Position numbers and translations under genes: made by a program
Shown: positions 1 through 64,000 of the stretch, piece by piece
Layout: each line of letters begins with the position of its first letter
How positions within the stretch are numbered: position 1 is the first letter of the stretch
The notes under the pieces: generated by a model
What the model saw: only the letters and a program-made list of their open reading frames with translations
Told to the model about the DNA's origin: nothing
The model's database searches: none
From: Bradyrhizobium quebecense
GTDB taxonomy: Bacteria > Pseudomonadota > Alphaproteobacteria > Rhizobiales > Xanthobacteraceae
Length of the DNA: 64,000 nt
NCBI RefSeq assembly: GCF_013373795.3
Contig: NZ_CP088022.1
Span: 6,758,001-6,822,000 of the forward strand
Direction: 5' to 3'

Positions 1-2618
1 TCGACTTCCTGCGCATCGCGCGCGACGCCTGGCCGAACCACCTCAAGGAGATCGGCCGGATCGAGCCCGCGGCGCGCCGCGATCAGCTGATCGAGGCGGA
101 AGCGGCGCGGCTGACCGCGCATCACGCCGGCCCGGTGATCGCGGCCGGTTCGACCGGCTCGATGCCGGCCACCGCAAAATTCCTCCACGCGGTGGCGAAG
201 CTTCCGAACGGCGCCGTGGTGCTGCCTGGGCTCGATACCGATCTCGACGAAGATTCCTGGGACACGATCGGCGGCGAGCGCGGCGACGATGGCAGGTTCG
301 CCACGCCGCCCTCGTCGAACCACCCGCAATTCGCGATGCACGCGTTGCTCGACCGCTTCGGCATCAAGCGCCGCGACGTCGAGAGCCTTGCTGAGCCTGC
401 GCCGCTCGGCCGCGAGGTGCTGGTGTCGGAGACGATGCGGCCGTCGACCGCGACCGCGCAATGGCACGACCGGCTGGAACGGCCCGAGATCGTGGCGCGG
501 ATTTCCGCCGGGATGACCAATCTCACGGTGGTCGAAGCCCCCAATCCGGAAATGGAAGCGCTGGCGATCGCGGTTGCGATGCGCGAGGCGCGGCATCTCG
601 GCAAATCGGCTGCGCTGGTGACGCCGGATCGCGCGCTGGCACGCCGCGTGATGGCCTCGCTGACGCGCTGGAAGCTGGAGTTCGACGATTCCGGCGGCGA
701 TGCGCTGATGGAAACGCCGGCCGGTGTGTTCGCCCGCCTCACCGCGGAGGCCGCGGCCAAGGGGCTTGAGCCGCCGACCTTGCTCGCGCTGCTCAAGCAT
801 CCGCTGTTCCGGCTCGGCGGCGCCCATGGCGCGCTGAAGCGTGCGATCGAGGTGCTGGAGATCGCGTTGCTCCGCGGCACGCGGCCGCAAGCTGCGACCA
901 GCGGCCTCGCGCGCGACTTCGCCCGCTTCCGCGCCGAGCTCGTCAAACTCAATAGCGGCGAAACTTCCTCGCTGCATCGACAGGAGCAACGCGCACGGTT
1001 GCGGGACCGCGAACTCGATCAGGCACAGGCCCTGATAGATAAGCTTCAAACGGCGCTGGCGCCGCTGGAAGGCATGGCCTCGTCAAAGCCCCATGATTTC
1101 GCCGAGCTGGCGGCGCGTCACCGCGAGGCGCTGATCGCGCTGTCGGCCGACCAGAACGGCGTCGCAATCGTGTTCGAGGAGCGCACCGGGGCTTCGCTCG
1201 CGTCCGCCTTCGACGAGCTGCTCGCCAAGCAGCAGCCGAGCGGGCTGATGACGCCGCTGTCAGATTATCCCGAGGTGTTCCAGACCGCGTTCGCCGACCG
1301 CATGGTGCGGCGGCCGGAATCGGCGCGCGCGCAGCTCAACATTTTCGGCCAGCTCGAAGCACGTCTGACCGAGTCGGATCGCGTCATCCTCGGCGGTCTG
1401 GTCGAGGGCGTCTGGCCGCCGGCGCCGCGGATCGATCCGTGGCTGAGCCGGCCGATGCGGCACGAGCTCGGGCTTGATCTCCCCGAACGGCGCATCGGCC
1501 TCTCCGCGCACGACTTTGCGCAGCTGCTCGGCCATGACGAGGTGATCCTCACCCACGCCGCCAAGGTCGGCGGCGCGCCGGCGGTCGCCTCGCGCTTCCT
1601 GCATCGGCTCGAAGCCGTTGCGGGCGAAGCGCGCTGGAAGGCGGCGACATCGGCCGGCGAAGCTTACGTGCAATATGCCGCCGAGCTCGACCGGCCCGAC
1701 TCAGTTCAGCCGATCCCGCAACCGGAGCCGCGGCCGCCGCGCGAGGCGCGGCCGCTGAAAATGTCGGTCACCGCGATCGAGGACTGGCTGCGCGATCCCT
1801 ACACGATCTATGCGCGCTATATCCTGAAGCTCGACCCGCTCGATCCCGTCGACATGCCGCTGTCGGCGGCCGATCGCGGCTCGGCGATCCATGAGGCGCT
1901 CGGCGAGTTCACGCAGGTCTATGCCGACGCGCTGCCTGACGACATCAAGAGCGCGCTGCGCGACATCGGGGCCAAGCATTTTGCGCCACTGATGGAGCGG
2001 CCCGAAGCGCGCGCGCTGTGGTGGCCACGCTTCCAGCGTATCGCGGCGTGGTTTGCCGAATGGGAACAGGCCCGGCGCGGCAGTATCGACGCGATCAAGG
2101 CCGAGATCCGCGGCGAGATCGGCATCCCCCTCGACGATGCCAGGACATTCGTGCTCTCGGCGCGCGCCGACCGCATCGAACGGCATGCTGACGGCAGCTT
2201 TGCGATCCTCGATTACAAGACCGGCCAGCCGCCGACCGGCAAGCAGGTGCGCATGGGCCTGTCGCCGCAGCTCACGCTGGAAGCCGCGATCCTGCGCGAG
2301 GGCGGCTTTGCCGGCATCCCGGCGGGCTCCTCGGTCGGCGACCTCGTCTATGTCAGGCTGAGCGGCAACAACCCGCCGGGCGAGCAGCGTTCGCTGGAGC
2401 TGAAGATCAAGACCAACGACACGCCGCAGCCGCCCGATGAAGCCGCCGACAGCGCACGGCGCAAGCTGGAAGCCTTGATCCGCGCATTCGACGACGAGCA
2501 GCAGGCCTACACCTCGCTGAACCTCTCGATGTGGGCGAACCGTTACGGCGCCTATGACGATCTTGCGCGCATCAAGGAATGGTCCGCGGCCGGCGGCCTG
2601 GGGATCGAGGAATGGTGA
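1..2618 (+). CDS. addB: AddB, double-strand break repair nuclease subunit (5' partial)
   Basis: Partner of AddA in the RecBCD-like helicase-nuclease that resects double-strand breaks for RecA recombination. The open frame enters from the left edge (first full codon at base 3) with no start, so the N-terminus lies outside; 871 residues are visible, against roughly 1000 or more for the alphaproteobacterial family. The C-terminal third has the PD-(D/E)XK nuclease pattern: GSAIHEALGEF, then DYKTGQPPTGKQ near visible residue 736, followed by a glutamine helix (LSPQLTLEA). The inactivated-helicase-like middle is typical of AddB. It overlaps the addA start by 7 bases, so the two are translationally coupled. 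Identity rests on the nuclease motif plus the addA neighbour. Confidence 0.93.
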   Translation, partial: DFLRIARDAWPNHLKEIGRIEPAARRDQLIEAEAARLTAHHAGPVIAAGSTGSMPATAKFLHAVAKLPNGAVVLPGLDTDLDEDSWDTIGGERGDDGRFATPPSSNHPQFAMHALLDRFGIKRRDVESLAEPAPLGREVLVSETMRPSTATAQWHDRLERPEIVARISAGMTNLTVVEAPNPEMEALAIAVAMREARHLGKSAALVTPDRALARRVMASLTRWKLEFDDSGGDALMETPAGVFARLTAEAAAKGLEPPTLLALLKHPLFRLGGAHGALKRAIEVLEIALLRGTRPQAATSGLARDFARFRAELVKLNSGETSSLHRQEQRARLRDRELDQAQALIDKLQTALAPLEGMASSKPHDFAELAARHREALIALSADQNGVAIVFEERTGASLASAFDELLAKQQPSGLMTPLSDYPEVFQTAFADRMVRRPESARAQLNIFGQLEARLTESDRVILGGLVEGVWPPAPRIDPWLSRPMRHELGLDLPERRIGLSAHDFAQLLGHDEVILTHAAKVGGAPAVASRFLHRLEAVAGEARWKAATSAGEAYVQYAAELDRPDSVQPIPQPEPRPPREARPLKMSVTAIEDWLRDPYTIYARYILKLDPLDPVDMPLSAADRGSAIHEALGEFTQVYADALPDDIKSALRDIGAKHFAPLMERPEARALWWPRFQRIAAWFAEWEQARRGSIDAIKAEIRGEIGIPLDDARTFVLSARADRIERHADGSFAILDYKTGQPPTGKQVRMGLSPQLTLEAAILREGGFAGIPAGSSVGDLVYVRLSGNNPPGEQRSLELKIKTNDTPQPPDEAADSARRKLEALIRAFDDEQQAYTSLNLSMWANRYGAYDDLARIKEWSAAGGLGIEEW

Positions 2619-5600
2619 AGGCTATCAGACCCATCCCGCCGGCGGTGCGCGACGCGCAGGCGCGCGCGTCCGATCCGAAGGCGTCGACCTTCGTGTCGGC
2701 CAATGCCGGCTCGGGCAAGACCCACGTGCTGGTGCAGCGCGTGATCCGCCTGCTGCTGTCCGGCGTGCCGCCGGAGAAGATCCTCTGCATCACCTTCACC
2801 AAGGCTGCCGCGGCCAACATGGCCGAGCGCGTGTTCACAACGCTCGGCCAATGGGTGACGCTCGATGACGCCGCGCTCGATACCGCGATCCGCGAGGCCG
2901 GCATCGCGCATCCCAGCGCCACACTGCGGCGCGAGGCGCGCAAGCTGTTTGCCTGCGCGCTGGAAACGCCCGGCGGGTTGAAGGTGCAGACCATCCACGC
3001 GCTGTGCACCCGTCTGCTGCAACAGTTTCCGTTCGAGGCCAACGTGCCGGCGCGCTTCGCTGTGCTGGACGACCGCGACCAGAACGAGATGATGGAACGC
3101 GCCAATCTGGCGGTGTTCCTCGAGGCGTCGCGGATTCCCGACAGTCCCATCGGCCGCGCGCTGCGGACGGCGATGGCGAATGCTGCCGACGTCACTTTCA
3201 AGGAGGTGGTCCGCGAGGCCTGTCTCAGCCGCGACCATTTCATGGCCTGGACCGATGCCGCCGGCAATGCCGCGGCCGCGGCCGCGCAGATGTCCGCCGC
3301 GCTCGGCGTCTCCGCCGATATCCGTATCGAGGATGTCGAGCGCGAGATCGTCGACGGTCCGAACCTGCCGCGGTCGAGCTGGAAGGAGATGGCGACGCTG
3401 CTCGACACCAGCAGCAAGGCGGATCAGAAGCAGGCCGAACGGCTGCGGGCGGCGCTGACCTTCACCGGCGCAGCCCAGGTCGATGAATATCTCGGCGTCT
3501 TCCTGACCGATGACCGCGCGCCGCGCGCGTCTGTCGTCACCAACAGCTTCATCAAGAAGAATTCCGTCGCAGGCCACCGGTTCGAGGCGGAGGTCGACCG
3601 TCTCGCCCCCTTGATCGAGCGCCGCCGCGCCGTGGTCGCGCGCGACCGCACCGAGGCGCTGATCCATATCGCGACCGCCGCGGCCGCGCACTACCGGCGC
3701 GAAAAGCTGGAACGCGGCCTGCTCGATTATGACGATCTGATCGACAAGACGCTGGCGATGCTCGACCGCGTCTCCTCGGGCTGGGTGCACTACAAGCTCG
3801 ACCGCGGCGTCGATCACGTGCTGATCGACGAGGCGCAGGATACGAGCCCACGGCAATGGGACATCGTCGCGCACATCATCTCGGAATTCACCTCCGGCGC
3901 CGGCGCGCGCGACTGCCTGGTGCGCACCGTGTTCGCGGTCGGTGACGAGAAGCAGTCGATCTTCTCGTTCCAGGGCGCAGCACCGCGCGAATTCGACCTA
4001 CGGCGGCGCGAGCTGAAGCGGCGCTTCGAGGAAGCCGGGCTGAAATTCGACCCGGTGTCGTTCACCTATTCGTTCCGCTCGGGACCGGTGATCCTGCATT
4101 CGGTCGACCATGTGTTTCGTGAGCAGGAGATCTTCCGCAGCATTCATGCGGTCGAGAACGGTTATCCGATTCACAATGCGATGGCCGATGCCGGCCCCAG
4201 CCTGATCGAGCTGTGGGATCTCGCGGTCGCGGACGACCGCCAGGACATCGAGGGCTGGCGCGCGCCGTTCGACGGCGTCGCGGTGACCAGCCCCGAGGTA
4301 AAACTCGCGCGGCGCATCCAGACCGAGATCAAGCACCTCGTCAGCAGCGGCACCATGACCGGCAGCGTCGGCGGGCGGCGGCCATTGCGTTACGGCGATA
4401 TGCTGATCCTGGTGCGGCGGCGCGGCAACGCGTTCGACGCGGTGATCCAGGCGCTGAAGCACGCCAACATTCCGGTCGCCGGCGCCGACCGGCTGAAGCT
4501 GACCGAGCACATCGCAATCATCGACCTGATGAACCTCGCCGACGCGCTGCTGCTGCCGCAGGACGACCTCGCGCTCGCGGTGGCGCTGAAGAGCCCGCTG
4601 TTCGGCCTCACCGACGACGATCTGTTCAAGCTGGCGTATCAGCGCCGCGGCACGCTGCGCGAGGCGCTGGCCACGCAGGCGCCGACCGATGAACGCTTTT
4701 CAGCCGCGCTGCGCCGCCTCGAACAATGCGAGCGCCGCTTCACCCAGGAGACGCCGTTCGCATTCTACGCCTGGCTGCTCGGCGGCGACGGCGGGCGGGC
4801 GCGCATCCTGCGTCGGCTCGGCCACGAGGCCAATGACGCGCTGGACGAATTCCTCGAGCTCGCGCTGAGCTATGAGCGCAAGGCGCCGGCCTCGCTGCAG
4901 GGCTTCGTCGCCTGGCTGCGCGCCGCCGACACCGAGGTGAAGCGCGACATGGAGATTTCGCGCGACGAGGTTCGCGTCATGACCGTGCACGGCGCCAAGG
5001 GCCTCGAGGCATCGGTGGTGTTCCTGGTCGACACCACGACCTCGCCGTCCGACACGCAGCGGCTGCGGCTGATCCATCTGCCGCAGGGCAACGCCGCGCC
5101 GAACGCGCCCGGCGTCGTGGTGTGGGCCGGCAAGAAGGCCGAGGATCCCCCTAATGTCGCCGATGCGCGCAAGGCGATGCTCGGCGACACCGAGGACGAA
5201 TATCGCCGCCTGCTCTATGTCGCGATGACCCGTGCGGCCGACCGGCTGATCGTCGGCGGCTGCATGCCCGGCAACATGAACACGGTACGGAAATCCTCCT
5301 GGTACGATCTGATTACCAAGGGGCTCGCCAATGCCGGGCTCAAGCTCGAGGAGATCGAGACGCCGGCCGGCAAGGTGATGCGCTATTCGCGGCCGGATGA
5401 CGTCGCCGATCTCACCGGCGCTGCTGCATCAACGGCCGCAGAGCGGATCGCGCTGCCGTCCTGGCTGCGGACGGCGGCTGCACCTGAAGCGTCCGCAACG
5501 GGCGTGCTGCGCCCGTCCGATCCGGCCGATGGCGACAGCCATCCGATACGAACCGGCGAATCGGTGCTGCTGCGCGCCCGTGCTCTGCAACGCGGCACGC

Positions 5601-6088
5601 TGGTGCATCGTCTGCTGCAATCGTTGCCCGAAATTGCCGCCGAGCGGCGGCGCACCGCCGCGCTCGGCTACCTCGCGCGCAACGCCGACGGCTGGAGCGC
5701 AGAGGAGCAAGCCACGCTCGCAGACCAGGTGCTGGACTTGATTGCCGATCCGCGTTTCGCCGCCGTGTTCGCGCCCGGCAGCCGCGCGGAGGTCTCGATC
5801 GTCGGACGGCTGGAGCGACCGGGCCAGCCGAAGGCGCTGGTCTCGGGCCAGATCGACCGGCTGGTGGTGACGCCAACCGACGTCCTGATCGTCGATTTCA
5901 AGACCAACCACGCCCCGCCCAAGACCGTTGCCGAGGCGCCGCAGGGCTATGTCCGGCAGCTCGCGCTTTATCGGGCCGTGCTGGCGAAGCTTTATCCCCA
6001 ACTGCCCGTCCGGGCGGCGCTGCTTTGGACCGAAACACCTGAAATCATGGAGATTTCGGCCTCCGCGCTGGACGCCGGGCTGGCATAA
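2612..6088 (+). CDS. addA: AddA, double-strand break repair helicase-nuclease
   Basis: UvrD-family (SF1) helicase subunit of AddAB. The start at 2612 lies inside the addB stop and gives 1158 residues, normal for the family; upstream in-frame starts would only duplicate addB coding sequence. Walker A ANAGSGKT is at residues 30-37, Walker B LIDEAQDTSPRQW near 404, helicase motif VMTVHGAKGLEAS in the second half, and motif VI YVAMTRAADRL. The C-terminal PD-(D/E)XK nuclease shows VDFKTNHAPP near residue 1093 followed by YVRQLALYRAVL. The ATPase drives unwinding and both subunits cut. Nothing appears broken. Confidence 0.96.
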   Translation: MVKAIRPIPPAVRDAQARASDPKASTFVSANAGSGKTHVLVQRVIRLLLSGVPPEKILCITFTKAAAANMAERVFTTLGQWVTLDDAALDTAIREAGIAHPSATLRREARKLFACALETPGGLKVQTIHALCTRLLQQFPFEANVPARFAVLDDRDQNEMMERANLAVFLEASRIPDSPIGRALRTAMANAADVTFKEVVREACLSRDHFMAWTDAAGNAAAAAAQMSAALGVSADIRIEDVEREIVDGPNLPRSSWKEMATLLDTSSKADQKQAERLRAALTFTGAAQVDEYLGVFLTDDRAPRASVVTNSFIKKNSVAGHRFEAEVDRLAPLIERRRAVVARDRTEALIHIATAAAAHYRREKLERGLLDYDDLIDKTLAMLDRVSSGWVHYKLDRGVDHVLIDEAQDTSPRQWDIVAHIISEFTSGAGARDCLVRTVFAVGDEKQSIFSFQGAAPREFDLRRRELKRRFEEAGLKFDPVSFTYSFRSGPVILHSVDHVFREQEIFRSIHAVENGYPIHNAMADAGPSLIELWDLAVADDRQDIEGWRAPFDGVAVTSPEVKLARRIQTEIKHLVSSGTMTGSVGGRRPLRYGDMLILVRRRGNAFDAVIQALKHANIPVAGADRLKLTEHIAIIDLMNLADALLLPQDDLALAVALKSPLFGLTDDDLFKLAYQRRGTLREALATQAPTDERFSAALRRLEQCERRFTQETPFAFYAWLLGGDGGRARILRRLGHEANDALDEFLELALSYERKAPASLQGFVAWLRAADTEVKRDMEISRDEVRVMTVHGAKGLEASVVFLVDTTTSPSDTQRLRLIHLPQGNAAPNAPGVVVWAGKKAEDPPNVADARKAMLGDTEDEYRRLLYVAMTRAADRLIVGGCMPGNMNTVRKSSWYDLITKGLANAGLKLEEIETPAGKVMRYSRPDDVADLTGAAASTAAERIALPSWLRTAAAPEASATGVLRPSDPADGDSHPIRTGESVLLRARALQRGTLVHRLLQSLPEIAAERRRTAALGYLARNADGWSAEEQATLADQVLDLIADPRFAAVFAPGSRAEVSIVGRLERPGQPKALVSGQIDRLVVTPTDVLIVDFKTNHAPPKTVAEAPQGYVRQLALYRAVLAKLYPQLPVRAALLWTETPEIMEISASALDAGLA

Positions 6089-6205
6089 GATCATGTCAAT
6101 GTGACCGAGCTTGACCCGGCAAGGGGGCGTTCATAGGTTTGACCCATGCTCCCCGGGCGCGATTCTCCGCCGCGCCCTTTTGTCTCAACCGAACGAGGTA
6201 CTCGC

Positions 6206-6526
6206 ATGGCCGTTGGCAAGGTTTCTGACGCCGATTTCGAAGCCGAAGTGCTCAAGGCGACCGGGCCGGTGGTCGTCGACTTCTGGGCCGAGTGGTGCGG
6301 ACCCTGCCGCATGATCGCGCCCGCTCTCGATGAAATTTCCGGCGCGATGGGCGACAAGGTCAAGATCGTGAAGCTCAACGTCGACGAGAGCCCGAAGACC
6401 GCGTCGAAATATGGCGTGATGTCGATCCCGACCCTGATGATCTTCAAGGGCGGCGAGATGGCGTCCCGTCAGGTCGGCGCCGCGCCGAAGGCCAAGCTGC
6501 AGCAGTGGATCACCGCTGCGGTCTGA
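6206..6526 (+). CDS. trxA: Thioredoxin
   Basis: Small cytosolic disulfide reductase that passes electrons from thioredoxin reductase to ribonucleotide reductase and other targets. The 106-residue product has the classical length and the active site WCGPC (Cys31, Cys34), preceded by VVVDFWAE and followed by the cis-proline loop SIPTLMIF. I chose ATG 6206 because it gives the standard N-terminus; the frame stays open about 20 codons upstream without homology. A strong intrinsic terminator follows, so trxA probably ends the transcript. Confidence 0.97.
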   Translation: MAVGKVSDADFEAEVLKATGPVVVDFWAEWCGPCRMIAPALDEISGAMGDKVKIVKLNVDESPKTASKYGVMSIPTLMIFKGGEMASRQVGAAPKAKLQQWITAAV

Positions 6527-6552
6527 TCTGTTTCGCATTAGCTGATTTGTGC

Positions 6553-6586
6553 AAACGGCCGGCGAGAAGCCGGCCGTTTTGTTTTA
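6553..6586 (+). terminator. Rho-independent terminator of trxA
   Basis: An 11-base-pair stem AAACGGCCGGC / GCCGGCCGTTT with a 5-base loop is followed by a T-rich tail (TTTTGTTTT). It sits 26 bases after the trxA stop. The T tail overlaps the stop codon of the convergent phosphoesterase gene. Confidence 0.85.
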
Positions 6587-7324
6587 CCTGATCCATCCCG
6601 TCGCCAGCGCCGAGGCGAGCTCGGCTTGACCATTGCGCCGCGCCAGCGCTGCCATCGCCGCGTGATCGTAGGGGATGTGGCGGAAGGTCACGTCCCAGCC
6701 GCCATCAACCTTTTCAAGAACCGCGTAGCGCGCATCGGGCGAGCCGGCCTCGACGACATGCGGATGCGGCTTGCCGGCGCGATAGCCGGGTGAGCCGATG
6801 CTGCCGGGATTGACGATCAGCCGCCCATCGCGAAGCCGCACGGCTCGCGCGGTATGGGTGTGCGCGCAAAGGATCAGCGATTGCGTCAGGCCGGCCGCCC
6901 GCGCCTCGATCGATTCCAGCGTGGACATGCAGACTTCGCCGCCCGGCAGCACGGTGTCGAGCCAGTAGGTCTCGTCATCCTGGGGCGTCGCGTGACAGAG
7001 GAAAACCGCGTCGCGATAGACCGCATTCGCCGGCAGGGTGCGCAGCCAGTCGAGATGCTGCGGCTCGAGCTGCGTATAGGTCAGCCGCTCCCATGAGCCC
7101 ATTTTCTCGTGCGGACGGTCGATGAGATAGCGGTCGTGATTGCCGAGCAGATGGACGGCATCGAGCTGCATCAGCACGTCGATGGTCGGCCGGGCGTCGA
7201 GCGGCCCGCTCACCATGTCGCCGAGGTCGACGATGTCAGAAATTCCCTGCGCCCGGATATCCGACAGCACCGCTTCAAGTGCGAGATGGTTGCCGTGGAT
7301 GTCGGCGATTGCAGCAAAGCGCAT
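6584..7324 (-). CDS. Metallophosphoesterase family protein
   Basis: Calcineurin-like two-metal phosphoesterase of unknown physiological substrate, 246 residues. All signature motifs are present: DIHGNH near the N-terminus, GDMVSGP, GNHDRY, CHATPQDDE and CAHTHTA, which together form the dimetal site. The start at 7324 puts the first motif about 8 residues in, as expected; a longer frame to 7393 reads into the intergenic repeat. It stands alone, convergent with trxA, with a dispersed repeat directly upstream. YfcE-like phosphodiesterases and Ap4A hydrolases share this fold, so the substrate is left open. Confidence 0.85.
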   Translation of the reverse strand: MRFAAIADIHGNHLALEAVLSDIRAQGISDIVDLGDMVSGPLDARPTIDVLMQLDAVHLLGNHDRYLIDRPHEKMGSWERLTYTQLEPQHLDWLRTLPANAVYRDAVFLCHATPQDDETYWLDTVLPGGEVCMSTLESIEARAAGLTQSLILCAHTHTARAVRLRDGRLIVNPGSIGSPGYRAGKPHPHVVEAGSPDARYAVLEKVDGGWDVTFRHIPYDHAAMAALARRNGQAELASALATGWIR

Positions 7325-7344
7325 GACGTCTCGTCCCCCCTGAA

Positions 7345-7448
7345 GCGTTTTCGAGCGAAGTGGGTACCGGTTCGCGTGAAGAAAACGCGTCAAACGAAAA
7401 TCCAGAGTCCTTTCCGTTCCGATTCAATCGGAACGGAAAGGACTCTGG
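7345..7448. repeat. Two-hairpin intergenic repeat, copy 1
   Basis: The first module runs from GCGTTTTC to GAAAACGC (7345-7388) around a core with GTACCGGTTCGCGTGAA. The second module is a 23-base-pair perfect hairpin (7402-7424 with 7426-7448). Two more copies of the first module lie at 27,720 and 34,523, each followed by a hairpin of different sequence. Confidence 0.8.
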
Positions 7449-7477
7449 TGCGCACCGCATCCGGGACGCGGGACCAC

Positions 7478-8821
7478 TTATGCAGGAGGCGTGCCGTTGG
7501 CGGCAAGCACTGGACCCGCCAGGTACAACGAGCCGGTGATCAGGATGCGCGGCGGCACCTCGTAGGCCAGCGTGGCAAGCCGTTGCAACGCGGCGTCGAC
7601 ACCGGATGCGATCTCGACCCGCATGCCGAGCGCACGGGCTGCATCGGCGAGCTTGTCCGGCGCCATGCCGTTGTCGCGGCCGGGCACCGGGACCGCGATG
7701 ATGTGGCGGGTCAGTCCGGCGAAATTGGCGAGGAAGGCATTGGCATCCTTGTTGGCCATCATGCCTGTGATCACGACCAGCGGCCGCGACACCCGCTCCT
7801 CGAGATCGCCGAGTGCAGCGGCTGCAACGCGGCCGCCTTCGGCATTGTGCCCGCCGTCGAGCCAGACCTCGGAGCCCTGCGGTCCCTGGCAGACGAGGCT
7901 GCCTGAGACCAGCCGCTGCATCCGCGCCGGCCATTCCGCATTGACGATGCCGGCCTCATAGGCCGCGATGTTGAGCTTGAACGTGTCGATCGCGCGCAAA
8001 GTCGCGATCGCAAGCCCCGCATTATCGAACTGGTGCCGGCCGAACAGTCTTGGCGCAGCGAGATCCATCAGTCCGCGCTCGTCCTGATAGACCAGCCGGC
8101 CGCGCTCGACGCCGACATGCCATTGCTGTCCGGCGGCATGCAGCGGCGCGCGCATGCGCCTCGCCTCCGCCTCGATCACGGCCATCGCGTCCGGCGCCTG
8201 CTCGGCAGAGACCACCGGCACCTTGCGCTTGATGATCGCGGCCTTCTCGCCGGCGATCAAAGTCAGCGTATCGCCGAGGAATTCCATGTGATCCATGCTG
8301 ACCGGCGTAATCACCGAGGCCAGCGGCGTCTCGACCACATTGGTCGAATCCAGCCGGCCACCGAGGCCGACCTCGAGCAGCGCGACATCGGCCGGATGCT
8401 TCGCGAACAGGCAGAACGCGACTGCGGTTTCCATCTCGAAGATGGTGATGGGGTTGCCGGCGTTGATGCGCTCGCAATGCTCGAACGTCGTGCGCAGCTC
8501 GTCGTCACCGACGAGCTTGCCGCCGCCCGTGGCACCCAGCCGGTAGCATTCGTTGAGCCGCACCAGATAGGGCGAGGTGAAGGCGTGCACGCGCAGACCG
8601 GCGGCTTCGAGGATCGCGCGCAGATAGGCGATCGTCGAGCCCTTGCCGTTGGTGCCCGCGACATGGATCACCGGCGGCAGCTTGCGCTCGGGATGATCGA
8701 GCCGCTCCATCAGGCTGCGCATGCGATCGAGGCTGAGATCGATGCGCTTCGGATGCAGCGCCGATATCCGTGCGATCAACGCCTCGAACGAGGGTTGCGA
8801 TGGGGCGGCGCTTGCCGTCAC
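7478..8821 (-). CDS. folC: Folylpolyglutamate synthase / dihydrofolate synthase
   Basis: Mur-ligase-type ATP-dependent enzyme that adds glutamate to dihydropteroate and tetrahydrofolates. The product has 447 residues, normal for FolC. It shows the P-loop [14 protein letters not shown], the [10 protein letters not shown] segment and [12 protein letters not shown], plus the C-terminal domain with LDGGHN. The start is GTG at 8821, overlapping the accD stop as GTGA, so it is translated with accD. The accD-folC pair is widely conserved in proteobacteria. Confidence 0.95.
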
Positions 8822-9759
8822 GCGTGCGGCGCGGCCGGCACCGTCTCCGGGGCCGTGACGATCTGGGCCGGCTCGGTGACGGCGACCGTGGGCTTGGACG
8901 CGGTTTCAAGCGCCGGTGCCCTGGTCAGCAGGCGGCACAGCCGCGCCAGCGTGGCCTTCATCTCATGGCGATGCACGACCATGTCGACCATGCCGTGCTC
9001 GCGCAGATATTCGGCGCGCTGAAAACCTTCCGGCAGCTTCTCGCGGATGGTCTGCTCGATCACGCGCGCGCCGGCAAAGCCGATCAGCGCGCCGGGTTCG
9101 GCAATCTGGACGTCGCCGAGCATCGCATAAGAGGCTGTCACGCCGCCGGTGGTCGGATTGGTCAGCACCACGATATAGGGCTGCTTCGCCTCGCGCAGCA
9201 TCTGCACGCCGACCGTGGTGCGCGGCATCTGCATCAGTGACAGGATGCCTTCCTGCATCCGTGCACCGCCGGACGCGGCGAACACGATGAAGGGCGACTT
9301 CTTCTCGACCGCGAGCTCGAGCCCGCGCACGATCGCCTCACCCGCGGCCATGCCGAGCGAGCCGCCCATGAAATCGAAATCCTGCACCGCGACCACGACG
9401 CCGGTGCCTTCGAGCTTGCCGTAGCCGACCTTGACCGCGTCGTTCAGGCCGGTCTTGGCCCGCGCATCCCTGATCTTGTCGACATATTTGCGCTCGTCGC
9501 GGAATTTCAGCGGATCCGCCGTTACCTCGGGCAGCGCGACATCGAACCAGGTCTCGTTGTCGAAGATCGACTTCAGCCTCGCCACCGCGCCCATGCGCAT
9601 GTGGTAGTTCGAGCCGGGGATCACGAACTGGTTGGCCTCGACGTCCTTGTAGAACACCAGCTGCCCGGAATCCGGGCACTTGATCCAGAGGTTTTCCGGC
9701 GTCTCGCGCCGCAGGATGTTGCGGATCTTCGGCCGGACGACGTTGGTGAGCCAGTTCAT
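8818..9759 (-). CDS. accD: Acetyl-CoA carboxylase carboxyltransferase subunit beta
   Basis: Transfers CO2 from carboxybiotin to acetyl-CoA, with AccA, in the committed step of fatty acid synthesis. The 313 residues start [12 protein letters not shown]. The zinc ribbon of this family normally has four cysteines; here only one, in the [11 protein letters not shown] segment, is seen, so the ribbon looks degenerate. The crotonase-like core has [11 protein letters not shown] and [12 protein letters not shown]. The start at 9759 matches the family N-terminus; the frame is open upstream without homology. It follows trpA on the same strand with a 104-base gap and overlaps folC. Confidence 0.95.
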
Positions 9760-9863
9760 GGTTCGCTCCGAAATGCGGGTCGGTCCCGCACCAGCTGGAT
9801 ATATGGCGGGCCGGGCGAACCCGGCAAGCCGCCGTCTGCGGCCTTGTTGCCGCAAAATGTGGC

Positions 9864-10696
9864 TTATTCAGCGGCCTGCTTGGCGCCCCGGACCCCCTGC
9901 GCCAGCGCGGACACCAGGTCCGCGACCGCGCTCACGGTCTTCGGCGTCGCGCGGCCCTCGGCATCGAGATTGGCGCGCACCACGTCGACGATCGCGGTGC
10001 CGACCACGGCGCCATTGGCGTTCTCGGCGATCGCGCGCGCCGTTTCCGGGGTGCGGATGCCGAAGCCAACACAGACCGGCAGCTTGGTATGCCGCTTGAT
10101 GCGGGCGACGGCTTCCGCAACCGCGTTCGAATCGGCCGTCGCAGCGCCGGTGATGCCGGTGATCGAGACGTAATAGACAAAGCCCGAGGTGTTCGCGAGC
10201 ACCGCCGGCAGACGCTTGTCGTCGGTGGTCGGCGTCGCGAGGCGAATGAAGTTCAGCCCGGCCTTCATCGCAGGGATGCAGAGCTCGGTATCTTCCTCCG
10301 GCGGCAGGTCGACGATGATCAACCCATCGACGCCGGCGGTCTTGGCATCGGCCAGGAAGCTCTCGACGCCGTAGATGTAGATCGGATTGTAGTAGCCCAT
10401 CAGCACGATCGGCGTCGTGTTGTCGTCCTTGCGGAAGTCGCGGACCATCGCCAGCGTCTTGCGCAACGTCATGCCGCCCTTGAGCGCGCGCAGACCGGCG
10501 GCCTGGATCGACGGGCCATCGGCCATCGGATCGGTGAAGGGCATGCCGATCTCGATGACGTCGGCGCCGGCCTTCGGCAGCGCCTTGAGGATGTCGAGCG
10601 AGGTTTTTGCGTCGGGGTCGCCGGCCATCACGAAGGTGACAAAAGCGGAGCGGCCCTGCTGCTTCAGCTCGGCGAAACGTGCGTCGATACGGGTGC

Positions 10697-10700
<4 letters not shown>
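9864..10700 (-). CDS. trpA: Tryptophan synthase alpha subunit
   Basis: Cleaves indole-3-glycerol phosphate to indole, which is channelled to TrpB. The 278-residue TIM barrel has [11 protein letters not shown], the catalytic-glutamate segment [17 protein letters not shown], the catalytic-aspartate region [13 protein letters not shown], and the phosphate-binding [11 protein letters not shown] set the start at GTG 10700, which overlaps the trpB stop (GTGA); the open frame runs another 800 bases upstream but that is antisense-like shadow across trpB. Coupled translation with trpB fits the alpha2-beta2 complex. Confidence 0.95.
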
Positions 10701-11910
<1,210 letters not shown>

Positions 11911-11914
<4 letters not shown>

Positions 11915-12570
11915 CGAACCATCAGTTCTTGGGTTGCGCGTGCGGCGCGGATGAAGGCGCGGATCAGCTCGGGATCCTTGACGCCCGGCGTGCGCTCGAC
12001 GCCCGACGACACGTCGACCCCGCCGGCGCGGGTGACGCGGACAGCTTCAGCGACGTTGTCGGCATTGAGCCCACCGGAGACCATGTAGGGCAGCGCGAGA
12101 TCGAGATTTTCGAGCAGGTGCCAATCGAACGGCGCGCCGAGACCGCCCGGCCGCGTGGCATCCTTCGGCGCGCGGGCATCGAACAGGATGCGGTCGGCGA
12201 CGCCGGCATAGCCCGGCAGCGGGGCGAGGTCGGCAGCGGTCTCGACCGGCAGCGCCTTCATCAGCGGCAGGCCGAACTTCTGCTTGATGTCGCGCAGCCG
12301 CGCGGTGGTTTCCTTGCCGTGCAGTTGCAGGATATCCGGCCGCAGCGTCTCGACGATGTTTTCCAAGGTGGCGTCGTCGGCATCGACGGTCAGCGCGACC
12401 TTGACGGCGCGGCCCTTGGCGCGGCTGCCGAGCTCGCGCGCGGTCTCGAGGCTGATATGGCGCGGCGACGGGGAGAAGAACACGAACCCCACCATGTCGG
12501 CACCGCCATCAAGCGCGACGTCGAGCGTCTCGCGCGTGGACAGGCCGCAGATTTTGACGAGCAGGGGCAT
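11911..12570 (-). CDS. trpF: Phosphoribosylanthranilate isomerase
   Basis: Amadori isomerase of tryptophan synthesis, converting PRA to CdRP. The 219-residue TIM barrel begins [14 protein letters not shown], where the catalytic cysteine lies in [14 protein letters not shown] and the C-terminal GLNADNV and VDVSSGVE segments are also present. The catalytic aspartate is in LFDARAP. It is the first gene of the trpFBA-accD-folC minus-strand run. Confidence 0.96.
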
Positions 12571-12647
12571 GGTCTCGAAACGGGTCTCAAAAACGGGTTT
12601 TCGGGCGGCCGGAACAGGGGCTGGCCCCCGGTCCGACGCGGCGGGTT

Positions 12648-13040
12648 CTACAACGTCGCGCCCTGCTTGTCTCGCCCATTGGGCCCGTAAAAGCCCAGCG
12701 GGGCCGGGGCCGAACGACGCTGCGCGTCGTCCCGGGAGGCCGTGGCCCTGAGGTCGGCGAGCTCGGCGCGGACGTGGCGGGCGTCGGCCTCGTGCTGGCG
12801 GGCGGCACGGCGCCAGCGCCCTTGCTTGAACCAGGTTCCGATGCCACCGGCGATCACGCCGAGAATGGCGGACGCGATGATGACGACGAACAGCGGCAGT
12901 GTGACCGCAACCGTCGGCGTCACAGAGTTGAAGGGATCAAACGACACCGTCACCCAGTGACGGTTGGCGACGGCAAAGATGATGAAGATCAGCCCGAGCG
13001 GAACGACGATCACTGCCGTGAAGAACTTTCGCATGACCAT
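12648..13040 (-). CDS. LapA-domain (DUF1049) inner-membrane protein
   Basis: A 130-residue protein with two hydrophobic segments (about residues 5-25 and 45-66) and the family signature IIFAVANRHWVTVSFDPF between them. A charged cytosolic tail, rich in Arg, His and Glu, follows. In enterobacteria LapA acts with LapB in LPS quality control; here no lapB is adjacent, so the role is inferred only from the domain. Two in-frame ATGs (13040 and 13034) are possible starts. It sits between ihfB and trpF, a common position in this bacterial group. Confidence 0.8.
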   Translation of the reverse strand: MVMRKFFTAVIVVPLGLIFIIFAVANRHWVTVSFDPFNSVTPTVAVTLPLFVVIIASAILGVIAGGIGTWFKQGRWRRAARQHEADARHVRAELADLRATASRDDAQRRSAPAPLGFYGPNGRDKQGATL

Positions 13041-13111
13041 CTCTCGCCGCGATGGAGAAAGTGCGGGCCCATCGCCCGCGGCAACGGCGGGCGTCGCGCC
13101 AAGCGTCAGCC

Positions 13112-13441
13112 TTAAGCGTCAGCCTTGGGCGCGTCGATCTTGGAGGCTCCAGCCTCGGCTTCGTCGCGATTGAGGCGCTCGCGCATTTCCTTGCCGGTCT
13201 TGAAGAACGGCACGCTCTTCTGGTCGACCGGCACATGCTCACCGGTACGCGGATTGCGGCCGGCACGGGCCGGGCGATGCTTCACCGAGAAAGCGCCAAA
13301 ACCGCGCAGCTCGACGCGGTCGCCACGCGCCAGCGCCGCGACGATTTCATCGAGAATCGCATTCACAATGTTCTCGACGTCCCGCTGGTAGAGGTGCGGG
13401 TTGTGCTCGGCGATACGCTGAACAAGTTCGGATTTGATCAT
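13112..13441 (-). CDS. ihfB: Integration host factor subunit beta
   Basis: DNA-bending nucleoid protein that pairs with IHF-alpha; it assists sigma-54 promoters, replication and recombination. The 109 residues match [22 protein letters not shown] at the N-terminus, the conserved [13 protein letters not shown], and the DNA-intercalating arm [11 protein letters not shown] with its key proline. The C-terminus is extended by about 12 acidic/alanine residues. It lies downstream of sppA. Confidence 0.95.
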
Positions 13442-13615
13442 CGAAAATGGGATCCGGGCTCTTGCGGAAACCCATTTCCGTGAAAATGCCGTGCACTGTC
13501 AAGACGCTAAATCAATTTAGAGCGCCGTGAAATCGCGTGACAAATAGCCCAATTGGGGCATGCGGCGATTCCCGCAGAGCGGGAATACCCCGATCAGTAC
13601 GCCTTTCGCGCTCGG

Positions 13616-14593
13616 CTAGTCGGTTCCTCCGGGAGTCCACAGCGCCAGCATGCCGTCGAGCCCGAACCGGTCGACCGCCTGGGCTACGCCACCCTGCTCG
13701 ACCCGCCGCGCGATGCCGCCAAGACCGAACGCATCGAGCGTCATCGACGCCGCGGTGCGCAGGAAGGTCAGGTCGCTGAATCGCGGATTGAGCTTGTAAT
13801 TGCGCACCGGCAGGTCGCTTTTAACCTTCTTCTCCGCAACCAGCCAGGCGATCGCGGTCTTTTCATCCCCGAGTTGATCGATCAGCTTGAGATCGACCGC
13901 CTGCCGGCCGGTGAAGACGCGTCCATCCGCGACCTTCTCCAGCAGGGCGTCGTCCATGCCGCGCCGTTCCTTCACCAATCCACGGAACCATGCATAGGAA
14001 TCCTTGACCAGACCCTCGATCGCGGCGCGGGCTTCCGGACTGGTCGGCTCCATGCCGTTGGGCGCCGCCTTCAGCGGGGAAGATTTGATTTCCTCCATCT
14101 TCACGCCGACGGTCTTGAGCAATTCGGAAACGTTGGGGAACTGGAACAGCACGCCGATCGAGCCGACCAGCGAGGTCTGCTGGGCGACGATGTGGTCGGA
14201 GGCGATCGCCGTGATGTAGCCGCCCGAGGCCGCCAATCCCTCGACCACGACGACGAGCGGCTTCTTCGCCTTCAACTGCACCAGCGAATCGTAAAGCTGC
14301 TCGGAGCCCGCGGTGGTGCCGCCGGGCGAATTGATGTGCACGACAACAGCCGCGTAGCTCGACTTACCGAGCCGCTCCAGCGCCTCGACGCGCTCCTGGT
14401 CGCTGCGGATCAGCCCGTCGATATTGATCCGCGCGATCGTGTTCGACGTCGAGAAGGCGCCGCGTCCACCGGCAGCGATCACGCCCACGCCGACGATGGC
14501 CGCGATCGCAATGACGGCAGCGGCGACGCGCCAGAATGTCAGCTTGCGCCTGATACGGCGGCGGTCGACGATCACGTCTGAATCCAGCGACAT
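13616..14593 (-). CDS. sppA: Signal peptide peptidase SppA (short form)
   Basis: Membrane-anchored serine protease that degrades cleaved signal peptides. The product has 325 residues. One N-terminal membrane segment lies at about residues 26-45, followed by a periplasmic ClpP-like domain. The nucleophile serine is in VEGLAASGGYITA and the SLVGSIGVLFQFP segment is typical. Start ATG 14593 has GGAGAG 5 bases upstream, so I prefer it to a longer frame beginning at 14623. The gene follows rpsA, as in many alphaproteobacteria. Confidence 0.93.
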   Translation of the reverse strand: MSLDSDVIVDRRRIRRKLTFWRVAAAVIAIAAIVGVGVIAAGGRGAFSTSNTIARINIDGLIRSDQERVEALERLGKSSYAAVVVHINSPGGTTAGSEQLYDSLVQLKAKKPLVVVVEGLAASGGYITAIASDHIVAQQTSLVGSIGVLFQFPNVSELLKTVGVKMEEIKSSPLKAAPNGMEPTSPEARAAIEGLVKDSYAWFRGLVKERRGMDDALLEKVADGRVFTGRQAVDLKLIDQLGDEKTAIAWLVAEKKVKSDLPVRNYKLNPRFSDLTFLRTAASMTLDAFGLGGIARRVEQGGVAQAVDRFGLDGMLALWTPGGTD

Positions 14594-14724
14594 CCGATCT
14601 CTCCAGAAATAGTCAGCGCGCAATCCGCGCGTTTTGCCGTCGCAGCGTCACTATCAGCTTAGCCAAATACATCAATTGCGACGCAATATGAAGAAAACAA
14701 GGCCCGCGACATCGCCGACATTGG

Positions 14725-14809
14725 TAGCCTGGATGAAGCGCAGCGTAATCCGGGGCCTGCATCTACGGCAGAGGCGCTCCCGGATTTCGCTGCGCTTCAT
14801 CCGGGCTAC
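14725..14809. repeat. Long imperfect palindrome (family 2, copy 1)
   Basis: Arms TAGCCTGGATGAAGCGCAGC and its near-complement (CGCTGCGCTTCATCCGGGCTA) flank a central region of about 30 bases. A related copy lies at 37,550-37,631. It sits between sppA and the rpsA terminator and contains no gene. Confidence 0.7.
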
Positions 14810-14820
14810 GGGCATTCCCA

Positions 14821-14852
14821 AAGCAAAAGGGCCCCGGCTTGCGCCGGGGCCC
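14821..14852 (-). terminator. Intrinsic terminator after rpsA
   Basis: A 10-base-pair GC-rich stem (GGGCCCCGGC with GCCGGGGCCC, loop TTGC) is followed on the minus strand by TTTTGCTTT. It lies about 30 bases after the rpsA stop. Confidence 0.8.
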
Positions 14853-14880
14853 CAATGTTCGCCTGAACTCAAGCGAACGC

Positions 14881-16590
14881 TTACTTGTCGGTGCCGCGAT
14901 TCTTCAGCGCGGTGCCGAGGATGTCGCCAAGCGTCGCTCCCGAATCGGAGGAGCCATACTGCGCGATGGCTTCCTTCTCTTCGGCAACTTCCAGCGCCTT
15001 GATCGAGACCTGCACCTTGCGGGCCTTCTTGTCGAACTGGATGACGCGGGCATCGACCTTCTCGCCGACAGCAAAGCGTTCGGCGCGCTGGTCGTTGCGA
15101 TCGCGGGCCAGCTCGGACCGCTTGATGAAGGTGGTGAACTCGGTGCCCGAAATCCGGACCTCGATGCCGCTCTCCTTCACTTCGAGCACTTCGCAGGTCA
15201 CGACCGCGCCCTTCTTGACGTCGCCCGGCTCGGCGAAGGGGTCGCCTTCGAGCTGCTTGACGCCGAGCGAGATGCGCTCCTTCTCGACATCGACATCGAG
15301 CACCACGGCCTTGACCATGTCGCCCTTCTTGAAGTTGTCGATGACCTGCTCGCCAGGAAGCTTCCAGTCGAGGTCGGAGAGGTGGACCATGCCGTCGACA
15401 TCGCCCTCGAGACCGAGGAACAGACCGAACTCGGTCTTGTTCTTGACCTCGCCCTCGACCACCGAACCGACCGGGAACTTCTCGACGAAGACTTCCCAGG
15501 GATTGCGCATGGTCTGCTTGAGACCGAGCGAGATGCGGCGCTTGACCGAATCCACTTCGAGCACCTGCACTTCGACTTCCTGCGAGGTCGAAACGATCTT
15601 GCCGGGGTGCATGTTCTTCTTGGTCCACGACATCTCGGAGACGTGGATCAGGCCTTCGATGCCGGGCTCGAGCTCGACGAACGCGCCGTAGTCGGTGATG
15701 TTGGTGACGCGGCCGGTGAAGCGGGCACCCAGCGGGTACTTGGCTTCGATGCCCTGCCACGGATCATCCAGCAGCTGCTTCATGCCCAGCGAGATGCGGT
15801 GCGTCTCGTGGTTGATCTTGATGATCTTGACCTTGACCGTCTGGCCGATGGTCAGCACCTCGGTCGGGTGGTTGACGCGGCGCCAGGCGATATCGGTCAC
15901 ATGGAGCAGGCCGTCGATGCCGCCGAGATCAACGAACGCACCGTAATCGGTGATGTTCTTGACCACACCGTCGATCACCTGACCCTCTTCGAGGTTCTGC
16001 ACCAGTTCCTGGCGCTGCTCGGCGCGGGTCTCTTCGAGAACCGTGCGGCGCGACACCACGATGTTGCCGCGGCGGCGGTCCATCTTGAGGATCTGGAACG
16101 GCTGCGAGTTGTTCATCAGCGGCGCAACGTCGCGGATCGGACGAATGTCGACCTGCGAGCGCGGCAGGAAGGCCACCGCACCGTCGAGGTCGACCGTGAA
16201 GCCGCCCTTGACCTGGTTGAAGATGACGCCGTTGACCTTTTCGTTGTTCTGGAACGCCTTCTCGAGCTTGCCCCAGCTTTCCTCGCGGCGCGCCTTGTCG
16301 CGCGACAGCACGGCTTCGCCGAGCGCATTCTCGATCCGGTCGAGGAACACCTCGACTTCGTCGCCGACCTTCAGATCGCTTTCACGGCCGGGGCCGGCGA
16401 ATTCGCGCAGCGCAACGCGGCCTTCGGTCTTCAGGCCGACGTCGATGACGGCCATGTCCTTCTCAATTGCAACCACCTTGCCCTTGATGACCGAGCTTTC
16501 CTGCAAATTGCCGCCGGCAAAGGATTCATCAAGCATCGCCGCGAAGTCGTCGCGGGTCGGGGAATAGGAAGACACAGTATTCGAAGCCAT
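14881..16590 (-). CDS. rpsA: 30S ribosomal protein S1
   Basis: Largest small-subunit protein; binds single-stranded mRNA leaders and aids initiation. The 569 residues contain six S1 (OB-fold) repeats, the last four nearly regular, with recurring patterns such as [30 protein letters not shown] and [16 protein letters not shown]. The N-terminus [17 protein letters not shown] is typical of rhizobia. A hairpin 63 bases upstream of the ATG could serve its known autoregulation (family knowledge; not shown here). Confidence 0.98.
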
Positions 16591-17087
16591 TTGTTCTCCA
16601 AATGCGGGATCTTGCCGGCCGTTCGGGTTGATGGGCGCACCGCGCGTGAAGTGTCAGGGTTCCGCAAACCCTGACGACCGCATATTGCAGGAGGTGCAAC
16701 AGCGGGCCGGCAGCAAAACTGCACGTTCGGTACGTTTGAATTGTCGGGAGCCTGAAACGAAAATATCGACTTCAAGACCTGGGAGCGGGCGTTCCTCCAT
16801 ATGCGGCGAGGGCTCAAACCCGGCGCCGGCCCGCTCAGACACGGCCTCGACACCGTCGATGCTGCTCCGAACGGCGCTGATATAGCTCCGGGGCCCATTT
16901 TGGGCAAGCCGGAAATGCCCGATTTACGGGCGCTTAAGGCTAATCTCGCCCCGGCGGCGCTCCAGATCCGCTGTCTCAACGCGCTGTTGACCGCGTCGCG
17001 CGAAAGGCCCCCGCAAGAGAACGCCGCGGAACCCGCCCTTAAGCAGCACCCCACACAATAGCACCGTTCAAAACAGGGGGATTACCA
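16591..17087. other. Intergenic region carrying the rpsA leader
   Basis: About 500 bases without a supported gene between divergent rpsA and a small secreted-protein gene. The only clear structure is the hairpin at 16,653-16,675. Short open frames on both strands here lack ribosome sites and family features. Confidence 0.6.
16653..16675 (-). promoter_or_regulatory. Hairpin in the rpsA leader
   Basis: Perfect 9-base-pair stem GTCAGGGTT / AACCCTGAC with a 5-base loop, 63 bases upstream of the rpsA ATG and in its sense orientation. No T-run follows on the minus strand, so a leader structure is more likely than a terminator. Confidence 0.5.
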
Positions 17088-17261
17088 ATGAAAAGCTTTG
17101 TGGTGCTGGCGGCGATCGCCGTCCTGACGATCGGAAATGCGATTGCCGGGATGCCCGGCGCTGCTCCGGCCGCGCACGGCACGTCTGCCGCGGCGGCGCA
17201 GCCGCTGCTCAGCATGGCCGAGCAGGAATTGCCGTTTGACCGCTACTGGTCGAAGAACTGA
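17088..17261 (+). CDS. Small secreted or anchored hypothetical protein (57 aa)
   Basis: Starts MKSFVVLAAIAVLTIGNAIA, a textbook signal peptide with possible cleavage after NAIA. About 37 residues remain, rich in Ala and Pro, ending ELPFDRYWSKN. GGGGG lies 8 bases before the ATG, giving a plausible ribosome site. It is too short for a domain call and I know no function. The unusual acidic-aromatic tail is the only feature likely to be conserved. Confidence 0.6.
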   Translation: MKSFVVLAAIAVLTIGNAIAGMPGAAPAAHGTSAAAAQPLLSMAEQELPFDRYWSKN

Positions 17262-17349
17262 TCCAACGGGTCCAAAAAGCAGACGGCCTGAAGTGCGCTT
17301 GGCGCGATGACCTCGTCATCGCGCTTTTTCTTGTCCGGGGCCTGACCGG

Positions 17350-17979
17350 TCAGCGCCGGGCGCGCGCCGCCTCGACGATGGCGATGGCGGCGCGGACGCC
17401 GGCCTCGATGTCGAGATTGGAATTGTCCAGCGTGTGGGCATCCGCCGCCGGCCGCAACGGCGCGACGGCGCGGTTCTTGTCCCGCTCGTCACGCTTGAGG
17501 ATGTCGGCCAGCACCGCCTCCTCGTCAGCGTCCTCGCCGCGGGCGCGGGCCTCCAGGGTGCGCCGCCGCGCCCGCACGCGGGGGTCGGCGACCACGAAGA
17601 TCTTCACGTCGGCATCCGGGCAGATCACGGTGCCGATATCGCGTCCATCCAGCACCGCGCCAGGCGGATCAGCGGCGAACTGGCGCTGGAAGTTGACCAG
17701 CGCCTCGCGGACCTTGGGAAAGGCCGAGACGACAGATGCGCCCTCGCCGACCTTCTGGGTCTTCAGGATCGGATTGCCGAATTTCTCGGGATCGAGCTCG
17801 AGCGCGACGGCCACCGCCAGCGCCTCGTCGTTGAGGTCGGCGCCCTGCGCCATCATCGCATAGGCCACAGCGCGGTAGATCACGCCGGTGTCGAGATGGC
17901 GGTAGCCGTAGTGGTGGGCGAGCCGCTTGCCGAGCGTGCCCTTGCCGGAGGCGGCGGGTCCATCGATGGCAATGATCAT
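17350..17979 (-). CDS. cmk: (d)CMP kinase
   Basis: Phosphorylates CMP and dCMP to diphosphates using ATP. The 209 residues show the P-loop [14 protein letters not shown] at the N-terminus, [11 protein letters not shown] for the substrate base, [16 protein letters not shown], and a lid with [11 protein letters not shown]. Its ATG overlaps the aroA stop (ATGA), so aroA-cmk are coupled; cmk upstream of rpsA is a common order in proteobacteria. Confidence 0.96.
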
Positions 17980-19313
17980 GCGAAGTCAGCTCCGAGCGCG
18001 CGCATCATCGGAATGAAATCCGGGAAACTGGTGGCGATGAAGGCGGTGTCATCAATCTTCACCGGCCGATCCGAAGCACAGCCCATCACCAGCGCCGACA
18101 TCGCGATGCGATGATCCATATGGGTGGCAACAAGGCCGCCGCCTGGAACGTGGCCGCGGCCCGCGACGATCAGATCATCGCCGGAAACCTTGACCTTGAC
18201 GCCGTTGACGCGCAGCATGTCGGCGGTGGCTTCGAGACGATCGGACTCCTTGACGCGCAGCTCCTGCAGGCCGCGCATGATCGTGGTGCCCTCGGCAAAC
18301 GCCGCCGCAACCGCCAGCACCAGATATTCGTCGATCATCGACGGCGCGCGCTCCGGCGGCACCTCGACGCCCTTCAGCTTCGAGGCGCGTACGCGCAATT
18401 GCGCCATCGGCTCGCCGGCATCGCCGCGCAGATCGCTCTCCTCGATCGAGGCGCCCATTTCACGCAACGTGGTGAACAGGCCGGTGCGCAGGGGATTGGT
18501 CATCACGTCGGAGAACACGACGTCGGACCCTTCGACAATCAGCGCCGCGACGATCGGGAACGACGCCGAGGACGGATCGGCGGGCACCACGACCTGGGCG
18601 CCATGCAGCTCGGGCTCGCCGTTCAGCGAGATCCTGCGGCCGTGACTGCCTTCCTTCTCCGTGGAGATCTCGGCGCCGAAATGCTTCAGCATCAGTTCGG
18701 TGTGGTCGCGGCTCGCCTCCTGCTCGATGACCGTGGTGATGCCGGGCGCGGACAGGCCCGCCAGCAGCACCGCGGACTTGATCTGGGCCGAGGCGACCGG
18801 GGTCTTGTAGACGATCGGCACCGGATAGCGGGCGCCGTGCAGGGTGAGCGGCAGCCGGCCGCCCTCCCTGATGTCGCTGGTCCGGGCGCCCATCAGCTCC
18901 AGCGGATCGAGAATCCGGCGCATCGGGCGCGAGCGCAGCGAGGCGTCGCCGTCGAAAATGGCCGCGATCGGGCAGCCGGCCACCGCGCCCATCACCAGCC
19001 GGCAGCCGGTGCCGGAATTGCCGAAATCGAGCGGGGCCGCGGGCTGGGCGAAGCCGCCGACGCCGACGCCCGAGACCGACCAGGTAAAGGGCGCCGTCCG
19101 CTCCACCTTGGCGCCCAGCGCGCGCATGGATTTGGCGGTATTGAGGACGTCCTCGCCCTCCAGAAGGCCGGAAATGCGGGTTTCGCCGACCGAAAGCGCC
19201 CCGAGGATCAGGGCGCGGTGGGAAATCGATTTGTCGCCGGGAACGCGGACCTTGCCGGCCAGGGGGCCGCAAACGCGCGATTCCAGCGGGGTCGGGGTGT
19301 CGGAATGAGCCAA
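17976..19313 (-). CDS. aroA: 5-enolpyruvylshikimate-3-phosphate synthase
   Basis: Sixth step of the shikimate pathway: joins PEP and shikimate 3-phosphate. The product has 445 residues. Motifs are [19 protein letters not shown], the catalytic lysine in [16 protein letters not shown], and the C-terminal [14 protein letters not shown] start at TTG 19313, because AGAGGA lies 7 bases upstream and the next residues, [12 protein letters not shown], look like the family N-terminus. The longer frame to 19346 adds 11 residues with no ribosome site. Confidence 0.94.
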
Positions 19314-19450
19314 GATTGTGTCCTCTCGCGCCGCGGCAGGTATCACATAGGCAACACCGCGTCACGCGCCCGTCACTTGCGCGCAAACCGCTATTGACAG
19401 CGGCTCCTCAACTAGCCAAGTGAAGCACCGTTTTTCAGCAAAATTCTGGG

Positions 19451-19867
19451 ATGACCACGTTGGCCAAGTCCGAGCTCGGAACCAAGCGCATTTGCCCGAC
19501 CACGGGCAAGAAGTTCTACGACCTCAACAAGAATCCGGTGATTTCGCCCTACACCGGTGAGGTCGTGCCGATCGCGCCTGTCACCCCGCCGCGGGGTCGT
19601 GGCGCCACCGTCAGTTCGCCCGCGACCGCCGCCGAGATGCCCGAGGCGGCCGAGACCGAAGAGTTGGTCTCGCTCGAGGAGGCCGATGCCGAGGAGAACA
19701 CCGGCAAGGTCAAGGCCGTGGTTCCCGAATCCGAGGACGATATCGAGGTCGATGAGACCATCGACGACGATGACGACGACGATTCGACCTTCATCGCCGA
19801 CGAGGAAGAGGGCGATGAGGACGTGACCGATATTATTGGTGACGTCGGCGGTGACGAAGAGACTTGA
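19451..19867 (+). CDS. TIGR02300 family protein with acidic tail
   Basis: Alphaproteobacterial conserved protein of unknown function, 138 residues. The N-terminal 40 residues form the family core: GTKRICPTTGKKFYDLNKNP then VISPYTGEVVPI, a short ribbon-like module with one cysteine. The C-terminal half is very acidic, with runs of Asp/Glu and the ending GDVGGDEET. It stands alone, divergent from aroA and just before a tRNA gene. Confidence 0.82.
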   Translation: MTTLAKSELGTKRICPTTGKKFYDLNKNPVISPYTGEVVPIAPVTPPRGRGATVSSPATAAEMPEAAETEELVSLEEADAEENTGKVKAVVPESEDDIEVDETIDDDDDDDSTFIADEEEGDEDVTDIIGDVGGDEET

Positions 19868-19962
19868 GATCGGCGCCGATCTATGATCAACGGTGCTGCC
19901 GCGCGAGTCATCCAGGCCGCGCGGGCCGGGATCGATCCCCCAGGATCATCCCCACTGGATAA

Positions 19963-20033
<71 letters not shown>

Positions 20034-20038
<5 letters not shown>

Positions 20039-20100
20039 CGCTTCGCCCTTCGGGCCACGCGTGGCGCAGCCACGAGTTGCCTGAGGGGCGAAGCGTGGTG
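20034..20100. repeat. Palindrome beginning in the tRNA-Ala 3' end
   Basis: Perfect 15-base arms CACCACGCTTCGCCC (20,034-20,048) and GGGCGAAGCGTGGTG (20,086-20,100). An inner palindrome GCCACGCGTGGC lies at 20,054-20,065. It lies between the tRNA and a GIY-YIG gene and may be a mobile repeat or a processing structure. Confidence 0.75.
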
Positions 20101-20154
20101 TCCGGCGTAGGGCGAAGACGGACGGTCCGGTACTCCGGCTAGCCATGGGTGCAA

Positions 20155-20393
20155 ATGTGGTACGTCTACATCATCCGCAGCATCAACTTCCCTGACCAGG
20201 AATATGTTGGCGCCACCGAGGACCTGAAACGACGGGTCCCCGAGCACAATGCCGGCAAATCCGCGCACACCTCAAAATTCAAGCCGTGGCAGCTCATCTG
20301 GTACTGCGCATTTCCCGACAAGTACAAAGCCCTGGCGTTCGAGAAATACCTCAAGTCGCATCCGGCCGCGCCTTCGCCAAGAAGCGCCTCTGA
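20155..20393 (+). pseudogene. GIY-YIG nuclease-like gene, frameshifted near its end
   Basis: Starts MWYVYIIRSINFPDQEYVGA, the GIY-YIG fold signature (here YVYII then YVGA), followed by LKRRVPEHNAGKSAHT and KPWQLIWYCAF. The family normally ends KYLKSGSGRAFAKKRL. In this sequence the frame is lost after KYLKS (about 20,355), but the shifted frame reads SGRAFAKKRL and stops at 20,391. A single missing base explains this. Without the shift the product would be about 79 residues; as written the frame runs on to 20,484 with unrelated residues. It is either a real mutation or a sequencing indel. Confidence 0.75.
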
Positions 20394-20547
20394 CCACCCA
20401 CCCTTCCCAGCCATCGCGCAGCACGACGATCTTATCCCTCGTGCGAACAGTTCGCCGATCCACGGGATCCGCCCCGCATTTTGATTCAGAACAAAGTTCG
20501 AGCGTCTATCGCTTGCTACCCCATCTGGCGCCAACGGATGCCAAGCC

Positions 20548-20736
20548 ATGCGCAATTCCACCTGGACGGAATTCTTGCGGTGCCCAAGGTGCCCGCGCAC
20601 GGGCTATGCCCGGCTCTCGGAAATCACCCCCTTCAGAAACCGGATCGATAGGGTCCCGGAGGGCTTTGAGATTCTTCACGACGAGCGCGGCAGCGATTTC
20701 CAGTGCACGACTTGTCGAGTGCCGGTGCTGCCATAA
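20548..20736 (+). CDS. Hypothetical zinc-ribbon-like protein (62 aa)
   Basis: The sequence has CPRC at residues 12-15 and CTTC near residue 53, spaced as in a small zinc ribbon, with a polar middle. The ribosome site is weak and I know no family, so coding is uncertain. It lies between the broken GIY-YIG gene and ohrR. Confidence 0.45.
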   Translation: MRNSTWTEFLRCPRCPRTGYARLSEITPFRNRIDRVPEGFEILHDERGSDFQCTTCRVPVLP

Positions 20737-20760
20737 CAGGCGCACCTCGTTCCACGCCCC

Positions 20761-21240
20761 CTACTCCCCCAGCACCGCATTCAGCCGGTCGCGCAGCGCG
20801 ACGATCTCATCCTTCATCGCCATCAGCTCACCAACCGTGCAGTCCGAGGCCGCGAGGATCGACTGCGGAACGGCCTTGGCCTTTTCACGCAGCGCGTGGC
20901 CCTGCGGCGTCAGCGCGATCAGCACGACCCGCTCGTCTTCGGTGCTGCGGGTCCGCCGGATCAGTTCCGCCGCTTCGAGCCGTTTCAGCAGCGGTGTCAG
21001 CGTGCCGGAATCCAGGAACAGCCGCTCGCCAAGGTCTTTCACCGGCACGTCGTCGCGCTCCCACAGCGCCAGCATCACGAGATACTGCGGATAGGTCAGC
21101 CCGAGCCGGTCGAGCAGCGGCTTGTAGACGCGGTTGAAGGCGTGCGCGGTCGAATAGACCGCAAAGCAGATCTGGTTATCGAGCCGCAGCGCCTGATCCG
21201 CCGCCGTTTGTTTCCTGACCATGATTCCCATCGAATCCAT
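20761..21240 (-). CDS. ohrR: OhrR-type MarR regulator
   Basis: Organic-peroxide sensor that represses ohr. The 159-residue winged-helix protein has the reactive cysteine of the family in LDNQICFAVYS (Cys25), the helix-turn-helix and wing region LFLDSGTLTPLLKRLEAAEL and RTRSTEDERVVLIALTPQG. Oxidation of this cysteine releases DNA (family knowledge). The start could be 21240, 21231 or 21222; none has a strong ribosome site. It is divergent from ohr, with an operator-like site between. Confidence 0.9.
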   Translation of the reverse strand: MDSMGIMVRKQTAADQALRLDNQICFAVYSTAHAFNRVYKPLLDRLGLTYPQYLVMLALWERDDVPVKDLGERLFLDSGTLTPLLKRLEAAELIRRTRSTEDERVVLIALTPQGHALREKAKAVPQSILAASDCTVGELMAMKDEIVALRDRLNAVLGE

Positions 21241-21318
21241 CTCGTTTGCGGGTCATTCTGGGCTCACAGGACCGCGGATTCAATTGCGAACAATTAAATG
21301 TGAGGCCGCATAATTTAT

Positions 21319-21330
21319 ATTGTACACAAT
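21319..21330. promoter_or_regulatory. Probable OhrR operator
   Basis: Inverted repeat ATTGT-AC-ACAAT in the AT-rich gap between ohrR and ohr. OhrR boxes in other genera also centre on ACAATT/AATTGT halves. Nearby ACAATTAAAT and CTAATTGGAT may extend it. Confidence 0.5.
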
Positions 21331-21394
21331 CTAATTGGATGCAATACATTCGACGTTGAATCCAAACTTCAGTCCAAACCCAAGGGAGACCACG

Positions 21395-21820
21395 ATGTCT
21401 GTGAACGTGCTCTACAAGACCAGCGCCAAGGCGACCGGCGGCCGCGACGGCCATGCGGCAACGCTCGACGGCGCGCTCGACGTCAAGCTCACGACCCCGA
21501 AGGAGCTCGGTGGCGGCGGTGGCGCCGGCAACAATCCGGAGCAGCTGTTCGCAGCCGGCTATGCCGCCTGCTTCATCGGCGCCATGAAGTTCGTGGCCTC
21601 CCAGGGTGGCCCCAAGGTTCCCGCCGACGCCTCCGTGACCTCGACGGTCGGGATTGGCCCGCGCTCGGAAGGCGGCTTCGGCCTCGCCGTAGATCTCGCC
21701 GTCTCGCTGCCCGGCCTCTCACGCGCCGACGCCGAAGCGCTGGTCGAGAAGGCCCATCAAGTGTGCCCCTATTCCAACGCGACCCGCGGCAATGTCGACG
21801 TCAAGCTGAGCGTCGTCTAG
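21395..21820 (+). CDS. ohr: Organic hydroperoxide resistance protein
   Basis: Thiol peroxidase of the OsmC/Ohr family that reduces fatty-acid hydroperoxides using lipoylated proteins. The 141 residues carry the two catalytic cysteines: Cys59 in [11 protein letters not shown] and Cys124 in [13 protein letters not shown]. The start ATG 21395 has AAGGGAG 7 bases upstream; a longer frame to 21335 has no such site. It is paired with divergent ohrR. Confidence 0.96.
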
Positions 21821-22028
21821 TTCACCGACTGCCAATTGTCCGCCACGTCCCGCGTGGCGGACTATTGCTTTTCAAGAGAGTATTGCATCTCGGATGCCAG
21901 TTCGCTTGGCGAACGCGCGCGCTGCCTGCTGCATGGGCCTGCGCCGACGGAAGCATTGCTGCCTCGCCTGAAGACCGTTAGCTCTGGGACCCTCGTTTTC
22001 CGATCCCAACTGAGCGAAGGTTGTTTCC

Positions 22029-23234
22029 ATGAATACCCCAGCGGCTACGGGCGCGATGACCGGACTGCGCGTGATCGATCTGACGCGCGTGCTCGGCGGC
22101 CCGTATTGCACCCAGATCCTTGCCGACCACGGCGCCGATGTGATCAAGGTCGAGCCGCCCGCCGGCGACGAGGTGCGCGACTGGGGCCCTCCCTTCCATG
22201 AAGATGACGCGGCCTATTTCGTCGGCATCAACCGCAACAAGCGCTCGATCGGCCTCGACCTCGCCTCCGAGGGGGGACGTGCGGTGCTGATGAAGATGCT
22301 CGAGACGGCCGACGTGCTGATCGAGAACTTCAAGCCCGGCACACTCGACAAATGGGGCATCGGCAACGACGTGCTGCGCGCGAAATTTCCGCGCCTCGTG
22401 CATTGCCGGATCTCCGGCTTCGGCGCCGACGGCCCGCGCGGCGGCAATCCCGGCTATGACGCGATCATCCAGGCGATGACCGGCATGATCGCGGCGACCG
22501 GCTCGCCGGAGAGCGGCCCGATGCGCATCGGCGTGCCGCTGGTCGACATCACGACCGGCCTCTACGCGGCGATCGGCATCCTGATGGCGCTGTCGGAGCG
22601 GCAGCGCTCGGGGCTCGGCCAGTTCATCGAGACCACGCTGTACGAGACCGGGCTTGCGATCATGCATCCGCACACCGCGAACTATTTCATGCATGGCAAG
22701 CCACCGTCGCTCACCGGCAACGAGCATCCCAACCTCGTGCCTTACGCGATCTTCCCGACCAAGACCGACAATATCTTCATCGGCGTCGGCAATGACGGCA
22801 CCTTCCGCAAGCTCGCCAAGGAGATCGGCAAGCCGGAGCTCGGCACCGATCCGCGCTTTGCCCGCAACAAGGACCGCATCGCCAACCGCGATGCGCTGCG
22901 GGCCGAGCTTGCCGCGGTGTTCAGCCAGCACGAGGCCGAGCCGCTGTGCAACCGGCTGCTCGCCGCCGGCCTGCCGGCCGGCCCCGTGCAGAAGATCGAC
23001 CAGGCGCTGACCAACCCGCACACGATCCATCGCGGCGACGTCATCGAGAAGGATTGGTACAAGGGCGTCGCCTCGCCGATCCGGCTCGAACGGACCAAGC
23101 CGAGCCTGCGCCGCACGCCACCGAAGTTCAGCCAGCACGCTGCGGAAGTACTCGGCGAGTTCGGCTACTCCAAGGACGAGATCAACGGCCTGGTCGACAA
23201 GGGCGTGGTCTGCGGTCCCCAGCGCAAGCGCTAA
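22029..23234 (+). CDS. CaiB/BaiF family (class III) CoA-transferase
   Basis: Moves CoA between carboxylic acids without a ping-pong acyl-enzyme release. The product has 401 residues, the family norm. It begins LRVIDLTRVLGGPYCTQIL and has DHGADVIKVEPP, the NRNKRSIGLDL motif and a catalytic aspartate candidate in MRIGVPLVDITTGLYA. The substrate is not evident; the neighbours (ohr and ugp) give no pathway. Confidence 0.9.
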   Translation: MNTPAATGAMTGLRVIDLTRVLGGPYCTQILADHGADVIKVEPPAGDEVRDWGPPFHEDDAAYFVGINRNKRSIGLDLASEGGRAVLMKMLETADVLIENFKPGTLDKWGIGNDVLRAKFPRLVHCRISGFGADGPRGGNPGYDAIIQAMTGMIAATGSPESGPMRIGVPLVDITTGLYAAIGILMALSERQRSGLGQFIETTLYETGLAIMHPHTANYFMHGKPPSLTGNEHPNLVPYAIFPTKTDNIFIGVGNDGTFRKLAKEIGKPELGTDPRFARNKDRIANRDALRAELAAVFSQHEAEPLCNRLLAAGLPAGPVQKIDQALTNPHTIHRGDVIEKDWYKGVASPIRLERTKPSLRRTPPKFSQHAAEVLGEFGYSKDEINGLVDKGVVCGPQRKR

Positions 23235-23252
23235 CAGCGTATTCGAAGCAAA

Positions 23253-23281
23253 GCCCGTCCCGCACGTGATGCGGGATGGGC
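23253..23281 (+). terminator. Hairpin after the CoA-transferase gene
   Basis: 12-base-pair stem GCCCGTCCCGCA / TGCGGGATGGGC with one wobble and a 5-base loop, 18 bases after the stop. There is no T-run, so it may be a weak or factor-dependent terminator. Confidence 0.5.
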
Positions 23282-23424
23282 ACCGTTCACATCAAGCCAA
23301 CACATCGCCCCTGCGGTGCAACGTCGCGTCCGGCGTTGCACCGCACGCACGCGGGCGGCGTTCTCCGCCTTTTTTAGCGCTTCCCTTCGCTTCGGCTTCC
23401 CCCGTACCATGGCTTTCGTTTATA

Positions 23425-23442
23425 CGGTCATTTGAACGTCAT
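23425..23442 (+). promoter_or_regulatory. PHO-box-like site upstream of ugpB
   Basis: Two direct 7-base repeats, CGGTCAT and ACGTCAT, start 11 bases apart, the geometry of a PhoB box (CTGTCAT repeats). The site is 56 bases before the ugpB ATG. Phosphate control of ugp is well known in other bacteria. Confidence 0.5.
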
Positions 23443-23497
23443 CCGGCGCTGATAACGCGCCCAACGAAAGATGGTGTTCCAACCGGAGGGGCTTTTG

Positions 23498-24814
23498 ATG
23501 GTTTTCAGACGACTCGGCGCTGCTGCGGCAGCTGCTGCCACGCTTGTATTCGCGTCGCCTGCGTTCGCGGTGACGGAGATTCAGTGGTGGCACGCGATGA
23601 CCGGCGCCAACAACGACGTCATCGTCAAGCTGGCCAACGACTTCAACGCCTCGCAATCCGACTACAAGGTGATCCCGACTTACAAGGGCGGCTACGCCGA
23701 CACCATGAACGCCGGCATCGCCGCATTCCGCGCCGGCAACGCGCCGCACATCATGCAGGTGTTCGAGGTCGGCACCGCAACGATGATGGCCGCCACCGGC
23801 GCCGTCAAACCGGTCTACAAGCTGATGGCCGATGCCGGCGAGAAGTTCGATCCGAGCGTCTATCTGCCCGCGATCACCGGCTACTACTCGACCTCGAAGG
23901 GTGAGATGCTGTCGTTCCCCTTCAACTCGTCGTCGACCGTGATGTGGGTCAATCTCGACGCGCTGAAGAAGGCCAACATCGCGGAGATTCCGAAGACCTG
24001 GCCGCAAGTGTTCGAGGACGCCAAGAAACTGAAGGCGGCCGGCTACACCACCTGCGGCTTCTCCGGCTCGTGGGTCACCTGGGTCAATCTCGAGCAGCTC
24101 TCGGCCTGGCACAACGTGCCGCTCGCCAGCAAGGCCAACGGCTTCGACGGCTTCGACACCGTGCTCGAATTCAACGGCCCGCTGCAGGTCAAGCATCTCG
24201 AGAACTTGGTCGAGTTACAGAAGGACAAGACCTACGACTATGCCGGCCGCACCAACACCGGTGAAGGCCGCTTCACCGCGGGTGAATGCCCGATCTACCT
24301 GACCTCGTCGGCCTTCTTCGGCAACGTCAAGGCGCAGGCCAAGTTCAACTTCACCGCCGCGCCGATGCCCTATTATCCCGACGCCAAGGGCGCACCGCAG
24401 AACTCGATCATCGGCGGCGCCTCGCTCTGGGTGATGGGCGGCAAGTCGGCCGAGGAATACAAGGGCGTGGCCAAGTTCCTGACCTTCCTCTCGGACACTG
24501 ACCGCCAGATCTGGATCCACAAGGCCTCGGGCTATCTGCCGATCACCAAGGCAGCCTACGCCAAGGCCAAGGAAGAGGGCTTCTACAAGGACCAGCCCTA
24601 TCTGGAGACCCCGCTGCTCGAACTCACTAACAAGGAGCCGACCGAGAATTCCCGCGGTCTGCGCCTCGGCAACATGGTGCAGCTCCGCGACATGTGGTCG
24701 GAGGAGATCGAGCAGGCGCTGGCCGGCAAGAAGACCGCCAAGCAGGCGCTGGACTCGGCCGTCGAACGCGGCAACCAGATGCTGCGGCAGTTTGAAAAGA
24801 CCGCCGTCCACTGA
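23498..24814 (+). CDS. ugpB: sn-Glycerol-3-phosphate-binding protein UgpB
   Basis: Periplasmic substrate-binding protein of the glycerol-3-phosphate importer. The 438 residues start with a signal peptide (RRLGAAAAAAATLVFASPAFA). Mature sequence TEIQWWHAMTG, ITGYYSTSKGEMLSFPFNSS and IYLTSSAFFGNV is characteristic. The ATG 23498 has GGAGGGG upstream; the 9-codon longer frame would split the signal peptide. First gene of the ugpBAEC operon. Confidence 0.95.
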   Translation: MVFRRLGAAAAAAATLVFASPAFAVTEIQWWHAMTGANNDVIVKLANDFNASQSDYKVIPTYKGGYADTMNAGIAAFRAGNAPHIMQVFEVGTATMMAATGAVKPVYKLMADAGEKFDPSVYLPAITGYYSTSKGEMLSFPFNSSSTVMWVNLDALKKANIAEIPKTWPQVFEDAKKLKAAGYTTCGFSGSWVTWVNLEQLSAWHNVPLASKANGFDGFDTVLEFNGPLQVKHLENLVELQKDKTYDYAGRTNTGEGRFTAGECPIYLTSSAFFGNVKAQAKFNFTAAPMPYYPDAKGAPQNSIIGGASLWVMGGKSAEEYKGVAKFLTFLSDTDRQIWIHKASGYLPITKAAYAKAKEEGFYKDQPYLETPLLELTNKEPTENSRGLRLGNMVQLRDMWSEEIEQALAGKKTAKQALDSAVERGNQMLRQFEKTAVH

Positions 24815-24876
24815 CATGATGCCTTGAGGCCATCAACCGGCAGGCCGCAAACGCGGCCTGCCATTTTGCCGAGATC

Positions 24877-25758
24877 ATGCAAAAGCAAGCGATTTTCCAG
24901 TCAAAGCTGTTGCCTTACGCGCTGGTTGCCCCGCAACTCGCGATTGTCCTGATCTTTTTCTACTGGCCGGCCGCGCAGGCGGTGATCCAATCCTTCCTGC
25001 TGCAGGACGCCTTCGGCCTTTCGACCGCCTTCGTGTGGTTCGAGAACTATCTCGAATTGTTCAAGGACCCGGCCTATTTCGCGGCGATCGTCCGAACCTT
25101 CGCGTTCTCGTTCGCGATCGCGGTCTCCTCGCTGTCGTTCGCGCTGCTGCTCGCGGTCATGGCCGACAAGCCGCTGCGCGGCTCGACGCTGTACCGCACG
25201 CTGCTGATCTGGCCCTACGCGGTCGCCCCGCCGGTGGTCGGCGTGCTCTGGGTGTTCATGCTGCACCCCTCGCTCGGCGTGCTGTCGCGCTATCTGCGCG
25301 CGATGGGCGTTGACTGGAATCCGCTGCTCGACGGCGACCAGGCGGCGGCCCTGATCATCCTCGCCGCGGCCTGGAAGCAGATCTCCTACAATTTCCTGTT
25401 CTTCCTCGCCGGGCTGCAGAGCATCCCGAAGAGCGTGATCGAGGCCGCCGCGATCGACGGCGCCCGCCCGATGCGGCGGTTCTGGACCGTGATCTTCCCG
25501 CTGCTGTCGCCGACCATCTTCTTCCTCCTGGTGATCAACATCGTCTACGCCTTCTTCGACACCTTCGGCATCATCGACACGATGACCCGCGGCGGCCCGG
25601 GCAAGGCGACCGAAACGCTGGTCTACAAGGTCTATACGGATGGCCTGCTCGGCGGCAATCTCGGCTCCTCCGCGGCACAGTCGGTCATCCTGATGGTCAT
25701 CGTCGTCGTGCTGACGGGAATCCAGTTCCGCTTCGTCGAACGCAAGGTGACCTACTGA
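24877..25758 (+). CDS. ugpA: Glycerol-3-phosphate ABC transporter permease UgpA
   Basis: Inner-membrane permease with about six hydrophobic segments over 293 residues. The coupling (EAA) motif is [19 protein letters not shown] near residue 190, where the ATPase docks. It follows ugpB after 62 bases and its stop shares one base with the ugpE start (TGATG). Confidence 0.95.
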
Positions 25759-26606
25759 TGGTCGAGGAGGAAGGCTTCCAGCGCTATCTGGCTCACGCCA
25801 TCCTGTGGATCGGGATCGCGATCGTCGCCTTCCCGGTCTATCTGGCGATCGTCGCCTCGACCCAGGACAATGCCGTCATCGCCAACGGCCAGATGTCGCT
25901 GTTGCCCGGCGGCCATTTCCTCGAGACCTACTACCAGACGCTGTTTGTCGGCACGAGCGGCTCGACCCGCGAACCGGTGCTCAACATGATGCTGAACTCG
26001 CTGATCATGGCGCTCTTGATCGCGGTCGGCAAAATTGCGATCTCGATCATCTCGGCCTACGCGATCGTCTATTTCCGATTTCCGTTCCGGATGGCGATCT
26101 TCTGGATCATCTTCATCACCTTGATGCTGCCGGTCGAGGTGCGCATCTATCCGACCTACAAGATCGTCGCCGATCTGCATCTGCTCGACAGCTATGCCGG
26201 CCTGTCGCTGCCGCTGATCGCCTCGGCCACCGCGACATTGCTGTTCCGGCAGTTCTTCATGACCGTGCCGGATGAATTGCTGGAGGCCTCGCGCATCGAC
26301 GGCGCGGGCCCGTTCCGCTTTTTCTGGGATACGCTGCTGCCGCTGTCGCGCACCAACATGGCCGCGCTGTTCGTGATCCTGTTCATCCTCGGCTGGAATC
26401 AGTATCTCTGGCCGCTTTTGATCACCACGCGCGACGACATGCAGACCATCCAGGTCGGCATCCGCAAGATGATCACCACGACCGACGCACTGACCGAATG
26501 GCCCGTCGTGATGGCGACCGCGCTGCTCGCGATGCTGCCGCCGGTGTTCGTCGTCGTCGTGATGCAGAAACTGTTCGTGCGCGGATTGGTGGAGACGGAA
26601 AAGTAA
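25758..26606 (+). CDS. ugpE: Glycerol-3-phosphate ABC transporter permease UgpE
   Basis: Second permease of the importer, 282 residues, multiple membrane segments. EAA loop [20 protein letters not shown] is near residue 175. The start codon overlaps the ugpA stop and its own TAA overlaps the ugpC ATG, so all three are translationally linked. Confidence 0.95.
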
Positions 26607-27688
26607 TGGCTAACGTCACGCTGCGCAGCGTCCGCAAGACCTATCCCGGCGGCTTCGAGGCCATCAAGGGCGTCGATGTCGACGTCGGCGACGGCCAGTT
26701 CTGCGTGCTGGTCGGCCCAAGCGGCTGCGGCAAGTCCACGCTGCTCCGCATGGTCGCGGGGCTCGAGACCATCACCGGCGGCGAGATCGACATCGGCGGC
26801 CGCGTCGTCAACCAGATCGAGCCCGCCGATCGCGACATCGCGATGGTGTTCCAGAACTACGCGCTCTATCCGCATATGAGCGTCTATAACAACATGGCCT
26901 ACGGCCTGCGCAACCGCGGCATGGCCGAAGCCGAAGTCAAGACCCGCGTCGAGGAAGCCGCGCGCGTCCTCGAGCTCTCGCCGATGCTGGAGCGCAAGCC
27001 GCGGCAGCTCTCCGGCGGCCAGCGCCAGCGCGTCGCGATGGGCCGCGCGATCGTGCGCCAGCCGAAAGTCTTCCTGTTCGACGAGCCGCTGTCGAACCTC
27101 GACGCCAAGCTGCGCATCGCGATGCGGGTCGAGATCCGCAAGCTGCAGCGCCGGCTCAACACCACCTCGATCTACGTCACCCACGACCAGCTCGAGGCGA
27201 TGACGCTCGCCGACATCCTTGTGGTCATGAATGGCGGCCAGGTCGAGCAGATCGGCAATCCGCTGGAGATCTATCAGAAGCCGGCGACCACCTTCGTCGC
27301 CTCCTTCATCGGCGCGCCGCCGATGAACCTGATGCCGCTGCGCTCGGACGAGCTGACGTCCCAGATCGCGGGCGCCGATGGTGCCGGCATCGTCGGCATC
27401 CGGCCGGAAGATTTCGTGATCACCAGCGAGACCGCATCCGGCGGCGTCGCGCTTGGCCTGACGGTCGAGGCGATCGAGCATGTCGGCGCCGAGACCTTCG
27501 TCTATGGCAGCCGCCAGCGCGAGGAACGGGCCATCGCCGCCAATCCGGGCGAGCTGCCGCCCGGCGAAGTGATCGTCCGGATTCCCGGCGCCACTGGGCC
27601 TGCGATCGGCGAGCAGATCCGGGCGGTCGCGCCGCGCGACAAACTGCATCTTTTTACCGCTGACGGCCGCAAGCGCGTCGGCCCGTAA
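26606..27688 (+). CDS. ugpC: Glycerol-3-phosphate import ATPase UgpC
   Basis: ABC ATPase that powers the importer. The 360 residues have Walker [10 protein letters not shown], signature [14 protein letters not shown], Walker [14 protein letters not shown] and a C-terminal TOBE/MalK-like regulatory domain (VGIRPEDFV). It starts at 26606; the longer open frame to 26498 reads back into ugpE. It ends the operon and a dispersed repeat follows 31 bases later. Confidence 0.95.
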
Positions 27689-27719
27689 CCGATCCGGAAC
27701 GATTGGGGGCCATGCTGGC

Positions 27720-27820
27720 GCGTTTTCGAGCGAAGTGGACACCGGTTCGCGTGAAGAAAACGCGCCCGAAACAAAAAGTGGAGCATATCGGTCCTGATTT
27801 GATCAGAACCGATTTGCTCC
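27720..27820. repeat. Two-hairpin intergenic repeat, copy 2
   Basis: The first module (GCGTTTTCGAGCGAAGTGG to GAAAACGC) matches copies at 7,345 and 34,523. The second hairpin pairs GGAGCATATCGGTCCTGATT with AATCAGGACCGATATGCTCC-like bases (GATCAGAACCGATTTGCTCC), with mismatches. It lies between ugpC and the hsp20 leader. Confidence 0.75.
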
Positions 27821-27884
27821 AGGCGGCATTTACGCTGGTTTCAGAGGCGCTTGAACGCTATCCAGATCACTCCCATATTGGCTG

Positions 27885-27966
27885 GTGACCGACGGGCAAG
27901 CGGCCCGCCGGTTGCATGGGGTGCCGCAAGGGCCCCTCAAAGTCGCTTCGAGAGGACTTTGTAATG
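27885..27966 (+). promoter_or_regulatory. ROSE-type RNA thermometer of hsp20
   Basis: The final hairpin pairs AAAGTC (27,939-27,944) with GACTTT (27,955-27,960), then CT with AG, leaving a bulged G at 27,945. That pairing masks the AGAGGA ribosome site. The conserved U(U/C)GCU motif is present as TCGCT. An upstream stem ACCGaCGGGC / GCCCGcCGGT (27,888-27,912) fits the usual multi-hairpin ROSE layout. Heat melting frees translation (established for Bradyrhizobium sHsps). Confidence 0.85.
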
Positions 27967-28389
27967 TCTCGTGTTCCATCGTTGTCCAGTCCGTTCCTTC
28001 TGGGATTCGACGAGATCGAGCGTGCGCTCGACCGCGTCGTGAAGGGCGCTGACGGCTATCCTCCGTACAATATCGAGCGGTGCGACCGTACCAACGGGCA
28101 GCCCGAGCGGTTGCGCATCACGTTGGCGGTAGCGGGCTTCACCCGCGACCAACTCGATGTAACTATTGAGGAAAATCAGCTCGTCATCCGCGGCCGCCAG
28201 CAGGACGACAAGGCTCGGCAATACATCCATCGCGGCATCGCCGCGCGCCACTTCCAGCGCACCTTCGTGCTGGCGGAGGGGATGCAGGTGCTCGGCGCGG
28301 ATCTGAAGAACGGGTTGTTGTCGATTGACCTGGCCAGGCCGGAACCTGAACGGGTCGTTAAGACAATCGCTATCAATGAACACGAATAA
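27964..28389 (+). CDS. Small heat-shock protein, Hsp20/alpha-crystallin family
   Basis: ATP-independent holdase that keeps unfolding proteins soluble. The 141 residues contain the alpha-crystallin domain from YNIERCD through LAVAGFTRDQLDVTIEEN to KNGLLSIDLARPEPE, with an I-x-I tail motif (TIAIN). ATG 27964 lies 8 bases after AGAGGA within the ROSE hairpin. It resembles class A HspA-like rhizobial proteins. DUF1150 follows in the same unit. Confidence 0.93.
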   Translation: MSRVPSLSSPFLLGFDEIERALDRVVKGADGYPPYNIERCDRTNGQPERLRITLAVAGFTRDQLDVTIEENQLVIRGRQQDDKARQYIHRGIAARHFQRTFVLAEGMQVLGADLKNGLLSIDLARPEPERVVKTIAINEHE

Positions 28390-28439
28390 TAGAAACAACG
28401 AGCGGACTCGACCGCTTATCTGACTGAGGAGTCGAGACC

Positions 28440-28706
28440 ATGAGTGAAGCGAATATCATCTTCCAATCCGAGAGCGTCACGCCGGAAGCGCTGGCCCATC
28501 TGGGCGAGGGCCATATCGCCTATGTGAAGCAAGTCCGTTCCGAGGACGTGCCGGATCTCTTTCCGCAGGCGCCGAAGATCGCGCCGGGCCTCAAGCTGTT
28601 CGCACTGCATGCCGCCGACGGCACGCCGATCATGCTGACCGACAGCCGCGAAGCCGCGATCGCGAACGCCTGGAGCAACGAGCTGCAGGCCGTCAGCGTG
28701 CACTAG
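28440..28706 (+). CDS. DUF1150 family protein
   Basis: An 88-residue protein with the family core LAHLGEGHIAYVKQVRSEDV and LFALHAADGTPIMLTDS. It is commonly encoded right after hsp20 in rhizobia, suggesting a stress link, but its function is unknown. It ends with NAWSNELQAVSVH. A ribosome site GAGGAG precedes the ATG by 11 bases. Transcription ends at the following terminator. Confidence 0.85.
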   Translation: MSEANIIFQSESVTPEALAHLGEGHIAYVKQVRSEDVPDLFPQAPKIAPGLKLFALHAADGTPIMLTDSREAAIANAWSNELQAVSVH

Positions 28707-28733
28707 CGCGGCTAATTCAGCATCCGCGAGTTC

Positions 28734-28783
28734 AATGCGCGGGCATGCCTCGACACCGATCGAGGCGGCCCGCGCATTTTTTT
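28734..28783 (+). terminator. Terminator of the hsp20-DUF1150 unit
   Basis: 11-base-pair stem AATGCGCGGGC / GCCCGCGCATT, with an extra small stem in the loop, followed by seven T residues. Confidence 0.88.
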
Positions 28784-28807
28784 GCAGACCTCGTTTGGAT
28801 CATTCGA

Positions 28808-30138
28808 TCAAGGCCTGTCGTGCTCCTCGGAAATGTCCTTGTTGGTGTAGTCGGGCATCATGGCGGTCGCGACAATGCTGACGACCGCGAGAACAGAATG
28901 TAGAGCGCGATCACGTAGCCCGAGCCGGTGGCGGCCAGCAGTGCGGTGGCGATCAACGGTGCCGGCCCGCCTGAAATGACCGAGGAGAGCTGGTAGCCGA
29001 TCGAGCAACCGCTGTACCGCAGCCGCGGGGTGAAGCACTCGGCTATGAGCGCCGCCTGCGGGCCATATGTCAGAGCATGCGGTATGAATGACAGCACGAT
29101 GGCGATGAAGATCAACGCCGGAGCTGCCGTGTTCAGCAGCGCGAAATACGCAAAGCCGAACAGCCCGGTCAGAACCGCACCGATCAGGTACAGGCGCTTG
29201 CGCCCGATCCGATCCGACAGGTGCCCCGCCAGCGGGATGGTGAAGAGCTCAAGGGTGCCGGCGCAGATCAGACAGATGAGCAGGAAGTCGCGATCCTGAT
29301 GGATGACCTGGGTGCCGTAAGCGAAGACAAAGGCCAGGTAGATGTAGGCCGGCGCCTGTTCGACCATCCGCGCCAGCGCCGAGAGAATGATCGACCGCGG
29401 CTGACGCTTGATCACCTCGATCACCGGGACGCGCGCGACACGGTTCTCGGCCACGATCCGCCGGAATGTCGGCGTCTCCATGATGCCGAGCCGGATGTAG
29501 AGCCCGATGGCGATCATCACGAGGCTCAGCAGGAACGGGATGCGCCAGCCCCAAACCAGGAACTGGTCGCCGGAAATGCGGCTGAACACCAGCACCGCGA
29601 TGTTTGCCAGCAGCAATCCCGCGGGACCGCCGAGCTGCGGCCAGGACGTGATGAAGCCGCGGTGCTTGTTGGTCCGCGCCCACTCCATCGACAGCAGCAC
29701 CGAGCCGCCCCATTCGCCGCCGACCCCGACGCCCTGAATGAAGCGGATGACGGTCAGGATGACGGCACCCCAGATGCCGATGCTGTCATAGGTCGGGACG
29801 AGGCCGACCGCCGTCGTGGCAAGCCCGGTCAGCAGCAACGTGGCGATCAGCGTTGCCTTGCGGCCGATGCGGTCGCCATAGTGGCCGAAGATCGCGGCGC
29901 CGATGGGCCGCGCGATGAAGCCGACCGTGTAGATGGCGAAGGCCTCCAGCACGCCAACCAGGGGATCGGACTTGGGAAAGAACAGCTTGCCGAAGACCAG
30001 GCCGGTCACCGTGCTGTAGAGCAGAAAGTCGTACCATTCGATGGTGGTGCCTACCGTGCTGGCAATCAATGCGCGCCGCAATTGCGCCTGATGCTCGGCT
30101 TCCGGGAGCGGGGCGACTGCAATGTCCAATGTCGTCAT
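28808..30138 (-). pseudogene. MHS-type MFS transporter with C-terminal frameshift
   Basis: Major facilitator of the metabolite:H+ symporter group. It starts MTTLDIAVAPLPEAEHQ, with TTIEWYDFLLYS, the loop GHYGDRIGRKATL and GVGGEWGG. Frame one reads to LYILFSRSSALSRPP (28,858). Another frame continues AVVSIVATAMMPDYTNKDIS and ends at 28,808, matching the usual MHS C-terminus. One missing base near 28,890 explains it. The first twelve or so membrane segments stay intact, so partial function is possible. Substrates of the group are carboxylates or betaines. Confidence 0.8.
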
Positions 30139-30476
30139 TGTACATCTCCCTGGCCCGACATGTTCGGGCCATCTGGAATGCGTTTCGTCCCCCGTCCACG
30201 GCGGTGGACGGGGGTATCGATGCCCGGTTATTTGTTTGGTTGGGGCAGGGCCGCAAATGCGCGGGGCGTGCCCATGCAGGCCTTGAGGAAGCCGGTCCTG
30301 GATCGCGCGCGGCCTAACCGATCGCCATCGCGGGAGTACGACATCCCTTCATGACACGGTCTTGCAATCCGAAATCTAGTCCTTCGGTCCGCCCGGTAAA
30401 TTCGACCTTGGTCTGTGGGAATGGTCGTCGAACATGCTCGTCTGCCACTGCTGCAGCGCGGTGGCGGTCCGCGCCT
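30139..30476. other. Gene-free gap upstream of the MFS gene
   Basis: About 340 bases with one clear structure, the perfect 11-base-pair hairpin CCCCCGTCCAC / GTGGACGGGGG at 30,189-30,214. No coding frame with a ribosome site is seen. It may be the 5' leader of the MFS gene. Confidence 0.5.
30189..30214. repeat. Perfect 11-bp hairpin
   Basis: CCCCCGTCCAC, loop GGCG, then GTGGACGGGGG, 51 bases upstream of the MFS ATG in its leader. There is no T tail on either side. Confidence 0.6.
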
Positions 30477-30824
30477 TTATGGCGATGCGGTCGATGCGGC
30501 GAGCATCGGGCCCATGCAGTGCTGCACTTCGCCGGGCACATTGTAGGTGCGCATGATCGCGCGGCTGTCGCGCATGCCGCAAGCTTCCCGCTGCACCACG
30601 AACATCCAGAGCGCGTGGCCGGCTTCCCGCACCAGGATGCGCCGTGCCTGTTGGGCGGATGCCGGTGCTTCAGCGCGCGGATGGGCAGCATCGAACTCGC
30701 GCAGCCTGGCGAGAGCCTGTTCCAGCGCGCGGCCCATCCGTCCGAGTGCCGAAGCTTTCTCCTCGGCGAGTTCGTAGGCGAGAACGTCGACGGGAGTGCG
30801 ATGGAAGCGAAAGTCGAGGGACAT
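30477..30824 (-). CDS. Hypothetical protein resembling DUF6665
   Basis: 115-residue soluble, helical protein. Characteristic segments are LAYELAEEKASALGRMGRAL, RILVREAGHALWMFVVQREA and RAIMRTYNVPGEV. I recall this as the DUF6665 pattern, with no known role, and am not certain. There is no signal peptide. The ATG at 30824 has only a weak ribosome site. Divergent small genes follow. Confidence 0.6.
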   Translation of the reverse strand: MSLDFRFHRTPVDVLAYELAEEKASALGRMGRALEQALARLREFDAAHPRAEAPASAQQARRILVREAGHALWMFVVQREACGMRDSRAIMRTYNVPGEVQHCMGPMLAASTASP

Positions 30825-31087
30825 CGGTTATCCCATGGGGTCGCATGCACGACGATGCGCCCTGAGTCTTCTGGCGCGATGGGACGGTTGTCAATAGGCG
30901 CTCACGCCGTGGCTTCGGGCCGCGGACCATGGCAGCGGCCCCATTTCGCTCCGCGCCATTCCATGCTGTAATTCGTTCCCGTGACCGACGGTCCGCGCAG
31001 TCCTGAGCCTCGGAGAAGGCAACGCGATAAAGAGGAATTTCCAGCAAGAGATTATCCGCCGCCAAATCGATTGAGGGAGATGCGACC

Positions 31088-31645
31088 ATGCGGAAGAGCT
31101 CGCTGATCAATCTCGTTGCTTCGGTGTCGATTTCCATCCTCGCGACCGGTGTCGCGATTTCCGCGCAGGACAAATACAGTCTGCAAGTGCCTGGTGGGCT
31201 CGCATTCTCCGAGTTCAGGGGATACGAGGACTGGCCGGTGATCGCGATCAGCGAGAACGAAGGCGTCATCGCCGTGATCCTGGGCAATCCGGCGATGATC
31301 GGCGCTTACCGCGAGGGCGTGCCCGGCAATGGCAAGACGTTCCCGGACGGCGCCAGGATGGCGAAGATCCATTGGATCCCGAAAAAGCAGGAAGCGTATC
31401 CCGGTCAGCCGACGGTGCCGGGCGCCCAACACGACGTCGACTTCATGCTGAAGGACAGCAAGCGGTTCGCGGATAGCGGCGGATGGGGATACGGCGCGTT
31501 CGAGTATGACGCGGCGTCGGATGTGTTCAGGCCGGCCACCACGGCGGACAATCCGCCACAGGAGAACGACGCGAAGTGTGGCTATGCCTGCCACACCGTG
31601 GTACAAAACCGCGATTACGTTTTCACCGAATACGGCAAGAGGTGA
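31088..31645 (+). CDS. Cytochrome P460 family protein
   Basis: Secreted c-type haem protein of the P460 beta-fold family, some of whose members oxidise hydroxylamine or detoxify NO. The product has 185 residues with a signal peptide (SVSISILATGVAISA). LQVPGGLAFSEFRGYEDWPV and the C-terminal haem site KCGYACHT are family marks. The spacing is C-x3-C-H (Cys164, Cys168, His169), wider than the normal CxxCH. No partner oxidase or cytochrome gene is adjacent, so the role is inferred. A ribosome site GGGAG precedes the ATG. Confidence 0.82.
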   Translation: MRKSSLINLVASVSISILATGVAISAQDKYSLQVPGGLAFSEFRGYEDWPVIAISENEGVIAVILGNPAMIGAYREGVPGNGKTFPDGARMAKIHWIPKKQEAYPGQPTVPGAQHDVDFMLKDSKRFADSGGWGYGAFEYDAASDVFRPATTADNPPQENDAKCGYACHTVVQNRDYVFTEYGKR

Positions 31646-31694
31646 ACGCCGATCGCGCGAGCCGGCGTTCCGTTAGCCGCGCCGGTTTCCGGCT

Positions 31695-31895
31695 TCAGTC
31701 CCTTGCTGAAACGGAGGCCTCCGCGCTGATGGCGCGATCCAGAGCCTCGACCAACGCCTGAACCTCGACGAACTTGCTGCGGGCCCGCTCCGCCTTGTCA
31801 CGATCGAACGGAGCGGCCAGCACTTTCGCATGCGCGTCCCTGTCCTCGATCATGCGATCGCGGGCCTTCTTCAGTGTTTCGAGTCGCTCGCTCAT
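31695..31895 (-). CDS. Hypothetical coiled-coil protein (66 aa)
   Basis: Nearly all helix-forming and charged: MSERLETLKKARDRM then KAERARSKFVEVQALVEAL. A clear GGGAGG ribosome site lies 6 bases before the ATG, which supports coding. No family or function is recognised. Confidence 0.65.
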   Translation of the reverse strand: MSERLETLKKARDRMIEDRDAHAKVLAAPFDRDKAERARSKFVEVQALVEALDRAISAEASVSARD

Positions 31896-31931
31896 CCGGG
31901 TCCTCCCTTACGTAGCTTTCGCAACCGGGCC

Positions 31932-32174
31932 TTAGCCGAACACCGCCGGAAGATCGCCCTTCCGGAAGAAGACCATCGGCTCATCATCATAGTCACCCAT
32001 TTCGGGATCGCCGGTGGACGAGAATGCAACGACGGCGAGCTTGCTCAACGCCAGGCGCTCTGCCGTTCGCAGTGCGCCATTTGCCGTCTTGCAGACGATC
32101 GGAGGGTCCGGCTTGAGATGCCCGCCCTTGCCGGCGTTGAACGCCTGCACGACGTAGGTTGTTTCGCTTGCCAT
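31932..32174 (-). CDS. Hypothetical protein (80 aa)
   Basis: Start ATG 32174 with GGAGGGAG 5 bases upstream. The sequence begins MASETTYVVQAFNAGKGGHL and ends PMVFFRKGDLPAVFG. It resembles a small soluble protein conserved in rhizobia but I cannot name a family. It shares the strand with the 66- and 83-residue genes. Confidence 0.6.
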   Translation of the reverse strand: MASETTYVVQAFNAGKGGHLKPDPPIVCKTANGALRTAERLALSKLAVVAFSSTGDPEMGDYDDEPMVFFRKGDLPAVFG

Positions 32175-32265
32175 CAAGGCTCCCTCCGCCGGCCACCGGA
32201 CGCGGTGACGCCAAGGACGAAGCGATGCGCTCGTCGCCGGCCACTCGCGTATCTCGTCGCAAATC

Positions 32266-32517
32266 TCAACAACCGCGACAAATGTTCTTCAGCTTCGCCG
32301 CAAGGCGGGCCTCTTCCGCGATCAACGGGTCCTTGTATTCGGATCGCGGCGCGTTGCTATCGATGGCCGGAGGCTTCTTGACCGTCGGAGGGAACGCGGC
32401 ATCGTAGCAGGCGAGACGACCGACCGTGCCTTCGATCTTGTGGCAGGCCGGTTCGGCGGCGAACGCGCCTTGTGCAAGCAGGCCGGCCGCCACCGCGGCG
32501 AATAGAAGCGTTTTCAT
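32266..32517 (-). CDS. Small secreted protein with four cysteines (83 aa)
   Basis: Signal peptide MKTLLFAAVAAGLLAQGAFA, cleaved before AEPACHK. The mature part has CHKIEGTVGRLACYDAAFPP and ends KLKNICRGC, so four cysteines could form two disulfides in the periplasm. The function is unknown. AAGG about 10 bases before the ATG is a moderate ribosome site. Confidence 0.65.
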   Translation of the reverse strand: MKTLLFAAVAAGLLAQGAFAAEPACHKIEGTVGRLACYDAAFPPTVKKPPAIDSNAPRSEYKDPLIAEEARLAAKLKNICRGC

Positions 32518-32929
32518 ACAGGTGCCTTTCCGGGCGACTCACACCGAGCGTTTGATGATTTTGGTTGTGCGCCGACTGCGCGCTTGCGCGTTGCCGGTCG
32601 CATCGGGCGTCCGCCTGGCGTGGCCAAACGCCGGCGCTGCCGAATTCATCGTTGCGTCGCCTTATCCATGCAGGACGGCGGCAGCGGCCACCAGGAGCAG
32701 AAGAAACAGGGGAACGATCACCGGCGGCACGATCCAATCGGCCAGACGAAATCCAGACACGTATGCTCCTCATCTTTTGGCGGGAGCCCTACGTTACCCT
32801 CAGTCACCGGTGGATGCCGTGGATGGGCGGTGATGACGCGACTCTACGCTCAAGGTCGGCGAATAGCGAGCGTTTAAAACCCGGTGCGGCAGCAGCGTCA
32901 GGTCCACAGCGTCACCATCAAGCGCCGCC
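32518..32929. other. Mostly gene-free stretch with one candidate mini-gene
   Basis: Four hundred bases between the 83-residue gene and the acyl-CoA synthetase. The only supported item is the 32-residue membrane-peptide frame at 32,662-32,760. Other open frames lack ribosome sites. Confidence 0.5.
32662..32760 (-). CDS. Candidate small membrane protein (32 aa)
   Basis: Too short for ordinary gene calling. GTG 32760 has a strong GAGGAG ribosome site 5 bases upstream. The product starts MSGFRLADWIVPPVIVP, followed by a hydrophobic run of Leu, Val and Ala to the end, a single membrane span. It is similar in size to small membrane regulators. Coding is inferred only from the ribosome site and the hydrophobicity. 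Confidence 0.45.
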   Translation of the reverse strand: MSGFRLADWIVPPVIVPLFLLLLVAAAAVLHG

Positions 32930-34468
32930 CTAGCTGCCTGAACGCTCGGTCAAGCGCGCGCGGATGTCCGGCTTCAGCACCTTGCCGACCTTGGAACGCG
33001 GAAGATCGTCCCAGACCTCGATCTGCTTCGGCGTCTTGATGCTGCCGACCCGCTGCTTGACGAACGCGGCCAGCGCCGTCGTATCGACGGTTTGGCCGGC
33101 GCGCGGCTGCACCACCGCGACGATGCGCTCGCCCCATTTGTCGTCGGGCAGTCCGATCACCGCGCAATCCTGCACCGCCTCATGGGCACGCAACGCGTTC
33201 TCGACCTCGATCGAGTAGACGTTGAAGCCGCCGGTGATGATCATGTCCTTGGCGCGGTCGACGATGTAGAGGTAGCCGTCGCCGTCGATGTAGCCGATAT
33301 CGCCGGTGTGGTGCCAACCGTGCGCCGAGGCCTCACGCGTGGCCTCCGGGTTCTTGTAGTAGCCTTCCATGACCAGCGAACCGCGCACCACGATCTCGCC
33401 GCGCGATCCCGCGGGCAACAGCCTGCCGGCGCCATCCATGATGCCGGCCTGCACCAGCGGACCGATCCGCCCGGCGGAGGCAAGGCGCTCCATCGCGATC
33501 GTGCCGTCTGGATTGTAGTGATCGGCGGGCGCCATCATCGAGATCATCATTGGCGCCTCGGTCTGGCCGAACAGCTGCGCCATCGGCCCGATCCGCTTCA
33601 GGGCCTCGGCGAGCCGCGTCGCCGAGATCGGCGCCGCGCCGTACCAGAAGCATTGCAGCGAGGTGAGATCAGCTGCATCGAGCCCGGGATGATCGAGCAG
33701 CATGTAGATCACAGTCGGCGGCAGGAACGTATGCGTGACGCGATAGCGTTCGATCAGCGCGAGGTATTCGCCGATGTCAGGGTGGTGCATGATCACGACG
33801 CGGCCGCCGAGCGTCATGATCGGGAAACAAAGCACCCCGGCGGCATGCGTCAGCGGCGCCAGCGCCAGATAGATCGGACGGCCCTTGAACGGGTAGCCCA
33901 TCAGGGTCAGCGCCGTCATCGCCTCGATGTTGCGGCCGGAGAGCATTACACCCTTCGGCTTTCCGGTGGTGCCGCCGGTGCCCGGGATCATCGCGAGATC
34001 GTCGATCGTCTCGCGCTGATAGACATCATCGGCGACACCGCTGAGCCAGCGGTCGAATCACGGCGCAAATGGCAGCTCGGTATCAAGGCAGACCAGCGCG
34101 CGCAGCTTGGGCAGATCCTGCCTCACCGCTTCGACCATTGGCGCGAAGCTCGAATGAAACAGCAGCAGGCTGCAATCGAACTGGTCGAGGATGAACTTGT
34201 TCTCGGTCGCCTCGTTGCGCGGATTGATCGGACACCACACGGCGGCCGCGCGCGAGATGCCGAACACGCAGGCGAAGGCGAGCGGATCGTTGCCGGACAG
34301 GATCGCGACCTTCTCGCCGGGCGCGATGCCCGATTGCTCGAGCCCGCGCGCGATCCGGTAGCTCAGCCGCTGTACCTCGCCATAGCTGAGATCGCGGCCA
34401 TCCATCGTGAGGCACGGCGCGTCGGCGCCGAGCGAGGCACCCTTGTCGAGATAATCGATGAAGCGCAT
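32930..34468 (-). pseudogene. Acyl-CoA synthetase interrupted by an in-frame stop
   Basis: AMP-dependent synthetase/ligase that would activate a carboxylic acid to its CoA thioester. The frame starts MRFIDYLDKGASLGADAP and reaches LDTELPFAP, where TGA (34,058-34,060) stops it. The same frame then continues FDRWLSGVADD to the AMP-binding motif GTGGTTGKPKGVML, GWHHTGDIGYIDGDGYL and the C-terminal LPRSKVGKVLKPDIR. One base change would restore about 512 codons. The part after the stop keeps a start-like ATG but lacks the N-terminal domain. Confidence 0.85.
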
Positions 34469-34522
34469 GGCAGGTCTCGCGCAAGAGGCGGGTGACGCGC
34501 TACTGCGTCACCCGCGGAAGCA

Positions 34523-34609
34523 GCGTTTTCGAGCAAATTGGATACCGGTCCGCTTGACGAAAACGCTTCAGGGAACGGAGTGTTGGGCCCCGAGCCAATC
34601 GGGGCCCAA
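34523..34609. repeat. Two-hairpin intergenic repeat, copy 3
   Basis: The first module GCGTTTTCGAGCAAATTGG to GAAAACGC matches the other copies with several changes. The second hairpin is TTGGGCCCCGA / TCGGGGCCCAA (34,583-34,609). It lies between two minus-strand genes. Confidence 0.75.
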
Positions 34610-34611
34610 GC

Positions 34612-35731
34612 TCAATCGTGCACGGTCAGGACCGGCTTGCCGACCAGGCCGAAGCTGCGCAATTGCCCGAGCAACTCGTGATGGCCGAACGCCTGGCAGC
34701 CGGAGGCGAAGCCCACGCGCTTGGGCGGCTGCTGCAGCAGGTACGCCGCGGCAAAGGCCTGCAGCATGCCGGTCTGCTTGTAGTTGCTGTTGCCGTAGAT
34801 GACGCAGTGCGCGCGCCCCAGCGGGCCGGAGGCATACACCGAATCCATCGACTTGTTGACGCGCGGGTTCTCGCGCGGCGGCATGGTGTTCATCACGCCG
34901 GCAGCGGTCTGCGCCAGCGCGGCGTAGCGCTCGTCGGGCTTCATGTCCTTGGTCGCTTCCAGCGCGGCGGCAACGATCTGCGGCACGCCCAGCATCAGCG
35001 CACGGTTGAACACCCCGCCCAGCACCTTCACGTTGGCCACGCGCGGATCGCGCTTGAACCACACCGGGTGCGAGGTGCCGCCCCAGCGCCAGCTCGTGCT
35101 GGCCGGGGATGGCGAGGTTGTAGAGGCCGGCATCGGGCTGATGCTCGACGTACTTGTTCTGCTCAAGGTAGTAAGCCTTGGCCATCGCGGCGTTGACCAG
35201 GATGGTCTGCGTCGAGGCGATGGTCGGGCTGCCGCCCCAGAACACGGCGATATCAAGCGTGTCCAGGCCGGGCGTCTCCAGGCACAGCTGCGCGGCGATC
35301 TCGCCGGTGGTGTACATCTGCGCGATGCCCGGCGCGAGCAGCAGGCCGGCATTGGCGAACTTGGTGCCAAACTCCTGCTCGAGCGTGATCAGCCAGTCCT
35401 GCTCGCCTGTCGTGTCGGTGTAGTGGCACTTGGCAGCCAGGCAGGCCTGCACCACCTCGTTGCCGAACTTGGCGAACGGACCCACGGTGTTGAGCACCAC
35501 CGAGGCGCCCTTGAACAATTCGGTCAGCGCCGCCACGGTGTGCTGCACCGTCACCACCTCGTGGTCGGCGGTCTCGATGCCGGCCACGTTCGACTTCATC
35601 GCCGCGTTGAGCTTCTCGCCGCTGCGACCGGCGGCGATGAAGGGGATGTTGTACTCGCGCAGATATTCGCAGACCAGCCGGCCGGTGTAGCCGGAAGCGC
35701 CATAGACGATGACGGGCTTCTTCTCGCTCAT
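34612..35731 (-). pseudogene. Saccharopine-dehydrogenase-like reductase, frameshifted
   Basis: NAD(P)-binding Rossmann protein starting KPVIVYGASGYTGRLVCEYL, like trans-acting enoyl reductases. Frame one runs through PGQHELAL to about 35,085 and then becomes low-complexity. A second frame supplies WGGTSHPVWFKRDPRV through FASGCQAFGHHEL and ends LTVHD at 34,612. The shift is +1 or -2, next to a CCCC run. The gene appears functional except for this break, so a sequencing indel is possible. It lies near an acyl-CoA synthetase and an SDR, suggesting a lost acyl/ketone pathway. Confidence 0.78.
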
Positions 35732-35767
35732 TGCGATCCTCCGAAATGCTTGTTGTCGGCTTTGTTA

Positions 35768-36571
35768 CTACATGCCCATTCCGCCATCGACCGGCAGGCC
35801 GATGCCGGTGATGAAGCGGGCCTCGTTCGAGCACAGGAACACCGCGGCGTCGGCGATGTCGGAGACCTCGGCGAGCTTGCCGAGCGGCGTCTGCTCCACC
35901 ACCGAGCCGACGGCGGCGTTGACGTCGGGCGCAAGTCCGATCTTCACGATGTCATTGGCGAGCTGCAGGCCCATGTCGGTCGGGATCAGGCCGGGATAGA
36001 TGCAATTCACCCGCACCCCATAGCCGAGCTTGCCGGCTTCCATCGCGCCGACCCGCGTCATGCGATCGACGGCGGATTTGGTGCCGGAGTAGACGGCGAT
36101 GCTCGGAAAGGCGATCGTCGCCGCGACCGAGGCGATGTTGACGACTGCGCCGCCCTTGCCCGCGGCTCCGCCCGGCCGCATCGCGCGGAAGGCGTGCTTC
36201 ATGCCGAGCACGGTGCCGACGATGTTGACGTCGCACATGCGGCGCGCGTCCTCGGCCTTGATCTCGGCGACCAGCGAGGTGATCTCGATGCCGGCATTGT
36301 TGATCAGGATGTCGTAGCCGCCGAGGGTTTCGACCGTTGCGGCGACGGCCCGCTCCCATTGCGCGTCGTCGGTGACGTCGAGCTTGACGAAGCCGGTTTT
36401 CACCCCGGCCTTGGCGATCTCGGCGGCGCTGGCCTTGCCGGCATCGTCGAGGATATCACCGATCATGACCGCGGCGCCGGACTGCGCCAGCGCCTGCGCG
36501 ATTGCTGCGCCAATCCCCCGGGCGCCGCCGGTGACCAGGGCTTTCCTGCCTTCAAGGCTCTTCCCACTCAT
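35768..36571 (-). CDS. SDR family NAD(P)-dependent oxidoreductase
   Basis: Classical short-chain dehydrogenase, 267 residues. It has TGGARGIGAAIA for the cofactor, LINNAGIE, the catalytic serine in NIASVAATIAF and the YSGTK motif with tyrosine and lysine. The substrate is unknown. Start ATG 36571 has GGGAGGA 7 bases upstream; the longer frame to 36712 lacks one. It is divergent from tetR, which probably controls it. Confidence 0.92.
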   Translation of the reverse strand: MSGKSLEGRKALVTGGARGIGAAIAQALAQSGAAVMIGDILDDAGKASAAEIAKAGVKTGFVKLDVTDDAQWERAVAATVETLGGYDILINNAGIEITSLVAEIKAEDARRMCDVNIVGTVLGMKHAFRAMRPGGAAGKGGAVVNIASVAATIAFPSIAVYSGTKSAVDRMTRVGAMEAGKLGYGVRVNCIYPGLIPTDMGLQLANDIVKIGLAPDVNAAVGSVVEQTPLGKLAEVSDIADAAVFLCSNEARFITGIGLPVDGGMGM

Positions 36572-36903
36572 GACGTAGTCCTCCCTTTGCTTGGTGATTG
36601 ATCGGTGCTTTGGCGATCGACAGCACGCTCGGCGGCCTTGCGCATTCTGAGCGCATTGGTGGTCACGGCCGGCGTCGGCGGGGGCGCAGCGTTGGCGCGC
36701 CCCGCAGTGCATTTCCTCCTTGATGTCGTTAGGTCAGCCGTCTTGACGGTTGTCCAAATTATTGCGCCAACCCTCGTCCAGGAACTTGACACTTGTCAAG
36801 CCTGAATTTGACAAGTGTCCAAGAGGATGATTTTGAAGAGATGGAGCGCGCTGCGGTCCGCGCGGTATAAGTTGCTGCAGGGAAGAGACAGGAAAGGCAC
36901 GAG
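36572..36903. other. Divergent SDR/tetR promoter region
   Basis: About 330 bases that carry three palindromic sites of one pattern (36,743-36,757; 36,786-36,799; 36,808-36,822) and no supported gene. Confidence 0.6.
36743..36822. promoter_or_regulatory. Three TetR-type operator palindromes
   Basis: TTGACGGTTGTCCAA, TTGACACTTGTCAA and TTGACAAGTGTCCAA share the pattern TTGACA-n2-TGTCAA. They lie between the SDR and tetR starts, two of them only 8 bases apart. This is typical spacing for repressor self-control. Confidence 0.75.
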
Positions 36904-37542
36904 ATGGCGCGGCAAGCGACAGGAGCGGCCCAACGCGTGGCGGTGGCGGCCGAGACGCTGCGCGACGAGAAGTTCAACGCACGCCGCATCGAGCTTGCGG
37001 AGGCCGCGCTGGAAACGCTCGGCGAACTCGGCTTCGCGCGCACCAGCCTGCGCGAGATCGCGCAGAACTCCGCGTTCACGCACGGTGTGTTTCACTACTA
37101 CTTCAGCGACAAGCTCGATCTGATCTGCTGCTGCGTCCGTCACTACAAGGCGAAATGCGTGACGCGCTACGACGAGGTGGTGACGACGGCACGAAGCCGC
37201 GACGAATTGACCGAAGGCTTCCTCGCCAAGCTCGCGGCGACGTTGCAGGACGAAGCCCGCATGCACCGGCTCTGGTACGACCTGCGCTCGCAAGCGATGT
37301 TCGAGCCCGCGTTTCGCAAGGACGTGCTCGAGATCGACAAGAGCCTGGAAGCGATGATCTGGCGCATCGCCACGCGCTACGCGGAGTTGGGCAACAGGAA
37401 GCCGGCATCATCTCCGGCTGCGCTCTACGCGCTATTCGACGGCCTGTTCCAGAGCGCGCTGCTCAGGCACCTCGCCAGCGACGAGAAGGCCATCCCCGAT
37501 CTGCTCGACGAAGTCCGCCGTCTGCTGCCGACGATCTGTTGA
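36904..37542 (+). CDS. TetR/AcrR family regulator
   Basis: 212 residues; the N-terminal helix-turn-helix reads LGFARTSLREIAQNSAFTHG VFHYYF in two contiguous parts, with the KLDLICC helix after. The C-terminal ligand domain has WYDLRSQAMFEPAFRKDVLE. The unusual CCC cluster in helix 4 is noted. It probably represses the divergent SDR operon through the three palindromes. Confidence 0.9.
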   Translation: MARQATGAAQRVAVAAETLRDEKFNARRIELAEAALETLGELGFARTSLREIAQNSAFTHGVFHYYFSDKLDLICCCVRHYKAKCVTRYDEVVTTARSRDELTEGFLAKLAATLQDEARMHRLWYDLRSQAMFEPAFRKDVLEIDKSLEAMIWRIATRYAELGNRKPASSPAALYALFDGLFQSALLRHLASDEKAIPDLLDEVRRLLPTIC

Positions 37543-37549
37543 TAGAGTT

Positions 37550-37631
37550 GCGAACGAAGCGCAACGAAATTCGGGATTTGCGCGGCTTGCGAGATTTTCC
37601 CCGGATTGCGCTTCGCTTCATCCGGGCTACG
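37550..37631. repeat. Long imperfect palindrome (family 2, copy 2)
   Basis: Arms related to GAAGCGCAACGAAAT and GCGCTTCGCTTCATCCGG echo the palindrome at 14,725. It sits between tetR and ptsN. Confidence 0.65.
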
Positions 37632-37727
37632 GCGATCGAAATGATCGCGCAGTGTCGCGCGCCATCGCGTGACGAACGAACTATGGCTTGATGACAGTTG
37701 CGCGAACGAATTCGCGAATGCGGATGA

Positions 37728-38189
37728 TTAGGCCGCGCTCGCCGGCGGCAGCGCGAGCACCGAGTAGATCGCCTGCGCGTCGCGCGAGGCACGCAGCTTC
37801 TTGGCGACGTCCTGGTCGCGCAGTAGGCGGGCAATGCGCGCCAGCGCCTTGAGGTGATCGGCACCGGCGCCTTCCGGCGCGAGCAGCAGGAAGATCAGAT
37901 CGACCGGCTGGCCGTCCATCGCCTCGAAATCGATCGGGCGCTCGAGGCGGGCGAAGAAGCCGAACAGCTTCTCCAGCTTGGGCAGCTTGCCGTGCGGAAT
38001 GGCGACGCCATAACCGACCGCCGTGGTGCCGAGCTTCTCGCGCTGCAGCAGCACTTCGAACACCGCGCGTTCGTTCTGCCCGGTCAGCGCGGACGCGCGC
38101 GCCGCGAGTTCCTGCAGCGCCTGCTTCTTGCTGATGACTTTCAAAGCCGGGAGAATCGCCTCGGGTGCGACCAAATCGGTAATCGGCAT
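37728..38189 (-). CDS. ptsN: PTS IIA-like nitrogen-regulatory protein PtsN
   Basis: Phospho-relay protein EIIA(Ntr), 153 residues, which links nitrogen, potassium and envelope control. The phosphorylated histidine is His66 in VAIPHGK. The segments MPITDLVAPEAILPALKV and DLIFLLLAPEGAGADHLKAL are typical. It lies downstream of hpf and rpoN, the standard gene order. Confidence 0.95.
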   Translation of the reverse strand: MPITDLVAPEAILPALKVISKKQALQELAARASALTGQNERAVFEVLLQREKLGTTAVGYGVAIPHGKLPKLEKLFGFFARLERPIDFEAMDGQPVDLIFLLLAPEGAGADHLKALARIARLLRDQDVAKKLRASRDAQAIYSVLALPPASAA

Positions 38190-38420
38190 TGGGACGTTCC
38201 GAGGTGAATGAACCGTCAGGTTGCGAAATAGGCTTTACAGCGGCGGCGTCAAGAAGTTGAGGTGGGATGCGGGCTTAGCCCGGGTCCAGCTGGCAGGGCT
38301 TCTACTCCAACGTATCGGCGGTGCCAACACCTGCGAACCCTGTTCCGCCCCCTTATTCCTGGAGGCGGCGGACCATAAGCAGGGCTAGCTTCGGACGTCA
38401 ATGCCATGGGCCAACTATCC

Positions 38421-39020
38421 TCAGGGGCTCACCGCCGGCGGATCGACCCAGCCGACATTGCCGTCCGTACGGCGGTATATGATGTTCAACCGGCCACTGC
38501 CGCCATGCTGGAATACCAGGCAGGAGGCGCCGGTCAGATCGAGCTCCATGACGGCTTCGCTGACCGACAGCCGCTTCAGCGCGGTGGTTGCCTCGGCAAT
38601 GATTACCGGGCTGTATTCGGTGACCTCGTCCTCGTTCTCGGGCGCCTCGATCACGTAGCTCGGCGCGTCGAGCCCGACGCCGTTCAATTCGGCAAACGCA
38701 GCGTTCGCGGTGTAGGTCTTACGGGCCGAGCGGTCCTTGAGCCGGCTCTTGTAGCGGCGCAGGCGCTTCTCGATCATCAAGAGCGCGGCATCCGCGCTGG
38801 CATAGGCATCGGCGGCGTTGGATTCGGCTTCCAGCGTGATGCCGGAATCCAGATGCAGCGAGCAGTCGGTTCGGAAGCCGAAGCCATCCTTGCTCAGCGT
38901 GATGTGACCGGAATAGTTGCCATCAAAATACTTTCGCAGGACCTCGTCGGTGCGCTCGCTGACGCGCGCGCGAAGCGCCTCGCCGATGCTGATGCTCTTT
39001 CCCGAGATTCGAAGGGTCAT
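38421..39020 (-). CDS. hpf: Ribosome hibernation-promoting factor, long form
   Basis: Dimerises 70S ribosomes in stationary phase. The 199 residues have the N-terminal ribosome-binding fold (MTLRISGKSISIGEALRARV) and the C-terminal dimerisation domain KRLSVSEAVMELDLTGASCL and FQHGGSGRLNIIYRR. The ATG at 39020 has GAGG 6 bases upstream and is preferred to the TTG 4 codons earlier. Confidence 0.94.
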   Translation of the reverse strand: MTLRISGKSISIGEALRARVSERTDEVLRKYFDGNYSGHITLSKDGFGFRTDCSLHLDSGITLEAESNAADAYASADAALLMIEKRLRRYKSRLKDRSARKTYTANAAFAELNGVGLDAPSYVIEAPENEDEVTEYSPVIIAEATTALKRLSVSEAVMELDLTGASCLVFQHGGSGRLNIIYRRTDGNVGWVDPPAVSP

Positions 39021-39205
39021 TTGATGCCTCAATTGCTGGATGCCTCGATCACTCTTGCAGGAGCATGATGTTTGCTGGGCTTCCGGTCACCTCCCTTGCT
39101 GGACGACGCTTCGCCAGGAAAGATTGAGACTATCGCGATTTGACGCGAACGCAACGAGGGCATGATCCTGCCCGTACTCGGACGGGGTCGTACTCAAGAA
39201 GTAAC

Positions 39206-40861
39206 CTAAACGGGGGCTGTATCGCGCGAGCGGTCGGGCGAGGAGGCAGGAGCCGATAGGGCATTACCGAGCATGCTCTGTTTGTCACGGCGACGCTGCA
39301 CCGAGGATGGTATCCGCATCGCCTCGCGGTACTTCGCGACGGTGCGGCGGGCGATATCAATGCCTGAAGCGCGCAAACGTTCCACGATCGTGTCGTCGGA
39401 CAGGATCGCCGACGCCGCCTCGCCGTCGATCAATTGCTTGATGTGGTGACGCACCGCTTCGGCCGAATGCGCCTCGCCGCCGTCGGCGGAGGCGATCGAC
39501 GCGGTGAAAAAATACTTCAATTCAAAACTGCCGCGATTGGTCGCCATGTATTTGTTGGCGGTGACGCGCGACACCGTCGATTCATGCATTTGGATCGCAT
39601 CCGCCACCGCCTTCAGATTGAGCGGCCTTAGGTGCGCGACGCCATAGGTGAAGAATCCGTCCTGCTGGCGGACGATTTCGGTTGCGACCTTCAGGATGGT
39701 GCGGGCGCGCTGATCGAGCGCGCGGACCAGCCAGGTCGCGTTCTGCAGGCAGTCGGTGAAGTACGACTTGTCACCGTCCTTGCGGATCGTCTTCGACAAC
39801 TCAGAGTAATAGGTCTGGTTGACCAGGACGCGCGGCAGAGTGTCGCTGTTGAGCTCGACATGCCAGCCGCCGTCGGGGCCCGGACGCACATAGACGTCGG
39901 GCACCATGGTCTGCGTCCGGGCGGTGCCGAACTTCAGCCCCGGCTTCGGATCGAGCCGGCGGATCTCCGCGATCATGTCGGTGATGTCTTCGTCGTCGAC
40001 GCCGCACAGCTTTCGCAAGGCCGCGATGTCGCGCTTGGCGAGCAGATCGAGATGCTCGACCAGCGCCTGCATCGCCGGATCGTAGCGATCGAGCTCGCGC
40101 AGCTGGATCGCCAGGCACTCGCTCAGGTTTCGCGCGCACACGCCCGGCGGATCGAACTTCTGCAGCACCGCGACGACTTCGTCGACCGCCTGCTGCGGCG
40201 CTCCGAGCCGCTCGGCGGCCTGGCCGAGATCGGCCGGCAGGTAGCCGGCGTCGTCGACCAGGTCGATCAGATACTGCCCGATCATACGCTGCGCCGGCGC
40301 CGAGAATGCCACGGCGAGCTGTTCGGCGAGGTGATCGGCGAGCGTCAGCTCGGCGGCCACGAAGGCTTCGAGATTGTATTCGTCGTCGCTGGAGGCGCCA
40401 CCACCCCATTCGGTATAGACCGACGGCGGCGCGTCCTGCGCGGCGCGCGCGGCGGCTTCGGCCGGCTCTTCGGAGAACACGTTGTCGAGCCCGGTATCGA
40501 GCGTCTGCTCGATCTCGGCGCGGGTGCCGAGGTCGCGGTTCAGCCATTCCTCCTGGCCGGGCTCAAAGGCGGCCTCGCCGCCCGAGCCTGCGGTCATGTC
40601 GGACGCCTCGCCCTCGTCTCCGTAGCTCGAGGAACCATCGGAATCGCCGTAGTCCGGCCGCTCCATCGCCGGCTCGCCTGCCACCGGCGGTTCCGGCCCG
40701 TCGGCGGCCCGCTCGAGCAGCGGGTTGCGCTCCAGCTCTTCCTCGACAAAGGCCGACAAATCCAGGTTCGACAGTTGCAGCAGCTTGATCGCCTGCATCA
40801 GCTGCGGCGTCATCACCAGCGACTGCGACTGGCGGAACTCTAGTCTTTGCGTCAGCGCCAT
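39206..40861 (-). CDS. rpoN: RNA polymerase sigma-54 factor
   Basis: Alternative sigma for nitrogen, motility and other activator-dependent promoters. The 551 residues have the Q-rich N-terminal activator-binding region (RLEFRQSQSLVMTPQLMQAI), a variable acidic linker and the C-terminal RpoN box ARRTVAKYREAM. Downstream are hpf and ptsN, as in most proteobacteria. The Gln/Leu-rich start and the RpoN box make the call firm. Confidence 0.97.
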   Translation of the reverse strand: MALTQRLEFRQSQSLVMTPQLMQAIKLLQLSNLDLSAFVEEELERNPLLERAADGPEPPVAGEPAMERPDYGDSDGSSSYGDEGEASDMTAGSGGEAAFEPGQEEWLNRDLGTRAEIEQTLDTGLDNVFSEEPAEAAARAAQDAPPSVYTEWGGGASSDDEYNLEAFVAAELTLADHLAEQLAVAFSAPAQRMIGQYLIDLVDDAGYLPADLGQAAERLGAPQQAVDEVVAVLQKFDPPGVCARNLSECLAIQLRELDRYDPAMQALVEHLDLLAKRDIAALRKLCGVDDEDITDMIAEIRRLDPKPGLKFGTARTQTMVPDVYVRPGPDGGWHVELNSDTLPRVLVNQTYYSELSKTIRKDGDKSYFTDCLQNATWLVRALDQRARTILKVATEIVRQQDGFFTYGVAHLRPLNLKAVADAIQMHESTVSRVTANKYMATNRGSFELKYFFTASIASADGGEAHSAEAVRHHIKQLIDGEAASAILSDDTIVERLRASGIDIARRTVAKYREAMRIPSSVQRRRDKQSMLGNALSAPASSPDRSRDTAPV

Positions 40862-40951
40862 GGAGGCAAGAACGATCCCAAAAATTGGCTCGATTCTTGC
40901 TTATCTTAGTCCGCTTGGGATGTACACGGCTTGACGGATGCAAAATTTGGG

Positions 40952-41950
40952 CTACAGGCGGAATTCCTCGCCAAGGTAAAGCCTGCGTACATCCGGGTCG
41001 TTAACGATCTCCTCCGGGCTGCCCTCAGTCAAGATCTCACCGGCATAGACGATATAGGCACGGTCGGTCAGGCCGAGCGTCTCGCGGACGTTGTGGTCGG
41101 TGATGAGCACGCCGATGCCGCGGTTGGTGAGATGGCGCACGAGGTCCTGGATGTCGCCGACCGCGATCGGGTCGATGCCGGCGAACGGCTCGTCGAGCAG
41201 CATGTAGTTCGGACGCGTCGCCAGCGCGCGCGCAATTTCGACGCGGCGGCGCTCGCCGCCGGACAGCGCGATCGACGGGCTCTTGCGCAGCCGCGTGATG
41301 TTGAATTCGTCGAGCAGCGAATCCAGCTCGTGCTCGCGCTTCTTCTTCGAGGGCTCGACGACCTCGAGCACCGCGCGGATGTTCTGCTCGACCGACAGGC
41401 CGCGGAAGATCGAGGCTTCCTGCGGCAGATAGCCGATGCCGAGCCGCGCGCGCTGATACATCGGCAGCTTGGTGACGTCGTGACCATCGAGCTCGATCGC
41501 GCCGCGATCGGCCTTGATCAGGCCGGTGATCATGTAGAACACCGTGGTCTTGCCGGCGCCGTTGGGCCCGAGCAGGCCGACCGCCTCGCCGCGGCGCACA
41601 TAGATGCTGACGCCGCGCACGACCTGGCGGCTGCCAAAACTCTTTTCCACGCTATGCACAGCCAGATAGCCCGGCCGCTTGATGAGCTGCGGCGCAGAAG
41701 CGGCGTTGTTCTTAGCCGGATTCCTGGCCGGCCTCGCCCGCGCCGGGGCGGGTGCTGCTGCGGGCTGGGATCGCGGCAGCTCGACGGCGGGAACCGGAGC
41801 GGCGCGCGCCATCGGCGGCGCGTCGCGCACCGGTGACGTCAGCATCTCGCCGAACTGGTCGCCGAGCGCCGTGATGTCGTCATGCGCGCGCGCAAATCCG
41901 GAACTGCGTTTCGCAGGGCGCCGCCGGAACATGCCGAGAAAATCCACCAT
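40952..41950 (-). CDS. lptB: LPS export ATPase LptB with N-terminal extension
   Basis: ABC ATPase of the LptBFGC extractor. Walker [10 protein letters not shown] at residues 128-136, signature [14 protein letters not shown], Walker [11 protein letters not shown] and [13 protein letters not shown], ending YLGEEFRL. Typical LptB has about 240 residues; here about 95 extra residues, rich in Pro and Ala, precede the core. Start 41950 is kept because this region has no internal stop. The lptC-lptA-lptB order with rpoN is standard. Confidence 0.94.
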
Positions 41951-42214
41951 CCCCGCTTCGCTTCAGCCTTTCACGGTGATCCCGCAACCTTGCCTGCGCA
42001 CCAATCGATTCGCACGGCGAAGCGCGATCACCCGCGCCTTGAATGAATGGATGCCCCTGTCCCGGCCAACATAACTCCCCCTCAAAGGCACATCGTCCGG
42101 CCGGGCCGCTGCAGTAGATACAGTCTCGCCCCGCGCGCTTCAACCTCGCGGTCGCAAAATATTATCTAACTTATTGATTCTACTTCACCTTACGCGAAGC
42201 TTACTTTGTGAAGC

Positions 42215-42946
42215 CTATTTCGACTTGCTACCCGGAAACAGTTGGAGCGGCGACGGGGCCGCGCCGGGGGCAGCCGGCGCGCCGCAGCCGCCCTTGCCGT
42301 TCTGTCCGCCCTGCGACTGGATGAACAGGCCCTGCACCTTGCCGCTGTCGGATTCCACCCGCGAGACGCCGGTGGTCATGTCGACCAGCAGACGGTCGCC
42401 GCGCAGCACGTTCTGGCACTGGGTCAGCACCACCTGGCCGCCGCCACCGCCAAGCATGGTGATCAGGTTGGTCTTGGTGTCGAAGATCGCGGTCTCGCCG
42501 GTAACCACCTGATCCTTCTGGGTGACGACGACATTGCCCTTCGCCTCCAGGCGCTTGATCGAGGACGCGCCGCCGGGGCCGGGCGTTGCCGACTGTATCG
42601 GCGCAGCGCCCTTGGTGGCCCCGCCTTTGCTGCCGGCCGGAGCAGGCGCCGGCGTCTGGGTCGACTTATCCTCGTAGAACACGACCAGGACCTTCGAGGT
42701 CATGGTGGTGTCGCCCTGCACGACCTTCACATTGCCGGCGAAGGTCGCCTCCTTCTTCTTGTCGCGCATTTCGAGCGAGGCGGCCTCGATCTGGATCGGC
42801 TGGTCGCGGTTCTGCGAAAAGCCCTGCATGGCGTTGGGAACGCCACTCATCGAGCCCTGCGCGGACGCAGCGCCGGCTGCGAACAGCGTGAGCAGAAAGG
42901 CCGCAATTGCGATGCCGTGCGGAAAACGTCTCATCATCAAATTCAT
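42215..42946 (-). CDS. lptA: LPS transport periplasmic protein LptA
   Basis: Beta-jellyroll bridge that carries LPS across the periplasm. The 243 residues begin with a signal peptide (FPHGIAIAAFLLTLFAAGAA). QPIQIEAASLEMRDKKKEAT and VTQKDQVVTGETAIFD repeat the OstA strand pattern. The tail is extended and rich in Gly and Gln, ending LFPGSKSK. The ATG overlaps the lptC stop (ATGA). Confidence 0.92.
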   Translation of the reverse strand: MNLMMRRFPHGIAIAAFLLTLFAAGAASAQGSMSGVPNAMQGFSQNRDQPIQIEAASLEMRDKKKEATFAGNVKVVQGDTTMTSKVLVVFYEDKSTQTPAPAPAGSKGGATKGAAPIQSATPGPGGASSIKRLEAKGNVVVTQKDQVVTGETAIFDTKTNLITMLGGGGGQVVLTQCQNVLRGDRLLVDMTTGVSRVESDSGKVQGLFIQSQGGQNGKGGCGAPAAPGAAPSPLQLFPGSKSK

Positions 42947-43668
42947 TTCGGGTTGGCGGACTTGCGCGGCTTCGGTGGCGGCGGAGGTGGCGCGGGCTCG
43001 GCGGGCGGGCTCGGGTTGTTGTCGCCGAGCTTGTCCAGGTTCATCACGACATTGCCTTCGAACCGCACGAGCTCGCCGCTGTTGTAGATCCTGAGGCGGT
43101 CGGCGGTCAGCGTGCCTTCGAGCAGCTTGACGTCGACATGCTCGTCCGACGACACGTTGCCCTTGTTGATGTCGACAAAGGCCTGCGTCAGCTTGGCCTC
43201 ATAGCCGGTGGACGACTGCAGGAAGATATCCTCGCGCAGGTCGAGCAGCTGCTTCTTGTTGTCGAAGAACCCGGTGCGTGCATCCATCGTCACCGTCGAC
43301 TGATCCTGCTGCGCCACCTTGGCGCGGATCGTCTTCAGCTCGACATGGTCGGGATCGGTGACGTCCTGGATCGCCGCCTTGGCCCACATTTCATAGGGCC
43401 GGCCGTCGGCCGAGAAGCCGGCGATATGCGGCGATTCCATCGTGATCTTGGTGCCGGACACGACGAGGTTGTCCATCTCGACCGGCAGCTTGGGGATCAG
43501 CTCGCGGAATGGATTGTAGAGCGAGATGAAGATGATCGAGGCCATCGACAGCCCGACCACCGCAGGCACCGCGATGCGCAGGATCCGCACCATGCGGCTG
43601 TGCCGCGCGGCGGCGGCAAAGCGCGCCTCGAGGCCCGTGACATAGGCTGGATTCTGAACCGAATTCAC
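42943..43668 (-). CDS. lptC: LPS export protein LptC
   Basis: Inner-membrane anchored OstA-like protein linking LptBFG to LptA. The 241 residues have one N-terminal membrane segment (VRILRIAVPAVVGLSMASII), periplasmic beta-strand repeats such as VSGTKITMESPHIAGFSADG, and a Pro-rich tail (PAEPAPPPPPPKPR). It overlaps lptA by 4 bases. Confidence 0.92.
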   Translation of the reverse strand: MNSVQNPAYVTGLEARFAAAARHSRMVRILRIAVPAVVGLSMASIIFISLYNPFRELIPKLPVEMDNLVVSGTKITMESPHIAGFSADGRPYEMWAKAAIQDVTDPDHVELKTIRAKVAQQDQSTVTMDARTGFFDNKKQLLDLREDIFLQSSTGYEAKLTQAFVDINKGNVSSDEHVDVKLLEGTLTADRLRIYNSGELVRFEGNVVMNLDKLGDNNPSPPAEPAPPPPPPKPRKSANPK

Positions 43669-43850
43669 CTGAGCTCCAGAGGCGCGGAATTGCCCCTATT
43701 CTAGCCGGAGCCGCCCCAATATGCAGCCCGGACCTCGCGTCGCGCGCCCCAAGCCGACTTCAAGGCGGACCACGCGTGAACAGTTTGGCCGAAACGGGGC
43801 GGAACCGGCCCGGCTGCGACGAATTCGGCGCCCACCATGAACGGGCGAAA

Positions 43851-44465
43851 TCACGAATGGGCGAAGATGTCCTCAGCCTCCCAGCCGTCAAGATCGAGCC
43901 TGGCGCGCGTCGGCAGGAAATCAAAGCACGCCTGGGCGAGATCAGTCCGTCCCTCGCGCGCCAGCATCACATTCAACTTGTCGCGCAGCGCATGCAAATG
44001 CAGTACGTCGGACGCGGCATAGGCGAGCTGGGCCTCGCTGAGGCTTTGCGCACCCCAGTCGCTCGACTGCTGCTGCTTCGACAATTCGACGTTCAGCACC
44101 TCGCGCACCAGATCCTTCAGGCCATGGCGGTCGGTATAGGTGCGCGCCAGGCGCGAGGCGATCTTGGTGCAATAGACCGGCGCCGGCATCACGCCGAACG
44201 TGTTGTAGAGCACCGCGACGTCGAACCGCGCGAAATGGAAGATCTTGGTGATCGCAGGATTCGCGAGCAGCGCCTTCAGGTTCGGCGAGTCCGTGTGCCC
44301 CTTCGGAATCTGGATCACGTCGGCGGTGCCGTCACCGTTCGACATCTGCACCACGCAGAGCCGGTCACGGTGCGGATGCAGTCCCATGGTCTCGGTGTCG
44401 ATTGCCACGGAATCGGTGTAGCGGGACAGATCAGGCAGGTCGCCGCGATGCAGGCGGATGGTCAT
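43851..44465 (-). CDS. rnd: Ribonuclease D, short form
   Basis: DEDD 3'-5' exonuclease of tRNA 3' maturation. The 204 residues contain Asp23 and Glu25 in VAIDTETMGL, the HFARFDVAVL helix and a third motif AYAASDVLHLHAL. It lacks the HRDC domains of E. coli RNase D, as in other alphaproteobacteria. Start 44465 is preferred over a longer frame. It precedes lptC in this cluster. Confidence 0.93.
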   Translation of the reverse strand: MTIRLHRGDLPDLSRYTDSVAIDTETMGLHPHRDRLCVVQMSNGDGTADVIQIPKGHTDSPNLKALLANPAITKIFHFARFDVAVLYNTFGVMPAPVYCTKIASRLARTYTDRHGLKDLVREVLNVELSKQQQSSDWGAQSLSEAQLAYAASDVLHLHALRDKLNVMLAREGRTDLAQACFDFLPTRARLDLDGWEAEDIFAHS

Positions 44466-44827
44466 GAAAAAGGGCCTCGGGTCTCGGATCGATTCGACGG
44501 GCGACACTAGCGCTCAAACGCCCGGGATGCGAGCGGATAGGACGTCTCGGGCCCCTCAGCCAAGGGTTTCCGCCCAGCTTTGCCATATCCCGACACGGCG
44601 GCCCAGTCGCGCGACTGCTGTTGCATTTGGATCACGCTGCAATTCAAACGATCAGAGGTGGGATGATCGGAGGCGGCACAATTCCCATATGGAAGCATGG
44701 GAAATTTCGCGGCCCTCGATCACGCTTCCGCGCATTTTTTGCATTTCGGCGCCGATGAAATCCGCGAACGGGGCCCCTATCTGTGCCCAGCCGCTCGCAG
44801 CTCCACTCATCATCACGAATGAGCCTC
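44466..44827. other. Gene-free gap between rnd and an MFS gene
   Basis: About 360 bases, divergent promoters expected. A loose inverted repeat CCCAT / ATGGG at 44,686-44,703 is the only structure seen. Short frames here lack ribosome sites. Confidence 0.45.
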
Positions 44828-46093
44828 ATGTCGGAACAGACCATCGCCGCGCCGATCGACGAGCCGCAGGAACGCGGCTTTTCGCGCTATCAATCGTTCC
44901 TGATCGCGCTGCTTGCCTTCACGCAGTTCACCCTGATCCTCGACTTCATCATCATGTCGCCGCTCGGCGCCATCCTGATGCCGTCGCTCAACATCACGGC
45001 CGGGCAGTTCGGCGTCGCGGTCTCGGCCTACGCGTTCGCGGCCGGCATTTCCGGCATCCTCGCCGCCGGCTTTGCCGATCGCTTCGACCGCAAGCGGCTC
45101 TTGCTGTTCTTCTATGTCGGCTTCACGTTCGGCACCGTGCTCTGCGCCCTGGCGCAGAATTTCCATGTGCTGCTGCTCGGCCGCATCGTCACCGGCCTGT
45201 TCGGCGGGGTGATCGGCTCCGTCGTGCTCGCCATCGTCACCGACCTTTTTCCGCTGCATCTGCGCGGCCGGGTGATGGGCTTCATCCAGACTGCGTTCGC
45301 CGCGAGCCAGGTGCTCGGCGTGCCCGCCGGGCTTTTCCTCGCCAATCACTGGAACTGGCACATCTGCTTCGTGGCCATCGTCGGCCTGTCGATCGCGGCA
45401 ATCGCCACCATCGCGCTGGTGATGGAGCCGGTCGACGGACATCTCAAGCTGCAGCACGACAGCAACCCGTTCCAGCATTTGATCTCAACCGTCGCGCAGC
45501 CGCGCTACACGCTGGCCTTTTTGGTCACGACGCTGCTGGCGACCGGCGGCTTCATGCTGATGCCGTTCGGCAGCGCCTTCACCGTGCACAATCTCGGCAT
45601 CGACATCGTCCATCTGCCGACGATCTATCTGGTCTCCGGCCTGTTCAGCATCCTGATGGGACCGCTGGTCGGCCGCGCCAGCGATGCGTTCGGCAAATAT
45701 CCGACCTTCATCTTCGGCTGCGTGGTGTCGGCCATCATGGTGCTGATCTACACCCATCTCGGCCACGTCTCGCTGCTGACCGCGATCATCGTCAATGTGC
45801 TGATGTTCGTCGGCATCTTCTCGCGCATGATCCCCTCCCAGGCGCTGATGTCGGCGATCCCCGATGCGAGCCAGCGCGGATCGTTCAGCGCGATCAGCGC
45901 GTCGGTGCAGCAGTTGTCGGGCGGGTTGGGCTCGGTGGCTGCAGCCGCGATCGTCGCCGAGAATCCGGACGGCTCGCTGCTGCATTTCGACCGGATCGGC
46001 TATGTCGTGGTAGCGAGCTCGATGATCTCAATGATCGCGATGTACTTTGTGCAGCGGCCGATCGCAAAGCGCGCGGGGCGGCGGGTGGTGTGA
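44828..46093 (+). CDS. MFS transporter (drug:H+ antiporter type)
   Basis: About 421 residues and 12 predicted membrane segments. GFADRFDRKRLLLFFYVG is the loop-2 MFS motif and GRIVTGLFGGVIGS follows. It resembles Bcr/ProP-like and arabinose-efflux facilitators; the substrate is unknown. Start options are 44819 and 44828 (MSEQTIAAPI); I prefer 44828. It marks the right edge of the core before the island. Confidence 0.8.
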   Translation: MSEQTIAAPIDEPQERGFSRYQSFLIALLAFTQFTLILDFIIMSPLGAILMPSLNITAGQFGVAVSAYAFAAGISGILAAGFADRFDRKRLLLFFYVGFTFGTVLCALAQNFHVLLLGRIVTGLFGGVIGSVVLAIVTDLFPLHLRGRVMGFIQTAFAASQVLGVPAGLFLANHWNWHICFVAIVGLSIAAIATIALVMEPVDGHLKLQHDSNPFQHLISTVAQPRYTLAFLVTTLLATGGFMLMPFGSAFTVHNLGIDIVHLPTIYLVSGLFSILMGPLVGRASDAFGKYPTFIFGCVVSAIMVLIYTHLGHVSLLTAIIVNVLMFVGIFSRMIPSQALMSAIPDASQRGSFSAISASVQQLSGGLGSVAAAAIVAENPDGSLLHFDRIGYVVVASSMISMIAMYFVQRPIAKRAGRRVV

Positions 46094-46287
46094 CGGGCGG
46101 TCGCGGATCTGGAGGTATGGCGGCCGGGACGAGCTTGAATCGGCCAGCGCGGACCAATTGGTGGCGCGGGCTGGCCGTCTCGTCCGATTGGTCTTGTCGA
46201 TACTGGGTTGATCTCGTTAGGCAGCGACGCAACGATCCGCCTACTTCTAAGATCAGTGCTGCTTGAAGCCCAAACGCCCTCGTCGGT

Positions 46288-46315
46288 GGCGGGTTACGGC
46301 TTCGCCTAACCCGCC
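46288..46315. repeat. REP-like hairpin
   Basis: GGCGGGTTA / TAACCCGCC with loop CGGCTTCGCC. This is typical of intergenic rhizobial palindromes of the GGTGGGTTA type. Confidence 0.65.
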
Positions 46316-46599
46316 CCACGAACGTTAGCGATTTCAATCGCTTGAAAAGGGGGTGGTGCCCAGGAAAGGATTGTCTCCCAAGACGCTTAAAGCAAGCAAA
46401 ACCAATTACTTAACGCCACCTCGGATGCCGGCTTTGTACCAAGCAAATGTGCCGATGTCGATAGCAGAATTCGTCTTCCCCAATGCTCTGCCTACTTAGC
46501 TTGCTATTATCTCTGCCGCTCTGCTTCAGGCGCGCTCACGCATTTGACGGAGGGCTGTACATAATTGGGACGTATGAACGATCAACGCTATAACGCCTT

Positions 46600-46641
46600 T
46601 TGCCTTTGAAATGTTGGTAACGTTGTAACGTTCGCGCGGAG
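46600..46641 (+). repeat. Module-flanking direct repeat, left copy
   Basis: TTGCCTTTGAAATGTTGGTA continuing to CGCGCGGAG matches bases 51,083-51,118 in the same orientation. The left copy carries an 8-base GTAACGTT tandem absent on the right. The pair brackets the AvcD module. Confidence 0.7.
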
Positions 46642-46985
46642 TCGCGAAGGACCGACCCATTAGTCCGAAGTTTGCGGCGGCGATACGCAGAAAACCGAAT
46701 CTCTTGAATCACTTGAGGCAAAATTCGCTTGCCAAAAGTGTCCATGTGATTGGCCGAGCCGATGTTCACAAATCATCCCATTTGTGATTCGATTCGAAAC
46801 TCCAGGGCAGCGAACTGCGTGTCCAGTAGCGAAAAAGGCGATTTTCGAGAATCGTGAGTCAGATCAGTCGGTTGGTCGGCTGCTCGACTCGGCAACGCAC
46901 ACTTCGGATTAGTCACAAAGCGTCACAGGGGTTGGGGCGGACCGCGGCAGCGCTCGGGCGGCAGGCTAGCCGGGCAAGGTAGGAC

Positions 46986-47780
46986 TCACCATCGTTTGCC
47001 GAAGAGGTCACCGGTCTGAGTTTGGTCAACGCTTGTACGCTCTGTTTGTGACGGAGCTTCCGTTGGCGTCGTTCCCGCGACTATCGATTTCGCCGTAGCG
47101 AGGGCACGAAGATACAGCTCCGTTTGATCCTTCATTTCGGACTCCGTGAGCAACACAAAGTCTCCACGGTTCCAGACTTCGGCATAGCGGCCAGAGCCAG
47201 TGCCCTTCGCCCTTGGAAAGCAGATAAATTCACCTGGGGAATCTTGGAAATCGGTCAAGGAGAATACGGCATCTTCCAAAACCGTCATAAGGAGGCGTCT
47301 TTGGAATAGTGTCAGGGGCATCGTCGCCCATCCCACGATGAAGATAGGCTTCAGAACGCCTGCCTCAGAAATAACTATCAGAGGCTTCACCGGGATTCTT
47401 GTATCGCGGCTAATGCTATAAGGAGCCACGTATTGATCGTATGATGGTTTCCCCGAGTAGTTTCGAACGTCATCATAGTCATAGAAAGCGTTAACGTACT
47501 CTGCGACGTACGGCCTACTTTTTTTGTGACCATTGTTGAGCGCCGCCTTTAGCGCGGTATCGCGATCTAACTTAAGGGCGATCCTGTCTCGAATAATTGG
47601 TTGCCCCGCTGCATAAGAGATTTGGGGCGTCCCCGTCATAAAAGAAACGATCGACTTTACAGTCGAAAGTTCGGTGGGATGGTTGAAGCGTACCCAATTA
47701 TGGACAAACGGCGGACGATCGATCTTCTTAGTGTCCGACCGAAAAATAAGTTGAGTGATATCAGCGAGTTCTGATTCCAT
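46986..47780 (-). CDS. Unknown 264-residue protein of the AvcD module
   Basis: No family recognised. It begins MESELADITQLIFRSDTKK, has a hydrophobic strand LIVISEAGVLKPIFIVGWAT, and a polar tail with PTEAPSQTERTSVDQTQTGD. The ATG at 47780 lacks a ribosome site and an in-frame TGA lies 18 bases upstream, within IS-like DNA, so the native 5' end may have been replaced by the IS5 element. It could be the toxin partner of the DUF4065 protein, or a separate defence component (inference from position only). Confidence 0.55.
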   Translation of the reverse strand: MESELADITQLIFRSDTKKIDRPPFVHNWVRFNHPTELSTVKSIVSFMTGTPQISYAAGQPIIRDRIALKLDRDTALKAALNNGHKKSRPYVAEYVNAFYDYDDVRNYSGKPSYDQYVAPYSISRDTRIPVKPLIVISEAGVLKPIFIVGWATMPLTLFQRRLLMTVLEDAVFSLTDFQDSPGEFICFPRAKGTGSGRYAEVWNRGDFVLLTESEMKDQTELYLRALATAKSIVAGTTPTEAPSQTERTSVDQTQTGDLFGKRW

Positions 47781-48682
47781 TGGTGTTGCGAAGCATCAAA
47801 GGGATCGAGAATGTGGACTGATATCACCCGGGCACAGTTTGCCCGAGAGGAGCTGCGTTTGCCAAGCGACTTGACGGATGCGGAATGGGGCGTGCTGGAG
47901 AGGTTGCTTCCTGTGCGGGCCAAGCGCGGGCGGCGCCCGAAATGGAGCTATCGCGACATCGTCGAGGCAGTGCTCTATCTGCTGCGCGGCGGGTTGCCGT
48001 GGCGCATGCTGCCGCCCACTCTGTTTCCACCAATGACCACGGTGCAGTACTATTTCTACCAATGGCGCGACAGCGGATTGTGGCAATCGATCAACCACGC
48101 ACTCCTGATGTTGGCGCGCGAGGCGATCGGCCGGGAGGCCTCGCCGACGGTCGGCGTGATCGACAGCCAATCGGTCAAGACCACGGAAAGTGGCGGCCCT
48201 CGCGGCTACGACGCGGGAAAGAAGATCAAGGGTCGAAAGCGTCACATCGTCACCGACACCCAAGGGCTCCTGGTCGGAGCGATTGTTCACGCTGCCGACG
48301 TCCAGGATCGCGATGGCGCGCCAGATGTCCTGTGCAGCATTCGCTATCGCTTCCCCTGGCTGCGCCATATTTTCGCCGATGGCGGCTATGCCGGCGAAAA
48401 GCTCAAGGCGGTGCTGGAAAAGATCGGCCGGTGGACTGTCGAGATCATCAAGCGCTCCGATGCTGCACGGGGCTTCCAGGTGCTTCCGCGGCGCTGGGTC
48501 GTCGAACGAACCTTCGCCTGGCTCGGCCGCAATCGCAGATTAGCCAAGGACTTCGAGCGAACCATCGAAAGCGCAACTGCCTGGCTCTTCCTCGCCTCTG
48601 TCCAACTCATGACAAGGCGCATCGCAGCGATAAAAACAGCAATGCAATTTTGAGTCAGGCTCTTAGACATTTTGAGCCTCAG
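47781..48682 (+). mobile_element. IS5-family insertion element
   Basis: One intact transposase gene between two island genes of the opposite strand. I could not find convincing terminal inverted repeats or target duplications, so the ends are set by the flanking genes and are approximate. Confidence 0.6.
47811..48653 (+). CDS. IS5-family transposase
   Basis: 280-residue DDE transposase. The N-terminal DUF4096-like part reads LPSDLTDAEWGVLERLLP and LYLLRGGLPWRMLPP. The catalytic domain has VGVIDSQSVKTTES (first Asp), DGGYAGEKL (second Asp) and VVERTFAWLGRNRRLAKDFE (Glu). It appears complete and is GC-rich, unlike the genes on both sides. Confidence 0.93.
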   Translation: MWTDITRAQFAREELRLPSDLTDAEWGVLERLLPVRAKRGRRPKWSYRDIVEAVLYLLRGGLPWRMLPPTLFPPMTTVQYYFYQWRDSGLWQSINHALLMLAREAIGREASPTVGVIDSQSVKTTESGGPRGYDAGKKIKGRKRHIVTDTQGLLVGAIVHAADVQDRDGAPDVLCSIRYRFPWLRHIFADGGYAGEKLKAVLEKIGRWTVEIIKRSDAARGFQVLPRRWVVERTFAWLGRNRRLAKDFERTIESATAWLFLASVQLMTRRIAAIKTAMQF

Positions 48683-49171
48683 TCAGTGCCTTGTTTGGGA
48701 CTCGAAATGTCGGCGTAAAATTTCATCAGAAATTCGCATCCCGGGATTCGATTCGCCAGAATGATTATATACCTGATCCCACGGTCCGTCCGGGGTGTGG
48801 GAAAGTTCTATTAAGGAGCTCGAAGACATTCCAAGGTAGCGAATCAGCAACGGTCGAAGAAATTCCCAGTCCGTTGGATCGACATCCGACGGGCATTCTT
48901 CTTCCTGCGCAGTTAAGGGGTTTCTTCTGGTCGCCCTAGCCGAAATCTTGCTTGCGCCGAAACGCTTAAATTGTGTGTACAACTCTCGAAAAACTGGCCC
49001 GTAGTGCCAAGCCTCAATCTTCGCCGTTACGAGCGGCTTGCCTGTTTTTGCGACGTACCACGCATGCAAGAAGTAGACGATCTTGTTGATCGCAATATTC
49101 GTAACGGTAATATCTAACCGCTCAGCCGTTTGAAGGACCAAGTTTGCGATGGCTCTAACATCATAGGGCAT
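48683..49171 (-). CDS. SocA/Panacea (DUF4065) family protein
   Basis: 162 residues of the DUF4065 family: VRAIANLVLQTAERL then KIVYFLHAWYVAKTGKPLVT and EAWHYGPVFRELYTQFKRFG. Proteins with this Panacea domain serve as antitoxins neutralising varied toxins, or as phage-associated GepA (family knowledge). It is third in the avcD run. Its stop lies within 20 bases of the IS5 element, so a cut C-terminus is possible. A toxin gene next to it is not certain. Confidence 0.85.
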   Translation of the reverse strand: MPYDVRAIANLVLQTAERLDITVTNIAINKIVYFLHAWYVAKTGKPLVTAKIEAWHYGPVFRELYTQFKRFGASKISARATRRNPLTAQEEECPSDVDPTDWEFLRPLLIRYLGMSSSSLIELSHTPDGPWDQVYNHSGESNPGMRISDEILRRHFESQTRH

Positions 49172-49246
49172 AGTTCAACTTCGGCATAAATCGCAGCTTC
49201 TTCAGCCCGATAGTCGGACGGGCAGTGCCGTTGGAAGTTTTGGCGC

Positions 49247-49450
49247 TCAGCGCGATCGACGATTAGGCGGTACAAATATCTTCGCCGCCTTGACCCGTTC
49301 CAGTGCCTGCCTGCGGACCGCCAACGTCCCTGAGTCGACAAAGTTTCGCACATCGGAAATATCTCCCGAATGCCCACGCAGCTCGTTCTTCTTGCAAAAA
49401 TCGAGCGACAATTGCTGTGGAGAACTATGGGGCGCGTCTTGCTTTGACAT
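49247..49450 (-). CDS. Small hypothetical protein after avcD (67 aa)
   Basis: Begins 24 bases after the avcD stop, MSKQDAPHSSPQQLSLDFCK, and ends AKIFVPPNRRSR. It is basic and soluble, with no recognised family. Position suggests co-translation with avcD and a role in its control (inference). Confidence 0.5.
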   Translation of the reverse strand: MSKQDAPHSSPQQLSLDFCKKNELRGHSGDISDVRNFVDSGTLAVRRQALERVKAAKIFVPPNRRSR

Positions 49451-49473
49451 ATCAAATATCTGCGCCTGATTCG

Positions 49474-51036
49474 CTAACGAATAGTATCTTCTTTCGCGGA
49501 CAGATCCGCAATGATCTTGGCCTCGTATTCAACAGGCGAGTCCAGCGGTACCTGAAATATCGGAACCGCATTTTTGGATTCCTGCCGCGCGAACTTTCCA
49601 TCCTGCTTACGGGGTGTCGTTTGCCGAAATAACTTCAGATGAAGATGGGGTCCGACCCCATCGTATTGTTGAAAGATGACTTTTGTTCGGTCTTCCGGAT
49701 CTTCAGTAATTGCGTCGCTGTGTAAGGCAATGGCTAGGCTCTTTCGATAAGGCTCGATGTATATCACCTTTGCAATACCTGCTGCGACTATATGCCTTGC
49801 GCAATTATGGCATGGATAAGTGGTTGTAAACATCGTTGCCCCAACAAGGGAATGCCGGCCTTCCCGTGCGACGGCAAGAATGGACTCCATCTCAGCATGA
49901 ATGGAGCGCGAGAACTCTGTCAGGTCATCTACTTCAGTGCCGTCTATTATCTTACGTATCTGCTCAAGCTTTGAGCCTGCCTTGAGCAGCCCAGAATCTA
50001 GCACAAGCTTTGCGATGCGATCACCGATTTTGGTTCGACGCACTTCGTTGTGACAAATTTTGCTACCCCACTTGAAACAACGATGATCCTTGTCTTCAAG
50101 ACCGCGCTTTGCTTGATCCCAAACATTCTGATCGTCTTCGGTATACAATCCACCACGAAACTTTGGAACATCATTCCAACCTACCGAAATCAATTCACCG
50201 GTTGCCGAGATAATGGCTGCTCCGACTTGCCGTGACATGCACGCTGATCCCGCCATCGCGGCAGTCGCTTCATACATCGCCGACTCAAATTTGGTTGGTG
50301 TGTGAATATTCGTGTCGAAAATGATCTCTAAATATCGATTGAGACGACGTTTCAATTCATCTTCTTTTTTATCGTTACAAATGAAAAAGTCGGAGAGCAC
50401 AAATATCTTTCGGGTCATTTGACCGAACGTCGCTACTTCGCCCTGATCCCGATCCACGACTGTCTGCACGTCCTTCTCATCTGCGCCCTTGTCCACCAAG
50501 CGTTTCTTTCGAATCTCGTCCGGCGCAAATACTCCAAACAGCAAGAGGGTCTCGCGATAAATTTGGCGCAATAGTGCGAGTTCTTCCGCATTTTTCAGTG
50601 AGTCTATAATGTAAGCTCGGCGTCCGGGCATTAGGCTGCCGTCCGCCGTAGTGCCACCTCGCTCACCCCGAAACTTAGCGATTCTTTCGACAGCTTTCTC
50701 CGCCAAATAATTGTTTCCGAACTTCGACCGAAGCTCATTCCCCGCATTCTGCATCACGTTGATGTAGTTGTTAATCGGAATAGCGACAGGCGGCGTTATG
50801 CTAACGCGACGCGCCTCAGCGCGAATAATATCGCTCATGCCGATTATTGGGGCAACGTCATACCCGAACTGTTGGATCAATATCTCCGCGATGTATCTGG
50901 CCGAAGTTGAAACGCCTGATCCTACTGGACCAACAAGCGCGATGACGAGCTCTTGCGAGAGTCTTTCGGAGATTTCATTGGCTAGTTTTTGCTGCTCTTC
51001 GACCGCTCTCGGTCGCAAGACGATTGGCTCAACCAC
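49474..51036 (-). CDS. avcD: AvcD-like antiphage dCTP/dCMP deaminase
   Basis: Two-domain protein, 520 residues. The N-terminal P-loop domain has GPVGSGVST at residues 36-44. The C-terminal deaminase has the zinc site HAE at 380-382 (RSIHAEMESIL) and PCHNC at 408-412 (TTTYPCHNCARH). This matches AvcD, which depletes dC nucleotides during infection and is normally restrained by a small RNA, AvcI (established in Vibrio). The codon use is AT-richer than core genes. The upstream gap (51,037-51,380) is where an AvcI-like RNA would lie. No sign of truncation. Confidence 0.9.
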   Translation of the reverse strand: MVEPIVLRPRAVEEQQKLANEISERLSQELVIALVGPVGSGVSTSARYIAEILIQQFGYDVAPIIGMSDIIRAEARRVSITPPVAIPINNYINVMQNAGNELRSKFGNNYLAEKAVERIAKFRGERGGTTADGSLMPGRRAYIIDSLKNAEELALLRQIYRETLLLFGVFAPDEIRKKRLVDKGADEKDVQTVVDRDQGEVATFGQMTRKIFVLSDFFICNDKKEDELKRRLNRYLEIIFDTNIHTPTKFESAMYEATAAMAGSACMSRQVGAAIISATGELISVGWNDVPKFRGGLYTEDDQNVWDQAKRGLEDKDHRCFKWGSKICHNEVRRTKIGDRIAKLVLDSGLLKAGSKLEQIRKIIDGTEVDDLTEFSRSIHAEMESILAVAREGRHSLVGATMFTTTYPCHNCARHIVAAGIAKVIYIEPYRKSLAIALHSDAITEDPEDRTKVIFQQYDGVGPHLHLKLFRQTTPRKQDGKFARQESKNAVPIFQVPLDSPVEYEAKIIADLSAKEDTIR

Positions 51037-51380
51037 AGCTTCCTCCCGGTTTTGTTGATAACCTTCCCAGTAAGATCACGGGTTGCCTTTGAAATATTGG
51101 TGACGTTCGCGCGCCGAGTTCTCTCGCGGAGGCGAACAGGATTAGCTGAAAATCAGCCATCTACAACCCCCGCCAGGCAGAAGGTGAGTTTGCTACCCAA
51201 TGCCGGATTGACGTGTTGGGCGACGAAAGGGAACCTCGGCTGCGACCGCCCTCACACTCGAAAAAATAGGTAATCTTGACCGGGTAAGGCGCCCAAGGGC
51301 TTGACTCGATTGGTTGCCCGGTAACACTCTGTCATCCATTGCGTGTATTGCAGAATAAACAAAGCATTGCGAGGGGCAGG
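51037..51380. other. Divergent leader between avcD and an unknown gene
   Basis: About 340 bases without a gene, containing the right copy of the flanking direct repeat. It is the likely site of avcD promoter elements and of any AvcI-like RNA. I see no unambiguous structure for it. Confidence 0.5.
51083..51118 (+). repeat. Module-flanking direct repeat, right copy
   Basis: TTGCCTTTGAAATATTGGTG continuing ACGTTCGCGCGCCGAG, 47 bases upstream of the avcD ATG. Near-identical to 46,600-46,641. Confidence 0.7.
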
Positions 51381-51722
51381 ATGGCGCGCAGCTCGAGGGG
51401 TATATCAACCCCATACAGAGGAAGCCCATCTCTTTCAAAGAGGGTTACTAGCTCAACGGTGAAAGAGTGCGTTCGAGCGGCAATCGACGAACCGCACATT
51501 GATCTGAATATTGCTATTTCACGGGTGTATGGCGGGAACGACCCAGCTGAGCAGATGTGGGATGACGTCTGCCAATACAGAACGTTTATAGATGATGGCC
51601 TCAGTAACAAGCAGACCGGCTTAAAGCTTTCGGCTGTTGAAGGGACCGTTACTCTTCTCGATTTCGAGAAGAAGATTGAAGCTTGGTACAAGTCGCGAGG
51701 TTGGACGGTAATTCAAGACTGA
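51381..51722 (+). CDS. Hypothetical protein (113 aa)
   Basis: Start ATG 51381 has GAGGGG 5 bases upstream. It begins MARSSRGISTPYRGSPSLSK and contains ISRVYGGNDPAEQMWDDVCQ, then FEKKIEAWYKSRGWTVIQD. It is soluble and of unknown family. The gap to the secreted-protein gene that follows is 26 bases, so they may be co-transcribed. Confidence 0.6.
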   Translation: MARSSRGISTPYRGSPSLSKRVTSSTVKECVRAAIDEPHIDLNIAISRVYGGNDPAEQMWDDVCQYRTFIDDGLSNKQTGLKLSAVEGTVTLLDFEKKIEAWYKSRGWTVIQD

Positions 51723-51748
51723 AACAGTTGCTGGCAGGGCGGGGGCAA

Positions 51749-52945
51749 ATGAGCAAGCGACTTTCATTGGTGGCAATTGTTGCCGTGACTACATGCGGCA
51801 TAGCCCATGCTGAACCAAACTCATCTGCAAAAGAGGTATTGTCTCGTATATGTCATCGCGCGGCACTCACCGACGACAACCAAACATTGCGGGATTGCGG
51901 TGCATTTTTTGCTACAAAGCGGAGTAACCGCGCTACTGAAATCAAAGCGGCCCAGAGCAAGTTGAGCAATCTCGGACCCGAAAGTGCGCGGGCAGAACTT
52001 CCGCCAACTCTAAACAACCAAACTCCGCCCAGAGATGCTGAACCGAAGCGCTTGTTTGTACGAGCCGATGCCATCGATAATTTCTGGTATTCATTGGCTC
52101 CTCCGGGCGCCGGGCTAACGGGTGTCCAAGGCGCTTCCGTGAGCTACACAAATGATCGGTTGGCCGACACACAGTCAGCGACCATAAACGGCCGAGTCAG
52201 TTACCTTTTAGTTCCTCCGAGTGTTTCCGACCTGGACAAGGGATACGAATACGCCTTCGCGGGGTGGATTTCAGGCAACGGGACTTGGAAGCAGCCGCTA
52301 AAGAGACCCGAGAACACTGCGCTCAAGATTGGTGCAGACAGCCAGCTCAGAATTATAAGTGACGACCTCTTTGCTTCAGGACGCCATTGGGACAACTATT
52401 TTGGCTTCGATCCTTATGTTCTAACCGATTTTCGTGGTTTGGAACGAACGGGGGGACTCAATTTCAGTTGGGAGCCGGTCATTCCCGAGCTTCATTTGGG
52501 AGCTGGGAAGACAACGGGATATGTTCAGGTTTTTTGGAATTTTAGGCCAGAGTTCGATCTGCGCGATGTTTCTGATCCTGGCGTTACCAATCAGCGGAAG
52601 GGTTTTTATGAATGGCTCGGTTATGCTGCGCGAGGGACGGTGCTATTTTTGCCTCTTCCTACCGGGAATGCATGGATCGATACATGGCTCGTAAATAGGT
52701 TCACGCTGATTGGCACCGCTCAATATTATTGGGATGCTCGTTCCTCGATGGACGTTCGCTCCTACTCTGCACAACTTCAATATAATCTTGGTCTCTGCAG
52801 CTTTGACGCGCCTGTCGTTGGAGTCTATCCAGATTGCGCAATAACCGGCGGGTCTACTATTTCGTTAGAGTACGATCACGGGACCGACAGAGATACTCTG
52901 GTCAAGAGCGATCAATACTTGGTCAAGCTCGGATACAAATATTAA
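51749..52945 (+). CDS. Secreted beta-barrel-like protein of unknown function (398 aa)
   Basis: Signal peptide SKRLSLVAIVAVTTCGIAHA. A polar linker is followed by alternating aromatic strands such as DNYFGFDPYVLTDFRGLERT, TTGYVQVFWNFRPEFDL and LISLEYDHG-like segments, and it ends with the aromatic terminus KLGYKY, as in outer-membrane barrels. This suggests an outer-membrane protein, perhaps a phage-surface or export component. The start ATG 51749 follows a G-rich ribosome site; a longer frame to 51683 runs into the previous gene. Confidence 0.55.
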   Translation: MSKRLSLVAIVAVTTCGIAHAEPNSSAKEVLSRICHRAALTDDNQTLRDCGAFFATKRSNRATEIKAAQSKLSNLGPESARAELPPTLNNQTPPRDAEPKRLFVRADAIDNFWYSLAPPGAGLTGVQGASVSYTNDRLADTQSATINGRVSYLLVPPSVSDLDKGYEYAFAGWISGNGTWKQPLKRPENTALKIGADSQLRIISDDLFASGRHWDNYFGFDPYVLTDFRGLERTGGLNFSWEPVIPELHLGAGKTTGYVQVFWNFRPEFDLRDVSDPGVTNQRKGFYEWLGYAARGTVLFLPLPTGNAWIDTWLVNRFTLIGTAQYYWDARSSMDVRSYSAQLQYNLGLCSFDAPVVGVYPDCAITGGSTISLEYDHGTDRDTLVKSDQYLVKLGYKY

Positions 52946-53065
52946 GCGTAACCAACACAACTTAGACCGGCAGCGATTAAGATCTACCGTATGCATACGA
53001 CGAAGACCGCCGGATTGACGCATGCGCGCGGGGACGGCGAGCGCTATGATGGCGTTGCGTGAAGT

Positions 53066-53155
53066 TCAGGCGGCCTGCTGACCGGCGGGCTTGTCGGCTT
53101 GGCGCAGGAGCTTCCATTCCCAGGGCAGCAGTTCGTGCAACAATCGGGGGAAAGG
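53066..53155 (-). pseudogene. IS66-type transposase C-terminal remnant
   Basis: The last 30 or so codons read RLLHELLPWEWKLLRQADKP then AGQQAA and stop. LLPW is the typical end of IS66 transposases. No N-terminal part is adjacent, so it is a fragment unrelated to the complete IS66 next door. Confidence 0.45.
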
Positions 53156-53222
53156 CGGACGTGGCGCGGACAGCCCCTTTCGTGAGCGAATGACGGCGCA
53201 GTCCGGCAAGCAAGTCGCGTGA

Positions 53223-53477
53223 TTAAGCAGGAATGTACGTCAACCTAATCACATCCTCGCCAATCCGATCATTAGCCATAAGGCGGAGCGGCGGCCGGGG
53301 TCGGGCGAAATATGGCTTGCCGTGACCGAGCACGACGGGGTGCAGGTAGATTCGATATTCATCGATCAGGCCAAATTCGGTGAGGCTTTGCGCCAAGTCC
53401 GGCCCAGCAACTTCGATCTCCCCGTCGCGCTCGGCCTTCAGCTGTGAATAAGCCCAAGAGTGACCCCTCCACCGCAA
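53223..53477 (-). pseudogene. Dihydrofolate reductase-like (RibD_C) C-terminal remnant
   Basis: Reads GEIEVAGPDLAQSLTEFGLI, DEYRIYLHPVVLGHGKPYFA and VIRLTYIPA, the last third of a RibD_C/DHFR-like reductase. The N-terminal cofactor region is missing; its first about 12 codons are unrelated. It was probably cut by rearrangements at the island edge. Confidence 0.7.
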
Positions 53478-53736
53478 AAATGAATCAATGGCTTAGCGTG
53501 CCGATCGGCATCGGGACCCCACGCCGATTCACACTTTGTGAAACGCGGGGGCGTCTGGCAACATCGTGCCGAGTCCTCAATATTTCCATGCATTGTCGAG
53601 AGTTCGCACACTTTTTTCGTCTTCGCCCGCTTTGGCTATTGGTCATTCACGCGTAGCTGCTTCAAAGTAAGCGCGATTTTCTTCGCACGCCGGCGGTTTT
53701 GATGGATTGCCCTGGTATCGGGCGATACCGAGCCGT

Positions 53737-55308
53737 TCAGGCAGTGGCGGCTTTGTGGAAGTTGAAGGGCAGCAGGTCTGTAATATCGGCGTCGCCGGCG
53801 CGCTGAGGCAATTCGGTGAGGACGTGGCGCAACCACGCTAACGGCTCGACACGTGAGGCGCGGCAGGTCAGCATCAGGCTATAGACGACGGCACTGGCCT
53901 TGGCTCCGTCCACGGTATCGCTGAACAACCAACTCTTCCTGCCAGTTGCAAAAACCCTGATGTCGCGCTCCAGAAGATTGTTGTCAATCGGCATGCTGCC
54001 GTCCCCGGTGTAGCGCGTCAGATATTCCCATTGGTTTCGGGTGTAGGATACGGCGTCGCCGAGCTTGCTGTCAGGCAAGACCTTCGGGGCCATGTCATCG
54101 AGCCATACTTTGAGAGCATTGAGGATGGGGACACTATGTTGCTGGCGGAAGCGGCGAATGCAGTAGGCCTGTGTTTCACCCTTCTCCGGTATTCCGTCCC
54201 ACGCCCGCCTTTCAACCCGGTAGAGCTGTTCAAAGAACCGCAGCGCTTGCTCGGGCGGACCGCCGCCCTTCTTCCTGGCTTTGAGGGCATCGACAAAGCG
54301 CCGCCGGGAGTGGGCCATGCATCCAATGTGGGTGGCCCCTTCCAGCGTGCGCCATGCGGTATAGCCGTCACTCATTACAATGCCACGGTAATCGCCGAGG
54401 AAGGCTTGCGGGTGGATTTGGCCGCGGCCCGGCTGATAATCCAGAAGAACGATCGGCTCGTGGCTGCCCTTGCCGCTGCGATAAGCCCACATGTACGATG
54501 TGCTGGTGGCCCGTTTGTCCTTCTCCTTGAGGACCTGAACCGTTGTCTCGTCGCCATGGATGAGAGGTTGTGATCTGAGCCGCAGCTTCAGGGCGTCGTA
54601 GATGCGATGCAGATGCTTCTCGCTCGAGCCAATCACCCAGTGGCCCAAAGCGCCGCGGCTGACAGGAACACCTGCACGTTCGAAGGCCTGCGCCAGGCGG
54701 TAGAGCGGCGTGCCATCGACATATTTGTGAACCAGCGCGAACGCCAGCGTCGAGGGCGTGGCAACGCTGCCCGGCAATGGTTGCGGCGGCATCGGCGCGG
54801 TCACGACAGGGGCGTGGATCCCGGTGCGATCGCAATGGCGGCACGCATATTTGAAGCGCACATTCTGTAAAACCTTCGCCTTCACCTCGATATGAAGTTG
54901 CTCGGTGACAGCCTCGCCCATGCGATGCATCTGGCCACGGCAGCAAGGACACGCCTTCTGATCGTCGGACAGGTCATACTCGACGCGCTCACGAGGCAGG
55001 TTCCCCGGCAGCGGCTTGCGGCCGCGCTTCTTTCCCATTGTGTTTTCGACGGGTGGCAAGCCCGTGTCCGGAAGTTCGGCGATATTGTTCGTTTCACTGC
55101 CGGCGTCCTCCTCATCGGAGGCCTGCTCGGCTTCATTGAAGAGACGATCAACATGCTTTTCGCTGCGCGGCGCAAAACGATGCAGGCGTGCCAGCGCCAG
55201 TTCTTCCTCGAGCTTGGCGACGCGGTCGGCGAGTTGATGGTTCTCCGCCTGCAGCGCAGCAATGCGTGCCAACAGCACTTCAACACTCGGATCGCCGGTT
55301 CGATTCAT
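53737..55308 (-). CDS. tnpC: IS66 transposase TnpC
   Basis: 523 residues: N-terminal leucine-zipper-like coiled coil (LLARIAALQAENHQLADRVA), zinc-binding CPCCRGQMHRMGEA and CRHCDRTG, then the DDE-type catalytic core with YTAWRTLEGATHIGCMAHSR and PIDNNLLERDIRVFATGRKS. The C-terminus is intact and ends LPFNFHKAATA, unlike the 53,066 remnant. Appears functional. Confidence 0.95.
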   Translation of the reverse strand: MNRTGDPSVEVLLARIAALQAENHQLADRVAKLEEELALARLHRFAPRSEKHVDRLFNEAEQASDEEDAGSETNNIAELPDTGLPPVENTMGKKRGRKPLPGNLPRERVEYDLSDDQKACPCCRGQMHRMGEAVTEQLHIEVKAKVLQNVRFKYACRHCDRTGIHAPVVTAPMPPQPLPGSVATPSTLAFALVHKYVDGTPLYRLAQAFERAGVPVSRGALGHWVIGSSEKHLHRIYDALKLRLRSQPLIHGDETTVQVLKEKDKRATSTSYMWAYRSGKGSHEPIVLLDYQPGRGQIHPQAFLGDYRGIVMSDGYTAWRTLEGATHIGCMAHSRRRFVDALKARKKGGGPPEQALRFFEQLYRVERRAWDGIPEKGETQAYCIRRFRQQHSVPILNALKVWLDDMAPKVLPDSKLGDAVSYTRNQWEYLTRYTGDGSMPIDNNLLERDIRVFATGRKSWLFSDTVDGAKASAVVYSLMLTCRASRVEPLAWLRHVLTELPQRAGDADITDLLPFNFHKAATA

Positions 55309-55360
55309 CGAATTCTTGAATCTGAACCGTACCGACGCGTCAACCGCTCAACTCGAGAGC

Positions 55361-55714
55361 TCAGCCGGCAACCTGATATTGCCGCACCGGATGGCGGACC
55401 ATCGCATCGATATCGATGCCGTCAAGGATCCAGTGCAATTGCTCCGTCGTCAGCGTGACGATCGCCTCCTGGCGGCGCGGCCATCGGAACCTGTCTTCGG
55501 TCAGCCGCTTCAGGACCAGTACAAAGCCGGACCGATCGAAGAACAGAAGCTTCATCCGGTCGCAACGGCGATTGCAGAACGCAAAAACCGCCGGAGTGAA
55601 TGGATCGAGCGCCATCGTCTCCTGGACCAGGACCGCAAGGCTGTTGATGCCAGCCCGGAAGTCGATCGGCTCACGGTGCAGATAGACCTGCAGGTCATCG
55701 CCCAGTCTAAACAT
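55361..55714 (-). CDS. tnpB: IS66 accessory protein TnpB
   Basis: 117 residues typical of IS66 Orf2: DLQVYLHREPIDFRAGINSL, AVFAFCNRRCDRMKLLFFDR and RFRWPRR. It is needed with TnpA and TnpC for movement. It overlaps tnpA by 8 bases. Confidence 0.94.
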   Translation of the reverse strand: MFRLGDDLQVYLHREPIDFRAGINSLAVLVQETMALDPFTPAVFAFCNRRCDRMKLLFFDRSGFVLVLKRLTEDRFRWPRRQEAIVTLTTEQLHWILDGIDIDAMVRHPVRQYQVAG

Positions 55715-56165
55715 CGCCCAGCGCTCCGATGATCGCCGTCAATGCATCCACATCGCCGCATTCCAGCGCGAGCTTCACGCCATTCGGCAGCGACACGCTC
55801 ACTTTGGCCGGAGAACAAAAAGCTGGAGTCCCTTTGGGTTCCGAACCACGCACTTCATCGTAAGCCGGCAAATCAACCGTCGCCACGCTGTCTTTTCGCG
55901 ACAGGTCCCGCTCGGACTTCCCCTCAAGCTGAACCGGGATGAACGCCGGGCGTGAGGACGGCGGCAGCGACCTGGTCGCGCTGTGCTTCTTGATCCACTT
56001 CCGAAGGAGGTTCGCGTTGACCCCATGTTCGAGTGCAAGCCTCGATACCGAAACCCCAGGCTCAAGGCAGGCCGCGACAAGACGCTCTTTCGATGCCGCC
56101 TCGTAGCGCCGGCGACCGTTCCGGCCGACAAGCCTGACCCGCAGTTTCTGATCATCGTCGCTCAT
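55707..56165 (-). CDS. tnpA: IS66 accessory protein TnpA
   Basis: 152 residues with an HTH motif (ACLEPGVSVSRLALEHGVNA then NLLRKWI). The start 56165 is preferred over a longer frame that runs into the hairpin at 56,171. The C-terminal LPNGVKLALECGDVDALTAI matches IS66 Orf1. Confidence 0.92.
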   Translation of the reverse strand: MSDDDQKLRVRLVGRNGRRRYEAASKERLVAACLEPGVSVSRLALEHGVNANLLRKWIKKHSATRSLPPSSRPAFIPVQLEGKSERDLSRKDSVATVDLPAYDEVRGSEPKGTPAFCSPAKVSVSLPNGVKLALECGDVDALTAIIGALGDV

Positions 56166-56170
56166 CACAA

Positions 56171-56196
56171 GGTGTCCACCTATTTTGGTGGACACC
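56171..56196 (-). promoter_or_regulatory. Perfect hairpin before tnpA
   Basis: 10-base-pair perfect palindrome GGTGTCCACC / GGTGGACACC with a 6-base loop, 6 bases upstream of the tnpA ATG. It could block translation of transposition genes when read through from outside. Confidence 0.6.
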
Positions 56197-56243
56197 TCAT
56201 GCATCAGGACTCTCAAAAGCAAAAGGTGCGGAGAAATTCGCGC

Positions 56244-59200
56244 TTACGCTTCAAATCGCTCGCGCGTTGATGCAGCGAGCCTTCCCAAGCCGAAGTGCTC
56301 CTGCATCCCGCGAATGATCTCCTCTTCTTCCTCCAGACCTTCGGCCCGCAGGATTTCGGCAAGGCCAGCGAGTTCCGGGAGTGGAATGTCGCCATGGTCA
56401 CGGCCGCCGGCGCCACGATAAGAAGTCTTGGAGACCACTTCGGCGTCCACAGGCCAGATAAGATGACGGTCGCCATCCCGGCTGCTCGGGAAGCGTCCCT
56501 TGCCCAGCGCTGCCCAAACTGTCTTCTGTACGACCTCACCGGAGCGCTGGAAACCGTGAGCTCGAGCGATGCGCTCTACGAGTACGTCGAAATAGATCGG
56601 AGCTTCCTGCGAGATCACATGATCAACCATGCGGCGTAGGTGGCCGCGGTAGGACGGCTCATAGAAACTTTCGCGATCGGGGCGAGCTACATCTTCAGGA
56701 TTGGCTTTCACATATGTACCTGGCGGCACTTCGCGGCTTGGATCGCTTGTTTCGGGCCCGCGGGCGTATCTCCGGAGCTCGACCTCGTCGCGGTCGTTAG
56801 CCGGCTGCGGCAGCGGTTGCGCCCGATCGTCAGCTACGGTCGGCGGCGCGGCTAGGACCGACGACACGGCGGGGCCATCATCCACATCATCGTTCGTTGG
56901 CACGGCGATCTCAGTGTCCGGTGCTGCGGTTGCTGTGGACGCCATCGCGCGAGATGCTCGGTCAGCTTCCAGGTCGGCAGTCAGGCGGGCGTGGAGCTTT
57001 TCCATCGCAGTGGCTGCATCCATCCACCACTCGGTGCTCCAGATACGCCTGATCCGCCAGCCAAGGTCGGTCAACACCATCTCGCGCAGTCGGTCGCGAT
57101 CGCGCGCCGTCGCCGAGCGGTGATAGGTGGCGCCGTCACATTCGACACCCGCGAGGTAACGCCCCGGGAAGTCCGGATGCACCACCCCAAGGTCGATACG
57201 AAAGAAAGAGACGCCGACCTGGGAATGAACTACCCAACCCTGCTCCTGGAGTGCTCGCATCACAGCATCTTCGAAGGGTGACTCGGTTCCGCGCCCTGTC
57301 GGTGAGAATGCTTCGGCGATGGCGCGCGCGCCGCTTTCGGCAAATTCCAGGAAGTGCTTAAAATCGACAACACCTTTCGCATTGGTGCGCCCAAGGTCGA
57401 TCTGCTCCGGCCGCAGGGTCGCGAATACGAGAAGCTCGCGCCGTGCGCGGGTCACTGCGACGTTTAGCCGGCGATGCCCGCCCTCACCGTTGAGCGACGA
57501 GATCTGGGCCGTGATACGTCCCGTCTTGTCGGGTCCAACCGCTACCGAGAAGATGATGATGTCGCGCTCGTCGCCTTGGATGTTCTCAATGTTCTTGACG
57601 AGAATCGGCTCCCTGGTCTGGTTCCGGTCGAAGTGCGGTTCGAGGGATGGATCGCTGCGGCGCTCTTGGTCGAGCATGTTCTCGATCAATCGCTGCTGTT
57701 CTGAGTTGAAAGTGACAACGCCAATCGAGTCCGAGGAGCTTTTTGCGCGCCTGACGATCTCTGCTACGACGGCGGCGGCCTCCTTGCGATTGACCTTGGC
57801 GCCGCCGCGTTCGTAAACACCATCTGCCACGTGGATGTAGCGCACAGCGGTGTCGCGAGTTACCGGCGACGGAAAAGTCATCAGCTCGCCGCGGTAGTAT
57901 TTTGCATTAGAGAACGCAATGAGGCTCTCGTGACGGCTACGATAATGCCAACTCAACCGCATGCTCGGTAGATTAGAAGCGAGGCACTCGTCGAGGATGC
58001 TCTGCTGGCTCTGGATAGTTGACCCGTCGTCGTCTTCGTCGTCGACGCCGCGCTGGCCAACGCTGGTCGGCGGCAACTGTTCGGGGTCACCCACGATGAC
58101 GACCTGACTGCCACGGGCGATGGCGCCAATCGCATCCCAAACTGGGATCTGCGAAGCCTCGTCGAAGATCACGACATCGAAGGGATTGGCGTCCGCCGGC
58201 AGGTACTGCGCGATCGACAGCGGGCTCATCATCACGCAAGGCGCAAGCTTAGTCAGAACGTTCGGAATACGTCCAAATAACTGGCGAAGAGGTATGTGCT
58301 TTGCCTTCTTATTGATTTCGCGTGCGAGCGTGCCCCATTCCGGATCCGCGCCAAAGTTCGTCTGGGTCGGCAGCGCAGTTCCGATACGCGCCTTAACGAT
58401 TTGGCGAGCAAGATCGCCAATCTTTTTGTCGGCCGCGACGAACCCCTCGATCGTGGCCTCGTGCTTCTGGGCAAGGAAGCTACTTAAGGTCTCGTCCTCG
58501 TTGACGATCGCTTCCGCGGTCCATCGCGCATAGGAGTATTCGAATGCACGGGTTATTTCCTGTCCCGCAATCCGCCCCTGCTCGACGGCATCGATCAGCG
58601 GAGAGAGGCCTGCCCCGCGCGCTCCCTGCGCAGCCGCCTGCCAGGTCGCCCATTGCGGGGCCTTGATGACGTTTGCCTTCCAACGCGCAGTCCGCTCGAG
58701 GAGCTTATCTATCCACCCCGTTTCGACGCTGATAATGCTCTCTGGTTCTTCAAGGCCGACGCAGGCACCAAGCGCACGAGCTGCCTCGCGCATCGCGGGG
58801 AAAGCCCTAGTCATAGCTTCGAATGCACGTCTCGCTTGTCCGCCGGGCCTAAACCTGGCCACGTCGCGATTCAGTTGGTCCGCGACGTAGGCGAGCAGGC
58901 GTTCGGGGGCCACATCGTCAAGCTTAACAGCGTCCACAACGTCACGCATGCTGTCCGCCCACAAAATCAAGCTGTCAAACCGAGCGACATCGGTCGCCGT
59001 CCCCCGCCAAAGACGCTCGATACCCGCGAATCGCGGTCTGATCATTGCGATCTCGCGCAGCAATATCGCGAGGTCCTGCATCACCACGATATCTCGACCG
59101 ATGTCATCCGGGACACCGCCGCTACAATAGGGTTCAAGTACAAGCCGGACTTTTTTCTTGCGGCTTCCGCGCATGACCATGTTGGAAGCGCAAGCCTCGA

Positions 59201-62177
59201 ACCAATCGCGTTGCAATTCCTCCAGGTCGAGATGAGTAGCCTTGAGATCGTACTCGGCCGAAAGCTCCGCCCTCTTGGCCTCCAATCTACGTACCGCGTC
59301 AGCTAGGTCCGACAGCGCGCGAACGTGTTCGAGGGCATCATCGGTCAAGAGTAATACGCCGTCGGCCGCATCGGCGTGCAGCATCACAGAGGCTAGCTTC
59401 ACCAGCTGAGGCAACAATCCGTCGGTAATGACCTGCTCGAGCCCAACCGATATGGCGAGGCCTTCGGCAGCCGTCTTTACTTCGATTAAAGCTGCCTGAA
59501 GGCGATCGACGTGTTGCTGCAGCGCCTGGACCCAAGCTGGATTCCATTTCGTTTGTTCGATACCCTGAAGCGGATGCGTGGCCGGATCGCCGACCGCTTG
59601 AAGCGCGGTTCGGATATCGGCGCATGTGTCTCGCATCCGTGCGAGCTCCGCCGGTGAATGCACCGTTCCAACCGGCCAGCTCAGTTCGATATCTGGAAGA
59701 CGGCCTCGATCGGCTACCACCCGGCCGAAGGCCTCATAGGCTGTCATGCCGTTTGCGCGCCGCCGGTGGAGCGCGGATACTAGCTTGTTCAGCTGGTCGC
59801 GCTTTGCCTTCAGATCGCCGGCGGCAGACGACCAATGTTCCTCCGTCACCTCGTCACGCTCGCGCCATGCGCTCGCCAGTTGCTCCAGAACGCTCGATTT
59901 TTGAGCCTTTGTGGAATGGACCTCGAGGCAGTAGCTGCCTAGCCCGATGGAATTCATGCGCTGCCGGACAACCTCTAGGGCGGCGGTCTTCTGAGAAACA
60001 AACAGGACTGTCTTTTGGTGGGCCAGACAGTTGGTGATCATGTTTGCAATCGTCTGGCTCTTGCCGGTTCCCGGCGGGCCAAACAGCACAAAATCCCCGC
60101 CGCGCTGGGCGGCAACGACGGCTGCGATCTGCGACGAATCGGCCGACAACGGCGTGAACAGGTCGGCTGGGTCGATGATTTGGTCTATCGTGTTGGCCAC
60201 GATAAAGGAGCTTCCCGAGCCCCCCGCATAAGTGTGCGTGGGCGTGTCTATCAGATGGCGAACCACCGGATTCCGCTTAAGGATGTCGGTGCGATCGATC
60301 AGATCCTTCCACATCAGGTATTTCGTGAAGGAGAGGGTCGCGAGCACAACTTGCTCGGTCACCTCCCAGCCCTTGATGTTTTTTACGTGCCGGCGGACGG
60401 ACCGCCATATCTCCGCGACGTCTATGCCCGAGCCGTCTTCTGGCAATTCATTTTCGAACTCCGGCATCGCCAGATCGAAGTCCTGTTTGAGCATTTGCAG
60501 CAGCGTCGGATTGAAGCGCGTTTCGTCTTCGTGCAGCGTCAACCTGAAGCCGGAGCGCACGCTCTTGCGTTCGAGCTGGACGGGGACGAGCACCACCGGT
60601 GCTCGATATGGCCCGGCTCCCTCGGAGGGAGTCCATTTGAGGAACCCCAGACAAAGGTAGAGGACGTTCGCGCCTCCTTCCTCGAAGGCAAGTTTCGAAC
60701 CCCGATAAAGGTCGGTCAGGCGGCCATCGACTTCGGTTTCGAGAACGCTGGTGTGCAGGTCGCCGCGCCCCATTGCGTCCAGAAGGAAGTCCTTGCGGAC
60801 GTCGTCGTCCCGCCGTTCCCCCAACAGCGTACTATCGCGGCCATCGCTGCCATCGAGAATGCCCGTCCTGCCGAGCAGCTTAAATTTAGCTCCGCTGGCG
60901 AGTTGGTCCTCGAGCCTTGAGGCGTCGGGACACTCGATGGCGATAGTCGACTTCGTGTCCTTGAAATTGAGTAGCTTATTCCGCAAGGAGAGGTCGAGGA
61001 GGTTTCTTTTCCAAGTCTCGAGTCGATCAAGCGGTTTACCCGGAGTGGCCTCGCGTCGCTTGTCCAGCTCCTCCTCAAACAGCGGCGTTTCGCCGACCTC
61101 CTGAGCGACTGGCGCTGCTGTCGCAGGCGTGATCGCTGGCTCGTTGGAGTCCGAAAGGTCGAGCGACCGAATCTTGGCGCTCCTCGCCCGACGCACGTCG
61201 ATCGCGAGTTCGAAGGCCACGGCGGCTTCCTCGGCAACCAGCTTCTTACCTGCTTCGACCGCTTGCTTGAACCGCCCTGGGGTAGCGCCCGTCAGAAGTG
61301 TCGTCTCGACTAAGACCATCTCATCGAGCTGAACTCGCTTTCGCAGCAGCTGCGGATCGTCGATCACGAAAGTCGAGAAATCCTCATCGACTAACCAGAC
61401 ACCCACGAACGCGTGTCCCTCTGTCAATACTAGGATGGGGTTGAGGCCAGCCTGTTCGAGGCAAGAGGCGTAAAGCAGCGTCAGATCGAGACAGGTGCCG
61501 ACCTTTCGTGAAAGGATGTCGCTTGGGCCACGGACTTGCTGCCCAGAACGCTCAAAGCTCATGGGCGGCAACACATAAGCAATGCCGTGAGAAACCAGTG
61601 CCGCCCAAATGGCGTCGGCGATTTCCCAGGCGCGCGCCTTAGTCCCCTTTCGGTAACCGTCCATGGCATCGCTGCGGCCGGCCGCGGCTAGCTTTCCGGA
61701 CGCCTCGCGAAGAATAACGTCCACACTCGGATCGGTCGGACGGACGAAAGCGGCAAGAAGTTCGGGCGCCGAATTGATTCCGCCCCAGTGAGATGGCGGA
61801 AGGAGATCGATGTCCAGGGTATGCTCAGCAACGGTCTCGCCCGCGGCCTGAACGCGAACGCGCAGCTCCCCCCGGCGCGAGGCGTTAATCCCGGCCAGAA
61901 ACGCAGGGTCGAGCTTAAAATCGAGGCTGCGAATGTGATGTGTGGCGCTATCCGAGATGCGTTCTACACGCCACACACTCGGGGTGAGAAACGGCGGCTC
62001 AGCGGAAAGGTGAACCGAAATGTCCGTCAGGTCGCGACCTAGTCTATTTTCCAAAGCCAATTCGCGAACAATCGGGATCGCGTTCTGATAGAAGGCGATG
62101 TTGACCTGGTGCGCCGCGACGCAAGTGACCTTTAGTCCCTTGGCCGTTTCCCCTTCCGCCTCGATGGTCTCCGCCAT
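56244..62177 (-). CDS. Giant DUF4011 / SF1 helicase / nuclease / DUF3320 protein
   Basis: 1977 residues. Near 227-255 a transglutaminase-like core (VGTCLDLTLLYASCLEQAGL, then TEGHAFVGVW and VIDDPQ); DUF4011 start RLETWKRNLLDLSLRNKLLN near 386. Walker A GPPGTGKSQTIANM near 699, Walker B VVIFDEASQIP near 1337, WHYRSRHESLI near 1409, VAVTRARRELL. Nuclease core EDAVMRALQEQGWVV near 1640 and GVECDGATYH near 1679 is MTES_1575/Vsr-like. DUF3320 follows (YFDVLVERIARAHGF). Such helicase-nucleases are defence candidates (inference). Start 62177 has GGGGG about 9 bases upstream. The last codon GCG and TAA stop come from the IS66 insertion; the undisturbed gene ended ERFEAATRE. Confidence 0.85.
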   Translation of the reverse strand: MAETIEAEGETAKGLKVTCVAAHQVNIAFYQNAIPIVRELALENRLGRDLTDISVHLSAEPPFLTPSVWRVERISDSATHHIRSLDFKLDPAFLAGINASRRGELRVRVQAAGETVAEHTLDIDLLPPSHWGGINSAPELLAAFVRPTDPSVDVILREASGKLAAAGRSDAMDGYRKGTKARAWEIADAIWAALVSHGIAYVLPPMSFERSGQQVRGPSDILSRKVGTCLDLTLLYASCLEQAGLNPILVLTEGHAFVGVWLVDEDFSTFVIDDPQLLRKRVQLDEMVLVETTLLTGATPGRFKQAVEAGKKLVAEEAAVAFELAIDVRRARSAKIRSLDLSDSNEPAITPATAAPVAQEVGETPLFEEELDKRREATPGKPLDRLETWKRNLLDLSLRNKLLNFKDTKSTIAIECPDASRLEDQLASGAKFKLLGRTGILDGSDGRDSTLLGERRDDDVRKDFLLDAMGRGDLHTSVLETEVDGRLTDLYRGSKLAFEEGGANVLYLCLGFLKWTPSEGAGPYRAPVVLVPVQLERKSVRSGFRLTLHEDETRFNPTLLQMLKQDFDLAMPEFENELPEDGSGIDVAEIWRSVRRHVKNIKGWEVTEQVVLATLSFTKYLMWKDLIDRTDILKRNPVVRHLIDTPTHTYAGGSGSSFIVANTIDQIIDPADLFTPLSADSSQIAAVVAAQRGGDFVLFGPPGTGKSQTIANMITNCLAHQKTVLFVSQKTAALEVVRQRMNSIGLGSYCLEVHSTKAQKSSVLEQLASAWRERDEVTEEHWSSAAGDLKAKRDQLNKLVSALHRRRANGMTAYEAFGRVVADRGRLPDIELSWPVGTVHSPAELARMRDTCADIRTALQAVGDPATHPLQGIEQTKWNPAWVQALQQHVDRLQAALIEVKTAAEGLAISVGLEQVITDGLLPQLVKLASVMLHADAADGVLLLTDDALEHVRALSDLADAVRRLEAKRAELSAEYDLKATHLDLEELQRDWFEACASNMVMRGSRKKKVRLVLEPYCSGGVPDDIGRDIVVMQDLAILLREIAMIRPRFAGIERLWRGTATDVARFDSLILWADSMRDVVDAVKLDDVAPERLLAYVADQLNRDVARFRPGGQARRAFEAMTRAFPAMREAARALGACVGLEEPESIISVETGWIDKLLERTARWKANVIKAPQWATWQAAAQGARGAGLSPLIDAVEQGRIAGQEITRAFEYSYARWTAEAIVNEDETLSSFLAQKHEATIEGFVAADKKIGDLARQIVKARIGTALPTQTNFGADPEWGTLAREINKKAKHIPLRQLFGRIPNVLTKLAPCVMMSPLSIAQYLPADANPFDVVIFDEASQIPVWDAIGAIARGSQVVIVGDPEQLPPTSVGQRGVDDEDDDGSTIQSQQSILDECLASNLPSMRLSWHYRSRHESLIAFSNAKYYRGELMTFPSPVTRDTAVRYIHVADGVYERGGAKVNRKEAAAVVAEIVRRAKSSSDSIGVVTFNSEQQRLIENMLDQERRSDPSLEPHFDRNQTREPILVKNIENIQGDERDIIIFSVAVGPDKTGRITAQISSLNGEGGHRRLNVAVTRARRELLVFATLRPEQIDLGRTNAKGVVDFKHFLEFAESGARAIAEAFSPTGRGTESPFEDAVMRALQEQGWVVHSQVGVSFFRIDLGVVHPDFPGRYLAGVECDGATYHRSATARDRDRLREMVLTDLGWRIRRIWSTEWWMDAATAMEKLHARLTADLEADRASRAMASTATAAPDTEIAVPTNDDVDDGPAVSSVLAAPPTVADDRAQPLPQPANDRDEVELRRYARGPETSDPSREVPPGTYVKANPEDVARPDRESFYEPSYRGHLRRMVDHVISQEAPIYFDVLVERIARAHGFQRSGEVVQKTVWAALGKGRFPSSRDGDRHLIWPVDAEVVSKTSYRGAGGRDHGDIPLPELAGLAEILRAEGLEEEEEIIRGMQEHFGLGRLAASTRERFEA

Positions 62178-62268
62178 ATTCTTGTGCCCCCAGTAGTGGG
62201 CCACATTCTAGCAATAATTGATCGAAGGAGGAAAGTTCTACCCGAAACAGGCAGCCGGCGGATCCAGA

Positions 62269-62547
62269 TCAAAGGATAGCATGCGACTTTAGGCTAGCGC
62301 TCCGAAATCCCGCCGCGTCCCCGTGATCGTCGCTTAGCCAAAGTTCTGACAGCGCGGCCCATAGCTCGTGAAATGACATTCCCCGCTCTGCTGATCGAGC
62401 GGTGATTTTGGAGACAAGCTCCGAGATCGGGTCACCTTCCAAGTGCATCAGGGCCGGATGTCGCGTCTCCCCGCCTGAATGGACATAGTAGATTTCGTTC
62501 AGAACCGACCGAACACGATAAGCCGCTTCGCTGGGAGGCACTCCCAC
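62269..62547 (-). CDS. Hypothetical protein upstream of the helicase gene (92 aa)
   Basis: GTG start 62547 with AGGGAG about 12 bases upstream. It reads MGVPPSEAAYRVRSVLNEIY and contains ITARSAERGMSFHELWAALS then ELWLSDDHGDAAGFR. Soluble, function unknown. It is 91 bases upstream of the helicase gene and the IS21 element ends close to its 5' side, so the gene may be trimmed. Confidence 0.5.
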   Translation of the reverse strand: MGVPPSEAAYRVRSVLNEIYYVHSGGETRHPALMHLEGDPISELVSKITARSAERGMSFHELWAALSELWLSDDHGDAAGFRSASLKSHAIL

Positions 62548-62575
62548 CGGGGGCTAAGCTCCCTTTCGTTCGGCT

Positions 62576-64000
62576 CGTGTGTGTTTCGGCATGGAATAAG
62601 GACCCCCGTTTCGGGGTGATCGGCATCCAATCGGGACCCCGGGATAAGGGTCCACAGTGGCTTCCATCGAGTCATGGAAGCCGAGGTTGGGATGCTGGTG
62701 GTGGAGACGATTGGTAAGATCCGTCGCGCCTACTTTGTTGATGGTCGTCCGATCAAGGCGATCTGCCGAGAACTTGGCGTATCGCGGAAGGTGGTTCGCA
62801 AGGTCATTCGTTCTCAAGCGACGGAGTTCCGGTACGAGCGCGAGACGCAGCCGCTCCCGAAGATGGGTGCCTGGAGTGCCGAGCTTGATCGGTTGCTGGC
62901 AGGGAATGAGAGCAAGGCGGCGCGGGAACGGCTGACGCTGATCCGGCTATTCGAGGAACTCCGCGGCCTGGGTTATGCCGGCGGCTATGATGCGGTTCGT
63001 CGATACGCCCGACGGTGGACCAAGGAACGCGGCACCTCGACAGCGTCGGCTTATGTGCCGCTGAGCTTTGCACCAGGCGAAGCCTACCAGTTCGACTGGA
63101 GCCACGAGGTGGTCCTGCTGAGCGGCACCACGGTGATGGTGAAGGCTGCTCATGTTCGGCTCTGTCACAGTCGCATGCTGTTCGTGCGGGCCTATCCGCG
63201 GGAGACGCAGGAGATGGTGTTCGACGCCCACGACCGGGCATTCGCCCTGTTCAAAGGCACCTGCACCCGCGGCATCTACGACAACATGAAGACCGCGGTG
63301 GAGACGATCTTTGTCGGTAAAGGCCGTCTCTACAATCGCCGCTTCCTGCAGATGTGCAGCCACTATCTGGTCGATCCGGTCGCCTGTACGCCAGCGTCGG
63401 GCTGGGAGAAGGGGCAGGTCGAGAACCAGGTCGGGCTGGTCCGGGAGCGCTTCTTCACGCCGCGGCTGCGGTTCAAAAACCTCGACGAGTTAAACGCCTG
63501 GCTGCTCGACAAGTGCATCGCCTACGCCAAGGCTCATCGCCATCCGGAGCTGGTCGATCAGACGATCTGGGACGTGTTCGAAGCCGAACGCCCCAAACTC
63601 GTTCCCTATGCCGGCCGCTTCGACGGCTTCCATGCGGTGACAGCATCGGTCTCGAAGACCTGCCTGGTGCGCTTCGACAACAACAAGTACTCGGTCGCAG
63701 CCAGTGCAGTCGGACGACCGGTCGAGGTTCAAGCCTATGCCGATCGCATCGTGATCCGTCAGGATGGACGTATCGTTGCCGAGCACCCGCGATCCTTTGG
63801 CCGCGGCGATACCGTCTACGACCCCTGGCATTATGTGCCGGTGCTCGCCCGCAAACCCGGCGCCTTGCGCAACGGTGCTCCCTTCAAAGACTGGGTGCTG
63901 CCGGCCGCGATCGAGCGGATCCGGCGCAAGCTGGCCAGCACCGACGATGGCAATCGGCAGATGGTCGACATCCTCACCGCGGTGCTGACTGACGGTCTGT
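62576..64000 (+). mobile_element. IS21-family element, cut by the window edge
   Basis: The left end is near 62,576 by inference, marked by TGTGTGTTTCGGCATGGAAT and related GGACCCC repeats before istA. The right end and istB are outside the window. Confidence 0.7.
62674..64000 (+). CDS. istA: IS21 transposase IstA (3' partial)
   Basis: The 442 visible codons begin MEAEVGMLVVETIGKIRRAY and keep one frame to the last base. HTH IKAICRELGVSRKVVRKVIR, then the DDE core: FDWSHEVVLLSG, IYDNMKTAVETIF and ASGWEKGQVENQVG give Asp, Asp, Glu. IstA normally has about 500 residues. It acts with IstB, which should follow beyond the edge. Confidence 0.93.
   Translation, partial: MEAEVGMLVVETIGKIRRAYFVDGRPIKAICRELGVSRKVVRKVIRSQATEFRYERETQPLPKMGAWSAELDRLLAGNESKAARERLTLIRLFEELRGLGYAGGYDAVRRYARRWTKERGTSTASAYVPLSFAPGEAYQFDWSHEVVLLSGTTVMVKAAHVRLCHSRMLFVRAYPRETQEMVFDAHDRAFALFKGTCTRGIYDNMKTAVETIFVGKGRLYNRRFLQMCSHYLVDPVACTPASGWEKGQVENQVGLVRERFFTPRLRFKNLDELNAWLLDKCIAYAKAHRHPELVDQTIWDVFEAERPKLVPYAGRFDGFHAVTASVSKTCLVRFDNNKYSVAASAVGRPVEVQAYADRIVIRQDGRIVAEHPRSFGRGDTVYDPWHYVPVLARKPGALRNGAPFKDWVLPAAIERIRRKLASTDDGNRQMVDILTAVLTDGL

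Follow-up and report, generated by a model that had tools for sequence, protein, structure and literature searches.

In the available text of the published account, AvcD of the kind found in ETEC and Vibrio is regulated by the AvcI RNA and forms part of a type III system that is released when phage stop host transcription (PMC10511110). Panacea antitoxins carry a GPV signature, as described in the accessible part of PMC8832971, and the available portion of PMC5422525 reports that Caulobacter SocA delivers its toxin to ClpXP. The canonical motif for binding of the beta sliding clamp is given as Q-phi-x-[LM]-[FL] or Q-phi-x-[LM]-x-[FL] in the text available from PMC11139829. Here we describe a locus in a 64,000-nucleotide stretch of Bradyrhizobium quebecense DNA (the window) that consists of two parts, namely, avcD with the gene of a 67-residue partner and a SocA antitoxin with a toxin probably remotely related to SocB. 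Our main reading, to which we assign a probability of about 0.5, is that both parts together make up a defence cargo directed at replication, which an island of ~80.7 kb in tRNA-Leu(CAG) carries at its distal end.

Gene content of the locus

A preliminary description of this DNA had read the locus as one minus-strand series of an AvcD-like deaminase, a 67-residue ORF, a SocA/Panacea protein and an unknown 264-residue protein. All four genes were confirmed; the series is, however, interrupted by an IS5-type insertion between socA and the last ORF that had been overlooked. The first gene was correctly named, as AvcD reached 439.7 bits with NCBIfam model NF041025 (cut-off, 400), 522 bits with the PADLOC dCTPase model and 59.9 bits with PF00383, and the zinc deaminase motifs are present (HAE at residue 380 and CxxC at residue 409). 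An Rfam search of positions 46000 to 53300, run without an AvcI model, gave no match. Searching viral contigs with the window's own AvcD as the query revealed no avcD; two phage records held an avcD, both of them distant. The third gene was likewise correctly named, since SocA scored 63.1 bits with PF13274 (cut-off, 25.7) and contains the GPV signature; its score with NF047745 was 167.4 bits, which is below the cut-off of 190.

Features of the locus (positions in the window)
Feature	Position	Strand	Remark
Left att repeat, 18 bp, 3' end of tRNA-Leu	46353..46370	+	second copy at L138:3061-3078, outside the window
Left copy of 25-bp direct repeat	46600..46624	+	
SocB-like toxin gene body	46986..47727	-	family P0001-P0082, own included
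264-aa ORF (first ~17 residues IS-derived)	46986..47780	-	closest relatives start where IS stops
Toxin C-terminal residues 255-260, QTGDLF	47001..47018	-	degenerate form of the family's clamp-like tail
IS5-family insertion sequence, between socA and toxin body	47731..48662	+	ends set by copies elsewhere in the genome
3-bp target duplications of IS5 element	47728-47730 and 48663-48665		
IS5-family transposase, 280 aa	47811..48653	+	NF033580, 245.8 bits (cut-off, 110); PF01609
socA, Panacea-domain antitoxin, 162 aa	48683..49171	-	PF13274, NF047745; GPV at residue 58
Partner gene (67-aa protein), 23 nt behind avcD	49247..49450	-	kept behind avcD in L085, L063, L064
Codons 13-18 of 67-aa protein, QLSLDF	49397..49414	-	fits published canonical motif Q-phi-x-[LM]-x-[FL]
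avcD, anti-phage dCTP/dCMP deaminase, 520 aa	49474..51036	-	NF041025, PADLOC dCTPase, motifs
Right copy of 25-bp direct repeat	51083..51107	+	47 nt upstream of avcD

The 264-residue protein, previously listed as unknown, is better described as the toxin partner of SocA; its N-terminus is IS derived, as its closest relatives begin at the point where the IS sequence ends. A SocA gene directly precedes the toxin gene in all 16 loci compared (L012-L027). The window ORF and family member P0002 matched no Pfam or NCBIfam model, including the NCBIfam SocB model NF047746, and a direct profile comparison of the toxin family with SocB was not significant (probability, 1.1%; E value, 0.047). The SocA partner of another locus, L209, bridges the two groups by matching both the toxin family (E value, 2.8e-7) and SocB (E value, 3.7e-6); through this protein, the toxin is probably a remote homologue of SocB. 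The structure model of the toxin had a pLDDT of 88.9, and a fold search returned PD-(D/E)XK-like matches (TM to the query of at most 0.45 among the best 50 matches); these were only weak, and a function of this type was not adopted. P0002 was not found on plasmids, nor was the family found in viral contigs.

The toxin family mostly ends in clamp-like sequences. Within the last 25 residues, a relaxed clamp pattern was present in 53/71 proteins and the canonical form in 10/71, compared to a mean of 3.5 and a maximum of 11 for the relaxed pattern in shuffled sequences; other stretches of the same proteins showed it in 78 of 589 cases. The tail of the window's own toxin falls outside both patterns. 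The same genome contains four further near-complete copies of the IS5 element and one partial copy. As the element sits at the very start of the toxin gene, the SocAB part is probably impaired in this strain.

The 25-bp repeat and the tRNA-Leu island

The locus had also been described as a mobile cassette bracketed by a direct repeat. The repeat itself exists: its two copies are identical at 23 of 25 positions, a comparable pair appeared in 0/300 local shuffles, and a genome-wide search for the 19-base core gave exact matches at these two places alone and three matches when 2 mismatches were allowed. A unique pair with 92% identity that exceeds chance expectation and brackets the genes is what a small cassette moved as one unit would show. 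Nevertheless, we regard such a cassette as very improbable. The repeat was absent from all 46 other avcD, SocA or SocB-like loci, including L085, L063 and L064 (up to 3 mismatches), from all 73 other genomes of the genus that were searched (up to 1 mismatch) and from viral contigs (exact match). An empty site with a single copy was thus not found in the searched loci, genus genomes and viral contigs. Three related modules had no comparable long repeat pair around them. Apart from the nested IS, no recombinase was seen between the copies, and a consensus scan detected no promoter or terminator at them.

The base composition also argues against a boundary at the repeat. The locus is AT richer than its surroundings, as had been stated (50 to 52% GC compared to 64.5% for positions 40000 to 46090), but the AT-rich stretch is not confined between the repeat copies and continues past the right one to about 53.2 kb.

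Mobility is already accounted for by a larger element. The genes are part of a defence island of ~80.7 kb that is integrated in tRNA-Leu(CAG) and displays the features of integration at a tRNA gene, i.e., an att repeat at the tRNA 3' end, an integrase and empty sites, the latter in the relatives L129, L133, L134 and L139. The integrase is encoded by a DUF6538 gene whose Phage_integrase match (24.8) is just below the cut-off of 27.1. The avcD/SocAB module lies at the distal end of this island, which contains several other defence genes. The genes thus do lie in mobile DNA, as had been proposed, but the mobile unit is the island and not a small cassette.

The small partner gene behind avcD

The 67-residue protein bears a feature that had gone unremarked, as its sequence QLSLDF matches the consensus of beta-clamp-binding motifs and makes it a candidate clamp binder. 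An AF2 model of low confidence (pLDDT, 64) predicted an unstructured N-terminus, with no secondary structure before residue 40, and a C-terminal helix at residues 40 to 55; QLSLDF would fall in the unstructured stretch. The gene is under purifying selection. The pair formed with its L085 counterpart had a dN of.31 and a dS of 1.64, and dN/dS ranged from 0.11 to 0.40 in the six pairs with finite dS (dS was saturated in two more pairs).

A tree of AvcD proteins was built without L027, L178, L179, L180 and L085, which are truncated, broken or very divergent. In clade I of this tree (support, 89/69, which is moderate), a micro-ORF with such a motif lies downstream of avcD in 14/14 rows, and the motif is canonical in 9, near-canonical in 2 and QKxFxF-like in 3. 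The partners are small proteins of 56 to 79 residues, and their genes overlap avcD or start 5 to 63 nt behind it. With the published motif definition, and leaving L085 and the plasmid locus L200 out of the canonical count, 9 of the 13 clade I loci tested scored positive (8 of 12 without the window, where the motif was first noticed), compared to 0/34 other avcD loci and 1/827 matched control frames. An earlier, wider pattern gave 11/14, 1/34 and 4/556, respectively. The rows of a clade are related to one another, and these counts consequently do not represent independent events.

Clade III has a different partner. An IxDxR-domain protein, unrelated to the micro-partner, is encoded behind avcD in 8/8 rows, and a similar, mostly relaxed clamp-like motif is found near its N-terminus in 7/8 (e.g., QLSLF, QLSFNL and QNSLF), with L175 lacking any. 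Only L205 (QLSLF) satisfies the published definition; L043, L175 and L176 were scored as having none by the script and were then read by eye (L043 via its longer copy, L072). In other clades, 24 tree rows have no such partner, indicating that it is not essential to AvcD chemistry. Upstream ORFs of enterobacterial avcD loci (starting with MGKELSLNK or MSNQLTVID) were not counted as clamp motifs, since they lack the glutamine or deviate from the consensus and AvcI reportedly acts as an RNA.

Two other explanations of the partner were considered. The resemblance to clamp motifs could be a coincidence if a short amphipathic stretch serves a different purpose, for instance as a degron or a generic docking site; the motif is short and was noticed after the fact, and several members carry non-canonical variants. 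The excess over the control frames and the other avcD loci, together with a similar motif in a second, unrelated partner type, makes this explanation improbable. Alternatively, the partner might serve AvcD as a protein antitoxin or as a chaperone, with its QLxLxF motif and helix binding the enzyme in place of the AvcI RNA and the clamp uninvolved. The arrangement of a small co-encoded protein closely behind or overlapping the enzyme gene resembles protein-antitoxin pairs, and a sister clade has an ORF of 50 to 64 aa in front of avcD in 10/11 rows, at the site where the AvcI RNA is described. We consider this explanation rather doubtful, since what otherwise dissimilar partners have in common is the clamp consensus (QLSLDF, QLVLDF, QLELDF and QLSLDL) and since the clade III partner, which is unrelated, also carries clamp-like sequences near its N-terminus. 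The QLELDF of the L173 partner is the core of a top clamp peptide from phage display, going by the available text of the source.

A possible replication-directed defence and its relation to known systems

The proximity of avcD to a SocA gene recurs in other loci. The same four genes in the same order were found in G148 (L085), where the IS is missing, the flanks differ and avcD is broken. In total, five loci (the window, L085, L061, L027 and L235) have avcD beside a SocA gene and a gene of the SocB type, with three gene orders; avcD is truncated in L027. The combination is rare, and no paper describing it was found in the literature searched. The island might have gathered avcD, the SocAB-type pair and the ISs independently, without any joint function. 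SocA or SocB is absent from 43/46 avcD regions (the window and L085 included), avcD is absent from 25 of 27 regions selected for SocA or SocB (L012-L027, L090-L094, L140-L142 and L235-L237), only L061 of the 42 regions fetched solely for an avcD over the cut-off (window excluded) holds SocAB, and the island carries other defence genes. On the other hand, an identical four-gene order occurs at a different site in G148, and avcD and SocAB are adjacent in L061, L235 and L027 with differing toxin types and orders. A rough estimate based on the presence of SocA in 24/152 genomes of the class predicts ~0.04 such neighbours in the 42 regions, where 1 was seen; from the SocA side, 2 of 27 were seen. 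Independent gathering is a serious competing explanation to which we give somewhat less than an even chance.

According to our main reading, the N-terminal QLSLDF would tether the 67-residue protein to the beta sliding clamp (DnaN), leaving the C-terminal helix to bind AvcD or a different partner. The protein might thereby link the dCTP/dCMP deaminase to what the host replisome is doing; it could bring AvcD to replication forks or restrain it for as long as clamps of the host are loaded. The second part would pair the SocA antitoxin with a SocB-like toxin, as in type VI systems, and its target is probably the clamp as well; most members of the toxin family end in clamp-like motifs. Such a cargo would be expected to protect against phage.

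A more far-reaching version, which we put forward only tentatively, is that, in a whole branch of AvcD enzymes, control is exerted not by an RNA antitoxin but by proteins encoded alongside, which would read the clamp or occupy it. The trigger could be the loss or takeover of the clamp during phage infection; alternatively, the partner could aim dCTP depletion at the fork. Two unrelated partner types would each have come to carry a clamp motif, and the repeated proximity of avcD to SocAB, a toxin pair that poisons the clamp, would turn the status of the clamp into an input common to linked defences. If this is true, the same AvcD enzyme has been wired to DNA replication, which would constitute a new kind of phage trigger. 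It would also join AvcD and SocAB, separately described attackers of DNA replication, in recurrent neighbourhoods and add a toxin group, probably SocB related, with the motif at its tail. Judged from the sequences, the locus hints at an unrecognised way of linking AvcD defence to DNA copying.

Among known systems, PanAT (Panacea) pairs resemble the second part in having a PF13274 antitoxin with the GPV signature beside a toxin; the toxin family here differs in that the window ORF and P0002 match no Pfam or NCBIfam model, and the Panacea paper does not use the word "deaminase" in its main text. The likeness to SocAB of type VI (NF047745 and NF047746) is a SocA-family Panacea antitoxin directly before a toxin of similar length and a clamp-like motif in most of the window's toxin family. 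In contrast to that system, SocA is under the curated cut-off and the toxin lacks a match to the SocB model; moreover, the best candidate motif of SocB is internal (QPEMF-like, at about residue 50, with a second position that departs from the aliphatic consensus), whereas that of the window's family is located in the C-terminal tail. Compared to AvcID, the anti-phage dCTP deaminase, the window encodes an AvcD over the family cut-off with intact deaminase motifs but has, behind avcD, the gene of a protein with a clamp motif, a feature that the available text of PMC10511110 does not mention. A canonical motif in an unstructured protein end is shared with Hda, Pol IV and other terminal-motif clamp binders (for Hda, see the accessible part of PMC11139829), from which the locus differs in that the motif sits in a 67-residue protein tied to an anti-phage deaminase.

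Position of the module in a tRNA-Leu island

The preliminary description had presented avcD, a 67-residue ORF, socA, and a 264-residue ORF as one minus-strand series. All four ORFs lie where it placed them; however, a complete IS5-family element, which it had overlooked, splits socA from the 264-residue ORF. Copies on other contigs, four near-complete and one partial, define the ends of this element, which is flanked on both sides by 3-bp duplications. The AvcD-like deaminase was confirmed at 439.7 bits against the NCBIfam anti-phage dCTP deaminase model (curated cutoff, 400), with HAE and CxxC motifs present. The SocA/Panacea gene exceeded the Pfam threshold and carries the GPV signature; it scored 167.4 in the NCBIfam SocA model, under the cutoff of 190. 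Family searches with the 264-residue ORF gave no match. Its closest relatives begin at the point where the IS sequence stops; thus, its first ~17 residues are IS derived, the gene having been separated from its own start. Among relatives, the toxin start lies −27 to +34 nt from the socA stop (15 of 16 loci, those with a start codon found). In the window strain, SocA is an intact open frame, and the IS probably silences or alters the toxin. The four genes do occur together elsewhere: a second copy in G148 (L085:10135-11287) is free of the IS and adjoins a tRNA-Ser(CGA) gene, and its avcD is broken (internal part missing, frame shifts).

The direct repeat around the module is real (23 of 25 positions identical; 0 of 300 local shuffles gave an equal), and its exact 19-base core occurs only at these two sites in the 9.17-Mb genome. 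The 25-bp repeat was absent from all 73 other genus genomes (≤1 mismatch) and from 46 of 46 other loci (≤3 mismatches), including the second four-gene copy and the two further sites at which avcD is accompanied by the 67-residue gene, and viral contigs contained no exact match. The module does lie in mobile DNA, as proposed; however, the mobility seen is that of an ~80.7-kb island with empty sites rather than of a cassette. For comparison with close relatives, the sequence was extended by 80 kb past the window. In L129 (G238), L133 (G074), L134 (G036), and L139 (G097), the DNA left of window position 46370 joins position 127043 (numbered onward from the window start) directly, with about 3.4 and 1.5 kb of other DNA slightly further left in L134 and L139, respectively. 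About 6 kb of other DNA separates the two sides in L131, and L130 and L132 were uninformative. The two sides meet at the 3′ end of tRNA-Leu(CAG), marked by an 18-bp repeat, and a tyrosine-type integrase gene (DUF6538; Phage_integrase match just below the cutoff) adjoins the tRNA at the far island end. The direct junctions, tRNA repeat, and integrase place the module at the distal end of the island. Further cargo, from scans of some large ORFs, comprises a DrmD-like helicase, an N6/N4 methylase, and PDC-M27C-, TmtA-, and MkoA-like proteins. The island also encodes a 686-residue protein with a clamp-loader delta-prime-like AAA domain (PF13177), another possible sliding-clamp link. Two AT-rich plus-strand ORFs of 127 and 397 residues, without Pfam or NCBIfam matches, lie between the module and a cluster that we take to be IS66-like.

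Coordinates of the module, its island, and compared features (window positions unless a locus or genome is named)
Feature	Position	Remark
avcD	49474-51036	minus strand
67-residue ORF	49247-49450	minus strand
socA	48683-49171	minus strand
264-residue SocB-like toxin ORF	46986-47780	minus strand
IS5-family element	47731-48662	
25-bp direct repeat	46600-46624, 51083-51107	
18-bp repeat	46353-46370, L138:3061-3078	
~80.7-kb tRNA-Leu defense island	G000:C1:6804371-6885043	window 46371 onward; L135-L138
PDC-S37-type helicase	56244-62204	in island
Delta-prime-like AAA protein	L135:3096-5153	in island
Two AT-rich ORFs	51339-52945	plus strand
Third SocA partner	L209:758-1483	
IxDxR proteins behind avcD	L202 3042-3581, L205 3107-3625, L235 5283-5822, L041, L072, L152, L175, L176	
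~60-residue ORF just upstream of avcD	L195 124-306, L196 705-887, L197 1181-1351, L198 1212-1397	enterobacterial and related plasmids

Small proteins encoded next to avcD

The 67-residue ORF is kept behind avcD in L085, L063, and L064, and a protein database search gave three relatives. For it and its counterparts, dN/dS values of 0.11 to 0.40 (six pairs with finite dS; two more were saturated) show that these are translated genes. The most conserved block is PQQLSLDF. According to PMC11139829, clamp-binding motifs take the form Q-phi-x-[LM]-[FL] or Q-phi-x-[LM]-x-[FL]; QLxLF and QLxLxF are the strongest, and the peptide recovered most often by phage display is LQLELDF. A low-confidence AlphaFold2 model predicted a helix at residues 40 to 55 and no structure before residue 40.

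An AvcD above the cutoff was present in 23 of 265 genomes at genus level, 16 of 347 at order level, and 11 of 398 at phylum level (overlapping sets). Matches were also present in 54 plasmid records, 11 of which were retrieved, and one of two phage records was added. In a tree, 57 AvcD proteins fell into four kinds. In clade I, which includes the window (14 rows; support, 89/69; three sub-clades starred), an ORF of 56 to 79 residues with a clamp-like motif follows avcD in all 14. Nine motifs are canonical (QLSLDF, QLVLDF twice, QLSLDL twice, QLRLSL, QLHLSL, QIEML, and QLELDF), two are near-canonical (QLSFDL and QLELPI), and three are QKxFxF-like. The published definition fitted 9 of the 13 clade I loci tested (8 of 12 with the window excluded), none of the 34 other avcD loci, and 1 of 827 matched control frames (one-sided Fisher P = 1.3e-17, which ignores relatedness of loci); an earlier, wider pattern, with an identity threshold replacing clades, gave 11/14, 1/34, and 4/556. 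An IxDxR protein follows avcD in all eight rows of clade III, seven having a motif near the N terminus (QLSLF, QLSFRF, QLSFNL, QLSFPY, QNSLF, QNTLF, and QPLLF; QLSLF alone is canonical); the two scanned, from L202 and L205, had no Pfam match. Clade II comprises 11 rows (plasmids of Klebsiella, ETEC and other E. coli, Photobacterium, and Vibrio coralliilyticus, one phage record, and three phylum genomes), none with a motif-bearing ORF downstream. Ten have a 50- to 64-residue ORF in front of avcD, where AvcI RNA is described. This ORF ends in tryptophan in several otherwise dissimilar loci (L195-L199, L203, L204, and L170), a hint that it may be translated as well. Our script recognized no partner in the remaining 24 rows.

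SocA and the SocB-like toxin family

The search with the 264-residue protein returned 82 proteins, its own entry counted. A socA gene lies immediately in front of the toxin gene in 16 of 16 public-genome loci, so the two form a dedicated pair. SocA searches led to true SocB proteins (NF047746); the SocB-like family had no match to NF047746, and direct profile comparison with SocB was not significant (E = 0.047). A third SocA partner (L209), ending in QLSLI, matched both the SocB-like family (E = 2.8e-7) and SocB (E = 3.7e-6), a double match that suggests a single superfamily. For SocB, clamp binding through the usual motif has been reported (PMC9690074). The best candidate motif in SocB lies inside the protein, near residue 50 (QPEMF and similar sequences), whereas that of the SocB-like family is terminal. 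Among 71 members of at least 240 residues, 53 tails fit a relaxed pattern (shuffled mean, 3.5; maximum, 11), compared with 78 of 589 segments taken elsewhere in these proteins, and 10 fit the published pattern (shuffled mean, 0.12; maximum, 2). The window toxin's own tail, QTGDLF, falls outside both.

Linkage of avcD with SocAB and proposed mechanism

A SocA gene with a SocB-type gene was found in 3 of 46 avcD regions (own, L058-L077, L085-L089, and L238-L257; some shortened by contig ends), namely, our own, L085, and L061. Because the window prompted the question and L085 was selected in part through the toxin search, a fair tally is 1 among the 42 regions retrieved solely for avcD over the cutoff (L058-L077, L086, L087, and L238-L257). 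In that one, L061, a true SocAB pair (227.7 and 263.1 bits) converges on avcD and its micro-gene. From the class SocA rate (24 of 152 genomes), about 0.04 such neighbors would be expected, a rough figure because SocA may be commoner in this genus and the grouping of defense genes in islands would raise it. The fair tally tells somewhat in favor of avcD, the SocAB-type pair, and the ISs being unrelated pieces, a serious possibility that we rate below the reading favored here. Seen from the other side, avcD occurred in 2 of 27 regions chosen by SocA or toxin: L027, where it is truncated, and L235, where true SocA, true SocB, avcD, and an IxDxR partner with QLSFPY form one series. Among the literature matches listed (titles and abstract starts, few subscription journals), no paper dealt with a clamp-motif AvcD partner or with avcD and SocAB.

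We favor, at a probability of about 0.5, a two-part replication-directed defense cargo, avcD with its clamp-motif partner and SocA with the SocB-like toxin. Given such a partner, coupling of AvcD to replication would be the simplest reading. The partner would hold AvcD at loaded host clamps, or in check by them, and disturbed host replication or phage capture of clamps would alter this hold; the toxin, if active, would arrest the same clamp. In the known AvcD system, transcription shut-off leads to loss of AvcI RNA, by which AvcD is freed (PMC10511110). The antitoxin there is an RNA, whereas the window avcD is followed instead by a gene for a protein with a predicted clamp motif.
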